From Pseudogemmobacter humi (GTDB lineage Bacteria; Pseudomonadota; Alphaproteobacteria; Rhodobacterales; Rhodobacteraceae), in contig NZ_UXAW01000051.1 in assembly GCF_900609055.1 (NCBI RefSeq), forward strand, positions 124,001-188,000: DNA of 64,000 bases, written 5' to 3'. This document shows, one piece after another, positions 1 to 64,000 of the stretch. Below the pieces are notes generated by a model that worked only from the letters and a program-made list of their open reading frames with translations, did not search any database and was not told the origin of the DNA. Position 1 is the stretch's first letter. The number at the start of each line of letters is the position of its first letter. Position numbers and translations under genes: made by a program.

Positions 1-523
1 CCCGGCCGTCGATCGCGCGCATCGCGCCAAGAAGCGGCAGCACCGCATAGGGGATCATGTAATGGACCATGCCGATCAGCACGCCCAGCTCGTTGCGAAC
101 GAAGGGCAGCGGCGCCGAAATCAGCCCGGCCGACATCAGCCCGTTGTTCAGAAGCCCGTTGCGCCCGAGGATCATGATCCAGGCGAAGGTCCGCACCAGA
201 ACCGAGATCCAGAACGAAATCAGCAGCAAAAGCAGCATCTTCTGCCGCGCGCCCTCGCCGGCATGGGTCATGGCGTAAGCGATGCAATAGCCCAGCACCA
301 CCGAGAACAGCGTCGTCAGGGCGCAGATCCGCAATGTGACCCAGAGCAGCCGTCTCAGGCTCTCGCGTTCGGCAAGGGCGGTATAGTTCGACAGGCCGGG
401 CCCGGGGTCGGTGAAGCTGAGCCAGAAGATGTTGAAGAGCGGGCCGGCGAACATCACCACGACCAGCCCGAGAAGGGGCAGGACCAGCAGCCAGCCGGAA
501 GTCCTGAGCGTAAGTGCCGCCAT
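1..523 (-). CDS. ABC transporter permease, PotB/opine type (partial)
   Basis: The 5' 174 codons of an inner-membrane permease run off the left edge of the window. The translation starts MAALTLRTSGWLLVLP and shows a first membrane segment, then PGPGLSNYTAL and several hydrophobic segments, as in PotB/PotC-type permeases of polyamine, opine and putrescine importers. It follows the ATPase and binding-protein genes on the same strand, so it should form the channel of that importer. The start at 523 has no strong Shine-Dalgarno sequence, so translation may depend on the upstream gene. The rest of the gene, and probably a second permease, lies outside the window. Confidence 0.8.
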   Translation of the reverse strand, partial: MAALTLRTSGWLLVLPLLGLVVVMFAGPLFNIFWLSFTDPGPGLSNYTALAERESLRRLLWVTLRICALTTLFSVVLGYCIAYAMTHAGEGARQKMLLLLLISFWISVLVRTFAWIMILGRNGLLNNGLMSAGLISAPLPFVRNELGVLIGMVHYMIPYAVLPLLGAMRAIDGR

Positions 524-547
524 CTGCGCATCCGTTCGTAGGAGGGG

Positions 548-576
548 GCGCGCGGCGGAAACCGGCCGCCGCGCGC
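548..576 (-). promoter_or_regulatory. Intergenic hairpin after the binding-protein gene
   Basis: A perfect 11-bp inverted repeat (548-558 pairs with 566-576, 7-nt loop) lies in the 65-bp gap between the binding-protein stop and the permease start. It has no T-run. Hairpins here often protect the abundant binding-protein message or attenuate readthrough; that role is inferred. Confidence 0.5.
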
Positions 577-588
577 GGGGATCGGGCC

Positions 589-1698
589 TCAGCTGATCGC
601 TTCGAGGAAAGCGTTCACCGCGGCGTCGCCGTTCTGGCCCCACCAGACCGGATCGTTCAGCACGATCCGCGGCCGGTTTTCCGCCGAGGTGATCGCCCAG
701 GGCGCATCCCCGGGCGTGATCCGCGCGATGGCTTCGGGATTGGTCGGCGTCATGCCAAGGCACGAGAACAGGCCAAGCTGCGCCTCGACCGACTGCGAGA
801 CGGCGATGAATTTCATCACGGCCTCGCGTCCGCCCGGATTGCCTTTGGGCACGATATAGGCTCCGGGCATGGCGATGGCCTGGTTCATCACCATCCTGTA
901 ACGGCCGTTGGTCCTTTCCTCGATGGCGCGGCCGCGGTTCTGCCAGACCATTCCCATCGAGACCTCGCCGTTGACGATCATGTCATGGGCCTCGGAGCCC
1001 GAGCCCCAGTAGATCGTGTTGTCCCTGATCGCGGTGATCCGGGTCAGCGCCCGGTCGATGTCGAGGGGATAGAGCGCCTCGGGCGCCACGCCATCGGCCA
1101 TCAGCGCCGCTTCGAGCGCGCCGTTCGCCCATTTGTAAAGCGAGCGCTGGCCGGGGAATTTCTCCAGATCGAAGAAATCGGCCCAGTCTCGCGGCGGGTT
1201 CTCGCCCCAGGCCTCGGTGTCATACATGAAGGCATAGCCGTAGAGGATGATCGAGACGCCGAATTCCAGCGCATATTCCGGCAGCGTCTTTTCCTTGCTG
1301 ACGACGGAATAGTCGATCGGCTCCAGATGGCCCGAAGCGCCAAGTGCCACCGCGTCGAACAGATCGCCGTCGCAGACATCGGCGGTGACATTGCCGCTGT
1401 CGACCATCTCTTTGATCTTGCCCTGCAAGGGGCCCGACGTGTCGAACCTCAGCGGCATCCCGGTCTCGGCCGTGAAGGGCACACCGATCGCGCTGCCGTG
1501 ACATTCCTCGGACTGGCCGCCCCAGTTCCACAGGATGATCTCGCCCGCCGCCGCCTCTGCGCGCCCGGCCAGCACCGAGGGCAGCGTCACCCCCGCCAGC
1601 CCGCAGATCGCCAGAAAACTCCGTCGCCCCAGCCTGCCCGCCCGGAACGCATGAGCGGCCTCGACGGCGGTTTCGCGCATGAACTGCTTGTCGTGCAT
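589..1698 (-). CDS. Periplasmic substrate-binding protein, PotD/opine family
   Basis: The 369-residue protein has an N-terminal export signal with a twin-arginine motif (GRRSFLA near residue 25), a hydrophobic core and an AEA-type cleavage region, so it is probably Tat-exported. The mature part (IILWNWGGQSEEC onward) matches extracellular solute-binding family 1/8 proteins that bind spermidine, putrescine or opine-like cations. It lies 66 bp after the ATPase gene with a strong AAGGAGGAA ribosome site. Its neighbours are carnitine-type catabolic genes, so a quaternary amine or betaine ligand is more likely than a polyamine. That assignment is inferred from context. Confidence 0.8.
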   Translation of the reverse strand: MHDKQFMRETAVEAAHAFRAGRLGRRSFLAICGLAGVTLPSVLAGRAEAAAGEIILWNWGGQSEECHGSAIGVPFTAETGMPLRFDTSGPLQGKIKEMVDSGNVTADVCDGDLFDAVALGASGHLEPIDYSVVSKEKTLPEYALEFGVSIILYGYAFMYDTEAWGENPPRDWADFFDLEKFPGQRSLYKWANGALEAALMADGVAPEALYPLDIDRALTRITAIRDNTIYWGSGSEAHDMIVNGEVSMGMVWQNRGRAIEERTNGRYRMVMNQAIAMPGAYIVPKGNPGGREAVMKFIAVSQSVEAQLGLFSCLGMTPTNPEAIARITPGDAPWAITSAENRPRIVLNDPVWWGQNGDAAVNAFLEAIS

Positions 1699-1764
1699 CG
1701 TTGTTCCTCCTTGTTGAGGGATGTGACTCCCGTTCGCCGTCAGGCTGACCCTGACTTTCCGTAT

Positions 1765-2772
1765 TCACGACCCCAGCAGGACAGCCGCCTGTTCGGACCA
1801 GTCGAGACCGACCGCCGTTCCCACCGGCAGGGCGCCGCCGCCGCGCCAGGCGTCGACATCCACCTCGATCTGCCCCTGTTCCGCGGTTTCGACCTGGTAT
1901 TTCAGGACCGATCCGAAATAGGCCATCGACAGGATCCGGCCCGAGAGCCGCCCCCCCGTTGCCTGGCCCGTCGCCACCGACAGGTCGATTTTCTCGGGAC
2001 GCAGCGCCCAGACCTTGCCGTCGCGGCGCAGGAAATTGCTTTTCCCCAGGAAGGAGGCCGCGAATTCGGTGCGCGGGCGGCTGTAAAGCTCTTCGGGCGT
2101 TCCCACCTGCTCGACCCGGCCCGCGCGCATGATGACGATGCGGTCCGACATCGACAGCGCCTCTTCCTGGTCGTGGGTCACATAGATGAAGGTGGTGCCG
2201 AGGCGCCGGTGCAGCTCCTTGAGCTGCTCCTGCACCTCGATCCTGAGCTTGCGGTCCAGCGCGCCGAGCGGCTCGTCCAGAAGCAGCACCGGCGGCGAGA
2301 AGGCCAGCGCGCGGGCCAGCGCCACGCGCTGCTGCTGGCCGCCCGAAAGCTGCGCCGGCAGCCGCGCGCCCATGCCCTGCAACTGCGCAAGCTCCAGCAT
2401 CTCGGCCACCCGCGCGGCGATCTCCGCCCGGGGCCGGCCACGGACCGACAGCGCATAGCCGATGTTGTCGGCGACGGTCATATGCGGAAACAGCGCATAG
2501 CCCTGAAAGACCATGCCGAAATTGCGCTTTTCCGGCGGCATCGCGACGATCGAGCGGTCGTCGAGACGGATGTCGCCCGAGGTCGCGTCCTGGAATCCGG
2601 CGATCATCATCAGAAGCGTGGTCTTGCCCGATCCCGAAGGGCCGAGCAGGGTCAGGAACTCGCCGCGGCGGATTTCGAGGTCGATGCCCGCCACCGCCTC
2701 GAACGTGCCGTAATGCTTGACCAGCGCGCGGATCGAAATCCCGCCCGGGCCAGATCCGGTGCCCGCGGCCAT
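1765..2772 (-). CDS. ABC transporter ATP-binding protein, PotA family
   Basis: This 335-residue cytoplasmic ATPase shows a Walker A motif (GPSGSGKTT), a Q-loop (FQGYALFPH), the signature LSGGQQQRVALARAL, Walker B (LLLDEPLGALD) and the H-loop THDQEEAL. The C-terminal third has the TOBE-type extension usual for PotA/UgpC importers. Its start codon overlaps the stop of the BKACE gene (TGATG), so the importer is co-transcribed with the catabolic enzyme. The order ATPase, binding protein, permease is typical of polyamine/opine importers. I infer that it energises uptake of the substrate of this island. Confidence 0.9.
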   Translation of the reverse strand: MAAGTGSGPGGISIRALVKHYGTFEAVAGIDLEIRRGEFLTLLGPSGSGKTTLLMMIAGFQDATSGDIRLDDRSIVAMPPEKRNFGMVFQGYALFPHMTVADNIGYALSVRGRPRAEIAARVAEMLELAQLQGMGARLPAQLSGGQQQRVALARALAFSPPVLLLDEPLGALDRKLRIEVQEQLKELHRRLGTTFIYVTHDQEEALSMSDRIVIMRAGRVEQVGTPEELYSRPRTEFAASFLGKSNFLRRDGKVWALRPEKIDLSVATGQATGGRLSGRILSMAYFGSVLKYQVETAEQGQIEVDVDAWRGGGALPVGTAVGLDWSEQAAVLLGS

Positions 2773-3662
2773 CAGGCGTCGGCCCCGCGCAGATGCAGCC
2801 TGTTGCGCGCCTCTTGCGGCGAAAGCACCCGCGCGCCCATCCGCTCGATGATCTCGCGCGCCTGTTCCACCAGTTGCGCATTGGTTGCCAGGACCCCGCG
2901 GCCGAGGAACAGGTTGTCCTCAAGCCCCACCCGCACGTTTCCGCCAAGCGCGACGGCGGCGGCGGCCATCGGCATCTGCATCCGGCTGATGCCGAAACCG
3001 GCCCAGCTTGCCCCGGGCGGAAGCTGCGCCTTCATCGCCGCCATGGTCTCGACCGTCTGATCCGCGCCCCAGGGAATGCCGAGGCAAAGCTGGAACATCG
3101 GCGGATCGGCCAAGAGCCCCTCGGCCAGCATCGCTTTGGCAAAGCGGATATGGCCGAGGTCGAACACCTCCAGTTCGGGCTTCACGCCCCATTCCCGCAC
3201 CAGCGCCGCCATCCGCCGCAGGATGGGCGGCGTCGAGATATAGATCGTGTCGTCATTGCCGAAGTTCAGCGTGCCGCAATCGAGCGAGCAGATCTCGGGC
3301 AGGCAGTCCCTGACATGGGCCAGCCGCTCGTCCGGCCCGATCATGTCGGTGCCCGGCCCGGGCATCGCCCAGTCGTCCTTCGCGGGCGTCCAGTCGCCGC
3401 CCATCCCGGCCGTCAGATTGATGACCACATCCACCCCCGACTGGCGCACCCGGTCCACCGTTTCGCGAAACAGCGCGGGATCGCGTGAGCCCTTGCCCGT
3501 CTGCGGATCGCGCACATGCAGATGCACCACCGAGGCGCCGGCGCGGGCCGCCTCGACCGCATCGCGGGCGATCTCTTCGGGCGTCACGGGAACATGTTTC
3601 GATCTGCCCGTCGTATCGCCCGCGCCGGTCACGGCGCAGGTCAGAACCACCTCGAAGTTCAT
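2772..3662 (-). CDS. BKACE family (DUF849) beta-keto acid cleavage enzyme
   Basis: The 296-residue protein matches the BKACE family, Zn-dependent TIM-barrel enzymes that condense a beta-keto acid with acetyl-CoA to give acetoacetate and a new acyl-CoA. Visible motifs are VVHLHVRDP (zinc ligands H47 and H49) and [11 protein letters not shown] near the C-terminus, which carries the family's Glu ligand. In pseudomonad carnitine catabolism the family member CdhC cleaves 3-dehydrocarnitine. A CdhR-like regulator next door and a carnitine dehydrogenase homologue nearby suggest the same reaction here. The start at 3662 has a good AGGAGAGG site. Substrate assignment is contextual. Confidence 0.85.
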
Positions 3663-3743
3663 TGTTCGTCCTCTCCTGTTTCATTCAATCTTGCGGTTCG
3701 GAATTTGCTTTTCTGTCACTTTTTCGACTGATATGATGCCCGC
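3663..3743. promoter_or_regulatory. Divergent promoter region, BKACE operon and CdhR-like regulator
   Basis: These 81 bp separate the divergent starts of the BKACE-transporter operon and the GlxA/CdhR-like regulator, so both promoters must lie here. The segment is locally T-rich on the + strand (3710-3735) compared with flanking DNA. I could not pick out a convincing palindromic operator. Confidence 0.5.
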
Positions 3744-4946
3744 ATGTCGAAAATTCTCACCACTTCACTTTCCTTGTCCGGCGCGGCCTCGCAGCGGCGC
3801 ATCGCCGGTTCGGACGGGCCTTTCCGGGTCTCGTTCCTGATCGTTCCGCGGTTCAATCTGGCCGAGATGGTAAGCATGATCGAACCGATGCGGGTGGCGA
3901 ATTATCTCTCGCCCCGCCCGCTTTACGAATGGGAGATTCTGTCCTTCGACGGGCCGGAAATCACCGCCTCCAACGGGCTGTCGATCACCGCGAACCGGCC
4001 GGGAGAGCGCAGCCGCCGCGATGAGATCATCTTCATCTTCGCCAGCTGGGGCGCCGAAACCTACGAGAACCGCGAGGCGACAAGCTGGATCCGCCGCCAG
4101 GCGCGCGAGGGCGCGCGGATCTGCGCGGTGGAACTGGGCTGCTACCTCGTCGCCCGCGCCGGGCTGCTGAAGGGGCGCAAGGTCGCGACCCACTGGTCCT
4201 GTGCGCCCGGCTTTCAGGAACGCTTCCCCGAGACCCATATGGTTGATCAGATCTACACCCCGGGCGATCACGTCATGACCTGCGCCGGAGGCTTTGCCGG
4301 GGTGGACATGATGCTGCGGCTGATCACCGATCAGCATGGCGAAGGGCTGGCAAGCGAGGTGGCCGATCAGTTGCTTTACCATCCGGTGCGGCCGCCGACC
4401 GCGCCGCAGCGGCGGATGATGGGGCACGGGCTGGAAAATCTGGCCCCCGTGGTGCGAGATGCGATCACGCTGATGGAGAACCACATCGAGGAACCGCTGA
4501 ACGTGCCGCAGATCGCCGAAGAGATGGGGGTGTCGCAGCGCCAGCTTGAGCGGCAGTTCAAGGCCTCGGTCGGCTGCACCGTGGTGCAGTTCGGGCTGCT
4601 TTTGCGGCTGCAACACGCGCGCGTTCTGCTGGTGGCGACCGGGCTGCCGGTGCGCGATATCGCTGCGGCGGCGGGGTTCAACACGCTGTCGCATTTCGCC
4701 CATGCCTTCCGCAAATGCTTTGGCCGGCGCCCGTCGGACTACCGGCAGGCCTGGCCCAAGGAAGACGCCGCCCCGACCTGGCCGGGCACGCTGACGAAAT
4801 ATCTGGAAACGCTGGAAACGCGAACCGCCGCCCGTTCGGTGAAGGGCGGCGGCGGGCGGGGCATGGCGGCGGCTATTGCCGCGCCGCCCGGATCGCATTC
4901 AGAACCGCAACGATCTCGCGGTCGCGCTGCGCCGCCATATCGGTGA
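3744..4946 (+). CDS. GlxA/CdhR-like transcriptional regulator (GATase1 domain plus AraC HTH)
   Basis: The 400-residue protein has an N-terminal class I glutamine amidotransferase-like domain (about residues 30-200, including VELGCYLVARAGLL with the nucleophile-elbow Cys). A C-terminal AraC-type double helix-turn-helix follows (about 245-340, ending RRPSDYR). The segment FLIVPRFNLAEMVSMIEPMR resembles CdhR, the carnitine-responsive activator. It is divergent from the BKACE operon and faces the carnitine dehydrogenase homologue, so it probably activates both on sensing a betaine. The last 25 codons are low-complexity Gly/Ala/Arg and overlap the 3' end of the convergent dehydrogenase gene by 74 bp. 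Confidence 0.85.
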   Translation: MSKILTTSLSLSGAASQRRIAGSDGPFRVSFLIVPRFNLAEMVSMIEPMRVANYLSPRPLYEWEILSFDGPEITASNGLSITANRPGERSRRDEIIFIFASWGAETYENREATSWIRRQAREGARICAVELGCYLVARAGLLKGRKVATHWSCAPGFQERFPETHMVDQIYTPGDHVMTCAGGFAGVDMMLRLITDQHGEGLASEVADQLLYHPVRPPTAPQRRMMGHGLENLAPVVRDAITLMENHIEEPLNVPQIAEEMGVSQRQLERQFKASVGCTVVQFGLLLRLQHARVLLVATGLPVRDIAAAAGFNTLSHFAHAFRKCFGRRPSDYRQAWPKEDAAPTWPGTLTKYLETLETRTAARSVKGGGGRGMAAAIAAPPGSHSEPQRSRGRAAPPYR

Positions 4947-5817
4947 AATGCCGCCCCGCCGCAATGGCGTTGCAGCCTTCGACCATGCGGTCGCGCAGCT
5001 CCTGCGTCAGTTCCGGCGCCTCCAGCCGGGTCCAGGGCCATTTCAGCGCCGGGCCGAACTGATCGAGATTGGTGGCCATCCCTCCCTCGCCGCAGGCGAC
5101 GTGGAACGCCATGCACTGGCCCTGCGCCGCCATCCGCGGCGCCGGGCCGTTCATCAGCGCGATGTCTATGTCGTCCGGCGTCGCCTCGCCATTGGCGACC
5201 ATATGCAGCGCCTCGCGCCAGAGCGCCTCCTGCAGGCGGGTGGCGACGAAGCCGGGGATCTCTTTCTTCAGCACCAGCGGCACCTTGCCCGCCACGCGGT
5301 AGAAGGCGGCGGCCCAGTCCACCGCAGCCTTTTCGGTGCCCTTGCCGCCGACCACCTCGACCAGCGGCAGCAGATAGGGCGGGTTGAACGGATGGCCGAT
5401 CACCGTGCGCTGCGGGGTCATGCAGTCGCGCTGGATCTGCGACATGGTCAGCCCCGAGGTGGACGAGGCGATCACGCAGGCCCGGGGCGCCAGCTGGCAC
5501 AGCCTGGCGTAAAGCGCCTGCTTGATCTCCAGCCGCTCGGGGGCGCTTTCCTGGATGAACTGCGCCTCGCGCACCGCCGCCGCCAGGTCGGTCGTGACCG
5601 TCAGCCGGCCGCGCGAGGCGCCGGGCGCAAGGCCGAGTGCCGTCAGGCTGATCCAGGCGGTGTCGATCACGGCGTTCAGCGCGTCGCGCTCGCTGTCGTC
5701 ATGGATCCAGGCGGTCACGTCATAGCCGCGCGCCAGGAAATGCGCGGCCCAGCCTCCGCCGATCGGGCCGGCGCCGAGGGTGGTGACGCGGGTGACGCTT
5801 TCGGGTTCGGGATACAT
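4873..5817 (-). CDS. L-carnitine dehydrogenase-like 3-hydroxyacyl-CoA dehydrogenase family protein
   Basis: The 314-residue NAD-dependent dehydrogenase has an N-terminal Rossmann motif (GAGPIGGGWA), the family segments QESAPERLEIK and HPFNPPYLLPLVEVVGG, and a C-terminal helical domain with FGPALKWPWTRLEAPELT. These closely resemble pseudomonad CdhA, which oxidises L-carnitine to 3-dehydrocarnitine. The product would feed the BKACE enzyme encoded nearby. It lacks the fused hotdog thioesterase domain found in some rhizobial LcdH proteins. Its start lies 1 nt after the stop of the CaiD-like gene, so the two are translationally linked. Confidence 0.8.
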   Translation of the reverse strand: MYPEPESVTRVTTLGAGPIGGGWAAHFLARGYDVTAWIHDDSERDALNAVIDTAWISLTALGLAPGASRGRLTVTTDLAAAVREAQFIQESAPERLEIKQALYARLCQLAPRACVIASSTSGLTMSQIQRDCMTPQRTVIGHPFNPPYLLPLVEVVGGKGTEKAAVDWAAAFYRVAGKVPLVLKKEIPGFVATRLQEALWREALHMVANGEATPDDIDIALMNGPAPRMAAQGQCMAFHVACGEGGMATNLDQFGPALKWPWTRLEAPELTQELRDRMVEGCNAIAAGRHFTDMAAQRDREIVAVLNAIRAARQ

Positions 5818-5818
5818 C

Positions 5819-6616
5819 TCAGCGCCCCCTGAAGTCGGGCTGACGTTTCGCGACGAAGGCCGCCACGCCCTCGCGCGCGTCGTCCGAGGACAGCATGGCG
5901 CGATAGACGGGCAGATCGCCGCTGCGCATCGCGGCGAAGGCGCGTTCCAGCGGCAGGCCCTGGATCGCGCGCTCGACCTCTTTCACGCTCTGCATCGCAA
6001 GCGGCGCCGCGGCCGCGATCCGGTCCGCCCAGTCCCGCGCCACATCCATCAGATCCGCTTGCGGGACCACGCGGTTCACCAGCCCGTAATGCGCCGCCTC
6101 GGCCGCGCCCATCCGCCGGCCCATGAGGAACATCTCGGTGGCGATGTTGCGCGGGATCAGCCGCGGCAGACGTTGCAGCGCGCCCGCATCGGGCACGATC
6201 CCCAGGGGCATTTCCGGCAGGCCGAATTCCACATGATCGGCCGCCAGGATCAGATCGCAGGACATCGCGATCTCGAAACCGCCGCCGATGGCCAGGCCGT
6301 TCAGCGCGCAGATCACCGGCTTGTTCAGCCGCCAGTTCTCGGTCAGGCCGGCGAAGCCGCCCTCGCCGTAATCCTCTTCCCACCAGTTGGTCAGGGCCAT
6401 GTCGCCCTGGTTCAGAGCCTTGAGATCCCAGCCGGCCGAGAAGATCCGCTCCCCCGCGCCGGTCAGGATCGCGCAGCGCAGCTCCGGGTCGTCACGCAGG
6501 AGCGCGAAGGCGCGGCCCATGTCCTGGCTCATCGCCCGGTCGATGGCATTTACCTTCGGGCGGTTGAGCGTCACTTCCAGAACCCGGCCGCGCCGGGCGA
6601 CTTCAACGAAAGACAT
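5819..6616 (-). CDS. caiD: CaiD-like enoyl-CoA hydratase (crotonobetainyl-CoA hydratase)
   Basis: The 265-residue crotonase-fold protein shares long stretches with E. coli CaiD as I remember it: FSAGWDLKA, GGFAGLTE, LPEMPLGIVPDAG, GRRMGAAEA, VNRVVPQADLMD and the ending KRQPDFRGR. CaiD hydrates crotonobetainyl-CoA to L-carnitinyl-CoA in the cytoplasm. That would let the cell funnel crotonobetaine or gamma-butyrobetaine into carnitine for the adjacent dehydrogenase. I chose the ATG at 6616 because an AGTGAGG site sits just upstream; a GTG at 6628 overlapping the previous stop is the alternative. It lies downstream of the LLM gene in one operon. Confidence 0.8.
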   Translation of the reverse strand: MSFVEVARRGRVLEVTLNRPKVNAIDRAMSQDMGRAFALLRDDPELRCAILTGAGERIFSAGWDLKALNQGDMALTNWWEEDYGEGGFAGLTENWRLNKPVICALNGLAIGGGFEIAMSCDLILAADHVEFGLPEMPLGIVPDAGALQRLPRLIPRNIATEMFLMGRRMGAAEAAHYGLVNRVVPQADLMDVARDWADRIAAAAPLAMQSVKEVERAIQGLPLERAFAAMRSGDLPVYRAMLSSDDAREGVAAFVAKRQPDFRGR

Positions 6617-6624
6617 CGGCGGCC

Positions 6625-7659
6625 TCACTTAAATGCGGGGATGACATGTTTGCAGAACAGCTCAAGCGAGCGTTTCTGTTCGGCAAGGCCGTAGCCCATC
6701 GAGGCGTAATAGATGAAGGCATCCACCCCGAGCGCCTGGTAGGGTTTCAGCTTGGCGATCACCTCGTCGGGGGTGCCGAACATCAGATTGGCCGACAGCA
6801 TCTGCGGATCGTATTCCGCCCGGTTCGCCACCGATTCGAGCGGGATCTCGCGCGGGAAGCCGTCGGTCACGTCGCCGAGGTTCTTGAACAGGTTCTCGAA
6901 CTGCGAGAGCTGCCGCTGCGCCGCCCGCACCGGCGCCATCCATTCGTCCTTGCGGTCGTAAACGGCGGTGTGGCGCATCATCGCCATGGTGGGGCGCTTC
7001 TTGCCCGGATGGGCCGCCAGCGCGTCCTCCAGCCGCTGCACATAGGTCTGCGCCTCGTCCATGCCGCGCGTCAGCGGCCAGGACATGATGTTGCAGCCTT
7101 CGCGCACCGCATAATCATAGGTGACGGGCGCCCGTGCGGCGACCCAGACCGGCACCTCGGGCTGGAGGGGCTTCGGGCAGGAGGTCGAGGTGGGAAACGA
7201 CCAGAACTGCCCGTCATGCGCGTGATCGCCTTTCCACAGCGCCCGGACGACCGGCAGCATCTCCTGCATGTATTGCCAGCCCTCGGACTGTTTCAGGCCC
7301 GGGGCCATCCGGTCGAATTCGCGCTGATAGGCGCCCGAGCCGATGCCGAACTCCAGCCGTCCGCCCGAGATCAGATCGAGGAAGGCCGCCTCGCCCGCCA
7401 CTTTGACCGGATGCCAGTAGGGCGCCACCACGCAGGCGGTTCCCAGCCGGATCGTCGAGGTATGTTCCGCCCACCAGGTCAGGATCTGGAACGGGTTGGG
7501 CGCGATGGTCATTTCCAGCGCATGATGTTCCGCCGCCCAGGCGATCGAAAATCCGCCCTCTTCGGCCATCTGCACCATCTCAAGGGTATGGCGGGCCACC
7601 TCGCGCATGTCGAGCGATGGGTCCATCCGCTCCAGGTTGATTGCCAGCTGGAACTTCAT
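6625..7659 (-). CDS. LLM-class flavin-dependent monooxygenase
   Basis: The 344-residue protein has a bacterial luciferase-like TIM barrel: MKFQLAINLERMDP, EEGGFSIAWAAEHHALE, RLGTACVVAPYWHPV, RLEFGIGSGAYQREFDRMG-like text and a C-terminal GTPDEVIAKLKPY. Such enzymes use reduced FMN made by a separate flavin reductase and O2 to cleave or oxygenate N- or S-containing substrates; RutA and TgnA are examples. A candidate reductase is the fused domain encoded at about 11820-12325. The ATG at 7659 is preceded by GGGAGAG. The gene heads a minus-strand operon with caiD and the carnitine dehydrogenase homologue, separated from the aldehyde dehydrogenase by a terminator. Confidence 0.85.
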   Translation of the reverse strand: MKFQLAINLERMDPSLDMREVARHTLEMVQMAEEGGFSIAWAAEHHALEMTIAPNPFQILTWWAEHTSTIRLGTACVVAPYWHPVKVAGEAAFLDLISGGRLEFGIGSGAYQREFDRMAPGLKQSEGWQYMQEMLPVVRALWKGDHAHDGQFWSFPTSTSCPKPLQPEVPVWVAARAPVTYDYAVREGCNIMSWPLTRGMDEAQTYVQRLEDALAAHPGKKRPTMAMMRHTAVYDRKDEWMAPVRAAQRQLSQFENLFKNLGDVTDGFPREIPLESVANRAEYDPQMLSANLMFGTPDEVIAKLKPYQALGVDAFIYYASMGYGLAEQKRSLELFCKHVIPAFK

Positions 7660-7787
7660 CCTCGTCTCTCCCGGTTGTTCCCAAGCCCCGGATGTTGGTG
7701 GCAATCGGGCGGGAAGCCGTCGTATTTTCGTCACTCATTGCGCAATTTCGACGGAAGGCGGTGATTTCCGGGCGGGACCCGGCGAAA

Positions 7788-7813
7788 TGAAAAGGCGGCC
7801 CCGAAGGGCCGCC
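7788..7813 (-). terminator. Rho-independent terminator of the aldehyde dehydrogenase gene
   Basis: An 8-bp GC stem (7794-7801 with 7806-7813) closes on a TTCG tetraloop on the minus strand and is followed by TTTT. It sits directly after the aldehyde dehydrogenase stop and separates that transcript from the LLM operon. Confidence 0.75.
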
Positions 7814-7840
7814 CGGATCGCCGGAGAACGGCGCGCGCGT

Positions 7841-9322
7841 TCAGCGCATGACGAAGGGATTGGCCATAGGTTCGGTGGAGGTATTGACCCAGACGGTTTT
7901 GGGCCGCGTGTAATCCCACATCGCCTGAAAGCCGCTTTCGCGCCCATAGCCCGAGGCCTTGACCCCGCCGAAGGCCGCGATGGGCGAGACGGCGCGATAG
8001 GTGTTCACCCAGACGATCCCCGCCCGCACCGCCCGCGCCATCCGCATCTGGCGCGCGCCGTCGCGGGTGAAGATCCCGGCGGCAAGGCCATGCGCGCTGG
8101 CATTGGCGAGGGCGAGCGCCTCGGCCTCGGTGCGGAACCGCAGGACCGACAGAACCGGGCCGAACAATTCCGTATCGACGATGGTCAGATCCGGGCGCGG
8201 GCAGTCGATGATCGTCGGCTGGTAATAGGTGCCGCCCAGCCCCGGCGGCTGGTCTCCGCCGGTCAGCAGCCGCCCGCCCTCCTTCTGCGCCAGCGCCACC
8301 TGTCGGCGGATATGCGCAAGCTGGCCCGGGGTGCAAAGCGGCCCCATCTGGGTTTCTTCCGCCAGCGGATCGCCGATGCGGATCGAACGGGCCAGCGCCA
8401 CCATCCGCTCCAGGAAGGCATCGGCGATGCTCTCGTGCAGCAAAAGCCGCGAGCCCGCGACGCAGCTCTGCCCGGTCGCGCCGAAGATCCCGGCGACCGA
8501 ACCGTTCACCGCGCTGTCCAGATCAGCATCGTCAAAGACGATGAAGGGGGATTTGCCGCCCAGTTCCAGCGACACTTCGGCGAAATTGTCGGAGGAATTG
8601 TGCACGATATGCCGCGCGGCCACCGGCCCGCCGGTGAAAGAGATACGCGAAACCAGCGGATGGCTGGTCAGCACCCGCCCGCAGGGGTCGCTGTGGCCGG
8701 TGACGATATTGACCACGCCGGGCGGAAAACCCGCCTCGGCGATCAGCCTGCCGAAATCCAGCATCGCCACCGACGCATGTTCCGACGCCTTCAGCACCAC
8801 CGTATTCCCGGCAGCCAGCGCCGGGCCGATCTTCACCGCCACCAGGAAAAGCTGCGAGTTCCACGGCACGATGGCCGCCACCACGCCCAGAGGCTCGCGC
8901 TGAGTGAAGACAAAGAGGTCGGGCTTGTCGATCGGCAGCGTCTCGCCCGCGATCTTGTCGGCGGCGCCGGCGTAGAAATGGAAGAAATCGGCGATATATC
9001 GGGCCTGCCAGCGGGTTTCCTTCAGCAGCTTGCCGGTGTCGATGGTTTCGGAGCGGCCCAGGTCCTCGGATCGCTCTGCCAGCAGATCGGCCAGCCGTCT
9101 GAGGCACCGGCCGCGATCAGAGGGCGTCATCGCCGCCCATGGCCCCGAGGAAAACGCCCGGTCGGCGGCGCGTACGGCGCGGTCCACATCTTCCGCCGTG
9201 GCCTCGGGGATGCGTGCCCAGACCCGCCCGGTGACCGGCGACACGCTGTCGAAGGTTCCGCCGTCCGAAGCATCGGTCCAGTCGCCGTCGATCAGCATCT
9301 GGCAGTTGCGTATGTCGTTCAT
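7841..9322 (-). CDS. NAD(P)-dependent aldehyde dehydrogenase
   Basis: The 493-residue protein is a complete class-3-fold aldehyde dehydrogenase with the oxyanion Asn (VPWNSQ, N155), general-base Glu (ELGGKSP, E253) and nucleophile Cys (GATGQSCVAGSR, C287). The ATG at 9322 has an AGGGAGAA ribosome site; an upstream in-frame start is less likely. It is divergent from the RidA-led operon and has its own terminator. In a trigonelline-like route it would oxidise the semialdehyde made by the flavin monooxygenase. In a carnitine context, trimethylaminobutyraldehyde or betaine aldehyde are alternatives. The motif set alone does not decide between them. Confidence 0.85.
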   Translation of the reverse strand: MNDIRNCQMLIDGDWTDASDGGTFDSVSPVTGRVWARIPEATAEDVDRAVRAADRAFSSGPWAAMTPSDRGRCLRRLADLLAERSEDLGRSETIDTGKLLKETRWQARYIADFFHFYAGAADKIAGETLPIDKPDLFVFTQREPLGVVAAIVPWNSQLFLVAVKIGPALAAGNTVVLKASEHASVAMLDFGRLIAEAGFPPGVVNIVTGHSDPCGRVLTSHPLVSRISFTGGPVAARHIVHNSSDNFAEVSLELGGKSPFIVFDDADLDSAVNGSVAGIFGATGQSCVAGSRLLLHESIADAFLERMVALARSIRIGDPLAEETQMGPLCTPGQLAHIRRQVALAQKEGGRLLTGGDQPPGLGGTYYQPTIIDCPRPDLTIVDTELFGPVLSVLRFRTEAEALALANASAHGLAAGIFTRDGARQMRMARAVRAGIVWVNTYRAVSPIAAFGGVKASGYGRESGFQAMWDYTRPKTVWVNTSTEPMANPFVMR

Positions 9323-9379
9323 GGCTTTCTCCCTGCTGGCCGCCCATTCTTGAACGGACAAAGCGGCGTGGCATGCGAC

Positions 9380-9402
9380 TTTTCGCCATCGACCGGCGAA
9401 AA
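9380..9402. promoter_or_regulatory. Inverted repeat in the divergent promoter, candidate operator
   Basis: TTTTCGCC at 9380-9387 and GGCGAAAA at 9395-9402 form a perfect 8-bp inverted repeat with a 7-nt spacer. It lies between the divergent aldehyde dehydrogenase and RidA genes, where an operator controlling both would be expected. No regulator gene is adjacent, so the binding protein is unknown. Confidence 0.4.
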
Positions 9403-9465
9403 AACGGAACCCGCAGCGCCCTGCCGGTGCAACCGTCTGCCTGTCACCGGACAGGGAGGCTTGGC

Positions 9466-9861
9466 GTGGCGAAACAGGTGATTGGGGATCCGCTGGTGAT
9501 CGACGGCCGCAGGCTGTCGCTGTCGCGGGCGGTGCGGGCCGGAGAGACGGTCTATCTGACCGGCCAGGTGCCGATGCAGGGCGGCCGGGTCATGACCTGG
9601 GGCAGCATCGAGGACCAGACCGCCGCCGTGCTGGAGGCGATCACCGCCACCCTGGCCCTGGCCGGTTGCGGGCGCGAGGATGTGGTCAAGACCATGGTCT
9701 GGCTGAAGGACCGCGCCGATTTCCCCGGGTTCAATGCGGTGTACGGCGACTATTTCCCCAAGGCGCCGCCCGCGCGCTCGGCCCTGGTCAGCGACTTTCT
9801 GGTCGATGTGCGGATCGAGATCGAAGTGATCGCCTGGAAGCCCGAGGAGACCGGCCGATGA
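9466..9861 (+). CDS. RidA family protein (YjgF/YER057c/UK114)
   Basis: Starting at GTG 9466, which has a GGGAGG site upstream, the protein has 131 residues, the usual RidA length. It ends with the conserved substrate-pocket stretch PPARSALVSDFLVDVRIEIE. RidA proteins hydrolyse reactive enamines or imines; RutC is the homologue in pyrimidine ring-opening catabolism. It leads a tightly overlapping plus-strand operon (RidA, alpha/beta hydrolase, CaiB-flavin reductase fusion, AA_synth protein). I infer that it detoxifies or processes an aminoacrylate- or enamine-like intermediate made by the LLM monooxygenase. Confidence 0.85.
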   Translation: MAKQVIGDPLVIDGRRLSLSRAVRAGETVYLTGQVPMQGGRVMTWGSIEDQTAAVLEAITATLALAGCGREDVVKTMVWLKDRADFPGFNAVYGDYFPKAPPARSALVSDFLVDVRIEIEVIAWKPEETGR

Positions 9862-10643
9862 CCCGCACACCCGACGGAACCAGCTACAGCCTGAGCGGCC
9901 CCGAGGGCGCCCCCGTATTGGTGCTGATCCACGGGCTGGGGCTGACCCGGCAGATCTGGCAGGATCTGCTGCCGCAGCTTGCCGCCCGGTTCCGGGTGAT
10001 CGCCTATGATCTGTCCGGCCATGGCGACTCGGCCCCGCCCCCGGCGAAACCTGTGCTGCGCGATCTGTCGGAACAGCTTGCCCGCCTGCTGGATCATCTC
10101 GGCATCGGGCGCGCCGCTCTTGCGGGGTTTTCGCTGGGCGGCATGGTGGCGCGGCGCTTTGCCCAGGATCATCCGTCCCGGGTCACGGCGCTGGCGATCC
10201 TGCATTCGCCGCACCGCCGCACGCCCGAGGCCCAGGCCGCGATCCTCGCCCGGGTCGCCCAGGCCGAACGCGGCGGCCCCGCCGATACGGTCGAGGCCGC
10301 GCTGCGGCGCTGGTTCACCGATGCCGCGCCGCCCGCGCTGGCCGCGCAGGTGCGCCGTCAGGTGCTGGCGAACGATCCGGCGCTTTATCCCGGTCTCTAC
10401 CGCATCCTGGCCGAGGGCATCGACGAGATCGTGGCGCCGCAGCCCCCCATCGCCTGCCCTGCGCTGGTGCTGACCGCCGATCAGGATCACGGCAACGGCC
10501 CGGAAATGTCCGCCGCCATCGCCGCCGAGATCCCCGGCGCGCGCCTCGTGATCCTGCCCGGATTGCGCCATATGGCGCTGGCCGAACGCCCCGCGGCGGT
10601 AAGCGGACCGCTTCTCGACTTTCTCGCTGGGGTGCCGGCATGA
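9858..10643 (+). CDS. Alpha/beta hydrolase, RutD / enol-lactonase-like
   Basis: The 261-residue single-domain hydrolase has an oxyanion loop (VLIHGLGLTRQIW), nucleophile elbow GFSLGG, acid LTADQDHG and catalytic His in GLRHMALAE. This layout is typical of 3-oxoadipate enol-lactonases and RutD. The start ATG overlaps the RidA stop (ATGA), and its own stop overlaps the next start in the same way. It probably hydrolyses an amide, lactone or carbamate produced after ring or C-N bond cleavage. The exact substrate cannot be read from the sequence. Confidence 0.8.
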   Translation: MTRTPDGTSYSLSGPEGAPVLVLIHGLGLTRQIWQDLLPQLAARFRVIAYDLSGHGDSAPPPAKPVLRDLSEQLARLLDHLGIGRAALAGFSLGGMVARRFAQDHPSRVTALAILHSPHRRTPEAQAAILARVAQAERGGPADTVEAALRRWFTDAAPPALAAQVRRQVLANDPALYPGLYRILAEGIDEIVAPQPPIACPALVLTADQDHGNGPEMSAAIAAEIPGARLVILPGLRHMALAERPAAVSGPLLDFLAGVPA

Positions 10644-12325
10644 GCGGGGGCATCCTTTCGGGCCTGCGGGTTCTGGATCTCAGCCGGATGCTGTCGGGGC
10701 CCTATGCCACGATGATGCTGGCCGATCACGGCGCCGAGGTGATCAAGATCGAGGACGCCGGCGGCGACACCAGCCGCAAGAACGGCCCCTTCCGCGAGGA
10801 CGACCCCGATCAGGACTGGGCGGGCTATTTCGTCAGCCTCAACCGCTCCAAGAAAAGCGTGCGGCTGGATCTGAAATCCGAGGCCGGGAAAGCCGCGCTG
10901 CGCGGGATGGTGCGCTCGGCCGATGTCCTGATCGAGAATTTCCGCCCCGGGGTGATGGAGCGCCTTGGCCTGTCCTATGAAAGCCTCAGCACGATCAACC
11001 CCCGTCTGGTCTATGCCGCGATCCGCGGCTTCGGCGATCCGCGCAGCGGGGCGAGCCCCTATGCCGGCTGGCCGGCCTATGATGTGGTGGCCCAGGCCAT
11101 GGGCGGGCTGATCTCGGTCACCGGCGCCGATGGCGCGCATCCCACGAAGGTTGGGCCGGGCATCGGCGATGTCTTTGCCGGGATGATCGCGGCGTTCGGC
11201 ATTCTGGCGGCGCTGCGCAGCGCCGAGGCAACCGGGCGGGGCCAGTTCCTCGATGTCGCCATGTATGATGCGATGCTCAGCCTTTGCGAGCGGCTGGTCT
11301 ATCAGCACGACTTTGAAGGCATCGTCCCCGTGCCCGAGGGCAACGGCCATCCGCTGCTGGCGCCCTTCGGGCTGTATCCGGCGCGCGACGGAATGGTGGC
11401 GATCGGCGTGGTCGACGACGCCTTCTGGCAAAGCCTCGCCCGGGCGATGGACCGGCCCGGTCTGGCGTTTGATCCGGCCCATGCCACCCGCGCGGCCCGG
11501 CGCGCCAATGCGGGTGCGATCAATGCGATGGTCTCGGCCTGGACCGCCGGGCTGACCCGGGACGAGCTTGCGCAAAAGCTGGGCGGGCTGATCCCCTTCG
11601 GTCCGGTGAACGACATCGCGGCGATCTTCGCCGATCCGCATGTGGCGGCGCGCGGCATGATCGCGACCATCGCCCACCCCGAGCCCGGCAAACGGCCCTG
11701 GCGGGTCGCGGCCAATCCGCTGCGCTTCGCGGATGCGCCCGCGCCCGGGCCCCGCCCGCCGCCGCGCCTTGGCGAGCATCAGGCGCTGGCGGCGGCGGCC
11801 GGGCCGCCCCAGCCTCTGGCGCCTCAGGCCCTGCGCCGCGCCTTCGGTGCCTTTGCGACCGGCGTGACCGTGCTGACCACCCGCCAGGCCGACGGCACGC
11901 CGCGGGGCTTCACCGCGAACAGCTTCGCCTCGGTCTCGCTCGATCCGCCGCTGGTGATGATCTGCCTCGCCAAAAGCGCGCATTCCTGCGCGACCTTTGC
12001 CGCCGCGCCGCATTTCGCCGTCAATGTCCTGGCAGAAGGGCAAGAGCCCGTCGCAGAGCTTTTCGCCTCGCGGGCGCCCGACAAGTTCCCGCGCTGCGAC
12101 TGGCGGCCCGGCCATGCCGGGATGCCGCTGATCGACGGCGCGCTGGCCGGGTTCGTCTGCGCCCGTCACCGGCTGGTCGATGCGGGCGACCATCTGATCC
12201 TGATCGGCCGGGTCGAAGCCTTCTCGGAAACCGCGGGCAATCCGCTGGGGTTCTTTCGTGGCGCTTACGTCCCGGTCGGCCCCCTGAACACGAACAAGAC
12301 CGGAGAGAACCATGTCCCTGCCTGA
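10640..12325 (+). CDS. Fusion protein: class III (CaiB/BaiF) CoA-transferase plus flavin reductase
   Basis: The 561-residue reading frame joins two unrelated enzymes without a stop. Residues 1 to about 375 are a family III CoA-transferase (GLRVLDLSRMLSGPYATMML, LIENFRPGVMERLGLSYE, catalytic Asp177 in VGPGIGDVFAGM). A Pro/Ala-rich linker spans about 370-395. From about 396 to 555 the chain is a flavin reductase-like split-barrel domain (LRRAFGAFATGVTVLTT, GFTANSFASVSLDPPLVM). The reductase domain could supply FMNH2 to the LLM enzyme encoded nearby, and the transferase could activate the acid product or a betaine with CoA. Start and stop overlap the neighbouring genes. I know of no standard family with this architecture. 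Confidence 0.85.
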   Translation: MSGGILSGLRVLDLSRMLSGPYATMMLADHGAEVIKIEDAGGDTSRKNGPFREDDPDQDWAGYFVSLNRSKKSVRLDLKSEAGKAALRGMVRSADVLIENFRPGVMERLGLSYESLSTINPRLVYAAIRGFGDPRSGASPYAGWPAYDVVAQAMGGLISVTGADGAHPTKVGPGIGDVFAGMIAAFGILAALRSAEATGRGQFLDVAMYDAMLSLCERLVYQHDFEGIVPVPEGNGHPLLAPFGLYPARDGMVAIGVVDDAFWQSLARAMDRPGLAFDPAHATRAARRANAGAINAMVSAWTAGLTRDELAQKLGGLIPFGPVNDIAAIFADPHVAARGMIATIAHPEPGKRPWRVAANPLRFADAPAPGPRPPPRLGEHQALAAAAGPPQPLAPQALRRAFGAFATGVTVLTTRQADGTPRGFTANSFASVSLDPPLVMICLAKSAHSCATFAAAPHFAVNVLAEGQEPVAELFASRAPDKFPRCDWRPGHAGMPLIDGALAGFVCARHRLVDAGDHLILIGRVEAFSETAGNPLGFFRGAYVPVGPLNTNKTGENHVPA

Positions 12326-12917
12326 ACTGCGCAAGATCGTGACCTATGACGAGGAGATCCTCAGCGACGGAGGCCGCGCCTGCACGCCGCCCCTGCGGAT
12401 GATCGGTGTCGCCGCGGTGGTGGCGAACCCCTGGGCGGGGCGGGGCTTCGTCGAGGATCTGCAACCCGACATCCGCCGCATGGCCCCGGTTCTGGGCAGG
12501 CTGCTGACCGACCGGCTGATCGCGCTGGCGGGGTCCGGCGATGCGATCGAGGCCTATGGCAAGGCCTCACTCGCGGGAACCGCCTGCGAGCTGGAACACG
12601 GTTCGGCGCTGATCCACACGCTGCGGTTCGGCAATTTCTACCGCGAGGCGGTGAAGGCGAAGACTTATCTCGGCTTCACCAACGGCCGCGGCCCCGCCGG
12701 CAGCCAGATCCAGATCCCGCTGATGGACAAACACGACAGTGGGAGGCGGTCGCATTATCTGACGGTGCAGTTCTCGATCCCCGATGGGCCGGGGCATGAC
12801 GAACTGGTCGTCGCGTTCGGCGCTGCCACGCGCGGCCGCCCGCATCCGCGGATCGGGGATCGCTATTCCGATCTGAAGGAGATGGGGCTCGACATCGAAA
12901 ACCCGGCGGGGGTCTGA
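12312..12917 (+). CDS. AA_synth / DUF1185 family protein
   Basis: The 201-residue protein matches the so-called amino acid synthesis family: LRKIVTYDEEILSDGG, VAAVVANPWAGRGFVEDL, YGKASLAGTACELEHGSALIH and GRPHPRIGD near the end. The family is without a firmly assigned reaction to my knowledge. It has a clear GGAGAGAA ribosome site and overlaps the upstream fusion gene by 14 bp, so it belongs to the RidA operon. I infer that it acts on a hydrolysis product of this pathway. Membership in the family is well supported; function is open. Confidence 0.8.
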   Translation: MSLPELRKIVTYDEEILSDGGRACTPPLRMIGVAAVVANPWAGRGFVEDLQPDIRRMAPVLGRLLTDRLIALAGSGDAIEAYGKASLAGTACELEHGSALIHTLRFGNFYREAVKAKTYLGFTNGRGPAGSQIQIPLMDKHDSGRRSHYLTVQFSIPDGPGHDELVVAFGAATRGRPHPRIGDRYSDLKEMGLDIENPAGV

Positions 12918-12977
12918 CCGGGCGCCGCCGGATGCGGAGCCCTGGAGGGTGGACCGGGGAGCAGCGGCAATGCGCGT

Positions 12978-14039
12978 TCAGGCGGTGGCCCGTTCCCCCG
13001 CCTGATCCACCAGCAGGTCGGTGATCCCCGCGCCGATCCACATGCACAGAAGCGCAAGCCAGGCGGTGGCGACGAAGATCGACCCGCCGGTCACGCCCGC
13101 GCCGATGGCGCAGCCTCCGGCCAGCATGGCGCCGAAGCCCATCAGCGCCGCGCCCAGCATCGAGCGGCGCATCTGCCCCTCGCCCTCGAATCCCTGGAAG
13201 CGCAGCCGCCGTTTCAGCGTGGCCGAGACGAAGGCTCCGGCGAAGACCCCCGGCACCAGCCCGATGTTGAAATCCAGCACCGGATTTGCCGTCAGGAAGA
13301 ACATCAGCGTATCGGCGGAAGGCCCCGAGAAGGTGGCCGAGGTCACGCTGACCGGATCGAACGCCTGCTGCGCCAGCGAGAAGGTCAGCACCCAGCCAAG
13401 CGCCACCGCGAATCCCACGCCCGAGGCGAAAACCAGCGTCGCCGCGCCGATCCCGTTGCGCCGCGCCAGCCACAGCGCCAGCGCGGCGAAGCCGAGGCCG
13501 GTGACGATTCCGCTGGCATCGGGCAGCGACAGCGCGGAGAGCAGGCTCAGATTCCGCCCGCCCGGAGTGGTCCATAACCCCGCCAGCGTCTCGCGCGCGG
13601 GCGACAGCCAGCCGTGCAGTGCCATCTGCGCCACCACGGCGAAGATCAGCCCCGACACCAGCGAGCGCAGGTTCCCCGTCGCGGCCAGCACCAGCAGCCG
13701 CCCGGAACAGCCGCGGGCCAGCACCATCCCCGCGCCGAACATCAGCCCGCCGGCCACCGCGCCCGACCAGCTGCCGGTCACCGCCATCATCCTCGCCTCG
13801 TCCGCCCGGAACAGGCCGGTCATTTGCGCCCCCTGCACCCAGATCATCGCGGTGGAAAAGGTCAGCAGCCAGACCGAGACCTTCGGCCCCAGACTGCCGC
13901 GGGCGAATTCCACCGTCGCCGCGCGCAGGCAGAAGGACGAGCGTTCCGCCGCGAAGCCGAACACGGCGCCGACCAGCAAACCGAAAAGGGCCGCCAGGGC
14001 AGGTTCCGAAAAGCGGTCGAGAAGAAAGGTCAGGTCCAT
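12978..14039 (-). CDS. YeeE/YedE family thiosulfate/sulfur transporter
   Basis: The 353-residue inner-membrane protein has about nine to ten hydrophobic segments. It carries the three Cys-containing motifs used by the thiosulfate transporter TsuA: SSFCLRA (C37), ARGCSGR (C111) and AGGCAIGAG (C310). These cysteines relay thiosulfate or a related sulfur ion through the channel. The ATG at 14039 has a GGAGGAA site. No partner tusA/sirA-like gene is next to it. It is separated by 271 bp from the upstream P-type ATPase gene and is convergent with the DUF1185 gene, so it appears unrelated to island A. Confidence 0.85.
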   Translation of the reverse strand: MDLTFLLDRFSEPALAALFGLLVGAVFGFAAERSSFCLRAATVEFARGSLGPKVSVWLLTFSTAMIWVQGAQMTGLFRADEARMMAVTGSWSGAVAGGLMFGAGMVLARGCSGRLLVLAATGNLRSLVSGLIFAVVAQMALHGWLSPARETLAGLWTTPGGRNLSLLSALSLPDASGIVTGLGFAALALWLARRNGIGAATLVFASGVGFAVALGWVLTFSLAQQAFDPVSVTSATFSGPSADTLMFFLTANPVLDFNIGLVPGVFAGAFVSATLKRRLRFQGFEGEGQMRRSMLGAALMGFGAMLAGGCAIGAGVTGGSIFVATAWLALLCMWIGAGITDLLVDQAGERATA

Positions 14040-14310
14040 CGTGTTCCTCCGCCCGTATAAACACCCGAGGGATCCGCCGGCGCCTTGATTTGAGTCAGGT
14101 CCCGCGGCCCGGTGCACGGATGCCCGCGGCGGCTCCGCCAGGGGGCAGTTCCATCATGAAGCCTTTCGGTGCGCGCCGAAAAGCCCGGTGGCCCGAATAT
14201 GCCTTTCGCCCGGAACAGCGCCTCGCCAGGCGCGGCGCATTCCTCGGCGGTGGGGGGGCGGTCCTGCCCGCGCTTTGGCCCTGGCCTGCCTGGGCGGGCA
14301 TCGCCCATAT

Positions 14311-16242
14311 TCAGCGGCCGGCTCCGGTTCTGTCGCTTCGTATCGGATCGGCGAGCAGCCTGAGCCCGTTCAGCACGACCAGCAGCGTGCCCCCTTCATG
14401 TCCCAGCACCGCCAGCGGCAACGGCAGGGCGATCAGCAGCGTCGAGATCACCAGCAGGACCATCATTCCGATGGCAAAGGCCAGATTCTGGCGGATCACC
14501 CGGCGCGTGCGTCGCGCCAGCCGATGCGCCGCGGCCAGACGGCCCATGTCGTCCGACAGCAGCGCCACGTCGGCGGCCTGGAGCGCCACCTCGCTGCCCG
14601 CCGCCCCCATGGCGATGCCGACATCTGCCCGGGCCAGCGCCGCCGCATCGTTCACCCCGTCGCCGACGAAGGCCACCCGGCCCCGCCCGGCCAGTTCGCC
14701 CACCAGCCGCACCTTGTCTTCGGGCAGCAGATCCGCGTGAACGTCCTGCGGGGCGATGCCCAGTTCCGCGCCGATCCGCAGACCCACGGCACGGTGGTCT
14801 CCGGTCATCATGGTGATCGTGCCGACCCCTTCCGCCCGCAAGGCGGCCAGCCCGGCGGCCGAGGTCGCGCGCGGGCGGTCGGCCAGGCTCACCGCGCCGA
14901 GCACCCGGTCGCCGCGCCCCAGCCACACCACCGTCTGTGCCGTCCCGGCCAGCGCGGCGAATTCCGGCTGCCGGAGACCGGCCCCCATCCGCCTCGCCAT
15001 ACGGGGGTTGCCGGCCCAGACCGGGCCTGTCGAATCCCGGCCGATAATCCCTTCGCTGGGGACGGTCTCGACATCATGAACCTGCGCGCGCCCGACGCCC
15101 CGGCTTTCGGCATGGCGGCGGATCGCATCGGCGATCGGATGTTCCGACTGCGCCTCAAGTCCCGCGATCAGCGACAGGAACGCATCCTCGCCTTCCGGCG
15201 CGATCACCTGTGTCACCCCGGCCTTGCCGGTGGTCAGGGTGCCGGTCTTGTCAAAGGCGAAGATCCCGGCGTCCGCCAGCGTTTCCAGAGCCGCGCCGCC
15301 CTTGAACAGCACGCCGCCACGCGCCGCCGCCGCCAGTGCCGACAGGATCGCCGCGGGAACCGAGATCACGATGGCGCAAGGGCTGGCGGCGACCAGCAGC
15401 GTCGCCGCGCGATAAAGCGCGTCCCGCATCGGCCAGCCCAGCCAGAGGAACACCGCGAGGGCCAGTGCCGAACCGGCCAGAACCGCCACCGTATACCGCT
15501 GGCCGAACCAGGCGCTGAACCGTTCCGAGGGTGCGCGCGCCGCCTGCGCCTCGGTCACGAGCGCGATCATCCGCGCCACCGTGCTGTCGGCGACCGAACG
15601 GTCGATCCTGACCGCCAGCACGGCGTTGAGGTTCACGGTCGCCTCGAAGACCCTGGCGCCGGGATGCTTGCCCACCGGCATCGATTCGCCGGTGATCGTC
15701 GCCTCGTCCAGCGCGCCCTCGCCCTCGGTCACCACGCCGTCGGCGGGCACCCGCGCCCCGGGGCGCAGCACCACGACATCGCCGGGGGCAAGATCTGCGG
15801 CCGCCACCTCCGTCACCCTGCCGTCGGCGCCGCGCCGCAGCGCGGTATCGGGCCGCAGCGCCATCAGCGCCGCGACCGCGCGCCGCGCCCGTGCCATGGC
15901 ACGATGTTCCAGGGTGGTCGAAAGACTGAAGAGCGTCAGCAGCACCGCCCCCTCAAGGGCGGCGCCGACCGCGGCGGCGGCAAGGGCGGCAATGATCATC
16001 AGCAGGTCGATGTCGGGGCGCCGTTCGTGCCAGAGCACCGCGAGCGCGCGCCGCGCCGTCGGCAGGCCGCCGGCAAGACAGACCAGCACAAGGCCGAACG
16101 CCCCCCAGGGGCCGGAGACCAGCAAGGCGTCAAAGGCTGCAAGCGCCATGCCCGCCAGCGTCACGCCGGTCAGCACCGTCATCAGGCGGTCGGCGGAAAG
16201 ATCGAAAGACAATGTCATATCCTGGCTGTGCCGCGGCATCAC
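14311..16242 (-). CDS. Heavy-metal P1B-type ATPase (Zn/Cd/Co type)
   Basis: The 643-residue ATPase has the transmembrane metal-binding motif SPC (VAASPCAIVISVP), the phosphorylation motif DKTGT, the TGES actuator loop (TITGESMP), the HP motif (SEHPIADAI), GDGVNDA in the hinge, and a final membrane segment with NGLRLL. There is no N-terminal HMA or His-rich metal-binding domain, so the protein is short for the family. SPC with this ending suggests export of Zn, Cd or Co rather than Cu. Starts at 16242 or 16218 are both possible, with weak ribosome sites. No metal-responsive regulator is adjacent. Confidence 0.85.
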   Translation of the reverse strand: MMPRHSQDMTLSFDLSADRLMTVLTGVTLAGMALAAFDALLVSGPWGAFGLVLVCLAGGLPTARRALAVLWHERRPDIDLLMIIAALAAAAVGAALEGAVLLTLFSLSTTLEHRAMARARRAVAALMALRPDTALRRGADGRVTEVAAADLAPGDVVVLRPGARVPADGVVTEGEGALDEATITGESMPVGKHPGARVFEATVNLNAVLAVRIDRSVADSTVARMIALVTEAQAARAPSERFSAWFGQRYTVAVLAGSALALAVFLWLGWPMRDALYRAATLLVAASPCAIVISVPAAILSALAAAARGGVLFKGGAALETLADAGIFAFDKTGTLTTGKAGVTQVIAPEGEDAFLSLIAGLEAQSEHPIADAIRRHAESRGVGRAQVHDVETVPSEGIIGRDSTGPVWAGNPRMARRMGAGLRQPEFAALAGTAQTVVWLGRGDRVLGAVSLADRPRATSAAGLAALRAEGVGTITMMTGDHRAVGLRIGAELGIAPQDVHADLLPEDKVRLVGELAGRGRVAFVGDGVNDAAALARADVGIAMGAAGSEVALQAADVALLSDDMGRLAAAHRLARRTRRVIRQNLAFAIGMMVLLVISTLLIALPLPLAVLGHEGGTLLVVLNGLRLLADPIRSDRTGAGR

Positions 16243-17121
16243 GGCAATGGCTGGGGAAGGAAACGGAAGGGCCCGGCAGAGTCGTTCGCGGGAAAGGCTC
16301 TCCTGTCGTCGGGGTCAGATCGGCTTAAGCGCGGCGGCACCCGGGGGGGCCTCAGGGCGCTCACGGGTGCAGCTTTCCATACCACCTGCCCGGGCGAACA
16401 GGCCAGCGCCGGATGCGCCCCTGCGCCCGTGGGATCGCACGGCAGGACCATGGCCGTCGTCACCCGTGAGCGGTCTGGCGATCCATCGCCTTCGTTCGTG
16501 GAGAGTGCAGCTTATGGGGCCTGCCTTATCCCGCTGTCCCCTCGGATCGCGGCTCCATGTTCGGGGGGCCTGGCCCGGGTGGATGAACAGGCCCGCCCCT
16601 CTGTGCCGAACAGCGAAGTTCGCCGGTTGAAGTCTGGCGCCGAATCGCCGCTGCCCGCTGCTGTCGGGGCTTTCAGAATGGAGGCAGAAGGGCGGGCAGT
16701 GCCGGGCAAGGGGCGGATTGCGCCTTTCCCGGCCGCTGACACGGGCTTTCGCGTCATAGTCGCCCGTGACCGGCCAGGCGCCACCGCGGCGGCGACGGGC
16801 ATGATCTTGTGGCCTGCGGGGCGGGGTGATGGTCCGCCGGATATGCCTTCGACCCTGGGTTACATGATCAATTTTTGAACATAGTTATATTTTATGCGCT
16901 TGCGGAAAAGAGGCCCTTTCCGGGCCGGCCGGAGCGGGGGGTCATCCGGGGTCAGATTCCCGAAAAGAGATATTATCTTTGTTTTGCAATGTATTGATGG
17001 GTTTCCGAGGGTGGGGTGGCACCTCTGGCGCGCCGGAAAAAACTGTGACGCAGGGTGCATAATAGATTGGACATCCGCTCAAAGCCGATGCTATCGTCCT
17101 TAAAAATTTGACAGGGTTGAA
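16243..17121. other. Intergenic region, no convincing gene; promoter of the Mo-hydroxylase operon at its right end
   Basis: These 879 bp lie between divergent genes. The left 600 bp are GC-rich with broken frames and no recognisable product. From about 16860 the sequence becomes AT-rich (16863-17000 and 17055-17115), as expected for the promoter region of the molybdenum hydroxylase operon. An AGGG ribosome site precedes the first ATG. I saw no clear operator palindrome. Confidence 0.5.
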
Positions 17122-17985
17122 ATGAAGCCAGCCTCCTTCAGCTATCACAAGCCCGGATCGGTTTCGGCGGCGCTCGCGCTTCTGGCGCAGTTCGGCGAAG
17201 AGGGGAAGATCATCGCGGGCGGCCAGAGTCTGGTGCCGTCGATGAACTTCCGCCTCGCCCGGCCCGAGACGCTGATCGACATCAACCATATCGCGGAAAT
17301 CCAGGGCGTAAGCGACCAGGGCGATCATCTTGAGATCGGCGCGGTGACCCGCCACGCCACCTTTCACCACCCGGTCAGCCCCTGTCCGCTGGGGCGGATG
17401 CTGACGAAGGTGGTCGCCAATATCGCCCATTACCCGATCCGCCAGCGCGGCACCTTCGGCGGCTCGCTTTCCCATGCCGATCCGGCCTCGGAATGGTGCC
17501 TCGTCGCCGTCACCATGGGCGCCGAGATGGAGATCCACGGCCCCGCCGGCGCGCGCAGGGTGCCCGCGGCGCAGTTCTTCCGCGGCACCTTCACCACCGC
17601 CGTCGGGCGCGACGAGTTGCTGGCGCGGATCCGGCTGCCGAAACTGCCCGAGGGCTGGGGCACCGGATTTTACGAATTTTCCCGCCGCAAGGGGGATTTC
17701 GCCCTCGCGATGGCGCTGGCGGCGCTGAAGGTCGAGGGCGGCACGATCCGGGCTGCGCGGCTGGGCCTTGGCGCCGTCGGCGCCCATCCGCAGCGGCTGG
17801 AGGCGCTGGAGGCCGAACTGACCGGCCAGCCCGCCACGCCCCAGACCTTCGCGGCCATCGGTGCGCGCGCGCAGACCATGGTCACGCCTTCGGGCGACAT
17901 TCACGGCTCGGCCGAATACCGGCGCGAGCTTGCGGCCACGGTGATCGCGCGGGCGCTGACCCGGGCGGCGGAGGATGCGGCATGA
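17122..17985 (+). CDS. Molybdenum hydroxylase FAD-binding (medium) subunit
   Basis: The 287-residue protein is a CoxM-type subunit of the xanthine dehydrogenase family. FAD-contacting motifs are AGGQSLVPSMNFRLARP (about residues 33-50) and RGTFGGSLSHADPASEW (about 113-129), with the usual C-terminal CO_deh_flav_C domain. It passes electrons from the 2Fe-2S subunit to an acceptor, either NAD or membrane quinone. It is the first gene of a four-gene overlapping operon, and its stop overlaps the next start (ATGA). The start is supported by an upstream AGGG site and the family's usual N-terminus. Confidence 0.9.
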   Translation: MKPASFSYHKPGSVSAALALLAQFGEEGKIIAGGQSLVPSMNFRLARPETLIDINHIAEIQGVSDQGDHLEIGAVTRHATFHHPVSPCPLGRMLTKVVANIAHYPIRQRGTFGGSLSHADPASEWCLVAVTMGAEMEIHGPAGARRVPAAQFFRGTFTTAVGRDELLARIRLPKLPEGWGTGFYEFSRRKGDFALAMALAALKVEGGTIRAARLGLGAVGAHPQRLEALEAELTGQPATPQTFAAIGARAQTMVTPSGDIHGSAEYRRELAATVIARALTRAAEDAA

Positions 17986-20312
17986 GCTGGATCGGACGCA
18001 CCCTGCCGCGGCTGGAGGATCCGGCGCTCTTGCGCGGTCTCGGGCGCTATTTCGCCGATCTGGCCCGGGGCGCCCAGGCGGTGAAATTCGTGCGCAGCCC
18101 GATGGCGGCGGGGGTGATCACCGGGATCGACCTGCCCGATCCCGAGGACATCCGCGGCCATATCTTCCTCGCCCGCGATCTGGAGGCCGGCGGCGTGCGG
18201 CCGGTTCAGGCGGTGCTCGACCGCCCCGATTACCGCCGGGTGCCGCATCCGGCACTGGCGGGCGCGCGGGTGGTGTTCACCGGCCAGGCGGTGGCGATGG
18301 TGGTGGCCGAAACCGAGGCGCTGGCCGAGGATCTGGCCGAGCAGGTCTTCGTCGATATCGAGCCCGAAGACCCCGTCATCAGCATCGGGGATGCGCTGGC
18401 CGAAGACGCGCGGCCGGTTCACCCGGAAACCCCCGGCAATGTCATGGTCGAGGGCGCGATGCGCACCCCGGGCGTCGATCAGGCTTTCACTGACGCCGCC
18501 TGCGTGGTGGAACTGAACCTGCGCTCGCAGCGCCAGACCGCGATGCCGATGGAGGGGCGCGGCGGCGTGGCCGATTACGATGCGGCCAGCGGCCGGGTGA
18601 CGCTTTATGCCTCGGTGCAGATGCCGCATATGCTGCGCACCGGGCTTGCCGATGCGCTGGCGATCGACGAGGGGCTGTTGCGGGTGGTCGCCCCCGATGT
18701 GGGCGGCGGGTTCGGCTCGAAAATGGCGCTGTTCCCGGAATATGTCGCGCTGGTCTGGGCGTGTTTCCGGCTGAAGCGCAAGCTGGCCTGGATCGAGGAC
18801 CGGCGCGAGAATTTCCTTGCGGGGTCGCATTCGCGCGACCAGATCTTCAGCGTGAAGGGCGCCTTCTCGGCCGAGGGGCGGCTCCTGGCCATCGACGGCG
18901 ATCTGCGCTCGAACGTGGGGGCCTATTCCTGCTATCCCGTCACCTGCGGGGTCGAGCCGCTGATGGCCTTCGCCGAACTGCCGGGGCCTTACGATTTCGC
19001 CCATTACGGCGTGCGCTCGCGCGGGATCACCTCGAACACCGCGATGATGGCGCCCTATCGCGGCGTGGCGCGGCCGATGCTGACCCTGACCATGGAGCAG
19101 CTGATGGACCGCGCCGGGGCGAAGCTGGGCATCGACCCGGTGGAGATGCGGCGGCGCAATCTGGTGACGAAATTCCCGCATACCTCGCCCACCGGCCTTG
19201 TCTTCGACGAGGCGTCCTATCTGGAGGCGATGGAGGCGGCGGTGAAGATCGCCGACTACCCCGCCTTCCGCGCCCGCCAGGCCGAGGCGCGGGCGGGGGG
19301 GCGTTATCTGGGGATCGGGCTCGCGGTGTTCTCGGAACGCACCGGCTATGGCACGCCTGCCTTTGCCGCGCGCAAGATGGCCATCGTGCCGGGCTATGAA
19401 AGCGTCGATTGCGAGATGGGGCCGTCGGGGCAGGTCACGCTGAGGATCGGCGCCTCGCCGCATGGCCAGGGGCTGAAAACCGCGCTGGCGCAGCTGGTGG
19501 CCGACCGGATCGGCATCGCGCCCGACCAGATCAGGGTGATCGCAGGCGACACCGATGCCACCCCCTACGGCTGGGGCAGCTTCGCCAGCCGCTCGATGGT
19601 GATCGCGGGCGGCGCCAGCCAGTTCGCCGCCGACAAGGTGGCCGACAAACTGCGCCGGATCGCCGGGCAGCTCATGGAGGTGCCGCCCGAGACCATCACC
19701 CTTGGCGACGGCCTCGCCATGGCCGCGGGCACCAACCGCAGCCTGCCGATCGGCGATCTTGCGCGCGCGATCCACAGCCAGAGCCACCGTTTCCCGGAGA
19801 TGGAGCCCGGGATCAGGACCCAGGGCTTCTACGACCCGCCCGGCACCTTCTCGAACGCCGCGCATATCTGCGAGGTCGAGGTCGATACCCAGACCGGCGG
19901 CGTCAGGATCGACCGCTTCCTCGTGGTCGAGGATGCGGGCCTCCTGATCAATCCGATGATCGTCGATGGCCAGATCGCGGGCGGCGTGGCCCAGGGCATC
20001 GCCAATGCGCTGTATGAGGAACTGATCTACGACGAATACGGCACGCTGCTGACCAGTTCGCTGGCCGATTACCTGCCGCCGACCTGCGCCGAGATCCCGC
20101 CGATAGAGATCCACCATATGGAGACCCTCTCGCCCGAGACCGTCACCGGCGCCAAGGGCGTGGGCGAGGGCGGCACCATCGGCGCGCCCGCCGCGGTCGT
20201 CTCGGCGATCATGGACGCGCTTGCGCCCTTCGGCGTCGAGATCAACACCATCCCCGCCACGCCCGACCGCATCCGGGCGGCGCTGCGCGAAGCGAAAGGG
20301 CCTGCCCGATGA
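17982..20312 (+). CDS. Molybdenum hydroxylase large (Mo-pterin) subunit, copy 1
   Basis: The 776-residue catalytic subunit has the two Mo-pterin domains of the xanthine dehydrogenase/CoxL family. Key sites are DVGGGFGSKMALFPE near residue 240, the substrate-pocket stretch MAPYRGVARP (about 356-365) in place of the CO dehydrogenase AYRCSFR loop, and the catalytic Glu in GVGEGGT (Glu729). The lack of the Cys of form I CoxL makes it a hydroxylase of organic substrates, not a CO dehydrogenase. It begins in an ATGA overlap with the FAD subunit. It differs clearly from the second large subunit in this operon. Confidence 0.9.
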   Translation: MSWIGRTLPRLEDPALLRGLGRYFADLARGAQAVKFVRSPMAAGVITGIDLPDPEDIRGHIFLARDLEAGGVRPVQAVLDRPDYRRVPHPALAGARVVFTGQAVAMVVAETEALAEDLAEQVFVDIEPEDPVISIGDALAEDARPVHPETPGNVMVEGAMRTPGVDQAFTDAACVVELNLRSQRQTAMPMEGRGGVADYDAASGRVTLYASVQMPHMLRTGLADALAIDEGLLRVVAPDVGGGFGSKMALFPEYVALVWACFRLKRKLAWIEDRRENFLAGSHSRDQIFSVKGAFSAEGRLLAIDGDLRSNVGAYSCYPVTCGVEPLMAFAELPGPYDFAHYGVRSRGITSNTAMMAPYRGVARPMLTLTMEQLMDRAGAKLGIDPVEMRRRNLVTKFPHTSPTGLVFDEASYLEAMEAAVKIADYPAFRARQAEARAGGRYLGIGLAVFSERTGYGTPAFAARKMAIVPGYESVDCEMGPSGQVTLRIGASPHGQGLKTALAQLVADRIGIAPDQIRVIAGDTDATPYGWGSFASRSMVIAGGASQFAADKVADKLRRIAGQLMEVPPETITLGDGLAMAAGTNRSLPIGDLARAIHSQSHRFPEMEPGIRTQGFYDPPGTFSNAAHICEVEVDTQTGGVRIDRFLVVEDAGLLINPMIVDGQIAGGVAQGIANALYEELIYDEYGTLLTSSLADYLPPTCAEIPPIEIHHMETLSPETVTGAKGVGEGGTIGAPAAVVSAIMDALAPFGVEINTIPATPDRIRAALREAKGPAR

Positions 20313-20800
20313 ACGAAAAGCTCGACATCACGCTGACGGTGAACGGCAGGAGCCATGCGCTTGGCGTCGAGCCGCGCCGCAACCTGGCCGATGCCTTGCG
20401 CGACGATCTGGGGCTGACCGGCACCCATGTCGGTTGCGAACACGGCGTCTGCGGCGCCTGCACCGTGCTGATGGACGGCCGGCCGGTGCGGTCCTGCCTG
20501 ACCTTCGCCTGCCAGGCCGAGGGGGCCGCCATCGAGACGGTCGAGGGCCTTGCCGACGGCGACCGGCTGCATCCCCTGCAACAGAAATTCTGGGAGTTGC
20601 ACGGGCTGCAATGCGGCTTCTGCACCCCGGGGATGCTGATGCTGGCCGCCGGCGCCCTGCGCGAGAACCCCGATATGGACGACGAGGAGATCCGCGAGGT
20701 CATGTCGTCGAACCTCTGCCGCTGCACCGGCTATCAGAACATCCTCAGGGCGGTGCGCGCCGCCGCCGATGTCATGCGCGCCGAGGGGGCGCAGGGATGA
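20309..20800 (+). CDS. Molybdenum hydroxylase 2Fe-2S (small) subunit
   Basis: The 163-residue CoxS-type subunit carries two [2Fe-2S] clusters. The N-terminal plant-ferredoxin-like cluster uses C43, C48, C51 and C63 (GCEHGVCGACT...C). The C-terminal helical cluster uses C102, C105, C137 and C139 (QCGFCTPGM and NLCRCTGY). It carries electrons from the Mo site to FAD. The gene sits between the two large-subunit genes with ATGA overlaps on both sides, so it is probably shared by both. All eight ligands are present. Confidence 0.95.
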   Translation: MNEKLDITLTVNGRSHALGVEPRRNLADALRDDLGLTGTHVGCEHGVCGACTVLMDGRPVRSCLTFACQAEGAAIETVEGLADGDRLHPLQQKFWELHGLQCGFCTPGMLMLAAGALRENPDMDDEEIREVMSSNLCRCTGYQNILRAVRAAADVMRAEGAQG

Positions 20801-23079
20801 CCGAGAACGCGCCGAACCTGATCGGTCAGAGTGTCGCGCGTATCGAGGACCCCGAGCTTCTGACCGGCAAAGGCACTTTCGCCGCCGATTTCAACCGCGC
20901 GGGCCAGATCCATATGCGGGTCCTGCGCTCTCCGGTGGCCTTCGGGCGGCTCGGGGGGATCGACACCGCCGAGGCCCGCGCGCTGCCCGGGGTGATCGCG
21001 GTCTGGACGGCGGAAGACATCGCCGATCTGCCGCAGATCGACTTTCGCATGACGAAGGTGCAGGGCCTCGGGCCCTACCGGCAATGGTGTCTCGCGCGCG
21101 ATTACGTCCGTTACGTGGGCGATCCGATTGCGGTGGTCTTCGCCGAGACCGCCTTCCTCGCCGAGGATGCCTGCGATCTGATCTTTCCCGAGATCGGGGA
21201 ACTCGATCCGCAGCTCGATCCGCTGGATGATCCCTCGCCTTACATGCCCGAAACCATGCCGGGGGTGCTGTCGGAACCGGCGGTGCTGCGCAAGGGCTCG
21301 GGCGATGTGGAGGCGGTTTTCGCCCATGCGGCCGAGGTGGTGGAGCTGGAACTCTCGGTCGGCCGCCACAGCGGCATCCCCCTGGAGACGCGCGGCGCGC
21401 TTGGCGTTTATGACCGGGACAGCGACACGATCACCATGTATGGCGCCGCCAAGGTGCCGCATTACAACCGCGGCGCCATCGCCGATATGCTGCGCCTGCC
21501 GGTGGAGCGGGTGCATCTGTCCGAGGGCCATGTCGGCGGCGGCTTCGGCCCGCGCGGCGAGCTTTACCCCGAGGACGTGTTGGTCTGCTACGCTTGCCGC
21601 CGCCTTGGCCGCCCGGTGAAATGGATCGAGGACCGGCGCGAGCATTTCCTTTCCACCAACCACTCGCGCGACCAGCATTACCGGCTGAAGGCGGCCATCG
21701 ACGAGCGGGGCGTGATCCAGGCGCTGGACGCGGAATTCTTCACCGACCAGGGCGCCTATGTCCGCACCCACGGCGCCACCGTCTCGGATCTGGCGGCGGC
21801 GCTGCTGCCCGGCCCCTATCTGATCCCGGCCTACCGCGTCGCGGGCCATATCCGGCTGACCAACAAGACCCCCTGCGGCACCTACCGCGCCCCCGGCCGC
21901 TACGAGAGCAGCTTCGCCCGCGAGCGGCTGATCGACGCCATCGCGGCCAGGAAGGGCCTCGATCCGTTCGAGATCCGTGCCCGCAACCTGATCCCCGAGG
22001 ACCGGATTCCGTTCGACCGCGGCATCGACGCGCTCGGAACCCATGTGGTCTACGATTCCGGCAAATATCACGACCTGCTGGCGCGGCTGCGCGCGGCGCT
22101 GGACTGGGATGCGCTGTCCGCCCGGGTCGCCGCGCGGCGGGCCGAAGGCGAGCGGATCGGCCTCGGGATCGGCTATTTCGTCGAGAAAAGCGGCCTCGGC
22201 CCCGATGACAAGGTGCGGCTGCATTTCTACCCCGACGGGCTGATCTGCATCGTCACCGGCGTCGCCAACATCGGCCAGGGGGTGGAAACCGCGATGGCGC
22301 AGATCTGCGGCGGCACGCTCGGCCTGCCGATGGCGGGGATCTCGATCCTGCACGGCCAGACCCGGCTGATCGACGAGGGGCGCGGCGCCTTTGCCACAAG
22401 GGTCACGGTGATGACCGGCTCGGCGGTGAAACTGGCCTCCGAGGCGCTCTTGGATCAGGCGCTGGATCTGGCGGCGGGCAGGTTCGGTCTGCCGCGCGAA
22501 GAATTGCGCTACCGTGCCGGGCGGATCTGGCACGAGGGCGGCGCCAGCGTGACGCTGTGCGAACTGGCCGCGGAATACGGCGGCGAGGACGGGCTGGTGG
22601 CCGAAGGCATCTTCCGCTCGGACCACATGACCTATCCCTATGGCATCCATTTCGCCCAGGTGAAGCTGGATCCCGGCACCGGCGGGGTACAGATCGAGCG
22701 TTACATGGTCGCCTTCGACGTGGGCCGCGCGATCAATCCGATGCTGGTCGAGGGCCAGATCACCGGCGCGGTGGCGCAGGGAATCGGCGGCGCGCTTTAC
22801 GAGGAATTCGTCTATGACGCGGCGGGCCAGCCGCTGGTGACCTCTTTCGCCGATTACCTGATGCCGACCGCGATGGAGATTCCGCCGATCGAGACGCTGA
22901 TCCGCGAGGATGCGCCCAGCCCGCTCAATCCGCTGGGCGTCAAGGGCGCGGGCGAGGGCGGCATCACCGCCGCCGGCGCCGCCATCGCCTCGGCTGTCGA
23001 AGACGCGATTGGCCGGCCCGGGGTGGTGGACCGTCTGCCCCTTACCCCCGAACGGGTGGCCGGCTGGCTGCGCGGCTGA
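20797..23079 (+). CDS. Molybdenum hydroxylase large (Mo-pterin) subunit, copy 2
   Basis: This 760-residue catalytic subunit has the same two-domain layout as copy 1 but a different pocket. It has HVGGGFGPRGELYPED, then CGTYRAPGRYES (residues 360-371) and catalytic Glu720 in GAGEGGI. The TYRAPGR loop is common among hydroxylases of N-heterocycles and related CoxL-like proteins of unknown substrate. It starts in the ATGA overlap with the small subunit and ends 22 bp before the convergent regulator. No separate FAD or 2Fe-2S gene accompanies it, so it either pairs with the shared subunits or forms one complex with copy 1. Confidence 0.9.
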   Translation: MTENAPNLIGQSVARIEDPELLTGKGTFAADFNRAGQIHMRVLRSPVAFGRLGGIDTAEARALPGVIAVWTAEDIADLPQIDFRMTKVQGLGPYRQWCLARDYVRYVGDPIAVVFAETAFLAEDACDLIFPEIGELDPQLDPLDDPSPYMPETMPGVLSEPAVLRKGSGDVEAVFAHAAEVVELELSVGRHSGIPLETRGALGVYDRDSDTITMYGAAKVPHYNRGAIADMLRLPVERVHLSEGHVGGGFGPRGELYPEDVLVCYACRRLGRPVKWIEDRREHFLSTNHSRDQHYRLKAAIDERGVIQALDAEFFTDQGAYVRTHGATVSDLAAALLPGPYLIPAYRVAGHIRLTNKTPCGTYRAPGRYESSFARERLIDAIAARKGLDPFEIRARNLIPEDRIPFDRGIDALGTHVVYDSGKYHDLLARLRAALDWDALSARVAARRAEGERIGLGIGYFVEKSGLGPDDKVRLHFYPDGLICIVTGVANIGQGVETAMAQICGGTLGLPMAGISILHGQTRLIDEGRGAFATRVTVMTGSAVKLASEALLDQALDLAAGRFGLPREELRYRAGRIWHEGGASVTLCELAAEYGGEDGLVAEGIFRSDHMTYPYGIHFAQVKLDPGTGGVQIERYMVAFDVGRAINPMLVEGQITGAVAQGIGGALYEEFVYDAAGQPLVTSFADYLMPTAMEIPPIETLIREDAPSPLNPLGVKGAGEGGITAAGAAIASAVEDAIGRPGVVDRLPLTPERVAGWLRG

Positions 23080-23101
23080 GCGGGACGCCTGCGGCGCCCC
23101 C

Positions 23102-23719
23102 TCATTTCCGGCTGGTGTTGAACCACAATGTGCGCGCCGTGCCAGGCCCCGGGTTCCAGATCCGGTGCGGGCGCTGCGAGGAATAGGACACCAGATCGCC
23201 CGCCTTCAGCACATGGTTCGCGCCATCCACTTCGACGATCAGCGAGCCCTCAAGCAGGAAGCCGTATTCGTAACCGTAATGGCTCAGCGGCTGTTCGCTC
23301 GATCCGGTATGGGCGGGATATTCGTTGATCGCCACCGTCACGCCGTTGAGGGTATCTTCCTTCATCACCCGCCGCACCGCGCCGGTGCCGGTCTCCAGCA
23401 CCCGCGCCTCGGCCGCGCGCACGACCAGATTGTCCTGCGGGCCTTCGCCCTCGACGATCAGCGCCGACATGCTTTTGCCGAGCGCCTCGCTGATCACCAC
23501 CAGCGAGCCGATCGAGGGCGAGGCGAGGCCGCGCTCGACGAGGCTGAGCATCGACGAGCTGAGCCCGGTCGCCTCGGCCAGCGCCTGGAGGGTCATGCCC
23601 CGGCCTTTGCGCAGCTCGCGGATCCGCTGGCCGATGATGGCGAGGGTCTTTTCCGTGGCGGCGTTGGCGGGCACATCCTGGAGCATTTGTTCAGAACTGC
23701 TCAAATTCAGCACCTTCAA
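23102..23719 (-). CDS. XRE-family regulator with C-terminal cupin sensor
   Basis: The 205-residue protein has an N-terminal Cro/XRE helix-turn-helix (about residues 27-85: IRELRKGRGMTLQALAEATG, SSSMLSLVERGLASPS) and a C-terminal cupin_2 domain (SHYGYEYGFLLEGSLIVEV, SSQRPHRIWNPG). Such regulators (PuuR/SutR type) sense small nitrogenous metabolites and usually repress the adjacent catabolic operon. It is convergent with the Mo-hydroxylase operon and divergent from the cupin-amidohydrolase-transporter operon. Starts at 23719 or 23686 are possible. I infer that it controls the divergent operon, perhaps both. Confidence 0.85.
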   Translation of the reverse strand: MKVLNLSSSEQMLQDVPANAATEKTLAIIGQRIRELRKGRGMTLQALAEATGLSSSMLSLVERGLASPSIGSLVVISEALGKSMSALIVEGEGPQDNLVVRAAEARVLETGTGAVRRVMKEDTLNGVTVAINEYPAHTGSSEQPLSHYGYEYGFLLEGSLIVEVDGANHVLKAGDLVSYSSQRPHRIWNPGPGTARTLWFNTSRK

Positions 23720-24022
23720 TCGTAAGTTTGTTGTTTTTTCTCATCTTTTGTTCCGTAATCCTTTGGTGTTCCCGTTTAACATGCGTAAGAGTTGATGTCA
23801 TTAAACTAGTTCGTCGCAGGAGGATTTTCGATCCGGCCCTGAGTCTGGCGGTCCGCATCGGTCTGCGGCCGCGGATGGGCGCTGCAAATGCTCAAAAAAC
23901 ATGCGTTCATCTGCCGGAAGCCCAGAGCGAAGCGATTTTGGACTTCAGTATTGATAAAACTACTTGTGTAAAATTAAATTTTAACTAGGCTAAAGAAAGC
24001 AGGTGCAGAACAGGAAACGGGA
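23720..24022. promoter_or_regulatory. Divergent promoter region with a 15-bp palindrome at 23969-23983
   Basis: The 303-bp gap between the XRE-cupin regulator and the first cupin gene is AT-rich at both ends. TAAAATT at 23969-23975 and AATTTTA at 23977-23983 make a perfect palindrome around a single base, about 40 bp upstream of the cupin start. It is a candidate binding site for the regulator. A GGAAACGGG ribosome site precedes the ATG at 24023. Confidence 0.45.
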
Positions 24023-24412
24023 ATGACCGAAGAATCGCCGAACACGGTGCGCGTGATAGATACCACGCTGAATCGGGCGCCTCTGTCGATCGTCCGCCGG
24101 GGCGGAGCGGCCCATGCGGTGCTCTGGCCCGGCAATGGCGCCCGGTTCCGCAGTTTTAATCTGGTCGAACTGGACGCCCTCGGTCAGACGGTTGATCTGC
24201 GTCACGAAAAGGAATGCGCCTGGTATATCCAGGGCGGCTCGGGGCTGATCCGCGATCTCGCCACCGACGAGGCGCAGGAGCTTGCCGAAGGGGCGATGCT
24301 GCATATCGGCCCGGGCGACGGCTACCGGATCGAGGCCGGCGAATCCGGGCTGACCGCGATTGGCGGCACGGTGCCGGTGGATCCGAAATTCTACGAAGAT
24401 TATCTGGGGTAA
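24023..24412 (+). CDS. Cupin-fold protein with degenerate metal site
   Basis: The 129-residue single-domain cupin (AVLWPGNGARFRSFNLVEL, LRHEKECAWYIQGGSGLI, GPGDGYRIEAG) lacks the second His of cupin motif 1 and has Tyr in place of the motif 2 His. It therefore probably does not bind a catalytic metal in the usual way. It shares the V-x-WPG opening with the next gene, so the two may be paralogues acting as a heterodimer. It leads the operon of cupin, cupin, amidohydrolase, CoxG-like protein and Liv transporter. Function is unknown. Confidence 0.75.
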   Translation: MTEESPNTVRVIDTTLNRAPLSIVRRGGAAHAVLWPGNGARFRSFNLVELDALGQTVDLRHEKECAWYIQGGSGLIRDLATDEAQELAEGAMLHIGPGDGYRIEAGESGLTAIGGTVPVDPKFYEDYLG

Positions 24413-24415
24413 GGC

Positions 24416-24838
24416 ATGGCGATCCGCGTTTTTCATCGTGACAATCCGTCCCTGCGCCTGCCGCTGATCTCGAAGGATGCGCGGTTCGTGGTCTGGCCCG
24501 GGACCGAGGCCTGGAACGCCAACATGAACTATGTCGTGCTGGAGCCGGGCGAGGCCAATGTGCCGCATGTCCACCAGATTTCCGAGGATACGATCTATAT
24601 CCTCAAGGGGCGCGGCACGGCGGTCGATTACACCAACAACCTGTCGCTGCCGTTCCATGCCGGCTGCCTCGTGCATGTGCCGGTGGGGGTGAAACACGCG
24701 GTCCATGCCGATCTGGGCGAGGGGATCGTCAGCGTGGGCGGCCCCGCCCCGGCGGATGTGCCCTTGCTGCGCAAGGCCGGGGCGCTGCCGCCCGATGTGC
24801 CGGTGCCTGGGAATTTCTGCGTCGAGGTGCCGGAATGA
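24416..24838 (+). CDS. Cupin-fold protein with intact metal site
   Basis: The 140-residue cupin retains the metal ligands: VPHVHQISEDTIYIL in motif 1 and VPVGVKHAV in motif 2. It starts 4 nt after the preceding cupin and its stop overlaps the amidohydrolase start (ATGA). It could be a small isomerase, hydrolase or dioxygenase acting on the hydroxylated heterocycle. Family membership is clear, but the reaction cannot be assigned from the sequence. Confidence 0.75.
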   Translation: MAIRVFHRDNPSLRLPLISKDARFVVWPGTEAWNANMNYVVLEPGEANVPHVHQISEDTIYILKGRGTAVDYTNNLSLPFHAGCLVHVPVGVKHAVHADLGEGIVSVGGPAPADVPLLRKAGALPPDVPVPGNFCVEVPE

Positions 24839-25686
24839 GCGGCTTCGGGGTCTCGGCGGTTCAGTTCGGCGCGGTGCCCGGCGATGCCGCGGCCAACCGC
24901 CGGCTGATCGCCGGGGCCGTGCGTGCCGAGGCCGAAGCCGGTGCGAAGCTGATCGTGCTGCCCGAACTCGCGGTCAGCGGCTATCATCTCGATGAGGCTC
25001 TGTTGCGCGCCACCGCCGAACCGGCCGCAGGCGAGACGGCAGAGCTGCTGGCGGCCCTGGCCGCGCGCCACGAGGCGACCATTGTCTGCGGCTTTTGCGA
25101 AGACGAGGGCGGGCGGCTTTACAATTCCGCCCTGCTCGTCACGCCGCAAGGGCAGCAGGTGCTTTACCGCAAGCTGCATCTGTTCGACGGCGAGAAAGAG
25201 GTTTTCACCCCCGGCGACCGCGGCCTCGTGCTGGCGGAAACGCCGGTCGGCACCGTGGGGATCTGCGTCTGCTACGATCTGCGCTTTGTCGAGGTGGCGC
25301 GGGGGCTGGCGCTGATGGGGGCCGATCTGCTGGCGGTGCCCACCGCCTGGACCGGCGGCTTCGACCGCGCCCCGCGCGACGAGGGCGGCTTCATCGGCCA
25401 GGCGCGCGGCGCCGTCGTCCAGGCCAATCTCAACCAGCTGCCGATGGTTTGTGCTTCGCAATCCGGCACCGGGCAGGCTATCCGTTTCCTCGGCTCGTCG
25501 CTGATCGCCGATGCTTATGGGGCCTGCCTTGCCGGCCCGATGGGCGAAGATGAAGCGGGCGCCGTCCGGGCGGTGCTGGACCTGGATCAGATCCGCGCCG
25601 CCCGACGGCGTTCGGACCGGATCCGGCCCCGCGAGGACCGCCGGGTGGATGTATACAGTCTTGGCGTGAACGGACGCAGCTACTGA
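24835..25686 (+). CDS. Nitrilase-superfamily carbon-nitrogen hydrolase
   Basis: The 283-residue cytoplasmic enzyme shows the Glu-Lys-Cys triad of the superfamily: E44 in VLPELAVSGY, K113 in YRKLHLF and C146 in GICVCYDLRF. Members hydrolyse amides, carbamoyl compounds or nitriles. The CYDLRF context favours an omega-amidase or N-carbamoyl amidohydrolase over a true nitrilase. It overlaps the upstream cupin by 4 nt and precedes the CoxG-like gene by 30 nt. I infer that it releases ammonia or an amine from the ring-opened substrate. Confidence 0.85.
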   Translation: MSGFGVSAVQFGAVPGDAAANRRLIAGAVRAEAEAGAKLIVLPELAVSGYHLDEALLRATAEPAAGETAELLAALAARHEATIVCGFCEDEGGRLYNSALLVTPQGQQVLYRKLHLFDGEKEVFTPGDRGLVLAETPVGTVGICVCYDLRFVEVARGLALMGADLLAVPTAWTGGFDRAPRDEGGFIGQARGAVVQANLNQLPMVCASQSGTGQAIRFLGSSLIADAYGACLAGPMGEDEAGAVRAVLDLDQIRAARRRSDRIRPREDRRVDVYSLGVNGRSY

Positions 25687-25716
25687 CCTGACCACCAGAG
25701 AAGTGGATAAGAAGAA

Positions 25717-26295
25717 ATGAAGCTCCAACAGGAATTCGTGCTTGCAAGACCCCGGGAGCGGGTCTGGGCCTTTTTCGGCGACGTGCCCGCGGTGGCGCGC
25801 TGCCTGCCGGGCGCGGAATATACCGGCCCCTCGGGCGACAACAGCCATACCGGCCGGATGTCGATGAAGGTCGGCCCCTTCCAGGCCAGTTTCGAGGGCG
25901 AGGCCGAGGTGCTGTACGATGCCGCCGCGCATAAGGTCAGCATGTCCGGCAAGGGCGTCGACAAGAAGGGCGCCTCGCGCGGCAAGATGGTGATGGACTG
26001 CCTGATCTCGGACGAGGGCGGCAGCACCAGGGTCGCGGTCGATGCCGATGTGCAGCTTTCGGGCGCCATCGCCCAGTTCGGCCGCACCGGCATCATCCAG
26101 GAAATCGCCGGCGTGCTGATCGCGGATTTCGTGCGCAACGTCGAGGCGGCGCTGCCCGATGCCGCGGCTCCGGCCACCGGCGCGGCGGCTGCGCCCGCAT
26201 CCGCCGCCGCCGCACCCCGGCCGGTCAGCGGCACCCGCATCCTTTGGCTGACGCTGAAGAACATGATCTCGAAACTCTTCCGAAGAACCGCCTGA
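25717..26295 (+). CDS. CoxG-like SRPBCC family protein
   Basis: The 192-residue protein has an N-terminal START/SRPBCC domain (about residues 1-145: EFVLARPRERVWAFFGDVPAVA, CLPGAEY, MSMKVGPFQASFEGEAEV). An Ala/Pro linker and a C-terminal amphipathic, basic helix (ILWLTLKNMISKLFRR) follow. This is the layout of CoxG, which tethers Mo-CO dehydrogenase to the membrane and handles quinone. Here it probably couples one or both Mo-hydroxylase large subunits to the respiratory chain. It lies in the operon divergent from the XRE regulator rather than in the Mo-hydroxylase operon itself. Confidence 0.85.
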   Translation: MKLQQEFVLARPRERVWAFFGDVPAVARCLPGAEYTGPSGDNSHTGRMSMKVGPFQASFEGEAEVLYDAAAHKVSMSGKGVDKKGASRGKMVMDCLISDEGGSTRVAVDADVQLSGAIAQFGRTGIIQEIAGVLIADFVRNVEAALPDAAAPATGAAAAPASAAAAPRPVSGTRILWLTLKNMISKLFRRTA

Positions 26296-26394
26296 AACCG
26301 CAGCCGCCATGGCGGCCACGAACAATAAACAGGGGCCCGAAGGCCGGCGCGACCCGTTCGCACCGGACGGCGGCCTGATGACCAGGGGAACACG

Positions 26395-27264
26395 ATGGAT
26401 ATCCTGATTTTCGGCCTGATCTCGGGGAGTATCATCCTGCTCTCATCGGTCGGCTTCGCGATGATCGTGAAAGTCGAGGGCTTTCTGAACATCGCTCACG
26501 GGCAGATGCTGCTGCTGGGCGCCTATCTCGGGCTGTTCTTCTCGGGCTACGGCCTGCCGCTGGCGGTGACGATGCTGCTGGCCAGTATCGCGACCGGGGT
26601 GATCGGCATGTTGTGCTATGGCCTGCTGTTCCGGCCGGTGAAATCGCAGGGGCTGCTGGTCCTGCTGTTCACCTCGGTCGGCGCGGCCTATGTGATCCAC
26701 GGCGTCGTCGGCGCCATCGCGGGCAAGAGGATGCTGGCTTACGATCTGCCGCCGACCCGGGCGATCCGCATCTTCGGCGAGCCCTTCATGACCCGCTACG
26801 AGCTGACCACCGTGATCCTCGCGCTGGTGCTGGCGCTGGCGGTGCATCTGTTCATGACCCACACCCGGGCGGGCAAAGAGATCCGCGCGGTCTCGGACAA
26901 CGAGGATCTGGCGCGGGTGCGCGGGATCGACCCGGTGCGCTCGTCCTATCTGGTGTGGTTCGTCGCCTCGGCGCTTGGCGGGCTGGCGGGGGTGCTGATG
27001 GGGATCATGGGCTCGCTGCATCTGGGGATGGGCTGGCAGCAGATCATCATCATCCTCGCCACCACCGTGCTGGGCGGGATCGGCAGCATCTACGGCGTGA
27101 TGCTGGCGGCCTTCGTGCTGGCCTTCGGCATCGAGATCGGCCTTCTGTTCGCCGAGCCGTCCTATCGCTCGGGCATCGCCTTCCTGATCATCATCGTCGT
27201 CCTGTTCGTGCGGCCGCAGGGGCTTCAGTCCCTCTGGGGCGCGGGCAAGCTGCGCACCCATTAA
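26395..27264 (+). CDS. Branched-chain amino acid-type ABC permease, LivH family
   Basis: The 289-residue inner-membrane protein has about eight hydrophobic segments and the LivH signatures GFLNIAHGQMLLLGAYLG and the cytoplasmic loop AVSDNEDLARVRGIDPVR. It forms half of the channel with the following LivM-type protein. An AGGGGAAC site precedes the ATG. The 99-bp gap after the CoxG-like gene holds nothing else recognisable. The neighbours suggest import of a nitrogen heterocycle or its acid, not of leucine. Confidence 0.9.
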   Translation: MDILIFGLISGSIILLSSVGFAMIVKVEGFLNIAHGQMLLLGAYLGLFFSGYGLPLAVTMLLASIATGVIGMLCYGLLFRPVKSQGLLVLLFTSVGAAYVIHGVVGAIAGKRMLAYDLPPTRAIRIFGEPFMTRYELTTVILALVLALAVHLFMTHTRAGKEIRAVSDNEDLARVRGIDPVRSSYLVWFVASALGGLAGVLMGIMGSLHLGMGWQQIIIILATTVLGGIGSIYGVMLAAFVLAFGIEIGLLFAEPSYRSGIAFLIIIVVLFVRPQGLQSLWGAGKLRTH

Positions 27265-27278
27265 AAGGAGCCCGCACC

Positions 27279-28262
27279 ATGGAAGGCATCCTGCTTTTCG
27301 CCATCAGCATCGGAACCCTCGCCGCGATCTACGGCATGGTGACGCTGGCGCTGAATCTTGAGACCGGCACCGGCCCGTTGTGGGATCTGGGGATCGTCTC
27401 GTTCTTCGGGATCGGCGCCTATGCCTATGTGATCCTGACCGCCGCCCCCGCCGAAGGGCATCAGCACTATCTTTACGGCTTCGGTCTGCCGATGTGGCTG
27501 GGGGTGATCGGCGCGGCCCTTGCCGGGGCGGTGGCGGCCTGGTTCATCGGCCTGCCCTCGCTCAGGCTGCGCAAGGAATATTTCCTGATCGTCACCCTGG
27601 CCTTCGCCGAGGTGCTGCGCCAGCTTTACATCAACGAAGACTGGCTGACGAACGGCGTCGCCGGGATCTACGGGCTGGAACAGCCGCTGCGCGGCCTGGT
27701 GGAGGCCCGGCAATACACTTACGTGCTGTTCGCGCTGGCGATCTGCGGGCTGCTGGCGGTCTGGGCCCTGACGCGGATGATCTCGCTTTCGGCCTTTGGC
27801 CGCGCCTGCAAGGCCCTGCGCGAGAACGAGGCGCTGGCGATCACCGCCGGGATCGATCCGCGCCGCACCTCGATGGTGCTTTACGTGCTGGCGGGGGCGT
27901 TCACCGCCGTCGCCGGGGTGTTCTACGTCTGGTATAACACCCTGGTGGTGCCGGGGCAGTTCAGCTCGGATCTGACCTTCTTCGTCTGGACCGCGCTGAT
28001 CATCGGCGGCGTGGGCTCCAGCCGCGGCGCGCTGTTCGGCGCCTTCATCTTCATCCTGCTGCACGACTCGCTGCGCTTCCTTCAGGTTTCGGGCGAGACG
28101 GCGGTGACGCTGACCTCGCTGCGCACGGCGCTGATCGGGCTCTTGCTGATCCTGATCCTGCGCTTCCGCCCGAACGGAATCTTCCCCGAGACCCGGGTCG
28201 TCTTCAAACTGCCCGACCGCGCGAAAGCGGCCGAGGGCGCAAAGCGGAAAGGGCTGGCCTGA
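27279..28262 (+). CDS. Branched-chain amino acid-type ABC permease, LivM family
   Basis: The 327-residue permease has about ten membrane segments, with the LivM motifs SLRLRKEYFLIVTLAFAE and the coupling loop CKALRENEALAITAGIDPRR. I chose ATG 27279 because it has an AAGGAG site 8 nt upstream and gives a family-length N-terminus. Its stop overlaps the ATPase start (TGATG). It is the second channel subunit of the island B importer. Confidence 0.9.
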   Translation: MEGILLFAISIGTLAAIYGMVTLALNLETGTGPLWDLGIVSFFGIGAYAYVILTAAPAEGHQHYLYGFGLPMWLGVIGAALAGAVAAWFIGLPSLRLRKEYFLIVTLAFAEVLRQLYINEDWLTNGVAGIYGLEQPLRGLVEARQYTYVLFALAICGLLAVWALTRMISLSAFGRACKALRENEALAITAGIDPRRTSMVLYVLAGAFTAVAGVFYVWYNTLVVPGQFSSDLTFFVWTALIIGGVGSSRGALFGAFIFILLHDSLRFLQVSGETAVTLTSLRTALIGLLLILILRFRPNGIFPETRVVFKLPDRAKAAEGAKRKGLA

Positions 28263-29017
28263 TGCTCGAAGTTCGCAACGTCTCATTGTATTACGGCGGC
28301 ATCTGCGCGGTGAACGACATGAGCCTTGAGGTGGCCGAGGGCGAGATCGTCGGCCTGATCGGCACCAACGGGGCGGGCAAGACCTCGCTCTTCAACGTGA
28401 TCACCGGCTTTGCCCGCGCCAGTTCCGGCACCGTGCGCTTTCTGGGCCGCGACGTGACCGGCTACAGCGGCCCCCGGATCGCGCAGGCGGGGATGCTGCG
28501 CACCTTCCAGACCCCGGTCGGCTTTCCGAAGATGACGGTGATGGAGAACATGCTGGTGTTCTCGCGCGCCGATGCGGCGGCCCGGCCCTCGATCTTCCGC
28601 GGTGCGTCGCCCGCCCGCGCGGTGCTGGAGGAGGCGATGGAGTTCCTTGCCATCTTCGGCCTCGCCGCCCGCGCCGGGGACTGGGTGCAGGACCTGGCCG
28701 CGCCCGAGCTGAAGATGCTGGAATTCGCCCGGGCGATGATGGCGCACCCCAAAATGCTCTTGCTCGACGAGCCCGCGGCCGGGGTCAATCCGGCGCTCCA
28801 GGGCAATCTGATCGAACATATCGGCGCGCTGCGGCGGCGGGGCGTCACCTTCCTGGTGGTCGATCACAACCTGCGCTTCATCCGCGACATCTGCGACCGC
28901 GCCTATGCGATGGCCGACGGGCGGCTGATCGCCAGCGGTCCGACCGGCGATGTGCTGAACAATCCCGATGTGATCCGGCTCTATCTCGGCGGCGGCGCCG
29001 GGGAGGAGGCGGCCTGA
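28262..29017 (+). CDS. Branched-chain amino acid-type ABC ATPase, LivG family
   Basis: The 251-residue ATPase has Walker A GTNGAGKTS, the LivG-specific region RIAQAGMLRTFQTP, Walker B MLLLDEPAAGVNP and the H-loop region VVDHNLRFI. The signature region reads DLAAPELKMLEFARAM instead of the canonical LSGGQ-type text (LSYGQQRRLEIARAL). That is unusual and may alter its ATPase properties. It starts in a TGATG overlap with livM and is followed by a strong hairpin before the binding-protein gene. Confidence 0.88.
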   Translation: MLEVRNVSLYYGGICAVNDMSLEVAEGEIVGLIGTNGAGKTSLFNVITGFARASSGTVRFLGRDVTGYSGPRIAQAGMLRTFQTPVGFPKMTVMENMLVFSRADAAARPSIFRGASPARAVLEEAMEFLAIFGLAARAGDWVQDLAAPELKMLEFARAMMAHPKMLLLDEPAAGVNPALQGNLIEHIGALRRRGVTFLVVDHNLRFIRDICDRAYAMADGRLIASGPTGDVLNNPDVIRLYLGGGAGEEAA

Positions 29018-29024
29018 CCTCTTT

Positions 29025-29058
29025 CCCCGCGCGCGCCCGGCGAGTGGCGCGCGCGGGG
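29025..29058 (+). promoter_or_regulatory. 13-bp stem hairpin between the LivG-type and binding-protein genes
   Basis: 29025-29037 and 29046-29058 form a perfect GC-only 13-bp stem with an 8-nt loop, immediately after the ATPase stop. There is no T-run, so it more likely shapes transcript processing or stability than ending transcription. A new ribosome site (AGAGGAAAC) follows before the binding-protein ATG. Confidence 0.55.
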
Positions 29059-29108
29059 GCCTTGCAAGACCAATAACAAAACAAGACGTCCAACAGAGGA
29101 AACAGACC

Positions 29109-30368
29109 ATGATCAATCGTTTCGCAACGATTTCCCGTCGCGCCCTGCTTGGCGGCGCCACCGCTCTGGCTCTCGGCAGCGCGGCACCCCCCGCGTCCTT
29201 CGCGCAGGAGGGCGACATCAAACTCGGCCTGCTGATCGGCCTGACCGGCGACATGGGGCCCTGGGCACCGGCCCTGAACAATGCCGCCATCCTGGCGGTG
29301 GAAGAGATCAACGCCGCCGGGGGCATTCTGGGCCGCAAGGTGCAACTGGTCACCGAGGACAACAATTCCGCCGTGGCCGGCGCGGTGCGCGGCGCGACCA
29401 AGCTGGTCAGCGTCGATGCGGTCTCGGCCATCATCGGCCCGGAAAGCGATCCGATCGTCGCGCTGCGCAGCTTCGCCAAGGACAACAAGGTGCCGGTGAT
29501 CTCGACCTCGGCCGGGACCGAGGCGCTGGACAAGGCCGGCGGCACCGGCACCTATATCTACCGCACCAATGCCTCGGACAGCTTCCTCGGCGTGGTCCAT
29601 GCCAAACTTCTGCTCGACGAGATGGGGCAGAAGGAGATCGCCCTCGTGGTCGAGAACCTCGAAGGCACGATGTCGGGTGCGAACACTTTCAGGAAGGCCT
29701 ACGAACGGCTTGGCGGCAAGATCGTCAAAGAAGTGGTGCTGGCGCCCGGTCAGTCCAGCTATCAGGCCGAGGTCCGCGCGGTGGCCGACACCGACCCGGA
29801 CATGGTCTTTCTGGCGGTCGGGCAGACCGCCGGGGTGAATTTCGTCAAACAGGCCTATCAGCGCGGCTACGACTGGAAATACTGGGTGACGGCCGAGCTG
29901 CAATCCCCCGATTTCGTCAATGCCGCCGGGGTCGAGATCGTCCAGGGCACGATCAATCCGGTATCGAGCCAGGTCGAGAATGCCGAAAGCTGGGAGCGGT
30001 TCTCGGCGGCCTATGAGGCGCGGTTCGGCGAGAAGCCCGAACCCGGCTTCTACCAGGCCGAGACCTATGACGCCTTCATCGCCGTCGCCCTGGCGATCGA
30101 GGCGGCGGGCGACGCCAGCGGCGAGGCGGTCGATGCCAATCTGACCAAAGTCTCGGGGCCGGACGGCAAGAAGGTCATCTCCTTCGAGGAAGGCCGCGAG
30201 GCGCTGAAGGCGGGCGAGGACATCGACTACGAGGGCGCCTCGGGCTCGCTCGACTTCGACGAATTCGGCAATGTGACCATCCCGGCCACCAGGATGCTGC
30301 AAATCACCGAAGACGGCAGCTGGCAGACCATCAAGGTCATCGACTCGTCGAACTTCCCGGCGAACTGA
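29109..30368 (+). CDS. Branched-chain amino acid-type periplasmic binding protein, LivK-like
   Basis: The 419-residue exported protein starts with a twin-arginine-like signal (SRRALLGG near residue 10, cleavage after ASFAQ). The type I periplasmic binding fold follows (IKLGLLIGLTGDMGPWAP, AVEEINAAGGILGRKVQLV, GPESDPIVALRSFAKDNKVPVIS). It captures the island B substrate for the LivHMGF system. It is placed between the two ATPase genes and flanked by strong hairpins on both sides, which would allow higher expression than the membrane parts. Confidence 0.88.
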   Translation: MINRFATISRRALLGGATALALGSAAPPASFAQEGDIKLGLLIGLTGDMGPWAPALNNAAILAVEEINAAGGILGRKVQLVTEDNNSAVAGAVRGATKLVSVDAVSAIIGPESDPIVALRSFAKDNKVPVISTSAGTEALDKAGGTGTYIYRTNASDSFLGVVHAKLLLDEMGQKEIALVVENLEGTMSGANTFRKAYERLGGKIVKEVVLAPGQSSYQAEVRAVADTDPDMVFLAVGQTAGVNFVKQAYQRGYDWKYWVTAELQSPDFVNAAGVEIVQGTINPVSSQVENAESWERFSAAYEARFGEKPEPGFYQAETYDAFIAVALAIEAAGDASGEAVDANLTKVSGPDGKKVISFEEGREALKAGEDIDYEGASGSLDFDEFGNVTIPATRMLQITEDGSWQTIKVIDSSNFPAN

Positions 30369-30374
30369 GCCCCG

Positions 30375-30404
30375 GGCCCCGCCCCCCGTTCCGGGGGCGG
30401 GGCC
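30375..30404 (+). promoter_or_regulatory. GC hairpin after the binding-protein gene
   Basis: 30375-30386 and 30393-30404 form a perfect 12-bp GC stem with a 6-nt loop, starting 6 nt after the stop codon. A short TTG follows instead of a T-run. It could be a partial terminator or a 3'-end stabiliser for the binding-protein message. Confidence 0.55.
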
Positions 30405-30432
30405 TTGCGTGCGCCCTACAGCGGAGACCAGG

Positions 30433-31146
30433 ATGGCCCCCCTTCTGAAGATCGAAAATCTGACCGCCGGTTACGGCAAGCTCGCCGTGCTGCACGGGAT
30501 TTCGCTGGACATCCGCGAGGGCGAGATGCTCTCGCTGATCGGTCCCAACGGGGCGGGCAAGACCTCGCTGACGCGGGCGATCATGCGGCAATGCGCGGTG
30601 ATGTCGGGCCGGATCACCTTTGCGGGCCAGAACATCACCGCCATGCCCACCCATCGGGTGGCGGCGCTCGGCATCGGCTATGTGCCGCAGATGCGCAACG
30701 TCTTCCGCTCGCTGACGGTGCAGGAGAACCTGGAGATGAGCGCCTCGCTTCTGCCGCACGCCGGCCAGGCCGCGGCGATCGCGGAGGCTTACGCCCGGTT
30801 TCCCCGCCTGACCGAACGGCGCCGCCAGCATGCCAGCGCGCTGTCGGGAGGCGAGCGGCAGATGCTGGCGATCTCTTCGGCGCTGATGGCGAAGCCGCGG
30901 CTGCTGATCCTGGACGAGCCGGTCTCGGGCCTGTCGCCGGGCATGACCGACGAGGTGGCGAAGGGCATCGCCGAGATCAACCGCAGCGGTGTGACCGTGC
31001 TCTGGGTGGTGGAGGAGAACCCGCAGCAGATCATCGGCCTGTCGGACACGGTGGCGGTGATGGCGACCGGCACCATCCGTCTGCAACAGCCCGCTGCCGA
31101 AATGCTGCGCGCCGAGAATTTCCGCGAACTTTTCCTTGGGGTGTAG
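30433..31146 (+). CDS. Branched-chain amino acid-type ABC ATPase, LivF family
   Basis: The 237-residue ATPase has Walker A GPNGAGKTS, the LivF-type IGYVPQMRNVFRSLTVQENL, a canonical signature LSGGERQMLAISSAL and Walker B LLILDEPVSGLSP. I chose ATG 30433 (GGAGACCAGG upstream) over a GTG 24 nt earlier. It pairs with the LivG-type ATPase, whose signature loop is degenerate, so this subunit may carry the main hydrolysis site. It is the last gene of the operon. Confidence 0.9.
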   Translation: MAPLLKIENLTAGYGKLAVLHGISLDIREGEMLSLIGPNGAGKTSLTRAIMRQCAVMSGRITFAGQNITAMPTHRVAALGIGYVPQMRNVFRSLTVQENLEMSASLLPHAGQAAAIAEAYARFPRLTERRRQHASALSGGERQMLAISSALMAKPRLLILDEPVSGLSPGMTDEVAKGIAEINRSGVTVLWVVEENPQQIIGLSDTVAVMATGTIRLQQPAAEMLRAENFRELFLGV

Positions 31147-31327
31147 GGTTTTCATAAGAACAAAAATTTTGGGCAGAGAGGGTCAGGTAAGGCGATGAAT
31201 TTACGTCAGTCGATGCAGTCATAGTAAAAAATCTTTCCGTAACAGAAAAATAATTTGCATATTATTAAATATAAGCATCAACTACAGTAAAAGACCTGCC
31301 GATCCGGCCCAAGCGAAGGAACCAGCG
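31147..31327 (+). promoter_or_regulatory. AT-rich promoter region before the cyclase-family operon
   Basis: These 181 bp turn sharply AT-rich at 31225-31290, unlike the surrounding DNA, and probably hold the promoter of the cyclase, CMD, MDR and XdhC genes. The motif TTCCGTAA occurs here (about 31238) and also upstream of the XRE-cupin regulator (about 23752). Eight bases shared twice is weak evidence for a common regulator. Confidence 0.4.
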
Positions 31328-32176
31328 ATGAAGATCACCGACATGACCCATCTGATGAACGCCCATACGCCGGGCTGGGTCGGCTATGCGGGCAACAAGA
31401 TGTATTACGCGCAGAATCTGCAAACCAAGCAGATCGTGGCGCAGCGCATCGACGTGGCGCTGCATATGGGCACTCATATCGACGGCGCGATGCACGGCAC
31501 CGACGGCATGGGCGACATGGCGTCTTATGCGATGGATTTCCTCGTTGGCCCGGGGGCGGTGGTCGATATCTCGCAGCATATGCATGACTGGGCGGTGATC
31601 ACCCCCGAGATGATCGAATCCGCCCCGGTCGAGGTGAAAGACGGCGACATCCTGATCCTGCACACCGGCTGGCACCGCTACTGGGAAGGCAAGCCCGAGC
31701 AGGATCTGGTGCGCTATTTCTGTATGCACCCCGGCGGTAAGATCGAACTCCTGGAATGGATGCTCGACAAGAAGATCAAATGGTTCGGCATCGACGCCGG
31801 CTCGGGCGACCATGCGATGAACACCTCGATCCGCCACATGCGTCCCGATCTGGCGAAACGGTTCGAAGAGAAGATCGGCATGAGCTGCGACGAGTTCTTC
31901 GGCGACTACAGTTTCACCCATTCCAAATCGGGCCGCGAGGTGGTGGAGAACATCTTCCCGTTCCACAGCTATGCGTTCGACCGCGGCCTGATCCATGCCG
32001 AGAACATCGGCGGCGATATCGAGCTTTGCCTGAACAAGCGCGGCGTGATCGGCGCCTACCCTTGGCGCTACGACGGGCTGGAGGCCAGCCCCTGCCGCAT
32101 CCTCCTGATGGAGGACATCGAGGAGAAGGTCGAGGCGGTCGGCAATGTCGCGAAAGCGATCTTCGAGCGCCGCTGA
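31328..32176 (+). CDS. Cyclase family metal-dependent hydrolase (kynurenine formamidase / isatin hydrolase type)
   Basis: The 282-residue protein has the family motif HMGTHIDGAMH (H46, H50, D52, H56) that binds Mn or Zn, plus GDILILHTGWHRYW and the C-terminal helix usual for the family. Relatives hydrolyse N-formylkynurenine, isatin and other cyclic or linear amides. In this context it probably opens or deformylates a ring produced by the molybdenum hydroxylase or Rieske oxygenase. It has its own AT-rich promoter and leads the next gene group. Confidence 0.8.
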   Translation: MKITDMTHLMNAHTPGWVGYAGNKMYYAQNLQTKQIVAQRIDVALHMGTHIDGAMHGTDGMGDMASYAMDFLVGPGAVVDISQHMHDWAVITPEMIESAPVEVKDGDILILHTGWHRYWEGKPEQDLVRYFCMHPGGKIELLEWMLDKKIKWFGIDAGSGDHAMNTSIRHMRPDLAKRFEEKIGMSCDEFFGDYSFTHSKSGREVVENIFPFHSYAFDRGLIHAENIGGDIELCLNKRGVIGAYPWRYDGLEASPCRILLMEDIEEKVEAVGNVAKAIFERR

Positions 32177-32230
32177 CGGATCTTGCGCGGGCCGGGCAGG
32201 TCCGGCCCGCGTGACAGGAAAGGACGAGAC

Positions 32231-32770
32231 ATGCTGATCGGCGAAACCGATCCCGAAAAGATGCGGCCCGCGCAACGGGCGGCTTACGACCAGATCGCCT
32301 CGGGGCCGCGCGGCGGGGTGCCGTTTCCCTTCCTCGCCATGCTCGACGCGCCGCAGTTCGCGGCGGCGATCCAGGGCGTGGGCGAGGCGATCCGCTACCA
32401 CGGCGTGCTGGACGACCGGCTGCGCGAGATCGCCATCCTGGCCGCCGCCGCCGCCTGGGGCTCGGGCTACGAATGGGCCTATCACGACGCCATCGCCGCC
32501 AGGCTGGGCATGACCCCGGACGAGCGCGGCGCCGTGCTCGACGGCAGCGCCCGCGGCCTTGCGCCGGCCGAGGCGCTTTGCGTGCGCTATATCCGCGCCG
32601 CCGTGCTGGAGCGCCGCGCCGATCAGGATCTGCTGGCCGGTCTGGTCGCTGCTCTGGGCCGCGAGGCCGCGACCGAGATCACCACCATCGCGGGCTATTA
32701 CCCGCTGCTCGCGCTGTTTCTCAGCGCCGGGCAACTCGACAGCCCCCTGCCCGAAAGGATCGCCGCATGA
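32231..32770 (+). CDS. Carboxymuconolactone decarboxylase (CMD/AhpD-like) family protein
   Basis: The 179-residue helical protein belongs to the CMD fold (LDDRLREIAILAAAAAWGSGYEWAYH). It has the EWxxH motif (E81 to H85) and no CxxC pair, so it is not a peroxidase of the AhpD type. True CmbD-like decarboxylases are shorter, and the function of this subgroup is mostly unknown. The ATG at 32231 has an AAGGA site. Its stop overlaps the MDR gene start (ATGA). Confidence 0.75.
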   Translation: MLIGETDPEKMRPAQRAAYDQIASGPRGGVPFPFLAMLDAPQFAAAIQGVGEAIRYHGVLDDRLREIAILAAAAAWGSGYEWAYHDAIAARLGMTPDERGAVLDGSARGLAPAEALCVRYIRAAVLERRADQDLLAGLVAALGREAATEITTIAGYYPLLALFLSAGQLDSPLPERIAA

Positions 32771-33714
32771 GCGCCGGGATGAAAGCCGCCCTTCTGAACG
32801 CCGCCGGTGTGCCGGTCTTTGGCGAAACCGAGCGCCCCGGCGCGGATCAGCCCGGGGTGCCGGTCGCGGTCAGCCTGGCCGGGGTCAATCCGATCGACCT
32901 GTTCCTTGCCACCCAGCCCGGCGCCGGTTTCCCGCGCGTTCCGGGCGCCGAGGGGGTGGGGACGGTCAGTGGCGCACGGCATTACTTTGCCGCGGCGCCC
33001 GGGCGCTACGGTTCGATGGCGGAACAGGCGCTGGCCCAGGCGGACCGGCTTTATCCGGTGCCCGACGGTGTGGCGGACGAGATGGCGGTGACGCTGGGGA
33101 TCGGCGGGCTGACGGCGTATCTGTCGCTTTCCGACAGCGCGAAACTGCAAAAAGGCGAGACGGTGCTGGTGCTGGGCGCCAGCGGCGTGGTCGGCGCGCT
33201 GGCGGTGCAGCTTGCGCGGCTGATGGGCGCGGGGCGGGTGGTTGCCGCCGCCCGCTCGGCCGGACGGCTGGCCGAACTGGAGGCGCAGGGCGCCGACGCC
33301 ACGGTGCAGATCCAGGCGGACGACACGCCGCAGACCCTTGCCGCGCGGTTCCGCGAGGCGAGCCAGGGCAGGCTCGACGTGATCGTCGATCCGGTCTGGG
33401 GCACGCCGGCGCTGGCGGCGCTGATGGCGGCGACGCGGGGCGGGCGGCTGGTGCAGCTTGGCCATTCCGCCGGGCTTTCGGTGCCGCTGGCGCCCGCCTT
33501 CATGCGCGGCACCGCGGCGGCGATCCTCGGCTATTCCTCTTCCATCGCCGCGCCCGACACCCGCGCCGCCGCCTACAGCGCGCTTTGCGCCCATGCGCTG
33601 GCGGGCGATCTGCGCCAGGCGGCCGAGGTCATGCCGCTTTCCGCCGTGGCCGCGGCCTGGGAACGTCAGGCGGCGTCTCCGCATGCGAAGCTGTGCCTCG
33701 ACGTGAGGCGCTGA
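32767..33714 (+). CDS. MDR-family zinc-independent quinone oxidoreductase-like protein
   Basis: The 315-residue medium-chain dehydrogenase/reductase has a GroES-like N-terminus (GVNPIDLFL, RVPGAEGVGTV) and a Rossmann domain (VLVLGASGVVGALAVQLARLMGA). The Cys and His ligands of the zinc alcohol dehydrogenases are absent, as in NADPH:quinone reductases. The N-terminal half is shorter than usual. It overlaps the CMD gene and precedes xdhC by 68 bp. It could reduce an enone or quinone intermediate of the pathway. Confidence 0.75.
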   Translation: MSAGMKAALLNAAGVPVFGETERPGADQPGVPVAVSLAGVNPIDLFLATQPGAGFPRVPGAEGVGTVSGARHYFAAAPGRYGSMAEQALAQADRLYPVPDGVADEMAVTLGIGGLTAYLSLSDSAKLQKGETVLVLGASGVVGALAVQLARLMGAGRVVAAARSAGRLAELEAQGADATVQIQADDTPQTLAARFREASQGRLDVIVDPVWGTPALAALMAATRGGRLVQLGHSAGLSVPLAPAFMRGTAAAILGYSSSIAAPDTRAAAYSALCAHALAGDLRQAAEVMPLSAVAAAWERQAASPHAKLCLDVRR

Positions 33715-33782
33715 AGGAAACGCTTCCCTTGTCTGGCGTCAGGGGCGAGGCTGGCTCATTCCCTGGCGCGACGGAGGCCGGA

Positions 33783-34730
33783 ATGACGCAGACGACCCGG
33801 GTTCAGACGGAAAGGCGCGGGATGGCGGAACGGATCGACCATGCGGTGCTGCGGGCCTCGGACCTGCCGCTGGCGCAGATCGCCGATCCCGCCGCCATCG
33901 CGCTGATCCGCCGGACCGAGGGGCCGTCCTACCGCCCGGTCGGCGCCGCGATGGTGTTCGGGCGCGACGGCGGCGTGGCGGGGCATCTGTCCTCGGGCTG
34001 TATCGACGCGGACATCGCGCTGCATGCGCGCGAGGTGATCGGGGGCGGCGCCGCGCGTGAGCTGCGCTATGGCGCCGGATCGCCGTTTCCCGATCTGGTG
34101 CTGCCCTGCGGCGGCGGGCTGGATGTGCGGATTATGCCGGTGGCGCGCGCGCCGGTCGCCGCGCTGCGCGAGCGGATCGCGGCGCGCATGCCTGCCGATC
34201 TCTGGATCTCGGCCGGGAGGATCGGCACCGACCCCTTTCCGGGCGCCGATTTCCGCCTGCGCATCCTGCCTGACATCCGCTTCATCGTCTTCGGCAAGGG
34301 GCCCGAAGCGGTGGCCTTCAGCCGGATGACCGCAGGCGCGGGCTATGAGACCTTCCTGTCCTCGCCCGATGACGAGACCCTCGCCCTGGCCGGAGAGGAG
34401 GGGATCCGGCCGCTGCCGTTTCCCTTCGGGGCCGGGCCGGCGGCGCTGCCCGCCGACCGCCATACCGCGGTGACGCTGTTCTTCCACGATCACGACCACG
34501 AACCCGGGATCCTGCTGGGCGCGCTGGCAAGCGAGGCGTTCTACATCGGCGCCCAGGGCAGCCGCCGCACCGCCGCGCAGCGGCTCGGGCGGCTGCGGGC
34601 CATGGGGGTGGACGAGGCCGGGCTCGCGCGGCTGCGCGGGCCGATGGGGCTGATCCCCTCGACCCGCGATCCGCGGATGCTGGCGATTTCGGTGCTGGCA
34701 GAGGTTCTGGCCGAGGCCGCGGCAACCTGA
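33783..34730 (+). CDS. xdhC: XdhC family molybdenum cofactor insertion protein
   Basis: The 315-residue protein has the XdhC_CoxI N-terminal motif (GAAMVFGRDGGVAGHLSSGCIDADI) and a C-terminal Rossmann-like part (FYIGAQGSRRTAAQRLGRLRAMG). XdhC proteins hold molybdopterin, help its sulfuration and insert it into hydroxylases of the xanthine dehydrogenase family. It therefore serves the two large subunits of this island. The ATG at 33783 has GGAGGCCGG just upstream. It is convergent with the reductase gene that follows, 19 bp away. Confidence 0.88.
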   Translation: MTQTTRVQTERRGMAERIDHAVLRASDLPLAQIADPAAIALIRRTEGPSYRPVGAAMVFGRDGGVAGHLSSGCIDADIALHAREVIGGGAARELRYGAGSPFPDLVLPCGGGLDVRIMPVARAPVAALRERIAARMPADLWISAGRIGTDPFPGADFRLRILPDIRFIVFGKGPEAVAFSRMTAGAGYETFLSSPDDETLALAGEEGIRPLPFPFGAGPAALPADRHTAVTLFFHDHDHEPGILLGALASEAFYIGAQGSRRTAAQRLGRLRAMGVDEAGLARLRGPMGLIPSTRDPRMLAISVLAEVLAEAAAT

Positions 34731-34749
34731 GCGCCGCGGCCGCGAGGCG

Positions 34750-35697
34750 TCACAGATCGACGGTCAGCCGCTCTCCTTTGGCGCGCGAGCAGCACAGCAC
34801 GATGTTCGATGCCTTCTCGCCCGGCATCAGCACCGCGTCGCGATGATCAACCTCGCCCTCGATCACCCGGGTGATGCAGGTGCCGCAGGTGCCTTCGGTG
34901 CAGCTGTAATCGACATCGACCCCCTGGCGCAGCAGAGCTTCGAGCGGGGTTTCGGCGGCGCCGACCGCGACCTCGCGCCGGCTGCGGGCGAGGATCAGGG
35001 TAAAGGGCTGGTCGCCCTCGGCATGGGCTTCGGCCGCATTGGCGAAAAACTCGAAATGCAACTGGTTTTCGGGCCATGAGGCGGCGGCGCGGCGCACCGC
35101 CTCCATCAGCGGCGCGGGGCCGCAGCAATGGATATGCGCCGCGGGATCGGCCCCGGACAAGAGCCCGGCCAGATCGTAAAAGCCCGCCGCCTCATCGTCG
35201 AAATGCAGGACCAGGCCCGCTCCGGCCAGATCGCGCAAGGTGTCGAGGAAGGCGGCCTCTTTGCGGCTGCGGGCAAGGAACACCAGCCGGAACGGCCGCC
35301 GGTCCCGGGCCAGCCGGTGGGCCATGGCGACGATCGGCGTTACCCCGATGCCCCCGGCGATCAGCAGCACCGGCGCGGGCGCGGGGGCCAGCGGGAAATG
35401 GTTCGCGGGCGGGCGCGAGCGCAGCACCTGGCCAGGCACCAGCCCGTGCATCTCGCGCGAGCCGCCGCGCCCTTCGGCCTCGCGCTTCACCGCCACGACA
35501 TAGCGGCCGTGCTCGTCGGGATTATTGCAGAGCGAATACTGCCGCTCGATCCCCGAGGGCAGCATGAGCGACAGATGCGCCCCGGGTTCAAACGGCGGCA
35601 GCGGGCCCTGACCGGGGCCCGCGCGGAACTCGAAGAGGCTTATCCCTTCCGCCGCCGGGGTGACGGCGGCGAGGGTCAGCGAAAGAAGCTCTGCCAT
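34750..35697 (-). CDS. PDR/VanB family oxidoreductase (reductase of Rieske oxygenase)
   Basis: The 315-residue electron-transfer protein has an FMN-binding domain (ERQYSLCNNPDEHGRYVVAVKRE), an NAD-binding domain (LLIAGGIGVTPIVAMAH, HCCGPAPLMEAV) and a C-terminal plant-type 2Fe-2S domain (DYSCTEGTCGTC and VLCCSR). This is the class IA reductase layout of vanillate demethylase and phthalate dioxygenase. It lies 12 bp downstream of the Rieske oxygenase gene on the same strand, so the two form a two-component oxygenase. Confidence 0.9.
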   Translation of the reverse strand: MAELLSLTLAAVTPAAEGISLFEFRAGPGQGPLPPFEPGAHLSLMLPSGIERQYSLCNNPDEHGRYVVAVKREAEGRGGSREMHGLVPGQVLRSRPPANHFPLAPAPAPVLLIAGGIGVTPIVAMAHRLARDRRPFRLVFLARSRKEAAFLDTLRDLAGAGLVLHFDDEAAGFYDLAGLLSGADPAAHIHCCGPAPLMEAVRRAAASWPENQLHFEFFANAAEAHAEGDQPFTLILARSRREVAVGAAETPLEALLRQGVDVDYSCTEGTCGTCITRVIEGEVDHRDAVLMPGEKASNIVLCCSRAKGERLTVDL

Positions 35698-35709
35698 TCC
35701 CGCGCTCCC

Positions 35710-36699
35710 TTACGGCATGTAGGCCGCGGGCAGGTTCAGCTCGCGCAGCATCCGCCGGTAAAGGATCGCATGCTGATCGGGCAGGCGGATGTGCAGCTCT
35801 TCCGAGACATCCATCGGGATCTGCTCGGGGCGCTGCGTCTCGACGATGACCTGATCCTGCCCCATCACCACCCCGAATCCGCCGGTGAATTCGGAATCGG
35901 CGCGGTCGAGCGAATGGTTGCGGGTGACCATCACATGGATGCGGGTCTCGTTCTCGTCCACCGGAGTGGCGAAGAAGGACAAAAGCGTCACGTCGCCCGA
36001 GCTGCCCTCGCCGGAATCCGACCAGGTTTTCCCGCCTGCGGGATTGGTCACCCGCTTGCGGTCGTGCACGATGAAGGGAAACTCCACCACATATTCGCGC
36101 AGCAGATGCCCGTCGTCATAGGCATAGGTGAAGCCTCGCTCGTTGCGCTCGACCTCGTAGGGTTTGATGATCGGCCCGTCGGCCAGTTCGGTGTAGCCCA
36201 TATGGACGAAGTTGAAATGCGAGAAGTCCATCGCATTCTCCACCACGCGCCCGGCCGAGGTCTTCCAGTCGTAGTGATCGACATAGACCTGGCGCCAGAT
36301 CGCCTCGTCCTCGTAATCCGAGAGGAAATCGGGGAAGGGCGTGCTGCCGTCGCCGAGGCAGATCCAGACCATCCCGTAAGCCGCGCGGGTGGGATAGGTG
36401 ATGGCGCGGGCCTTCGCCGGGATCGGCGCGCCCGGCGGCAAAGCGGGGATATGGGTGCAGGCGCCCGAGGCGGAATATTTCCAGCCGTGATAGGGGCATT
36501 TGATCTCGCCGTTCTCGATGGTGCCGCCCGACAGCGCCGCGCCGCGATGGATGCAGAGATCCTTCATCGCGACCGGCCGGCCCTCGGGGCCTTTCCACAG
36601 GACGAGTTGCTCGCCCAGCAGTTTCAGGCGCGTCGGCCCGTCGCCAAGGGCGCCAAGGGGCGCGACGGGATACCAGTAGGGGCGAAGCATATCGAGCAT
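35710..36699 (-). CDS. Rieske non-heme iron oxygenase, VanA-like
   Basis: The 329-residue oxygenase has an N-terminal Rieske cluster (C49-x-H51 in CIHRGAAL, C68-x2-H71 in CPYHGWKY). Its catalytic iron site is ENAMDFSHFNFVH, with H161, H166 and a nearby acid. Its size and single subunit fit the VanA/PobA group, which demethylates or hydroxylates aromatic acids using the VanB-type partner encoded next to it. It is divergent from an AraC regulator. The aromatic or heteroaromatic substrate is unknown. Confidence 0.88.
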   Translation of the reverse strand: MLDMLRPYWYPVAPLGALGDGPTRLKLLGEQLVLWKGPEGRPVAMKDLCIHRGAALSGGTIENGEIKCPYHGWKYSASGACTHIPALPPGAPIPAKARAITYPTRAAYGMVWICLGDGSTPFPDFLSDYEDEAIWRQVYVDHYDWKTSAGRVVENAMDFSHFNFVHMGYTELADGPIIKPYEVERNERGFTYAYDDGHLLREYVVEFPFIVHDRKRVTNPAGGKTWSDSGEGSSGDVTLLSFFATPVDENETRIHVMVTRNHSLDRADSEFTGGFGVVMGQDQVIVETQRPEQIPMDVSEELHIRLPDQHAILYRRMLRELNLPAAYMP

Positions 36700-36806
36700 C
36701 TGGCTGACTCCATGGATATGAGGCTTGCTTGCGCGGGCACGGGGGGCGTGCCGCGGGTCGGGGGGAACCGTCGGAAAAGGGATATGATGGATTCAGCCTA
36801 TCGCCA

Positions 36807-36840
36807 TGTCCGATCACTCGTATATAGTGAGAACCGGACA
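36807..36840. promoter_or_regulatory. Nested inverted repeats in the Rieske/AraC divergent promoter
   Basis: TCACT at 36814-36818 and AGTGA at 36826-36830 flank a 7-nt AT-rich centre. Outside them TGTCCG at 36807-36812 and CGGACA at 36835-36840 form a second inverted repeat. The block ends 14 bp before the AraC gene start in a 155-bp divergent intergenic region. It is a plausible regulator binding site. Confidence 0.45.
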
Positions 36841-36854
36841 ATCGGTTGTGAAAC

Positions 36855-37709
36855 ATGGCAGGACAGACGCCCGACCCCCCGCCCGAGGGCAGAATCGACG
36901 GCGACGAGCCTCGTCCGCTGTCGTTCCGCACCGAGGTCTATCGCGGCGGCACCGCCTTTCCGCGCAAGATCCAGCCCTGGGGCGAATTGCTCTACGCCCT
37001 GTCCGGGGTCTGCGAGATCGAGGTCGAGGGGCGGCGCTTCCTCTCGCCGCCGTCCTACGGGATCTGGATCCCGCCCGGCACCGCGCATGAGGCCTGGAGC
37101 CGCGAGGACATGCTCTATGTCACCACCTATGTCTCGGCCGAACTGTGCGAAAGCCTGCCGCGCTCGGTGCGCACGCTGGCGCTCAGCCCGCTTCTGAAGG
37201 CGGTTCTGGCGGATTTCGCCGGGCGCGGCATCACCGTGCCGCAAACCGCGCCCGACCGGCGGCTGGCGCGGGTGCTGGTCGATCAGATCGCGCTGGCGCC
37301 GCAGTTCGACAGCTATCTGCCCTTCACCGCCGACCGGCTGCTGGCGGGGATCGTCGACAGCCTGTCGGCCGATCCGGGCAACCGGCTGTCGCTGGCGGAA
37401 TGGGCGCGCCGCACGGGGGTGACGGAGCGGACACTGTCACGCCGCTGGCAAAGCGCCTTCGGCATTTCGTTCAACGAGTGGCGCCTGCGGCTGAAGCTGG
37501 TGCGCGCGCTTTCCCTGCTCGACGCGGGCGAGAAAGTGCAGAGCGTGGCGCGGTCGCTGGGCTATGGCGATGCCTCGGCTTTCATCGCGATGTTTCGCCG
37601 CATGACCGGCGCCAGCCCCACCACTTTGCCGCAAAGCGCCGCGCGCAAACCCGGAGAGGCCGGGCCGCAGATCACCCGTGGCCGCGCGGGGTGCCCCGGC
37701 GGCGGGTGA
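36855..37709 (+). CDS. AraC family regulator with N-terminal cupin domain
   Basis: The 284-residue regulator has a cupin-like sensor (about residues 20-90: FPRKIQPWGELLYALSGVCEIEV, GIWIPPGTAHEAW) and a C-terminal AraC double helix-turn-helix (about 180-265: SLAEWARRTGVTERTLSRRW, VARSLGYGDASAFIAMFRRMTG). Its divergent position suggests that it activates the Rieske oxygenase and reductase genes. The C-terminal 20 residues are low-complexity. No metal ligands are obvious in the cupin part. Confidence 0.85.
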   Translation: MAGQTPDPPPEGRIDGDEPRPLSFRTEVYRGGTAFPRKIQPWGELLYALSGVCEIEVEGRRFLSPPSYGIWIPPGTAHEAWSREDMLYVTTYVSAELCESLPRSVRTLALSPLLKAVLADFAGRGITVPQTAPDRRLARVLVDQIALAPQFDSYLPFTADRLLAGIVDSLSADPGNRLSLAEWARRTGVTERTLSRRWQSAFGISFNEWRLRLKLVRALSLLDAGEKVQSVARSLGYGDASAFIAMFRRMTGASPTTLPQSAARKPGEAGPQITRGRAGCPGGG

Positions 37710-38433
37710 TATCTCACGGCAGTATATCTTTGTGCCCAGGCGGCAGAGGGGCAGGGGTGGCGGGGCCGGATGCACGGGATGCGATGGCAGAGCGTTGCCG
37801 GGTTCCGCCCGCCCGTCCGCCGGTCCGGTTCCCGGCATATGCGGGCCGCCGGAATGGCGAAGGCGCCAGCCTGCATGCCGCGCATTCGGATATCGCTCGC
37901 GCGCGGCCCCGTTCCGGTCGACACCACCGACCGCGATGCGGATGCCTTAGGAATTGCCCGTGGGAAAGGCATGGCCCGGCCTGCCGGGGCAGGGGCCGAA
38001 TGCGGATCCGGTCTCCAGGTGTATCGAAAGCGGCTGTTTTTCCGGCCTCTGATTGAGCACGATCTGTCTGGCTCTGACGTGCAGAGCTTGCAGATATATT
38101 CTCAAGGGGTGAGGCTATTCGGCGTCTCGGGTCTGCGGGCAAAGTTTCAGGCTGCGTTGAAGCCGGTCGGATGCGGGCGGCAGCCGTTTTCCCGGCCTTT
38201 TCGACCAGCCGGTTGAAGGCGAACCCGCAGGTGCCGTCGCAGGCGCCGATGCAGGTCAGATGCGGGATCGGGGTTACGGGGCGCTACGGCCGCCCTCCGG
38301 AGGCAGCGTGTGACGCCGGAGGGCGAAGATCATCGTCTCCTCTGTCCTGGTCCCCGGATCCCCGGGCGTCTCGCGCTTGCGCCGCTTCGTCACGGTCCTG
38401 GGGCCGGTTGCCCCGGCGGGCCGCTTTCGGGGC
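37710..38433. other. Intergenic region without a recognisable gene
   Basis: The 724 bp between the AraC and MocA-like genes hold only short or broken frames. On the minus strand around 38190-38260 a frame reads LTCIGACDGTCGFAFNRL, with clustered cysteines, but it has no start and matches nothing I recognise. A 10-bp inverted repeat at 38291-38325 (15-nt loop) could end the MocA-like transcript. The codon pattern looks decayed. Confidence 0.4.
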
Positions 38434-39054
38434 TCAGCCTTTCAGAACGCCCCCGGCCCGGGTCACGGCCTCCGCCGTGTCGACATCGAGAAGCGCCGCC
38501 GGGCCGATCTCCACATCCAGGACCGGCAGGTCCGAGCGCCGGATAAGATCCCGCGCGCCGTTGTCGCCGGTCAGCCGCCGCATTCCTTCGCAGAGTGCCC
38601 TTGGGATGATGACGGGATTGCCCGGCTGGCCGTCATGGCTGGCACGCAGCACAGCGGCGCGGTCATGGCGGCGGAACATCTCTGCCATCTGCTTCACATG
38701 GTCCGGGGTGATGCCCGGCATATCGGCAAGCATCACCAGCACGCCATCCTGCTGCGAGAGGCCGGGATCTGAGAACCCGCAGGCAAGGGAGCTCCCTATG
38801 CCCGAGGCATAGCCGGGATTGAAGACCAGCCGGATATCCAGTCCTCCGAGCGCGGCCCCGATCTCCTGGTGCCGGTGTCCGGTTACGGCCAGAACCGGCG
38901 AGACATCCGCCGACAGCAGGGTTTGCGCGGCCCGCCGCACCAGAGGGGTGCCATCAAACTCGGCCAGCAGTTTATGGTATCCGCTCGGGGCCATCCGGCG
39001 TGCTGCACCGGCTGCGAGCAGTATGGCCCCGAGAGAAGGCCCGGGCATCGGCAT
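38434..39054 (-). CDS. mocA: MobA/MocA-like molybdenum cofactor cytidylyltransferase
   Basis: The 206-residue nucleotidyltransferase has the N-terminal nucleotide loop (AILLAAGAARRMAPSGYHKLL), the metal-binding stretch VLVMLADMPGIT and the product-side GQPGNPVIIPRALC, all as in MocA. MocA attaches CMP to molybdopterin to give the cytosine dinucleotide used by xanthine dehydrogenase-family hydroxylases of the CoxL type. It thus completes the cofactor supply for island B. ATG 39054 gives MPMPGPSLGAILLAAG; an internal ATG 39048 is equally possible. The usual LAAGxSxRMG loop has Ala for Ser. Confidence 0.8.
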   Translation of the reverse strand: MPMPGPSLGAILLAAGAARRMAPSGYHKLLAEFDGTPLVRRAAQTLLSADVSPVLAVTGHRHQEIGAALGGLDIRLVFNPGYASGIGSSLACGFSDPGLSQQDGVLVMLADMPGITPDHVKQMAEMFRRHDRAAVLRASHDGQPGNPVIIPRALCEGMRRLTGDNGARDLIRRSDLPVLDVEIGPAALLDVDTAEAVTRAGGVLKG

Positions 39055-39471
39055 GGCTCTGTCCGTCTGCAATGCGGTGGGTATCCGCGTTTCGTCACTC
39101 CCCGGCGCAGGATTGTCCTGGCCGGGCCTGTCACGTGCGATCATTATGCCCCGGGAGATGGAAAGGACAACGAGGCATCGGATAACAGCGCCCGGCTTTA
39201 CGGCCGTTGCCCGCGAGTAGCTGTCCGGCACCTGCCGCGTTCGGCGCTTGTCTTCCGGCCAGCGTCATCCGGCGCTCGCTGATCCGGTCACCCGTCGGTC
39301 TGTGCCAGTGTCACCGGACTCCGCCGATCCGTGGAGATGTTGCGGGGATGCGGCATGTCCCCCGCCGCGCAGAACACCGGCGGCTGGTCCGGCGACGGGG
39401 GGCCGGCACGGGATGGGTTGACGCCCGTCTCTTGCCGTCTTGCGAAAAGGGCCCGGCCCGGAGGCGATGGT
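39055..39471. other. Intergenic region without a recognisable gene
   Basis: These 417 bp separate the MocA-like gene from the stop of the TetR gene. They contain no frame with a recognisable product or good ribosome site. The MocA promoter must lie near the left end. I saw no clear terminator after the TetR gene. Confidence 0.4.
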
Positions 39472-40098
39472 TCAGGCGGGCGCGCCGCCCACGCCCTGGA
39501 CCAGCATGTCCCAGAAGGCATCGCCGATCTGGCCGGGGCGCAAAGCGCCTTCCTCGCGATACCAGAAATAGGCCCAGCCGGTCATGCCGTCCAGCGCGAG
39601 CATCAGCAGATGGGTGTCGATATCGGCACGGATCAGACCGGCGGATTTGGCCTCGTCGATCAGTTGCCGCACGCCTTCGCGGTAACGCTCGGCCGCCGAG
39701 GCGAGGCGGGCGAAGCCTGCCGAACTGAGGATCGCGCGTTCCTGCCAGGTGACGGTGAACAGATCCTGATACTGCGCCACCACCTCAAGCCGGCTGCGCA
39801 TGAAGGCCCGCATCCGCGCGGCCGGATCGCCCGGGGCGCGGCGGCTGTCCTCAAGCTGGCGCAGCAGCAGTTCGCTGGTGATGCCGACGATGGCGAGAAG
39901 CAGCGCCTCTTTGCCGGGCCAGTGGTGATAGAGGCCGGGTTTCGACAGGCCCACGGCCTGGGCGACCTCGGTCATCGAGACGGCGTTGAAGCCGCGTTTG
40001 CGAAACAGCGCGGCGGCGGCGTCGATCACCCGGCGGCGCGGCCCGCCTTCCAGGTATTCCTCAAGGCCGATGACGGTCTCGCCCGCGATGCCGGTCAT
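39472..40098 (-). CDS. TetR family transcriptional regulator
   Basis: The 208-residue regulator has an N-terminal TetR helix-turn-helix (about residues 20-66: VIDAAAALFRKRGFNAVSMTEVAQAVGLSKPGLYHHWPGKEALL) and a C-terminal ligand domain with YQDLFTVTWQERAI. It resembles the TetR_C_33/FadR-like group that often binds acyl-CoAs. Its start overlaps the GntR stop (ATGA), so the two regulators are made together. The palindrome GACCGAC-CA-GTCGGTC at 52532-52547, before the P450 operon, is a typical TetR-type operator and a likely target. That link is inferred. Confidence 0.85.
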   Translation of the reverse strand: MTGIAGETVIGLEEYLEGGPRRRVIDAAAALFRKRGFNAVSMTEVAQAVGLSKPGLYHHWPGKEALLLAIVGITSELLLRQLEDSRRAPGDPAARMRAFMRSRLEVVAQYQDLFTVTWQERAILSSAGFARLASAAERYREGVRQLIDEAKSAGLIRADIDTHLLMLALDGMTGWAYFWYREEGALRPGQIGDAFWDMLVQGVGGAPA

Positions 40099-40865
40099 GA
40101 CACCGGATCCGCCCCGGCCGCGCCGAAGTTTTGCACGAAGGCCTCCAGCTCGGCCCGCTGGGTCAGGAAGCGCACGGTCCGGTCCGAGAACAGTTTGATA
40201 TGGCGGCGGCTGAGTTCGTGCAGCTTGCCGCCTTCGCCGCGGTGGATCAGGTCGATCATCTCGACGTGTTCGTTATAGACCTGCATGTAATAGCCCTCGA
40301 AATCCTCGCGGTTGCGGCTGGCGCTCTGGAACATCAGATAGCTCAGCCGGATGCTGAAATTCAGCATCGTCTCGTAGAATTCCGACAGGAAGGAATTGCG
40401 GGCGGCGCGCGCGATGGCCAGGTGGAAATCGTGGTTCAGCTCGGCCATGGTCTTGTGGTCGTTCTGCTCGCCCGCGCGGCGATAGGCTTCGTTGATCTCT
40501 TCCAGCCCGGCGATATCCTCGGGGCTGTGCCGCGCGGCGGCGAGTTGCAGCACCGCCGCCTGTTGCAGGTCGAGCGCCTCGAAGATCAGCGGCACGTCGT
40601 CGAAGCTGACCGTTTCGACGTAATGGCCGCGATTGGGCGAGAATTTCACCAGCCGGTCGGCCTGAAGCCGGATCAGCGCCTCGCGGATCGGGGTGCGCGA
40701 GACGCCGAAGCGTTTCTCCAGCAGGGTTTCCTCAAGATACTGGCCGGGTTTCAGCGCAAGGGTCAGGATCTCGCCGCGCAGGGTGCTGTAGACGGCCTGC
40801 GTGGCCTGGCCCTTCGGCCTGCCCCGCTTCGAGCGCGTGCCGTCACCCTGTTCGGAAAGTCCCAT
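40095..40865 (-). CDS. GntR family transcriptional regulator (FCD subfamily)
   Basis: The 256-residue regulator has a winged helix-turn-helix (about residues 15-80: VYSTLRGEILTLALKPGQYL, EKRFGVSRTPIREALIRLQADRLV) and an all-helical FCD ligand domain with the metal-binding-type stretch LNHDFHLAIARAA and a later H in RRHIKLFSDRTV. FadR-like proteins of this type sense carboxylic acids. Start ATG 40865 has AAGGAA upstream. It lies after the Liv operon of island C. The shared palindrome at 49680 and 52646 is a candidate operator for it. Confidence 0.88.
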   Translation of the reverse strand: MGLSEQGDGTRSKRGRPKGQATQAVYSTLRGEILTLALKPGQYLEETLLEKRFGVSRTPIREALIRLQADRLVKFSPNRGHYVETVSFDDVPLIFEALDLQQAAVLQLAAARHSPEDIAGLEEINEAYRRAGEQNDHKTMAELNHDFHLAIARAARNSFLSEFYETMLNFSIRLSYLMFQSASRNREDFEGYYMQVYNEHVEMIDLIHRGEGGKLHELSRRHIKLFSDRTVRFLTQRAELEAFVQNFGAAGADPVS

Positions 40866-40929
40866 ATCCGGCCGTTCCTTCTTGTGCCCCTCCGGCAAGT
40901 CCTAGTCCCTCTGTTCCGGGTAATCCAGC

Positions 40930-40961
40930 CCCGTGGCCGGGGATATCCCCCCGGCCACGGG
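40930..40961 (-). terminator. Strong hairpin at the end of the island C transporter operon
   Basis: A perfect 13-bp stem (40930-40942 with 40949-40961, 6-nt loop) lies 9 nt beyond the stop of the binding-protein gene. No T-run follows on the minus strand, so it may terminate imperfectly and allow some readthrough into the GntR gene, or protect the 3' end. Confidence 0.6.
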
Positions 40962-40970
40962 TCGTCGGGA

Positions 40971-42140
40971 TCATTCCAGACCGCAGTCGCCCGCGAAGGA
41001 ATCCACCATCTTCTCGACGATCAGCGCCTCGCGCTTCACCGCCAGCGCGCCGGCCTCGTCGTCTTGCGAGACCTTTGCGAGATACATCGAATGGATCGGA
41101 TGCTGGTTGTTGTTGAAAGCGAAATCGCCGCGCACCGACTGGAAGCTGGCGGCTTTGATCGCCTTGCGCAGCGCGTCCTTGTCTTCGATCCCGCCGGCGG
41201 CGGTCACCGCGCCGTCGACCAGCCGCACCGCGTCATAGGCCATGGCGGCGAAGTTCGACGGCAGGGTGCCGTATTTCGCGCGGTAAGCCGTGACGAATTC
41301 CTGGTTCGCCGCATTGTCGAGGTCATAGGTCCACTGATCGACCGAATAGACCCCGTCCGCCGCCGCGCCGATCGCATCGAGCGACACGCCGTTGAACACG
41401 GTGAAGATGGTATACAGATCGGCCTGGGATTTCAGCCCGGCCTGGTCGTATTGCTTGACGAACTGCACGCCCAGACCGCCGGGCATGAAGGCCAGCACCG
41501 CCTCGGGCGCGCGCGACTTGATCTCGGTCATCTCGGCCGAGAAGTCGTTCTGCTCCAGCGAGGTGTAGATCTCGGACACGATCTCGCCCTTGAAGGTGCG
41601 CTTGAATCCGTCGACCACATCCTTGCCGGCCTGGTAGTTCGGCACCACGACGAAGACCTTCGAGATGCCCTTGTCGTTCAGATAGAGGCCGAGCGCCTCG
41701 GACGGCTGGTCGTTCTGGAACGGCACCGCGAAGTAGTTCTCGTTGCAGCTTTTGCCGGCCAGATCGGCGGGGGCGGGGTTCGGCGAGATCAGGATCGTGC
41801 CCGAGCGCACCACCGGCGTATGCACCGCCATCATCACGTTGGAATAGCTGGGGCCGATGATGAAATCGACCTTCTCGGAACGGGTCAGCTTTTCGGCGGC
41901 GGTCTTGCCGACATCGGGTTTGCGCTGATCGTCCTCGTAGACGAAACGGGCGTCGAGGCCACCCAGCTTGCCGCCCGAGATTTCCAGCGCCAGATCGGCG
42001 CCCTTCTGCATCTCGGTCCCGAGCACCGCGCCCGAGCCCGAGAGCGAGAAGATCAGCCCGACATCCACCGTCTCGTCGGCCATGGCGGAGCCTGCCGACA
42101 TCGCGGCCAGAAGCCCGAGCGATGTGAGTGTTTTGCGCAT
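40971..42140 (-). CDS. Branched-chain amino acid-type periplasmic binding protein
   Basis: The 389-residue protein begins with a Sec signal peptide (MRKTLTSLGLLAAMSAGSAMA, cleavage before DE). A type I periplasmic binding fold follows (VDVGLIFSLSGSGAVLGTEMQ, DFIIGPSYSNVMMAVHTPVV, VFVVVPNYQAGKDVVDGFKR). The ATG at 42140 has an AGGGA site. Unlike the island B binding protein it uses Sec rather than a twin-arginine signal. The surrounding CoA ligase and P450 suggest an aromatic or cyclic acid ligand. Confidence 0.9.
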   Translation of the reverse strand: MRKTLTSLGLLAAMSAGSAMADETVDVGLIFSLSGSGAVLGTEMQKGADLALEISGGKLGGLDARFVYEDDQRKPDVGKTAAEKLTRSEKVDFIIGPSYSNVMMAVHTPVVRSGTILISPNPAPADLAGKSCNENYFAVPFQNDQPSEALGLYLNDKGISKVFVVVPNYQAGKDVVDGFKRTFKGEIVSEIYTSLEQNDFSAEMTEIKSRAPEAVLAFMPGGLGVQFVKQYDQAGLKSQADLYTIFTVFNGVSLDAIGAAADGVYSVDQWTYDLDNAANQEFVTAYRAKYGTLPSNFAAMAYDAVRLVDGAVTAAGGIEDKDALRKAIKAASFQSVRGDFAFNNNQHPIHSMYLAKVSQDDEAGALAVKREALIVEKMVDSFAGDCGLE

Positions 42141-42223
42141 TTCAGTTATCCCTGTTGTGGTTCGTATCGGTGGTTCTTTTTGTGCCGTCCGGGGGTTCCG
42201 CCCGGCCGGCTGCGGCCCGGCCC

Positions 42224-42925
42224 CTAGACGCCGAGCAGCCGCATCGCTTCGCCCTCGGGCTGTGCCAGCCCTTCGGAATCTCCGGTCCAGACGCATTCGC
42301 CCTTGCGGATGATGTTGTGCCGGTCGCCCAGTTTGCACAGCGGCTTCAGGCTCTTGTCGATCACGAGGATGGTGTAGTGCTCTTCCTTCAGCCGCTTCAG
42401 CGCGGCCCAGATCTCGCGCCGGATCACCGGGGCAAGGCCCTCGGTCGCCTCGTCGAGGATCAGGAAGCGCGGCCGGGTCATCAGCGCGCGGCCGATGGCC
42501 AGCATCTGCTGCTCGCCCCCCGACAAAAGGTTGGCGTAAGAGCGTTTGCGCTCTTCCAGCCGGGGGAACAGCTCGAAAATCTGCTGCACCGCGGCGGCGC
42601 GGGCCTTCGCGGTCACGTCGCGCGAGGTGGCGACGAGGTTCTCCACCACGGTCAGCGTGGGAAAGACCTGCCGCCCCTCGGGCACCAGCGCCACCCCCAT
42701 CCGGGCGATCTGATGCGCCGGAAGCCCGTTGATCCGCCGCCCGTTCAGCACGATGTCGCCGGTGATCCGGCTGGTCAGGCCGAAGATCGTGCGCACGGTG
42801 GTGGTCTTGCCCATGCCGTTCTTGCCCAGAAGCGTCGAGACCGAACCCGAGGGCAGGTCGAGGTCGAGGCCGAACAGCACCGGGCTCTGGCCGTATCCGG
42901 CCGAAACCTTGTCGAAGATCAGCAT
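42224..42925 (-). CDS. Branched-chain amino acid-type ABC ATPase, LivF family
   Basis: The 233-residue ATPase has Walker A GKNGMGKTT (Lys where most have Pro), the LivF-type GVALVPEGRQVFPTLTVVENL, the signature LLSGGEQQMLAIGRAL and Walker B FLILDEATEGLAP. It starts in a TGATG overlap with the LivG-type gene. Together with LivG, LivM and LivH it forms the island C importer. An 83-bp gap with a GC-rich hairpin precedes the binding-protein gene. Confidence 0.9.
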   Translation of the reverse strand: MLIFDKVSAGYGQSPVLFGLDLDLPSGSVSTLLGKNGMGKTTTVRTIFGLTSRITGDIVLNGRRINGLPAHQIARMGVALVPEGRQVFPTLTVVENLVATSRDVTAKARAAAVQQIFELFPRLEERKRSYANLLSGGEQQMLAIGRALMTRPRFLILDEATEGLAPVIRREIWAALKRLKEEHYTILVIDKSLKPLCKLGDRHNIIRKGECVWTGDSEGLAQPEGEAMRLLGV

Positions 42926-43689
42926 CAGAAGTCGTCCTCTTCCGAAAGATAGGCGGCCTGGACCTCGGGCGAGGCGCGGATCTCGTCGGGCTTGCCGTTG
43001 GCAAGGACGGTGCCGTTCACCATCACCGTGATTTCGTCCGAAAGCTGGAACACCGCATCCATGTCGTGCTCGATCAGAAGGATCGGGATGCGGCCCCTGA
43101 TCCCCTCGTTGATCGTGCGCACCAGCGCTTCGGCGTCGGAAGTGGACAGGCCCGCGAGCGGCTCGTCCAAGAGCAGCACCTCCGGCCCCGAGGCCAGCGC
43201 CATGGCGATCTCAAGCCTGCGGCGGTCGCCATGCGACAGCGAGGCGGGCTTTTCCCCGGCCTTGTCGCGCAGGGCGAAGCGGTTCAGGAAATCCTCGACC
43301 TCGGCGGCATGGCGGGCCTTGTCGCGGCGGCGGAATATGTCCAGCGCGGAAAGCGAGGGCTGATCGCGGGCGACGAGGCTGAGAAGCAGGTTCTCGCGCA
43401 GGCTGAGGCCCTGGAAGAGGGCTGTCAGCTGATAGGTGCGGGTCAGGCCAAGGCGGGCGCGGCGAAGCGCGCTCAGCCCGCTGATGTCGCGCCCGTTCAG
43501 GCTGACGGTGCCCTGGTTCGGGCGCCGCTCGCCCGAGAGCACGCTGACCAGCGTGGTCTTGCCCGCGCCGTTCGGCCCGATCAGGGCATGCACGCTGCCC
43601 GGGGCCAGCGAAAGGTTCACCTCGTTAAGCGCGAGGATCCCGCCGAAACGGACGGTGATCCCCCGCATGTCGAGCGCCGGATGGGTCAT
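42925..43689 (-). CDS. Branched-chain amino acid-type ABC ATPase, LivG family
   Basis: The 254-residue ATPase shows Walker A GPNGAGKTT, the LivG-specific RRARLGLTRTYQLTALFQGLS, the signature LSHGDRRRLEIAMAL and Walker B VLLLDEPLAGLS. The C-terminus ends with the family-specific helix (EVQAAYLSEEDDF). It overlaps LivM at its start (ATGA) and LivF at its stop. Nothing in it indicates substrate. Confidence 0.9.
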   Translation of the reverse strand: MTHPALDMRGITVRFGGILALNEVNLSLAPGSVHALIGPNGAGKTTLVSVLSGERRPNQGTVSLNGRDISGLSALRRARLGLTRTYQLTALFQGLSLRENLLLSLVARDQPSLSALDIFRRRDKARHAAEVEDFLNRFALRDKAGEKPASLSHGDRRRLEIAMALASGPEVLLLDEPLAGLSTSDAEALVRTINEGIRGRIPILLIEHDMDAVFQLSDEITVMVNGTVLANGKPDEIRASPEVQAAYLSEEDDF

Positions 43690-44660
43690 TTTGCACCTCC
43701 GCCGGTCTGCGGCCGCAGCCTGCGGCCCAGACTGTCGAACAGTCCGGCGAGGCCCTGGTGGAAGAACAGCACGATCAGGATCAGGAGCGGCCCGAACAGG
43801 ATCGGCCAGTGGCTGGTGACCGAGGCGAGGTAATGCTCGACCACCACGAAGACCAGCGCGCCCCAGACCGGGCCGGTCCTGGTGCCGACGCCGCCGAGGA
43901 TCACCACCGCCAGCAGCTCGCCCGAGCGCTGCCAGTTGGAATAGCCCGGCGTCGCGAATTCGCTCTGGTTCGCCAGCAAGAGCCCCGCCAGCCCGCAGAC
44001 GGCGCCCGCGATGACGAAGGCGGTCAGCCGCGTGCCCATCACATCGAAGCCGAGGGCATTGGCGCGCTGGCCGTTCTCGCGCACGGCGACGAGGCGGCGG
44101 CCGAAGTCCGAGCGCACCACCACATCGACCAGCCAGATCAGCACCAGTGCCGAGACCGCGATGAAACCGTAGAACTGCCAGGGATCGAAGGCGTCATAGC
44201 CGGGCCAGAGCGCGCTGCGCTCGTAGATCACCATGCCGTCGTCGCCGCCGAAGGCCGAGGACGACTGCGCCAGGTAGTAAAGGATCTGCGCCAGCGCCAG
44301 CGTGATCATGATGAAATGCACGCCCGAGGTGCGCAAAGCGATCATCCCGATCAGGAAGGCCGCGAAGCCCGAGGTCAGCACCACCACCGGCAGCTGAAGC
44401 CATAGCGAGGGATAGCCCGCATTGGCCAGCAGCCCCGTCGCATAGGCGCCGATCCCCAGATAGACCGCATGGCCGAAGCTGACCATGCCGCCATAGCCGA
44501 GGATCAGGTTCAGGCTGCTCGCGGCCACGGCGAAGATCAGGAACCGCTCGAAGATCGAGAGGATATAGGGGTCGTCGCTGATCAGGGCGCCGAGCGGGCC
44601 GAGCCCCGCGGCAAGGGCCAGGATCAGCAAAACCGGAAGGGCGGAATCGCGCGTCATCAT
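43686..44660 (-). CDS. Branched-chain amino acid-type ABC permease, LivM family
   Basis: The 324-residue inner-membrane protein has about nine to ten hydrophobic segments and the LivM signatures GYGGMVSFGHAVYLGIGAYA and the coupling loop VRENGQRANALGFDVMGTR. It follows the LivH-type gene after 4 nt and overlaps the LivG-type ATPase at its stop. It is the second channel subunit of the island C importer. Confidence 0.9.
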   Translation of the reverse strand: MMTRDSALPVLLILALAAGLGPLGALISDDPYILSIFERFLIFAVAASSLNLILGYGGMVSFGHAVYLGIGAYATGLLANAGYPSLWLQLPVVVLTSGFAAFLIGMIALRTSGVHFIMITLALAQILYYLAQSSSAFGGDDGMVIYERSALWPGYDAFDPWQFYGFIAVSALVLIWLVDVVVRSDFGRRLVAVRENGQRANALGFDVMGTRLTAFVIAGAVCGLAGLLLANQSEFATPGYSNWQRSGELLAVVILGGVGTRTGPVWGALVFVVVEHYLASVTSHWPILFGPLLILIVLFFHQGLAGLFDSLGRRLRPQTGGGAK

Positions 44661-44664
44661 GGGA

Positions 44665-45588
44665 TCAGCTCCGCTTTTGCATGGGCAGAAGGCCCTCGGG
44701 GCGGAAGAAAAGGATCAGCGCCATCAGGATATAGACCAGCATCGACGCCAGCGCCGGACCCGCCTCGCTGGCAACCCGGGGCGAGAAGAAGGCCGAGAGG
44801 AAATCGCGCAGGAAGGCGCGGCCCATGGTGTCGATCAGCCCGACCATCACCGCCGCGAGCAGCGCGCCCTTGATCGAGCCGAGCCCGCCGATCACCACCA
44901 CCACGAAGGAGAGGATCAGCACCGTCTCGCCCATTCCCGGCTGCACCGAAAGAAGCGGCCCCGCCAGCGCCCCCGCCAGCCCGGCAAGGAAGGCGCCGAA
45001 GGCGAAGACCATGGTGAACAACAGGCTGATGTTCACGCCCATCACCGAGACGATGGTGCGGTTGGTCGCGCCCGCGCGCACCCGCATGCCGACCCGGGTC
45101 TCCTTGACCAGCCAGAACAAGAGCGCCGCCACCGCGATGCCCACCGCGATCACCAGCAGCCGGTAGAGCGGGTAAGAGATCCCGAAGGGCAGGGCGACGA
45201 GGCCCGACAGTTCGCCGGGCAGGCCCGAGAAGACCGGCGAGGCGCCCCAGACGATGCTGACGGATTCGTTCGCGACCAGGATCAGCCCGTAAGTCACCAG
45301 CACATGATCGAGATGGCTGCGGTCGTAAAGGCGCCGCACCAGCAGCACCTCGAACAACAGGCCGATCAGGCAGACCGCCAGCCCCGCCAGCCCCACGGCG
45401 AACAGGAAGCTGCCGGTCAGCCCCTGGAACAGCACCGCGAAATAGGCGCCCAGCATGAACAAGGAGCCATGGCTGAGGTTGATGAAATCCATGACGCCGA
45501 AGATCAGCGTCAGTCCGGCGGCGATCAGAAACAGCAGAACGCCAAGCTGAAGGCCGTTCAGCAACTGTTCAAGGATCAGGGCGGTCAT
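44665..45588 (-). CDS. Branched-chain amino acid-type ABC permease, LivH family
   Basis: The 307-residue permease has eight or so membrane segments and the LivH motif MDFINLSHGSLFMLGAYFA, with the coupling loop KETRVGMRVRAGATNRTIVSVMGV. Its start overlaps the stop of the thioesterase gene (ATGA), tying the importer to the catabolic genes upstream in one transcript from 49629 to 40971. Confidence 0.9.
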   Translation of the reverse strand: MTALILEQLLNGLQLGVLLFLIAAGLTLIFGVMDFINLSHGSLFMLGAYFAVLFQGLTGSFLFAVGLAGLAVCLIGLLFEVLLVRRLYDRSHLDHVLVTYGLILVANESVSIVWGASPVFSGLPGELSGLVALPFGISYPLYRLLVIAVGIAVAALLFWLVKETRVGMRVRAGATNRTIVSVMGVNISLLFTMVFAFGAFLAGLAGALAGPLLSVQPGMGETVLILSFVVVVIGGLGSIKGALLAAVMVGLIDTMGRAFLRDFLSAFFSPRVASEAGPALASMLVYILMALILFFRPEGLLPMQKRS

Positions 45589-46022
45589 GCCGGTTCCTTT
45601 CGGGCGGAGTGGGGGGCGGTTCTCGCGAACTGCCCGGTGGCGAAGGCGATCAGCCGGCCGCCCTGGAAGGCCTGGCCGCTGATTGTGGCAAGGCTGCGCC
45701 CCGCCCGCAGGATCTGCGGCACGATCGTCAGCGGCAGATCCGACGCGCCGGGCAGAAGGAATTTCAGATCGAGCGAGACGGTGACGGCTTCGCCCGACAG
45801 CCCCGCCTTCGCGGCCTCGTAAAGCGCCACGTCGAACAGGGCCGAAAGCGCGCCGCCATGCAGGAAACCGCCGGGGTTCAGCGCATCCGGCCCGGGTTCC
45901 AGCCGCAGCACGATCTGCGTGCCTTCCCCCGCGACCGAGACCGGCCCCAGCGAGGCCAGCAGCCGGTCGTCGCCGCGGAACGGCCGGAACTCCAACCGGG
46001 AGAAATCCGGCGCTGCGCTCAT
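45585..46022 (-). CDS. PaaI-like hotdog-fold acyl-CoA thioesterase
   Basis: From ATG 46022, which overlaps the MDR gene stop, the protein has 145 residues, the normal single-hotdog length. The motif NPGGFLHGGALSALFDVALYEAAKA matches the PaaI active-site helix, with Asp near the end of the motif as catalytic acid. TVSLDLKFLLPG and SGQAFQGGRLIAFATGQF follow. It probably releases CoA from a dead-end or product acyl-CoA formed by the ligase encoded two genes upstream. Confidence 0.85.
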   Translation of the reverse strand: MSAAPDFSRLEFRPFRGDDRLLASLGPVSVAGEGTQIVLRLEPGPDALNPGGFLHGGALSALFDVALYEAAKAGLSGEAVTVSLDLKFLLPGASDLPLTIVPQILRAGRSLATISGQAFQGGRLIAFATGQFARTAPHSARKEPA

Positions 46023-47029
46023 GCGCGGGCGCCGGTTTCGACGACCAGCTTGCCGGTCACTTTGCGGTCGAGAATGTCCTGCAACCCCTGCATCAGCCGG
46101 TCGAAGGGCAGAACGGCGGTGACATTGGCCCGGGCCTTGCCCTCGGCCAGAAGGCTCAGCCACCAGGCGGTGCCCTCGCGCAGCCGGTCCAGCGCCTCGT
46201 CGAAATGGATGTCGAGCGGCGCGCCCATCACGGTCAGGTTGTTGTAGAGCAGATAGTTGGCCTTCGCCGCCGGGATCTCGCCCGAGGCGAAGCCGACCAC
46301 CACCAGCCGCCCGGCAAAGCCGAGCGCGCGCAGACCGGCCTGGAACATGGTGCCGCCCACGGTGTCGATGACCACATCGGCGCCGCGGTCGTCGCCCCAG
46401 GCGGTGCGGACCTGGGCTTTGAAAGCGTTCTTCAGCGGCTCTTCGGCGCGGTCGGTGATGATCAGCGCCTGCTGCGCGCCCGAGCGGCGCACCAGTTCGG
46501 CCTTTTCCTCCGACGAGACGATGCCGACGACATGCGCACCCAGATTGGCGGCAAGCTGCACCGCGGCGGCGCCCACGCCGCCTGCGGCACCCGTCACCAC
46601 CACCCGGTCGCCCGCCTTGACCCCGGCGCGGATCGCCACCGCGACATAAGCGGTGTTGAACACCGTCATCGCGCCCGCGGCATCGACCGGGGACACCGCC
46701 GCCGGACGGGCGAAGACGCGGTTTTCCGGCGCCAGAACGCGGTCGGCGAAGGCGCCCGAGAAGACCTGGGCCACCACCTTGTCGCCGGGGGCGAAACCCT
46801 TCACCCCGTCGCCCACCGCCAGCACCGTGCCTGCGCAGTCGCGGCCCGGCACGAAGGGCGGCTCGGGGCGCTTCTGATACTTGCCCTGCACCATCAGCGC
46901 ATCGGGATAGTTCAGCCCGATGGCCTCGTTCAGGATCAGGATCTCGCCCGGGCCGGGCTGCGGATCGGGCAGATCCTTCGCGGCATGGCTCAGCGGCGGG
47001 CCATAGGTTTCAAGCAGGTATCCGTGCAT
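46019..47029 (-). CDS. NADPH:quinone oxidoreductase-like MDR family protein
   Basis: The 336-residue protein has the GroES-like part (GLNYPDALMVQGKYQKRPEPPFVPGRDCAG) and the Rossmann part (VVVTGAAGGVGAAAVQLAANLGA) of quinone-reductase/enoyl-reductase MDR proteins, without zinc ligands. The ending VTAVLPFDRLMQGLQDILDRKVTGKLVV is typical. In this operon, after an acyl-CoA ligase, it may act as an enoyl-CoA or enone reductase. It is not closely similar to the MDR protein of island B. Confidence 0.85.
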   Translation of the reverse strand: MHGYLLETYGPPLSHAAKDLPDPQPGPGEILILNEAIGLNYPDALMVQGKYQKRPEPPFVPGRDCAGTVLAVGDGVKGFAPGDKVVAQVFSGAFADRVLAPENRVFARPAAVSPVDAAGAMTVFNTAYVAVAIRAGVKAGDRVVVTGAAGGVGAAAVQLAANLGAHVVGIVSSEEKAELVRRSGAQQALIITDRAEEPLKNAFKAQVRTAWGDDRGADVVIDTVGGTMFQAGLRALGFAGRLVVVGFASGEIPAAKANYLLYNNLTVMGAPLDIHFDEALDRLREGTAWWLSLLAEGKARANVTAVLPFDRLMQGLQDILDRKVTGKLVVETGARA

Positions 47030-47075
47030 GGGTCGTCTCTTGCTGAAAAGGGGTTTCGTCGTGGCCCGCCGGGCC

Positions 47076-48677
47076 TCAGTCGAGGCCGAGCTTCTTGCGG
47101 ATATCGGCGATCAGGACCGGCTTGATGATTTTGCGCGTCGGCGTCATCGGCATGGCGTCGATGATCTCCAGCCGCTCGGGCCAGCGCATCTTGGCCACCT
47201 TGCGCCCGGCAAGATAGGTGCAGAGCCCGGCAAGGCTCAGTTCCGTGCCGGGCCGCAGCACGACATAGGCGCAGAGCCTTTCGCCGAGAACCTCGTCGGG
47301 CATCGGCACCACCGCCGACTGCACGATGGCCTCATGCGCGTCGAGGATGCTTTCGATGTCGGACGGGTTGATCTTGATGCCGCCGCGGTTGATCACATCC
47401 TTCACCCGGCCGGTGATCATGATGTTTCCGTCAGCGTCGAGCGAGGCGATATCGCCGGTGCGGAACCAGCCGTCCGGGGTAAAGGCGGTCTGGTTCGCCT
47501 CATGCTCGCCGACGTAACGCTCCAGCACCGAATAGCCGGAGAGCTGCATCTCGCCCTCTTCGCCCGCGGGCAGCACCTCGCCGGTGTCTCGGCTGACGAT
47601 CCTGACCGACAGGCCGCGCGCCAGTTTCCCCACGGTGCCGTGGCGGATGGCGGGGGGTGAGGCGGGGTCGGTCTGGGTGCTCAGCGTGGTCTCGGTCATG
47701 CCGAACAGGCAGCCGACGCGGCCGTTCGGGAGCTTCGCCTCGAACTGCGCCGCGACCTCGGGCGGGCAGATCGCGCCGCCGACGATCACGTCGCGCACCG
47801 TATCGGCCGGACGGCGGTCCATCGCGCCGCTTTTGAGCGTCGCGGCCAGATGGGCCGGGGCCGAGTAGATCACCGTGGGGCGCATGTCGAACAGGTATTC
47901 GGCATAGACCTCGGGCGAGAACAGCGGGATCGGCACGATGGTCGCGCCGGAATGGATCGCATTCCCGGCGCAGGACAGGCCGAAGACATGGGTCAGCGGC
48001 GGCGCGATCATCACCCGGTCGTCACGGGTCATATGCAGCATATCGGCGAAGATCGCGGCGTTGCGGGCAAAGCAGCGCTGGCTGCGCAGCACCGCCTTGG
48101 GCGCCGCCGAGGTGCCCGAGGTGAAGCACATCGCGGCGTCGCAATCGGAATCGGGCCGCGGCGGCAGAGCGCCCTGGCGGTGGTTTTCGATCAGCGCGGC
48201 AAAGGAAACCTGGCCCGGCCCGGCCTCGCCTACCACGATCACATGTTCCAGCGCCGGAATATCGGCGGCCAGCGCGCTCATGGTGGCGGGGGCGTCGTAT
48301 TTGCCCACCTGCGCCGTGACCACCGCGCGCGGCGCGGCGAAGGACATCAGCGGACGCAGTTCTTCCTGGCGGTAAGGCATGTGCAGCGTGGTCAGCACGC
48401 AGCCGGTCAGCTTGCAGGCGATATAGGTGGTGACGAATTCCGGGGTCGAGGGCAACTGGATCGCCACCCGGTCGCCGGTCTTCAGCCCGAGCGAGACGAA
48501 GCCGCGCGCCAGAGCCTCGGCCCCGGCCAGCAGCCCGGCGTAGGTCAGGGCCCCATGATCGCTGGTTTCGACGGCCATCGCCCCGGGCGTGGTGTCGGCC
48601 CAGTAACGCAGGGCGTCCAGAATGGTGTCGAATTCCCGAAGATCAGATCCCGATGGCACTTCCGCGAGTTGATTCAT
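47076..48677 (-). CDS. AMP-dependent acyl-CoA synthetase/ligase
   Basis: The 533-residue ligase has the ANL-family motifs: P-loop CFTSGTSAAPKAVLRSQR, GMTETTLS, the hinge region GWFRTGDIASLDADGN with GRVKDVINRGGIKI, and the catalytic Lys in TPTRKIIKPVL. It activates a carboxylic acid, probably the imported substrate or its hydrolysis product, to the CoA thioester in the cytoplasm. ATG 48677 overlaps the 3' end of the hydrolase gene by 35 bp, an unusually long overlap. It resembles cyclohexanecarboxylate- and benzoate-type ligases only in general layout. Confidence 0.88.
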   Translation of the reverse strand: MNQLAEVPSGSDLREFDTILDALRYWADTTPGAMAVETSDHGALTYAGLLAGAEALARGFVSLGLKTGDRVAIQLPSTPEFVTTYIACKLTGCVLTTLHMPYRQEELRPLMSFAAPRAVVTAQVGKYDAPATMSALAADIPALEHVIVVGEAGPGQVSFAALIENHRQGALPPRPDSDCDAAMCFTSGTSAAPKAVLRSQRCFARNAAIFADMLHMTRDDRVMIAPPLTHVFGLSCAGNAIHSGATIVPIPLFSPEVYAEYLFDMRPTVIYSAPAHLAATLKSGAMDRRPADTVRDVIVGGAICPPEVAAQFEAKLPNGRVGCLFGMTETTLSTQTDPASPPAIRHGTVGKLARGLSVRIVSRDTGEVLPAGEEGEMQLSGYSVLERYVGEHEANQTAFTPDGWFRTGDIASLDADGNIMITGRVKDVINRGGIKINPSDIESILDAHEAIVQSAVVPMPDEVLGERLCAYVVLRPGTELSLAGLCTYLAGRKVAKMRWPERLEIIDAMPMTPTRKIIKPVLIADIRKKLGLD

Positions 48678-49629
48678 CCCTGGTTTCCCTGTTGGTATCC
48701 GCAGCCTCTCTGCTCCGGGCCGTTTCGGCCTCCTGCGCAAAAGCGGCGACCTGCCGCGCGCAGAACTCCGGTTTCTGAAGCTGCATGAAGTGATTGGTGC
48801 CTGGGCAGGTGACCGCCCGGAACCCGAATTGCCCGGCCATTTCCTGACCGAAGCGTGTCAGAAGCGGCATGTCGTGCACCGCCACATCGCCGAGGATCAC
48901 CTGCACCGGCACGGTGATGCGGGCGAAATCGTGCCAGTGCCCCGAGAGCATTCCGGCGGTGTCGAAATTCGAGGCCTCGTGTTCGGGGCGGCAGGCAAGC
49001 TCCCATCCCGCGCCGGTGTCGCGCAAGGTGGCGCGGGCAAGCTGAAGGATCGCTTCCGGCGGGATCCCCGCGAAGGTGCTGGCGCGGGCGAAAGAGCGCG
49101 CCAGTTCCTCGGGCGTTTCAAAGCTGCGGCGGCGTCCGGCGGCGCGTTCCGCCAGCCCGTGCTGGATGATGTTGAACTCGGCGACCAGCCCGGGTTCGGT
49201 CGCGGGCGCGATCGGCGGCTCGAACAGGGTCAGCGAGGCCCAGGGCCGCGGCGTTTTCGTCTGCGCGACCAGCGTGCAGGCCGAGCTCATCGAATGGAAG
49301 GCGCCATGGGTCTCGCGCGGGCCGAAGCCCTCGGCGATGGCGTCGAAGATCTCGGGGATATCGGCGATATAGCGCGGCCAGGGCATGTCGGCCTGCGGCA
49401 CGCTGGCGTTTTCGCCGTGGCTGCGCAGATCGAAGGCCACGACCTCGAAGTCCTGCATCAGCGCGCGTCCGAAGTCCTGGAATCCGTCGGCGGCAAGGCC
49501 GTTGCCGTGCGACAGCACCACGCGCCGTCCCCGTGCGGGGCCCCAGCGACGCACCGAAACCTCGGCGCCGTCCGACAGTTTCACCGTCAGGCGCTGGGTC
49601 ACTTCGGGCTGCCGGGCAATGCGGTTCAC
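48643..49629 (-). CDS. Alpha/beta hydrolase
   Basis: The 328-residue hydrolase has the oxyanion region VVLSHGNGLAADGFQDF, DLRSHGENA, a nucleophile elbow AFHSMSSACT in which the usual Gly residues of GxSxG are replaced, and a C-terminal His in PGTNHFMQLQ. The Ser in HSMSS is the expected nucleophile. The last 20 or so residues are charged and lie in the overlap with the ligase gene. It is the first gene of the long catabolic and transport operon and sits 50 bp after the palindrome at 49680-49692. Confidence 0.8.
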   Translation of the reverse strand: MNRIARQPEVTQRLTVKLSDGAEVSVRRWGPARGRRVVLSHGNGLAADGFQDFGRALMQDFEVVAFDLRSHGENASVPQADMPWPRYIADIPEIFDAIAEGFGPRETHGAFHSMSSACTLVAQTKTPRPWASLTLFEPPIAPATEPGLVAEFNIIQHGLAERAAGRRRSFETPEELARSFARASTFAGIPPEAILQLARATLRDTGAGWELACRPEHEASNFDTAGMLSGHWHDFARITVPVQVILGDVAVHDMPLLTRFGQEMAGQFGFRAVTCPGTNHFMQLQKPEFCARQVAAFAQEAETARSREAADTNRETRDESTRGSAIGI

Positions 49630-49679
49630 GTCTTTACGCCTTCCGATAGAGAGGTTTCCGGTGGGTATGGATTCATTTT

Positions 49680-49692
49680 ATACACAGTGTAT
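49680..49692. promoter_or_regulatory. Palindromic operator ATACAC-A-GTGTAT before the hydrolase operon
   Basis: A perfect 6-1-6 palindrome preceded by TTTT lies 50 bp upstream of the hydrolase start. The same palindrome, with C at the centre and the same TTTT prefix, occurs 45 bp upstream of hyuA (52646-52658). The repetition and spacing suggest one regulator for both operons, most simply the GntR protein of this island. Confidence 0.7.
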
Positions 49693-49747
49693 CCTTTATC
49701 GCAACCGTGTTGTGATCTTTCCCGCTGCCCGAAAGAAATTTTACGAA

Positions 49748-49779
49748 AAATGCGCGGGCCATGGGCGGCCCGCGCATTT
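49748..49779 (-). terminator. Rho-independent terminator of the P450-ferredoxin-reductase operon
   Basis: A perfect 13-bp stem (49748-49760 with 49767-49779, 6-nt loop) is followed on the minus strand by a five-base T-run. It lies 63 bp past the reductase stop and upstream of the hydrolase promoter, separating the two minus-strand transcripts. Confidence 0.85.
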
Positions 49780-49842
49780 CTTGTGCATCATCTGCATGAT
49801 TTATGCGGGATTTTCCCGCATCGGCGCCGGGTGCGAAAGGGG

Positions 49843-51039
49843 TCAGAGGCCGGTCGCGCGCTGGCGGATCGCCGCGCCGAGATCACGGCGGTAGCCCGCG
49901 ATTCTCGCCGGCATGTTCACCGAAAGCACGCCGGTCACCCCCGCATCGTCGCGGTATTCGGCCACGAACTTGCGTGATTCGAGGTCTCCGGCCACCACTT
50001 CGATCCGGTCATCGACCTTCGGGCGGCCAAGGGCCTGGATCTTGTAGCTGTACTGATCCGACCAGAACGAAGGGAGCGGCAGATAGGGCTCCGGTGCGTC
50101 CGAGATCAGCGCGAGCGCGGCGGCCGCGCCCTGCTCGAAGGCGTTGGTCCAGTGCTCCATCCGCATCACCTCGGCGCCGTAGCCCAGATGCGGCCAGGCC
50201 GCCACATCGCCCGCCGCCGCGATCTTTCCGCCCCCGTTCGCGGCCAGACAGGCGGCATCGCAGACCACGCCGTTTTGCAGCACCAGCCCCGAATCGCGCA
50301 GCCAGGCCGTGGCGGGGGCCGAGCCGACGCCGACCAGCACCAGATCGGCCGGAATCACCTCGCCGCCCGCCAGTTCGACGCCCGTCACCTTGCCCTCGCC
50401 CCGGAAGGCCGCCACCGCGGCCTCCATGCGGAAGGAAACGCCCTGCTCTTCGTGGATGGTGCGGAACAGCCCGGCCATTTCCGGCCCCATCACCCGGTTC
50501 ATCGGCCAGGCCAGCCGGTCGACGATGGTGACATTCAGCCCCATCTGCCGGGCGCTGGCCGCCACCTCGCAGCCGATGAAACCGGCGCCGAGGATCACCA
50601 GCGATCTGCCGGGCGTCAGCGCGCCGCGCAGCTTCACCGCATGGGCGAAGTCGCGCAGCACATGCACGCCGTCCAGATCGCGGCCGGGGATCTGCGGCAT
50701 GATCGGCGAGACGCCGGTGGCGATCAGCAGCCGGTCGTAAACCAGCGCCGTTCCGTTGGCGAGCGTGACCCGTTGCGCGGCGATGTCCAGCCCGGTCGCC
50801 GCCGCGCCCAGATGCCAGTCCACGCCCAGATCATCGGCCAGCGGGAACGAGACCTCTTCGATCGCCTGTTCGCCGGTCAGAATCTTCTTCGACAGGGGCG
50901 GGCGGTTGTAGGGCAGCCGGTCCTCGTCGCCGACCACCGAGATCCGGCCCTTGTAGCCCGCCGCGCGCAGGGCCTCGGCCCCGCGCAGACCGGCAAGCGA
51001 GGCGCCCACCACCACGAAATGCTGGTCTTCCGGCATCAT
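49843..51039 (-). CDS. FAD-dependent ferredoxin reductase (CamA/RhodA type)
   Basis: The 398-residue flavoprotein has an FAD-binding motif (FVVVGASLAGLRGAEALR), an NAD-binding motif (SLVILGAGFIGCEVAASARQ), and the late FAD motif IAAAGDVAAWP, followed by a reductase C-terminal domain (FWSDQYSYKIQALG). This is the putidaredoxin reductase layout. It starts in an ATGA overlap with the ferredoxin gene, so it delivers electrons from NADH to that ferredoxin and on to the P450. Confidence 0.9.
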   Translation of the reverse strand: MMPEDQHFVVVGASLAGLRGAEALRAAGYKGRISVVGDEDRLPYNRPPLSKKILTGEQAIEEVSFPLADDLGVDWHLGAAATGLDIAAQRVTLANGTALVYDRLLIATGVSPIMPQIPGRDLDGVHVLRDFAHAVKLRGALTPGRSLVILGAGFIGCEVAASARQMGLNVTIVDRLAWPMNRVMGPEMAGLFRTIHEEQGVSFRMEAAVAAFRGEGKVTGVELAGGEVIPADLVLVGVGSAPATAWLRDSGLVLQNGVVCDAACLAANGGGKIAAAGDVAAWPHLGYGAEVMRMEHWTNAFEQGAAAALALISDAPEPYLPLPSFWSDQYSYKIQALGRPKVDDRIEVVAGDLESRKFVAEYRDDAGVTGVLSVNMPARIAGYRRDLGAAIRQRATGL

Positions 51040-51221
51040 TCGACCTTGATCGCAAGCTGCGGGCAGGCCTTGGCAGCGCGTTCGACCCGGGCGCGGTGTT
51101 CCTCGTCCACCTCTTCGCTGTAGACGAGGTCGTCGCCCTCGAAGCGGAACTCCTTCGGCGCGATGAACACGCATTGGCCGTGGAATTCGCACAGGCTCAT
51201 ATCGACGTGAATCTTGACCAT
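51036..51221 (-). CDS. Ferredoxin of the CxxHxxC-CP type ([3Fe-4S] or [4Fe-4S])
   Basis: The 61-residue ferredoxin has C11, C17 and C53 (followed by Pro) as cluster ligands, with His14 at the position of the fourth Cys (CEFHGQC). Ferredoxins with a non-Cys residue here commonly serve bacterial P450s and carry a 3Fe-4S or an unusual 4Fe-4S cluster. The gene lies 12 bp after the P450 stop and overlaps the reductase start, which fixes its role as P450 electron donor. Confidence 0.92.
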   Translation of the reverse strand: MVKIHVDMSLCEFHGQCVFIAPKEFRFEGDDLVYSEEVDEEHRARVERAAKACPQLAIKVE

Positions 51222-51233
51222 GGCGCGTCTCCC

Positions 51234-52469
51234 TTACTGGCGTTGGTCGAATGCGATGGGAAGCCGGGCGAAGCCGCGCACCCCGAAGATGCCGGCGCGC
51301 CCGGGCGGATCGCCGGGCACGAGGCGGATGTTTTCCAGCCGGTCGAGCAGCGCGGTGACCGCGATCACCGCCTCGCGCCGGGCGATGGTCTGGCCGACGC
51401 AGGCATGGCGCCCGCGACCGAAGGTCAGGTGCAGCGTCTCGGTATTGTCGCGCTCCAGATCGAAATGCTCGCCGTCCCGGTAGAATTTCTCGTCGCGGTT
51501 GGCCGAGCCGAAATTCAGCATCAGCTTGGACCCGGCGGGGATTTCCTTGCCGCCGATCACCTCGTCTTGCAGGGTGATGCGATACATCGCCTGAAGCGGG
51601 GGCTCGAACCGCAGGCATTCCTCGACTGCGGCGGGGATCTTGTCGGGATCGGCACGCAGCGCGGCCTCCAGCCCGTCCTGGGTGGCAAGCTGGTAAATCA
51701 GATTGCCCAGGAGGCTGATGGTGCTTTCATTGCCGCCCACGAGGATCTGCGAGCAGATATTGACGATCTCGGCATCGTTCAGCGCCTCGGCCCCGTCCAC
51801 GCCGTTGGTCAGCCGCGACAGAAAATCGGTGCCGTCGCCCCCGCGCCGCGCCGCCACCCGGTCCAGGATGAAGCTCTCGAAAGCGAGCGTGTCCTCGGCG
51901 GCCTGGATCACCACCGATTCGGGGACATGGCCGCTGAGTGCGGCGAAGAAATTGTCCGACCAGCCCTTGAGCGTGGGGATCATCTCTTCCGGCGCGTCGA
52001 AGATGGTCGCGACCAGCGCCATCGGCAGCGGGATCGCATACTGGCTGATCGCTTCGCAGTGGCCCTTGCCGATGAAGGCGTCGATGAACTGATTCACCCG
52101 GCCCTCGATGCTGGGGCCGAATTCGCGCAGCATCCGCGCGGGAGACAGCGCATTCTGGATCGCCTTGCGGTGGCGTTGATGCGCCTCGCCATCAGCGAGA
52201 ATCAGCGTGCGCTGGCGCGGCAGGGCGCGCGACTTCGCCAGCGTTTCCAGCGCCGCCGGGCAGTTGCGATAGGCGTTCGCGCTGGACAGCGACTCGCGCG
52301 AGGTGAAGCGCGTGGGGTTGCTCAGCACATAGTCGCAATCCTCGTAACGGCTGAGCACCCAGATGTTCTGGTCCGGCATGAAGCGCACCGGATCCTCGGT
52401 CCGCAACTGGCGGTAGGTGTGATAGGGGCAGGCGCGCGCCGCCTCGCTGAGTAGGGAAATTTCCGTCAT
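51234..52469 (-). CDS. Cytochrome P450
   Basis: The 411-residue soluble P450 has the I-helix GGNEST (residues 245-250, with Glu-Ser in place of Asp-Thr), the ExxR motif EECLR (E284, R287) and the heme loop FGRGRHACVG with ligand C357. Bacterial class I P450s of this size hydroxylate or demethylate small cyclic acids and ethers. ATG 52469 has an AGGGTGAG site. Ferredoxin and ferredoxin reductase follow in the same operon, and a TetR-like palindrome sits 62 bp upstream. The substrate is unknown. Confidence 0.93.
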   Translation of the reverse strand: MTEISLLSEAARACPYHTYRQLRTEDPVRFMPDQNIWVLSRYEDCDYVLSNPTRFTSRESLSSANAYRNCPAALETLAKSRALPRQRTLILADGEAHQRHRKAIQNALSPARMLREFGPSIEGRVNQFIDAFIGKGHCEAISQYAIPLPMALVATIFDAPEEMIPTLKGWSDNFFAALSGHVPESVVIQAAEDTLAFESFILDRVAARRGGDGTDFLSRLTNGVDGAEALNDAEIVNICSQILVGGNESTISLLGNLIYQLATQDGLEAALRADPDKIPAAVEECLRFEPPLQAMYRITLQDEVIGGKEIPAGSKLMLNFGSANRDEKFYRDGEHFDLERDNTETLHLTFGRGRHACVGQTIARREAVIAVTALLDRLENIRLVPGDPPGRAGIFGVRGFARLPIAFDQRQ

Positions 52470-52531
52470 CTCACCCTGCTTTCCTTGCAAGCTGTGCGAC
52501 ACCTGGCCGCATTTACTGGCTTATCTAAGCC

Positions 52532-52547
52532 GACCGACCAGTCGGTC
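52532..52547. promoter_or_regulatory. TetR-type palindrome GACCGAC-CA-GTCGGTC
   Basis: A perfect 7-2-7 inverted repeat lies in the 234-bp gap between the divergent P450 and hyuA genes, nearer to the P450. Palindromes of the form ACCGACnnGTCGGT are common operators of TetR-family repressors. The TetR gene at 39472-40098 of the same island is the obvious candidate regulator. Confidence 0.65.
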
Positions 52548-52645
52548 TGTATTTCTTTAGAAACAGGAAATCCGAATCGTCAAGCGATTTCGTCGCACCT
52601 GTTCCGGCCTGCTTCGGGCCGGGCCCGAAATTTCTCCTTGTTTTT

Positions 52646-52658
52646 ATACACCGTGTAT
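52646..52658. promoter_or_regulatory. Palindromic operator ATACAC-C-GTGTAT before hyuA
   Basis: A 6-1-6 palindrome identical in its arms to that at 49680-49692 lies 45 bp upstream of the hyuA start. Both are preceded by a T-run. It differs from the TetR-type palindrome 100 bp to the left, so this intergenic region seems to receive two regulators. Confidence 0.7.
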
Positions 52659-52703
52659 TTTATCAGTCAACGCAACGGATCAGGACTCACTCGGGGACAG
52701 AGC

Positions 52704-54761
52704 ATGGAGCACTGGATTGTCGGCTGCGATGTCGGCGGCACCTTCACCGATTTCTGCGCGCGCGAGACGGCCAGCGGCCGGACCGTCATTCACAAGCGGC
52801 CCTCCACCCCGGACGATCCGTCGCGGGCGGTGTTGAACGGGCTGCGCGAACTGGCCGAGCTGCACAGTATCGACCCGGCCAGCATCGGCCGTTTCGCGCA
52901 TGGCACCACGGTTGCCACCAATGCGCTGTTGCAGCGCAAGGGCGCGAATGTGGCGGTCATCACCACCAAAGGCTTCCGCGATCTGCTGGAGATCGGCCGT
53001 CAGGCCCGTCCGCTGATCTACGATCTGCAAGCCGACGCCCCGGCGCCGCTGGCCGCGCGCCAGTTCCGCTTCGAGATCGACGAGCGAATCGGCCCGGCCG
53101 GCGAGGTCATCCGCCCGCTGACCGACGAGGCCGTCGCTGCCGTGATCGAAGAGATCCGCGCCCGTCCGGGGATCGAGGCGGTGGCGATCTGCCTGATCTT
53201 CTCGTTCATCAACCCGGATCACGAGCAGCGCATCGCCGCCGCGATCCGCGCGGCGCTGCCCGGTGTCTTCGTCTCGGTCTCGTCCGACGTGCAGCCCGAG
53301 TTCCGCGAGTTCGAGCGCTTCTCGACCACGCTGATCAACGCCTTCCTGCAACCCGAGGTCAGCAGCTACATGGCCCGGCTTGAGGCCGAGGTGAAGACCG
53401 TCGCCCCCGAGGCCGAATTCGGCATCTTCCAGTCTTCGGGCGGGCTGATGTCGGTGCAGCGCGCGGGCGAATTCCCGGTGCGCACCGCGCTGTCCGGCCC
53501 CGCCGCGGGCGCGGTCGGCGCCGCAGGGTCGGGCACCAGTTCGGGGATCGGCGATGTGATCACGCTCGACATCGGCGGCACCAGCACCGATGTCTGCCTG
53601 ATCCGCGACGGCAAGACCGCCATGGCCAGCACCCGCGACATCTCGGGCTTCCGCATCCGGCTGCCGATGGTCGATATCCACACCGTGGGCGCGGGCGGCG
53701 GCTCGATCGCCCGGATCGGCGCCGACGGGCTGATGAAGGTCGGCCCGCAAAGCGCGGGCGCGGTTCCCGGCCCGGCCTGCTACGCCAAGGGCGGCACGCT
53801 GCCCACCGTCTCGGACGCGAACGTAATTCTCGGCCGCCTGCCGACCCAGCTTGCCGGCGGCGGGCTGACCATCGACCGCGATCTGGCGGTGAAGGCGGTC
53901 ACGCCGGTCGCAGAACAGCTCGGCGTTTCGCTGGAAGAGGCGGCGCTCGGCATCATCGGCATCGCCAATGCCAATATGACCCGGGCGATCCGCGTGGTTT
54001 CCATCGAAAAGGGCTACGATCCGCGTCTTTTCACGCTGATGCCCTTCGGCGGCGCGGGCGGGCTGCATGCCGCCGATGTCGCGAAATCTTTGGGCATGAC
54101 CCGGATCATCGTGCCGCGCGCGCCCGGTATCCTCTGCGCCGAGGGGCTGATCCTCGCCGATCTCCAGGAGGATTTCGTCGCCAACTGCCGCGCCATCGTG
54201 CAGGAGGACGACATGCCGCGCCTGCGCAGCGAGGTGGATGCGCTGGTCGCCCGGGCGAAGGACTGGCTCGCCGACGAGGCCGAAGGGTCCGGCGCGCAGA
54301 ACCTGAGCCTCAGCTTCGACATGCGCTATTTCGGCCAGAACTACGAACTGTCGGTGGCGCTGGCCAGCGGCGAGCGCGATCTGGTCTGCCCGGATGCGGC
54401 GGCGCTGAAAGAGGCGTTCCTGGAAGAATACCGCCGCAGCTACGGCCATTGCGACCCGGACGGCACGGTCGAGACCGTCAACATCCGCCTGCGCGCCACC
54501 GCGCAGCTGACCCAGGGCGAGACCGGCGGCCCCACCGCCGGCGGCCAGCCCGAGGCCTTCGAGCGCGTGCCGGTCTGGTTCGACCTTTCCGGCGCGCTGG
54601 ATACTCCGATGTATGCCCGCGGCACGCTGCCCGCAGGCACCGCTCTGACCGGCCCGGCGATCATCACCCAGCTCGACAGCACCACCGTGGTGCCGCCGGG
54701 CGCCACGGTCCGCGTCGATGACGCCTTCAACATGATCATGGAGCTTGCCGCCAATGACTAA
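52704..54761 (+). CDS. hyuA: Hydantoinase/oxoprolinase family protein, HyuA-like subunit
   Basis: The 685-residue protein has the N-terminal Hydant_A_N domain with the ATP-binding motif VGCDVGGTFTDFC, and the central hydantoinase A domain with a second phosphate loop (ITLDIGGTSTDVCLI) and GAGGGSIARIGADG. The C-terminal domain has VPRAPGILCAEGLILAD. It is one subunit of ATP-dependent N-methylhydantoinase, 5-oxoprolinase or acetone/acetophenone carboxylase-type enzymes. ATG 52704 gives the conserved N-terminus. It overlaps hyuB by 8 bp. Amide hydrolysis and ATP-dependent carboxylation are both possible. Confidence 0.9.
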   Translation: MEHWIVGCDVGGTFTDFCARETASGRTVIHKRPSTPDDPSRAVLNGLRELAELHSIDPASIGRFAHGTTVATNALLQRKGANVAVITTKGFRDLLEIGRQARPLIYDLQADAPAPLAARQFRFEIDERIGPAGEVIRPLTDEAVAAVIEEIRARPGIEAVAICLIFSFINPDHEQRIAAAIRAALPGVFVSVSSDVQPEFREFERFSTTLINAFLQPEVSSYMARLEAEVKTVAPEAEFGIFQSSGGLMSVQRAGEFPVRTALSGPAAGAVGAAGSGTSSGIGDVITLDIGGTSTDVCLIRDGKTAMASTRDISGFRIRLPMVDIHTVGAGGGSIARIGADGLMKVGPQSAGAVPGPACYAKGGTLPTVSDANVILGRLPTQLAGGGLTIDRDLAVKAVTPVAEQLGVSLEEAALGIIGIANANMTRAIRVVSIEKGYDPRLFTLMPFGGAGGLHAADVAKSLGMTRIIVPRAPGILCAEGLILADLQEDFVANCRAIVQEDDMPRLRSEVDALVARAKDWLADEAEGSGAQNLSLSFDMRYFGQNYELSVALASGERDLVCPDAAALKEAFLEEYRRSYGHCDPDGTVETVNIRLRATAQLTQGETGGPTAGGQPEAFERVPVWFDLSGALDTPMYARGTLPAGTALTGPAIITQLDSTTVVPPGATVRVDDAFNMIMELAAND

Positions 54762-56457
54762 GGCCGAGATTGACCCGATCAGCCTGGAGATCGCCTGGAA
54801 CGGGCTGAAATCCATCGCCGACGAATGCTTCATCACCATCATGCGCAGCGCGTTCTCCTCGAACGTGAAAGAGCGCCACGACCATTCCACCGCCATCGCC
54901 GACGCCAAAGGGCGGCTGGTGGTGCAGGCGGAAATGTCGCTGCCGGTCCACCTCGCCTCGATGGGCGGCATGATGCGCGTGCTGATCGACCGTTATGGCG
55001 ACGATATCGGTCCGGGCGACATCTTCATCGCCAACGATCCCCATGTCGCGGGCGGCACCCATCTGCCCGACATCAACATGGCCGCGCCGGTGTTCGACGG
55101 CGAGCGGCTGGTCGGCTTCGTCGCCAATATCATCCACCACGCCGATGTGGGGGGTGCGGCGGTGGGCTCGATGTCCGGCGGTCTCGACGAGATCTACAAG
55201 GAAGGGCTGCGCATCCCGGTGATGCGGCTCTACCGCCGGGGCGCCTGCGACGAGGATCTGCTGAAGCTGCTGCTGCTGAACATGCGTCTGCCCGACGAGC
55301 GGCGCGGCGATCTGAACGCGCAGATCGCGGCCTGCCGCCTGGGCGATGCCCGGTTGCGCGACCTGCTGAAGACCCATGGCGCCGACCGGATGGAGACCAT
55401 CTTCGACGCCGTGATCGAGCGCACCGAGATGCGGATGCGCAAGGCCATCGCCTCGCTCCCTGACGGAACCTATCGGTTCGAGGACATGATGGACGACGAC
55501 GGCGCGGGCACCAGCGATATCCGCATCGTCCTTGCCATCGTCAAATCCGGAGAAGAGATCACCTTCGACTTCACCGGCACCGATCCTCAGGTGAAGGGCA
55601 ATTTCAACCTGACCTGGAACGCGACGCAATCGGCGATCTGCTATTCGCTCAAGGCGCTGCTCGATGCGGGCATCCCGACCAACCAGGGCATCTTCGACGC
55701 GATCAAAATCGTCGCGCCGCCCGGCAGTTTCGTGAACTGCGTGGCGCCCGCCGCGGTGGCGATGCGGGCGAACTCGTGTCAGCGGGTGGTGGATTGCGTC
55801 CTTGGCGCGCTGGCGCCGGTGGTGCCGGGCCAGGTGGTGGCGGCGGCGAACGGCGCAAATACCTCGGCGGTGTTCACCGGCACCGATCCGGCGACCGGGC
55901 GGATGTATGTCTATCTGGAGACGCTGGGCGGCGGCATGGGCGCGCGGTTCTCGCGCGACGGCAAGGACGGGGTGCAGGTCCATATCACCAACACCTCAAA
56001 CCTGCCGGTCGAGGCGATCGAGCTGGAATATCCGCTGCGCGTCGAGGAATATTCGCTGATCCCCGACACCGGCGGCGCGGGTCGCCAGCGCGGCGGCATG
56101 GGCATCCGCCGGGTGATCCGCCCGGTCGGCCATACCTGCGAGTTCAACGGCGTGGGCGAGCGGTTCCGCCACCAGCCCTGGGGCATCTTCGGCGGCGAGG
56201 CGGGCGCGAGCGGCCGGTTCTACCTGGAAACGCCCGACGGACGGCAACTGCCGCTTTCCTCGAAAGCGACCGGCGTGCCGCTGCGCGAGGATACCCGCGC
56301 GGTGATCGAGACCCCCGGCGCCGGTGGCTACGGCAAGCCCGAGGAACGCCCGCTGGACGCGATCGGCAGCGATCTCGAAGCCGGGAAGATCTCGGCGCAA
56401 TGTGCGGGCGAACAATATCCCCAGTGGACTCCGCAGCGGATGGCCGCCGCGGGCTGA
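54754..56457 (+). CDS. hyuB: Hydantoinase B/oxoprolinase family protein, HyuB-like subunit
   Basis: The 567-residue partner subunit starts DPISLEIAWNGLKSIADECF. It carries the family motifs FSSNVKERHDHSTAIADAKG, IFIANDPHVAGGTHLPD, HHADVGG (probable metal-binding His and Asp) and GGGMGARFSRDGKDGVQ. With HyuA it forms the catalytic complex. No small gamma subunit like that of acetone carboxylase follows, which favours the hydantoinase/oxoprolinase type. The start overlaps the end of hyuA, and a strong terminator follows 45 bp after the stop. Confidence 0.9.
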   Translation: MTKAEIDPISLEIAWNGLKSIADECFITIMRSAFSSNVKERHDHSTAIADAKGRLVVQAEMSLPVHLASMGGMMRVLIDRYGDDIGPGDIFIANDPHVAGGTHLPDINMAAPVFDGERLVGFVANIIHHADVGGAAVGSMSGGLDEIYKEGLRIPVMRLYRRGACDEDLLKLLLLNMRLPDERRGDLNAQIAACRLGDARLRDLLKTHGADRMETIFDAVIERTEMRMRKAIASLPDGTYRFEDMMDDDGAGTSDIRIVLAIVKSGEEITFDFTGTDPQVKGNFNLTWNATQSAICYSLKALLDAGIPTNQGIFDAIKIVAPPGSFVNCVAPAAVAMRANSCQRVVDCVLGALAPVVPGQVVAAANGANTSAVFTGTDPATGRMYVYLETLGGGMGARFSRDGKDGVQVHITNTSNLPVEAIELEYPLRVEEYSLIPDTGGAGRQRGGMGIRRVIRPVGHTCEFNGVGERFRHQPWGIFGGEAGASGRFYLETPDGRQLPLSSKATGVPLREDTRAVIETPGAGGYGKPEERPLDAIGSDLEAGKISAQCAGEQYPQWTPQRMAAAG

Positions 56458-56502
56458 CCTTCCGGCCGCCTCCAGGGGCGGCCGGCGATGCTCCCCCGAC
56501 TG

Positions 56503-56530
56503 CGCGCCCGTAATCCGGGCGCGTTTTTTT
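56503..56530 (+). terminator. Rho-independent terminator of hyuAB
   Basis: An 8-bp stem (56503-56510 with 56516-56523) with a 5-nt loop is followed by seven T residues. It is the best canonical terminator in the window and ends the hyuAB transcript. Confidence 0.92.
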
Positions 56531-56772
56531 GCCGTGCGTGGCTGGCGGGCGGCGGAACCCCCGGCGATGGCCGCGGATCGCGGCGCTGTCCCGGCCCCGC
56601 CTGCGTCGCACTTCTGCTGTGGCCCGAAGTTTACCCGAAGCAGCGGCCCCGGCCTGCGCTTCGGGGGCATTGTGAACGGACGGTATCCAAAGCCGTATCA
56701 GGACGGCTTTCGCCTGTGCGGCGGTGCGATATGCCGCGACGACGAGGGCCTGCCGTGCCGCGCCCCGGCGGG

Positions 56773-57480
56773 ATGCGCATGAAGACCGGCACGAAATGGC
56801 TTGCCGCCGCGGAGGTCGCCACCCTCGCCCTGACGCTCTGGCTGCTGCGCGACCGGCCGGATGGCGACGGCCTGCCTGCGCCGGATCCCCGGCGCCAACG
56901 GAAGGGCGCCAACGGAAGGATCGGGGCGGTGGACATCGACACCGCCGCCCGCAGCGGGGTCTGGCTGAGAGAGGTCTTCGTCGCCGAGAAACAGGTGCTG
57001 GCGCGGATGGACACCACCGGGGCTGGAGGCCAGCCGGGCCGAGACAGAGGCGCTGATCCGCCGCGCCGGGATCGTCATCGGCACCGCCGAACGCATCGCC
57101 GCGTAGCGCGAGGCCGGGAAAGCCGCCGCCGGGGCCAATGTCGCATTGCAGCAGGCCCGGCTTGAGGCCGCTCGGGCCTCGCCCGGATTACGACCGGGAT
57201 TGATGCCGCCAGCCTGATCGCGCAAGGCTCCGGGGTGCGGCTGGTGACGGATGCCGCGCCCGAGGGCTATCCTAGTCGGGGTCCCTCCTCGCCGATGTGG
57301 CGCAGTTCTCTCCTGCACCGTCGAGGCCGACGAGGAGCAGCTGAAGCTGGCCTTCCGAATCCGCGCCCGGATGCCGCCGGAGCTTTTACGAAAACATATC
57401 CGCCAGGTGAAGACCGGCCTGTGCGGCATGGCCAGGCTGCGGCCCGACCCCGCTGTGCTTTGGCCCGGCTTCCTTCAGCG
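56773..57480 (+). pseudogene. Decayed HlyD-family membrane fusion protein (YhiI-like)
   Basis: Pieces of an HlyD-type adaptor can be read in several frames. After an N-terminal signal-like stretch come RIGAVDIDTAARSGVW, then after a frameshift near 57020 EASRAETEALIRRAG and an in-frame stop near 57104, then QQARLEAARA. A C-terminal piece follows at about 57300-57480: TVEADEEQLKLAFRIRAR, PPELLRKHIRQVKTGL and a decayed LDPQAEWP-like end (RPDPAVLWP). The middle is shortened. The order and text match the membrane fusion protein of YhiI-RbbA-YhhJ type efflux systems. It cannot make a functional protein. Confidence 0.75.
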
Positions 57481-57483
57481 GAA

Positions 57484-57935
57484 CCTTTGCCTGTGCTGCA
57501 CGCGCTCGACGGTGTGAGGCTGGAGATTCCGGCCGGGGTGATCGGGCCGGACGGATGGGGAAATCGGGCCTGCTGGCGCTGATCCTCGCCGGGTCCGCGC
57601 TGATCCGCGAGCGAGAATAAGGCACCATCGGGCATCTGCTGGTGATGCCGGTGACGACTTTGGAGATCGCGACCAGGAAGATCGTGGCGGTCGGCCCCGT
57701 GATCCATCTCGGCTGGCTCTTCGCGCTGGAAACCGTCGGCGGCTGACTGCACGGACCGCCTTGCTGCCTCGTTTGCGCTGTGCATGGCGGGGACGGTGCC
57801 GCTGTTCGGGATCCTGATGACCTGGTGCTTCGGTTGCTCAGATCCCGCGCGAGCCGATGCCGGAACTCATGCCGGCCGCGCCGGACACCCATCACCTCGC
57901 GCTGTCGCAGGCGGTGCCGTTTTCGCGCTTTCCTG
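57484..57935 (+). pseudogene. Remnants of ABC ATPase (RbbA-like) joined to ABC-2 permease (YhhJ-like)
   Basis: A start of an ABC ATPase (VLHALDGVRLEIPAG, GPDG then after a 1-2 nt shift KSGLLAL, the Walker A region) runs directly into the middle of an ABC-2 permease: ALIRERE, stop, GTIGHLLVMPVTTLEI. This implies a deletion of nearly the whole ATPase and the first half of the permease. The decayed permease end (PAAPDTHHLALSQAVPF) is readable near 57870-57925. These are the next two genes expected after the HlyD pseudogene, so an entire efflux operon has been lost here. Confidence 0.75.
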
Positions 57936-57940
57936 AAATA

Positions 57941-57969
57941 GCGGCCCGCGGGGGAGCGCCGCGGGCCGC
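57941..57969 (-). terminator. Hairpin after the DUF883 gene
   Basis: A perfect 11-bp GC stem (57941-57951 with 57959-57969, 7-nt loop) lies 44 bp past the DUF883 stop. On the minus strand it is followed by TATTTC, a weak T-tract. It probably ends the DUF883 transcript. Confidence 0.6.
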
Positions 57970-58013
57970 CGGTGGCGGGAGGGGAGGGAGGACCCGTCCC
58001 GCCGGAAAAAGGC

Positions 58014-58331
58014 TCAGCGGCGACCGCCCGAGGCGAACATGCCGCCCAGCACGAGGCCCGCCGCCAGACCCAGAAGGCCCACGGTCGAGAGCACCGTCGC
58101 GGTGGTGACCGGATTCTCGCGCGCCACATCGGCGGCGGCATGGGCCTGATCACGCACCTGGCGGGCCACCTGACGGGCACGGCCGCGGCCCTCCTCATAG
58201 GCGGCCTCTGCCTCGTCCAGCGCGTTCGAGGCGCGCGAGGCCAGCGATTTGCTCAGTTTCGTCACCTCGCCTTTCAGATCCCCGATCTGTTTTTCCAGTG
58301 TCGCGCGCAGATCCTCGGTAACATCGGCCAT
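58014..58331 (-). CDS. DUF883 (ElaB/YqjD-like) C-tail membrane protein
   Basis: The 105-residue protein has a charged, helical N-terminal part (LRATLEKQIGDLKGEVTKLSKSLASRA, then Ala/Arg-rich helix) and a C-terminal membrane segment (VLSTVGLLGLAAGLVLGGMF) ending in GGRR. E. coli relatives ElaB and YqjD are inner-membrane proteins that bind ribosomes in stationary phase. ATG 58331 has an AAGGAG site. It lies 76 bp after the UdgX gene on the same strand but is probably an independent stress gene. Confidence 0.85.
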   Translation of the reverse strand: MADVTEDLRATLEKQIGDLKGEVTKLSKSLASRASNALDEAEAAYEEGRGRARQVARQVRDQAHAAADVARENPVTTATVLSTVGLLGLAAGLVLGGMFASGGRR

Positions 58332-58407
58332 GGCAGACTCCTTTCCGGTTTCGCGGGAACAACGGGCAAGGCGCGCGCATGGTTCCGGCCGTTGACGCAG
58401 CGTCACT

Positions 58408-59844
58408 TCAGCCCGGCGGCGGGTTGCCCATCGCGAGTGCCGTGGCCAGATCGGCGGCAAGTTCGCGCTGCGCCTGATCGCGCAGCCCCCGGTCTGTCAG
58501 CCGCAGCAGGCGCGCGGGATGCCAGGAGACCAGCACCGGCCCGCCGTGCAGCCCGGTCTCCACCCGGCCGCGGCGCGGCCCGAGCGGCGCGTCGCTGTCG
58601 GTCAGTGCGAAGGCGGCCGAGGCCCCGAGCGCCAGCGTCACGCGGGGCCGAATGAGGCCGAGTTCCAGCCCCAGCCACCAGCGGCAATGGCGGATCTCGC
58701 CCGCGTCGGGGTTCTGATGCAGCCGCCTCTTGCCGCGTGGCGCGAATTTGAAATGTTTCACCGCATTGGTCAGCCAGATCTGCGCCGGATCGATCCCCGC
58801 GCTTTCCATCATTCCGCGCAACAGTTGCCCGGCGGGGCCGGTGAAGGGGCGGCCCGCCAGATCCTCGTGATCGCCGGGCTGTTCGCCGACGATCATCAGC
58901 GCGGCCCCGGGGTTGCCCTCGCCCCAGACCGTCTGGGTTGCCGCCTCGCAAAGCGCGCAGCGGCGGCAGGCCATGGCTGCCGCGCGGGCCTCCTCCAGCG
59001 TGTCGGGCAGTTCCGGCGTCTGTGGCAGGCTGCTGCGCCAGCGGGTCGAGACCGTGGCCGCGCCGGGGCGCGGGTCTGACGCCCCCGCCTCGCGCATCCG
59101 CAGGACGCGCGCCTCGGCATCCTTCAGCATGTCGGGGATCAGCCGGGTCTCGGGCAGGTTCTTCCAGTATTTCTTCGGCATCTCGGATCGCATCGCGGTC
59201 AGCTTGATCCGGGCCGGGTTGAAGATATTGGCGAAATAGGTGGCCCAGAGGGTTTCCGACGCATCCTCGGGCAGGTCGGGCTTTGCTGCCCCCGGGCTGA
59301 ACCCGACCGCGCCGCCGGTGAAGTGCGCGGTCAGGCGCGGGGTGGCGATGGTCCAGTCCATATCGGTGAAGCGTTTGGCGAAGAACCGGCTGCCGGGTTC
59401 CAGCGTGTTGTGTTCGGGCTCGAACCAGGCGGCGAAGCACCGGCGCGGACCATCGCCCGGCACTTCGCGGAACCGCACGAAGGCGTGCATCTTGTGGATA
59501 TCGCGGCCGACCGATTTCGCCATCAGGTTCAGCCGGCGGCCCAGAGGATCGGCCTGTGACAGCGGAGACTCGCCGGCATCGAGCCGCCACAGCGCGCGGT
59601 AGAGCAGGCCGAACCGCGCGGGATCGGAATGCCAGATCACCGAACCGGCGAGTTTCAGGAACGCGGGCGGCACCAGCGCCTGATGCGGGCCGGGCGCCCC
59701 GGGCAGGGGAGGGGCGGCGAACAGCCCGCCCGAACCGTTCCAGTCGATCAGATCGGGGGTGATGCGATGGCTGATCGCGCGCCGCGCGGCCTCGCGCCAG
59801 GCTTCATGTGCGCCGTGGTCGGGCAGGGCGACGGCGTAGCTCAC
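58408..59844 (-). CDS. udgX: DUF4130-UdgX fusion: uracil-DNA cross-linking repair protein
   Basis: The 478-residue protein has an N-terminal DUF4130 domain (about residues 1-260, with FRFREV-like text MHAFVRFREVPGDG, HNTLEPGSRFFAKRFTDMDWTI) and a C-terminal UdgX-type family 4 uracil-DNA glycosylase domain. The latter has Fe-S cysteines (CRRCALC), motif 1 GEQPGDHED and the UdgX-specific loop KRRLH with His376, the residue that becomes covalently linked to the abasic site. LVSWHPARLLR is the final motif. Its start overlaps the radical SAM gene stop (ATGA). The pair is probably SOS-induced from the box at 61087-61101. Confidence 0.9.
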   Translation of the reverse strand: MSYAVALPDHGAHEAWREAARRAISHRITPDLIDWNGSGGLFAAPPLPGAPGPHQALVPPAFLKLAGSVIWHSDPARFGLLYRALWRLDAGESPLSQADPLGRRLNLMAKSVGRDIHKMHAFVRFREVPGDGPRRCFAAWFEPEHNTLEPGSRFFAKRFTDMDWTIATPRLTAHFTGGAVGFSPGAAKPDLPEDASETLWATYFANIFNPARIKLTAMRSEMPKKYWKNLPETRLIPDMLKDAEARVLRMREAGASDPRPGAATVSTRWRSSLPQTPELPDTLEEARAAAMACRRCALCEAATQTVWGEGNPGAALMIVGEQPGDHEDLAGRPFTGPAGQLLRGMMESAGIDPAQIWLTNAVKHFKFAPRGKRRLHQNPDAGEIRHCRWWLGLELGLIRPRVTLALGASAAFALTDSDAPLGPRRGRVETGLHGGPVLVSWHPARLLRLTDRGLRDQAQRELAADLATALAMGNPPPG

Positions 59845-61070
59845 AGCAGGGAAAGCTGTTCCGGCGGCGGCGCAAACCGCGCGCGCAGACCGGCGCTGTC
59901 GGTCAGGCCCCGGGGCGACCAGCCGGGCAGGCTGACGAAGGGCCGGGCCTTCTTCATCAGCGCCCCCATCCGCGCCAGATCCTCATAGCGCAAGGCGCGC
60001 CCGCGCCGCGCGGCAAGGATGCGGTCCACCGTGCGGGTGCCGAAGCCGGGGACGCGCAAGAGCATCTCGCGCGGCGCCCGGTTCACGTCCAGCGGGAACA
60101 GCCCGCGGTGCTGCAAGGCCCAGGCGAGTTTCGGGTCCAGTTCCAGATCCAGATGCCCGGCCACCGCGCCGGAGGCGATCTCGTCGGTGGTGAAGCCGTA
60201 GAACCGCAGCAGCCAGTCGGCCTGATACAGCCGGTGCTCGCGCAGCAGCGGCGGTTTGATCAGCGGCAGCGCGGCCGAGGCGTCGGGGATCGGCGAAAAC
60301 GCCGAATAATACACCCACCGCAGCCGGTAGCCGGTGTAAAGCCGGGTGGCGCTGGTCAGGATCGTCACGTCATCGGTGCCGTCGGCGCCGACGATCATCT
60401 GCGTCGATTGCCCGGCGGGGGCGAAGCGGCGCGGTTTCCTGCCGGTATGGCTTTTCTCTTTCGCGGCCTCGCCGGCAAGGCGGACCTGGGCCATGGCGGC
60501 GCGGATGGTCTCGGGCCGCTTCTCGGGCGCGAGTTGCCGGACGCTGGCGTCCTGCGGCAGTTCCACATTGATCGACAGCCGGTCGGCGTAAAGCCCGGCC
60601 TCGGCGATCAGCTCGGGCGCGGCGTCGGGGATGGTTTTCAGATGGATATAGCCGCGAAAGCCGTGGTCTTGCCGCAGGGTCCGGGCGATGCGGACCATAT
60701 CGGCCATGGTCTGGTCGGGTGAGCGGATGATGCCCGACGACAGGAACAGCCCCTCGATGTAGTTGCGGCGGTAGAATTCCAGCGTCAGCGTGACGACCTC
60801 ATCGACCGAGAACCGCGCGCGCTCGACATTCGAGGACACCCGGTTGATGCAATAGGCGCAGTCGAAGATGCAGAAATTGGTCATCAGGATCTTCAGAAGG
60901 CTGATGCAGCGCCCGTCGGGCGTATAGGCATGGCAGATGCCGCTGCCGCCCGACGAGCCGATCCCGCCCCTGGTCGCGTCGCGTTTCTCGCCCCCGCTCG
61001 AAGCGCAGGAGGCGTCGTATTTCGCCGCATCCGACAGGATGGCGAGCTTGTCCCGAAGTGTCAGTGCCAT
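59841..61070 (-). CDS. Radical SAM protein, putative DNA modification/repair, with HhH
   Basis: The 409-residue protein has the radical SAM cluster motif CIFDCAYC (C67, C71, C74), a partial TIM-barrel region, and a C-terminal helix-hairpin-helix DNA-binding motif (LDVNRAPREMLLRVPGFGTRTVDRIL). It matches the family annotated as putative DNA modification/repair radical SAM protein, regularly paired with DUF4130-UdgX. Its reaction is not known to me. I chose ATG 61070 because an in-frame start 12 codons earlier would place the LexA-type box inside the gene. Confidence 0.88.
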   Translation of the reverse strand: MALTLRDKLAILSDAAKYDASCASSGGEKRDATRGGIGSSGGSGICHAYTPDGRCISLLKILMTNFCIFDCAYCINRVSSNVERARFSVDEVVTLTLEFYRRNYIEGLFLSSGIIRSPDQTMADMVRIARTLRQDHGFRGYIHLKTIPDAAPELIAEAGLYADRLSINVELPQDASVRQLAPEKRPETIRAAMAQVRLAGEAAKEKSHTGRKPRRFAPAGQSTQMIVGADGTDDVTILTSATRLYTGYRLRWVYYSAFSPIPDASAALPLIKPPLLREHRLYQADWLLRFYGFTTDEIASGAVAGHLDLELDPKLAWALQHRGLFPLDVNRAPREMLLRVPGFGTRTVDRILAARRGRALRYEDLARMGALMKKARPFVSLPGWSPRGLTDSAGLRARFAPPPEQLSLL

Positions 61071-61086
61071 GGGCGGCAGGGTAAAT

Positions 61087-61101
61087 GTTCCCCTAATGTT
61101 C
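61087..61101 (-). promoter_or_regulatory. LexA (SOS) box, GAAC-N7-GAAC
   Basis: On the minus strand the sequence reads GAAC ATTAGGG GAAC, an exact match to the direct-repeat SOS box of alphaproteobacteria (GTTC-N7-GTTC on the plus strand). It ends 16 bp upstream of the radical SAM start, where LexA would block transcription of the radical SAM-UdgX operon. Confidence 0.8.
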
Positions 61102-61138
61102 GTCAATTCCTTCGCGGGGGCGCGGGGAAGATGTGAAC

Positions 61139-61169
61139 GGAAAAACGGCCCCCGGGGGGGGGGGCCGTT
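61139..61169 (-). terminator. Rho-independent terminator of the membrane-protein gene
   Basis: A 10-bp stem (61144-61153 with 61160-61169) is followed on the minus strand by a T-run (A-run at 61141-61145 on the plus strand). It contains eleven G residues in a row (61154-61164), so its length should be treated with care in assemblies. Confidence 0.8.
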
Positions 61170-61189
61170 CCGTCTGGCTTTGCGGTTGG

Positions 61190-62287
61190 TCAGAACCTGT
61201 AGGTGAAACCGCCGAACAGCCGCCCCTCGTCGCGGTGGCGCCCGCCGCGCACCGCGCCGCTGACCGCGGCCACTGCGGCGACCAGGGCGGCGGCGGTCAG
61301 CAGGAAGGCCGAGAGGATCGCGCTGACGCGCGCGGTCTCGGCGGCGTCGATCGCGGCCTGTTCGGCCTCGGCGGCCAGACGCGCGGCTTCGGCGCGGGCC
61401 TCCTGCACCGCCTCGACGGCCTGTTCCACCCGGGCCTCGACCTCGGCCTCGGACTGGCCGCTGCGCTCGGCGACCGCCCGGATCAGGAAGGCGCGGTCCT
61501 CTTCGGAAATCTCGCCGGTGCGCAGCACATTGCCGAGGATGATGCCGGTCTGGCGCGACAGTTCCGCCGGATCGGCGGCCGGAGCGGCAGGGACCGGGGC
61601 CGCAGGGACTGGGGCCGCAGGCGCGGGAGCCGGGGTGACGGCCGTGCCGGATTCCGGGGTGGCCGGGGCCGGGGCCGGGGCTGCGGGCGCGGCCGCGCCT
61701 TCCTGCACCCCGGACAGCGCCGGGCGCATCAGCGTGCCGCCGATATAGTCGAGCAGCCCTTCATCCGTCCCGCCCGACACCGCCCCGCCCACGGCCGAGG
61801 CCGCGCCGCCGAGCGCCGATCCGGTGGCCTGGGCCACGCCGCCCACGGCGGAACCCACCGCCGTCGCCGCGGTGCCCACCGCAGAGGCCGCGCCGCCGAT
61901 GGCGCCCGCGGCCATCCAGGCGGTGACGAGCATCCCCACTCCCCAGACCACGAGGCCGTTGATCCCGTCGCGCGCCGACACCTCCTCGGCCGAGGCGTCG
62001 TCCAGCCGCCGCCGCATCCGTCCGGCCACATAGCCGCCGGCGAGGTAGCTCGCGACCAGCGAGATCACGATCCAGATCGCGGTGACGATGAGCCAGAGGC
62101 TGAACGACCCCTCGCCCGGTTCGGCAGAGATCGTGGTCAGGCCGAGCGCCGCGCCGAAGGCGGTGAACAGCCCGGCGATGGCGGCGGCAACGACTGCGCC
62201 CCCCAGCACCGCCGGCCAGTCGATGTAAGAGCCCGGAAGCTCCCGGCGCGGCGCGCTGGCGGCGGTCATGGTTTCAGTGCGTTCCAT
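61190..62287 (-). CDS. Ala/Pro-rich membrane protein of unknown function
   Basis: The 365-residue protein has two N-terminal membrane segments (about residues 26-50 and 63-90), a third near 110-135 with Gly/Ala zipper-like repeats (AVGTAATAVGSAVGG), a Pro/Ala-rich stretch (about 205-255) and an Ala/Glu coiled-coil-like region (about 275-330). A last membrane segment lies before a basic tail. The segment AGGYVAGRMRRRLDDASAEE recalls the YrzE/TIGR04086-like membrane proteins. ATG 62287 has a GGAGGGCC site. Homologues are probably lineage-specific; function unknown. Confidence 0.8.
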   Translation of the reverse strand: MERTETMTAASAPRRELPGSYIDWPAVLGGAVVAAAIAGLFTAFGAALGLTTISAEPGEGSFSLWLIVTAIWIVISLVASYLAGGYVAGRMRRRLDDASAEEVSARDGINGLVVWGVGMLVTAWMAAGAIGGAASAVGTAATAVGSAVGGVAQATGSALGGAASAVGGAVSGGTDEGLLDYIGGTLMRPALSGVQEGAAAPAAPAPAPATPESGTAVTPAPAPAAPVPAAPVPAAPAADPAELSRQTGIILGNVLRTGEISEEDRAFLIRAVAERSGQSEAEVEARVEQAVEAVQEARAEAARLAAEAEQAAIDAAETARVSAILSAFLLTAAALVAAVAAVSGAVRGGRHRDEGRLFGGFTYRF

Positions 62288-62299
62288 CACCGGCCCTCC

Positions 62300-62374
62300 T
62301 CAGCGCAGACCGAGAAACGACAGGATGGCGAGAACCACGACCACGAGGCCGACAAGATAGATGATGCTGTTCAT
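62300..62374 (-). CDS. 24-residue membrane microprotein
   Basis: A tiny reading frame encodes MNSIIYLVGLVVVVLAILSF plus LGLR and a stop, a single hydrophobic helix with a short basic end. It has a strong ribosome site (GAGGGAAG) 5 nt before the ATG and ends 12 nt upstream of the larger membrane protein gene, with which it is probably co-transcribed. Its sequence composition is not what chance would give in DNA this GC-rich. It may modulate the neighbouring membrane protein. Confidence 0.7.
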   Translation of the reverse strand: MNSIIYLVGLVVVVLAILSFLGLR

Positions 62375-62837
62375 TTGACTTCCCTCAGAAGGGGCCGGTT
62401 ATGGCATTGTCGGAACGGCCGGGCAGCGGCCGCGGTGAAGGGGCGCCCGGGATCAGAACCCGGAAACCGTGACAAGGTTCCGCGCCGCTGCGCTCCGGCG
62501 GGTGGACACCGGCAAGGCGCCCGCAGGACAGGCGGGCGTTGCCGCGCTTGTCCGCAGCGTCTGTGGGCGGAAACGGCCGGGCATGAGGCCGCATTTGTCG
62601 GGCCGCGGCGAGAGCCCTGCGCCCAATGCGCCACCGGTGCCGTGGACCAGAGAGGCGGCGACGCCCGGGGCGCGGGCTGCTGGAAACGGGCGATGATCTC
62701 TTGCCGCCGCGGCAAATTTCTCGCCGGTCCGGCCCCGCCTGCGGGAAGGCCTGGAGAGCGGCCTCCGATCCGGCCGGGCAGAGATGCGTGGAGAACGGGC
62801 GGGGACCGGAGCCTCCTGCGGCCCCGGCGCGGGGCCC
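62375..62837. other. Intergenic region without a recognisable gene
   Basis: The 463 bp between the microprotein and the zinc-ribbon gene hold frames without start signals or recognisable products. The promoter of the microprotein and membrane protein genes should lie at its left end. I saw no repeats of note. Confidence 0.4.
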
Positions 62838-63074
62838 TCAGTCCACCCGGTCCGTCATCCCGGGGACGCCTTCGCCTTCGGCGCAATGGGCGCAGCAGAA
62901 CATCGTGCCGTTCTTCTCCATCCCGTGGCCGATGATGCGGCAGCCGCAATGCGCGCAGCGCGGCGCCAGTTTCTCGATGGCGCATTCAAAACTGTCGAAG
63001 ATATGAGTCTCGCCGCCGATCAGGATCCTGAAGGATTTGTCATAGTCGTTGCCGCACTGGCTGCATCGGGCCAT
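62838..63074 (-). CDS. Small zinc-ribbon protein
   Basis: The 78-residue protein has three CxxC pairs (CSQCGND near the start, CAHCGCRI in the middle and FCCAHC later) plus a Cys in FDSFECAI, and a His in GHGME. This fits two small treble-clef or TRASH/MYM-like zinc sites. Similar proteins are widespread in proteobacteria without a known function. ATG 63074 gives MARCSQCG. It lies 83 bp after the next upstream gene on the same strand. Confidence 0.75.
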   Translation of the reverse strand: MARCSQCGNDYDKSFRILIGGETHIFDSFECAIEKLAPRCAHCGCRIIGHGMEKNGTMFCCAHCAEGEGVPGMTDRVD

Positions 63075-63157
63075 ATCCGCCTCCCATAGCTGGTGGTTTC
63101 CATCGGGCAACCTGTGGCGCGGCGGTTTGTTCCAGGATCAGACCGGAGCAGACGGGA

Positions 63158-63424
63158 TCAGACCGGGTCCGGGCGGTCCTGCGACAGATCGGCGATCGCC
63201 GCGATCTCGTGCAGTTCGTCCGACAGCGCCAGTTCCAGCGCCAGCCCGTCCGCAGGCACCGCGCCGGGATCCTCCTGCCCGTCCGAGAGCATCTCGCGCC
63301 CGGTAAGCCAGGTGCCGATTTCCGCCCGCACCGCCTCGGGGCTGGCGGAAAGCAGCCGCGCAAGCAGTTTGCGGTGGGCGATCAGCCGCCCTTCCAGACT
63401 GGCGATCAGATTTTCCGTTTGCAT
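63158..63424 (-). CDS. Small protein of unknown function
   Basis: The 88-residue acidic protein (MQTENLIASLEGRLIAHRKLLARLL then EIAAIADLSQDRPDP) is predicted helical with no membrane segment or known motif. It follows the GlgC-like gene closely on the same strand and could start at ATG 63424 or a TTG at 63439. I do not recognise the family, and the reading frame is the main support. Confidence 0.6.
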   Translation of the reverse strand: MQTENLIASLEGRLIAHRKLLARLLSASPEAVRAEIGTWLTGREMLSDGQEDPGAVPADGLALELALSDELHEIAAIADLSQDRPDPV

Positions 63425-63435
63425 GGGGTCCCCGT

Positions 63436-64000
63436 TCAAAATCCCGCCGCGGCGGCGGTGGCAAGCATTTCGGCGGTGACCAGCGTGGTCCCGCCGGGCG
63501 TCACGCGAAACAGCCGGGCATCCTGTTCGGGATCCTCGCCGATCACCATCCCGTCGGGCACATGCGCCCCCGGCGCGATGATCGCGCGCGAGACATGGGC
63601 GCGGGGGCTGACACTGGCCCCGGGCATGACCACGCTGTCACCCATCCCGCGCAGCACCCCGGCCCCGGCGCCGGTGTTGAATCTCTGCGCCATGGCGGGC
63701 GGCAGCGGCAGACTGCACGGCAGCCCGGGGCCGCTGATGAAATCGAGCCAGGCCAGCCGGAATGTGTCCAGACAATCCAGCCGCCGCCAGTAAAGCCCGG
63801 CCTCGCCCGCGTCGCGCATCTGCAATCCCGCCTCGCGCGAGGCCGCCATGATCACCTGCTGCGGCAGATCGGCCCCCGCTCCCGGCAGGCGCGCGAGACA
63901 GGCGCGGAACCATTTCCAGTTGAGCACCACCATGCCGATCCCCGCCCGCGCCCCGCCGTTCAGCGCCGCGATCCAGTCGGTGAACGGCCCGGCCCCGCCC
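63436..64000 (-). CDS. GlgC-like sugar-phosphate nucleotidyltransferase (C-terminal part)
   Basis: The frame is open to the right edge, so only the last 188 or so codons are present. LYWRRLDCLDTFRLAWLDFI corresponds to the YWRDVGTLDAYYEAN region of ADP-glucose pyrophosphorylase. The C-terminus has hexapeptide-type repeats (VVMPGASVSPRAHVSRAIIA) and ends VIGEDPEQDARLFRV, much like the GlgC end. The Asp-Val-Gly sequence of GlgC is replaced, so it may act on another sugar phosphate. The catalytic N-terminal domain is outside the window. Confidence 0.6.
   Translation of the reverse strand, partial: GGAGPFTDWIAALNGGARAGIGMVVLNWKWFRACLARLPGAGADLPQQVIMAASREAGLQMRDAGEAGLYWRRLDCLDTFRLAWLDFISGPGLPCSLPLPPAMAQRFNTGAGAGVLRGMGDSVVMPGASVSPRAHVSRAIIAPGAHVPDGMVIGEDPEQDARLFRVTPGGTTLVTAEMLATAAAAGF

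Follow-up and report, generated by a model that had tools for sequence, protein, structure and literature searches.

The closest described counterpart of the gene cluster analysed here is the trigonelline (tgn) operon, in which TgnA and TgnB reportedly (Perchat et al. 2018) form a flavin-dependent two-component oxygenase that cleaves the C5-C6 bond of N-methylnicotinate; the two names are used here on the basis of public annotation and of this reported biochemistry. An annotated example of the operon (NZ_CP094644.1, locus L163) comprises genes for a GntR regulator, an AA_synth protein, an alpha/beta hydrolase, TgnA, TgnB and TgnC. In an excerpt of PMC8269262 the opening of the ring is assigned to TgnA/TgnB and an action of this enzyme on homarine is argued to be unlikely; a homarine catabolism operon has been published by Ferrer-Gonzalez et al. 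2026, as cited in an excerpt of PMC13390433. Homarine and trigonelline are, partly on the strength of the former excerpt, N-methylated pyridiniums of plankton, so that the genes for their catabolism matter for marine carbon and nitrogen flow.

Partial likenesses are also found among single proteins. The solved structure PDB 3rh7 (SMa0793 of Sinorhizobium meliloti, a putative oxidoreductase) combines a flavin reductase with a Nudix-like domain and contains no CoA-transferase; it matches residues 2-298 of the reductase and third-domain part of one relative of the protein described below (L022) with an E of 1e-66. The reductase of p-hydroxyphenylacetate 3-hydroxylase (NF045919), among the best NCBIfam matches of our reductase, has an N-terminal reductase domain, and its model is about as long overall (309), the match being limited to the reductase part; its C-terminal domain is of a kind different from the Nudix-like one.

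The stretch of DNA that was analysed, here called the window (64,000 nucleotides of Pseudogemmobacter humi, contig NZ_UXAW01000051.1), contains a cluster related to the tgn operon (Table 1), in which 561 stop-free codons of one forward frame join a class III CoA-transferase to a flavin reductase. The transferase half matches CoA_transf_3 (PF02515) over profile positions 1-366 of 366 (E 2.2e-127; 425.6 bits against a cut-off of 23.3) and the reductase half matches Flavin_Reduct (PF01613) over positions 2-152 of 153 (E 5.7e-39; 134.1 bits against a cut-off of 27); Asp177, which we take to be the catalytic residue of class III CoA-transferases, is invariant in all 25 aligned fusions, that of the window among them. 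Translation and Pfam thus agree with the original prediction, which had described one frame carrying a complete transferase with Asp177 kept, a Pro/Ala-rich linker and a complete flavin reductase. Since the ATG of the fusion overlaps the stop codon of the alpha/beta hydrolase upstream (ATGA, 10640-10643) and the AA_synth gene, which starts at 12312, overlaps its 3' end, the gene lies in a tight operon. An AlphaFold model of the whole 561-residue protein had a mean pLDDT of 61.4, too poor for use, contacts between the domains included.

Table 1. The fusion gene, its parts and the surrounding genes, in positions of the window.
Feature	Position	Strand	Evidence
CoA-transferase/flavin reductase fusion gene, 561 aa	10640..12325	+	Translation, Pfam, relatives
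Class III CoA-transferase domain, residues 6-381; Asp177 codon 11168-11170	10655..11782	+	Pfam
Pro/Ala-rich linker, residues 382-402	11783..11845	+	Pro/Ala-rich around residues 383-400
Flavin reductase domain, TgnA-type, residues 403-546	11846..12277	+	Pfam, conserved positions
Short tail, at the place of the Nudix-like third domain of most relatives, absent here	12278..12325	+	
AA_synth (DUF1185) gene, 201 aa, overlapping the fusion end	12312..12917	+	PF06684 E 3.2e-66; 59% to PK01 tgn-operon protein
Alpha/beta hydrolase; ORF open from 9666, start 9858 inferred from homology onset	9858..10643	+	Stop overlaps fusion start
RidA family protein; start uncertain, conserved part from about residue 34	9373..9861	+	PF01042 E 1.7e-24
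Aldehyde dehydrogenase (ALDH), TgnC-like	7841..9361	-	56% to PK01 TgnC
Luciferase-like monooxygenase (LLM), TgnB-like; start 7659 inferred	6625..7659	-	38% to PK01 TgnB
Enoyl-CoA hydratase (ECH)	5819..6628	-	Best NCBIfam crotonobetainyl-CoA hydratase, below cut-off
3-Hydroxyacyl-CoA dehydrogenase family (HAD)	4873..5817	-	Best NCBIfam L-carnitine dehydrogenase, below cut-off
AraC-type regulator	3744..4946	+	Best NCBIfam GbdR, below cut-off
Beta-keto acid cleavage enzyme (BKACE)	2772..3662	-	PF05853 E 5.8e-101
ABC transporter ATP-binding protein	1765..2772	-	51% to counterpart beside own-genome tgn-like operon
ABC transporter substrate-binding protein	589..1698	-	35% to counterpart beside own-genome tgn-like operon

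The reading that we prefer, with a probability of about 0.7, is that two enzymes of one catabolic pathway are carried on one chain, that a single fusion event joined them and that a Nudix-like domain was lost later. The C-terminal half would act as a TgnA-type NAD(P)H:flavin reductase and provide reduced flavin for the TgnB-like LLM, encoded separately at 6625-7659, which, by comparison with the trigonelline system, probably opens an N-methylated pyridinium-type ring; the N-terminal half would use Asp177 to turn a carboxylic-acid intermediate into a CoA thioester, destined for the CaiD-like hydratase. The joining of the two would provide co-expression at a fixed ratio, not substrate channelling.

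The relation to the tgn operon carries the first part of this reading. When the reductase and third domain of L022 were compared with plasmids, 378 records matched, in 314 cases with 80% or more of the query covered, and among the 60 matches listed one, matched over nearly its full length, is annotated as tgnA, the reductase component of trigonelline monooxygenase. Five gene families (LLM, ALDH, hydrolase, AA_synth and TgnA-type reductase) are common to the window cluster and the annotated operon, and the proteins of the window are identical to the tgn proteins of PK01 at 51% (reductase), 38% (LLM), 56% (ALDH), 59% (AA_synth) and 33% (hydrolase) of positions. The window cluster has, beyond the tgn operon, genes for RidA, the CoA-transferase, the CaiD-like hydratase, the carnitine-dehydrogenase-like HAD and BKACE; moreover, its reductase is fused and devoid of the Nudix-like domain, whereas that of the tgn operon is a free gene. 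A closer tgn copy is present elsewhere in the same genome (contig C28), with LLM and ALDH 70% and 71% identical to TgnB and TgnC of PK01, and this copy adjoins an ABC transporter whose binding protein and ATPase are 35% and 51% identical to those at 589-2772 of the window. Given the homology to the tgn operon and the closer copy in its own genome, the window cluster is a tgn paralogue. The assignment of its LLM and ALDH as orthologues of TgnB and TgnC, with trigonelline as the substrate, was rejected on the same figures (38% and 56%, against 70% and 71% in the other copy); the low identity of the LLM to TgnB suggests that its reaction may differ, and the substrate is possibly an N-methylated pyridinium. 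That the reductase serves the LLM, as originally proposed, is very probable, the pairing being well supported by the homology to TgnA/TgnB and by the presence of the LLM in 35 of 36 sufficiently flanked loci, the window included.

The fusion is genuine and conserved among relatives. A scan of genome contigs, of which the best 80 of 88 relatives were kept, gave 37 loci (L022-L058) whose match begins in the transferase and extends into the reductase, mostly up to residue 547, and a further fused locus, L021, lies on a plasmid of Parasedimentitalea marina; Ruegeria (for instance R. denitrificans, L042), Shimia (for instance S. gijangensis, L056), Sulfitobacter and Planktomarina are among the genera named in the record titles. 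A sequencing error or lost stop codon that joined two separate genes is so improbable as to be practically negligible: transferase and reductase lie in one stop-free frame in all 38 relative loci (L021-L058, picked up by matching the fusion itself), which argues against any lost stop or frameshift, and 15 of the 16 places found in a family sample likewise span both domains without a stop. These 16 places come from 14 of 394 genomes, the own one included, that match at E 1e-140 or less; at E 1e-140 the own genome was the sole match among the 385 of a class-wide sample, and at 1e-110 the transferase domain was found in one of 13 genomes of the genus, again its own. A restriction of the fusion to the family is uncertain, since one fused locus (L028) is titled Hyphomicrobiales, and a spread beyond the family is possible.

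The neighbourhood of the fusion is conserved as well. Among 39 loci, the window included, counting only those sufficiently flanked and accepting a match at 1e-8 anywhere in the locus, the fusion is accompanied by the LLM in 35/36, ALDH in 36/37, RidA in 35/38, the hydrolase in 37/38, AA_synth in 33/38, ECH in 34/36, HAD in 31/33, BKACE in 29/33 and the regulator in 30/33. With respect to these neighbours, L030 has the fusion gene and none of them, L033 lacks HAD and ECH, L048 and L049 lack RidA, AA_synth, BKACE and the regulator, AA_synth is absent also from L028 and L041, and BKACE is absent from L032.

The architecture of the window protein is not that of most of its relatives, 32 of 38 of which are 692-707 residues long, 131-146 more than the window protein, and carry a third, C-terminal domain; five (L049, L051, L052, L055 and L058) have 544-570 residues, and the fusion of L026 is incomplete, stopping at the end of its contig. 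The additional part amounts to 147-164 residues, counted from the chosen cut point; four of these sequences were compared with Pfam and none matched. An AlphaFold model of it on 22 sequences (pLDDT 84.2) is predicted to fold like Nudix, Foldseek leading to Nudix hydrolases (3cng, E 4.2e-9) and to 3rh7 (TM up to 0.70, 29% identity); the same domain is present, at 23% identity, in TgnA of PK01. In the window, unlike in 3rh7, this domain is missing, and the AA_synth gene follows the reductase directly. The domain is lost also in L055, L058, L177 (G362) and L178 (G317), and the lineage of the window most likely lost it after the fusion had arisen. In L049 the loss looks like a frameshift and was left out of the clean losses, because the third-domain sequence continues in another frame in G359 (L176), whose reductase sequence is that of L049.

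As to the origin of the fusion, midpoint-rooted reductase trees place all 50 rows with an in-frame transferase in one clade of 54 (100/99) out of 79 rows, the other side being made up of 24 free reductases and one hydrolase fusion. When the annotated TgnA and three more plasmid rows were added, these four grouped on the free side (SH-aLRT 90, in a quick search in which the window and several others are flagged as long rows), and a transferase tree, also a quick search, unites the 28 fused-type transferases in one clade (SH-aLRT 100); the rows omitted from the reductase trees were duplicate, partial or long ones. A single origin of the fusion, within this bacterial family, is thus the most likely. 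Near the position at which free reductases start, 16 of 39 fusions retain an in-frame ATG, which suggests that two adjacent genes became one frame, presumably a transferase gene and the reductase-Nudix gene downstream of it in one operon. An internal start for a separate reductase was considered and rejected, since the 32 residues before the reductase of the window contain neither an in-frame ATG nor a GTG and the ATG of the relatives is, by eye, not preceded by a ribosome-binding site.

What the transferase half acts on can be approached through its family. Its best NCBIfam model is succinyl-CoA:mesaconate CoA-transferase, matched over the full length with 413.5 bits, below the equivalog cut-off of 700. 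Free class III relatives, among the best 80 of 88, reach 58% identity over the whole domain; two annotated ones adjoin genes for MmgE/PrpD, MaoC, acyl-CoA dehydrogenase and CoA-ester-lyase or aldolase/citrate-lyase, and have no flavin reductases beside them. Among the same best 80, no reductase match at 1e-8 was found in the locus DNA of the contig scan for the 43 more distant loci (L059-L101) with a transferase match. The best model and the neighbours of the free relatives suggest that a small unsaturated dicarboxylate, or an analogue, is the likely acceptor. The original idea that CoA activation by the transferase serves the CaiD-like hydratase is plausible, the hydratase being present in 34 of 36 sufficiently flanked loci.

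It had also been proposed, by a Rosetta-stone argument, that the fusion links flavin-dependent cleavage directly to CoA activation, and such a link could be pictured as the reductase tethering the CoA-transferase to the ring-cleaving monooxygenase, the reactive product of ring opening being trapped at once as its CoA ester. Retention of the fusion in the 38 relative loci and in 15 of the 16 places of the family sample, and the nearly constant company of LLM and ALDH, would fit this; the two halves, however, come apart in several ways. In two genomes, G177 (L106, L125) and G090 (L108, L126), no transferase was found in the cluster, and instead a single frame (579 and 585 residues, respectively) joins an alpha/beta hydrolase to the reductase and third domain; hydrolase-reductase fusions occur on the tgn side too, in L162 and in the Mesorhizobium locus L165, where one CDS of 1788 bases encodes them. 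In G275 (L139) a remnant of the transferase, with 197 of 381 positions left and most of the C-terminal half gone, has a broken motif around Asp177, although the Asp itself still aligns, and stands next to a reductase and third domain that look intact. Free reductases are found within the fused clade in G260 and G314 (L138, L143). Conversely, two Planktomarina loci (L051, L052) have kept the transferase together with a reductase changed at 11 and 16 of 51 conserved positions, and G208 (L175) has kept a transferase that falls inside the fused clade, with no reductase match at 1e-3 within 6.5 kb. Halves that are swapped, shortened, decayed or missing argue that transferase and reductase are not obligatorily coupled; in addition, the reductase of the annotated tgn operon is encoded on its own, and the order of steps in that system would place an aldehyde dehydrogenase reaction between the two activities. 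The tethering is therefore quite unlikely: the transferase shares a cluster with the reductase, but a direct coupling between the two is not supported. Because the halves can be lost separately, their joining in one chain appears to be a matter of convenient gene order rather than of new chemistry, and the locus offers a clean case of a well-kept gene fusion that implies no chemical coupling.

In our preferred reading of two pathway enzymes on one chain, the protein combines known parts in a new domain arrangement and belongs to a tgn-like pathway. The original prediction knew of no described protein of this kind; indeed, none appears in the titles and abstract beginnings of the literature matches listed, but such proteins do exist in public records. 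One annotated fused relative is named just 'CoA transferase', and since a fused gene can be labelled in this way the pathway is easily missed. A wider reading, tentative and held as possible rather than probable, is that the cluster encodes a CoA-dependent and so far undescribed form of trigonelline-type ring cleavage, for another N-methylated pyridinium, in several roseobacter genera: the product of ring opening, oxidised by the ALDH, would be converted by the transferase to its CoA ester and passed to a carnitine-like arm of hydratase, dehydrogenase and BKACE, and the reductase of the ring-opening oxygenase would share its chain with the CoA-transferase. Carnitine catabolism itself was rejected on grounds of orthology, HAD (301.4 against 414 bits) and ECH (314.4 against 500 bits) both falling under their equivalog cut-offs; the regulator, too, is under that of the NCBIfam model GbdR. 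The pathway as a whole may or may not coincide with the homarine catabolism of Ferrer-Gonzalez et al. 2026. The cluster is a pointer to marine Rhodobacteraceae and Roseobacteraceae having a second pathway of ring cleavage, related to that of the tgn operon.

A different account of the window protein would be that, after the loss of the Nudix-like domain, its reductase half has become a degenerating passenger, reduced flavin being supplied by other reductases of the genome, in which PF01613 has eight matches, the window's included. The branch leading to the window measures 0.82 and 0.92 in reductase trees and 0.15 in the transferase tree; in its subclade the ratio of reductase to transferase dN is 1.20-1.64 in five pairs with the window, against 0.63-0.91 in six pairs without it, and such a faster reductase could mean a reductase that is losing its function, as the decayed reductases of L051 and L052, also devoid of the third domain, would illustrate. 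This is nevertheless unlikely, since the window reductase is free of stops and frameshifts and keeps 50 of the 51 conserved positions, and since a wider measure of reductase against transferase gives it an ordinary value (1.18, inside the range of 0.96-1.35 of 36 three-domain fusions). Rows with the third domain deviate on average at 0.8 of the 51 positions and at most at 5, while for rows without it the deviations are 1 in the window, 2 in L055 and 7 in L058. The window reductase is probably functional and perhaps less constrained. An association of third-domain loss with a faster reductase (one-sided p 0.01, from a comparison of 7 with 36 rows that are not independent) is driven by Planktomarina and is not pressed. 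In the other subclade tested, pairs with L034 give dN ratios of 0.86 and 1.03 where the partner has the third domain (two rows) and of 1.28, 2.09 and 2.27 where it lacks this domain (three rows).

A close trigonelline (tgn)-like operon is also present in the genome that carries the window, on contig C28 (locus L132), where the genes for AA_synth, the hydrolase, a free reductase of 320 aa, LLM and ALDH are followed, in this order, by ABC transporter genes; its LLM is 70% identical to TgnB of the annotated tgn operon (PK01), and its ALDH 71% to TgnC. The tgn side of the tree includes hydrolase-reductase fusions at L165 (Mesorhizobium, annotated as alpha/beta fold hydrolase) and L162.

The third, Nudix-like domain is interrupted at L049/L176 (G359:C144), where past the stop its sequence runs on in a different frame; this looks like a frameshift, real or due to sequencing error, and not a clean domain loss. 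Genome G317 holds two fusion genes (L144 on C16 and L178 on C49), only one of which includes this domain.

As to the surroundings, no cluster genes accompany the L030 fusion gene in the 21.6 kb stretch that contains it, and the Sulf_transp family and E1-E2 ATPase genes downstream in the window are probably unrelated. Two relatives hold a Rieske oxygenase gene between LLM and ALDH, whose nearest NCBIfam model is glycine betaine monooxygenase GbcA, with a score far below cut-off; at the matching position, L041 and L057 show an unannotated gap of >1 kb.

Coordinates of the features described
Feature	Locus	Position	Strand
Sulf_transp family gene and E1-E2 ATPase	window	12978-16242	-
Rieske oxygenase gene	L043	6085-7191	
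Rieske oxygenase gene	L126	5775-6926	
Hydrolase-reductase fusion	L165	7158-8945	
tgn-like operon	L132 (G000, C28)	8557-17195
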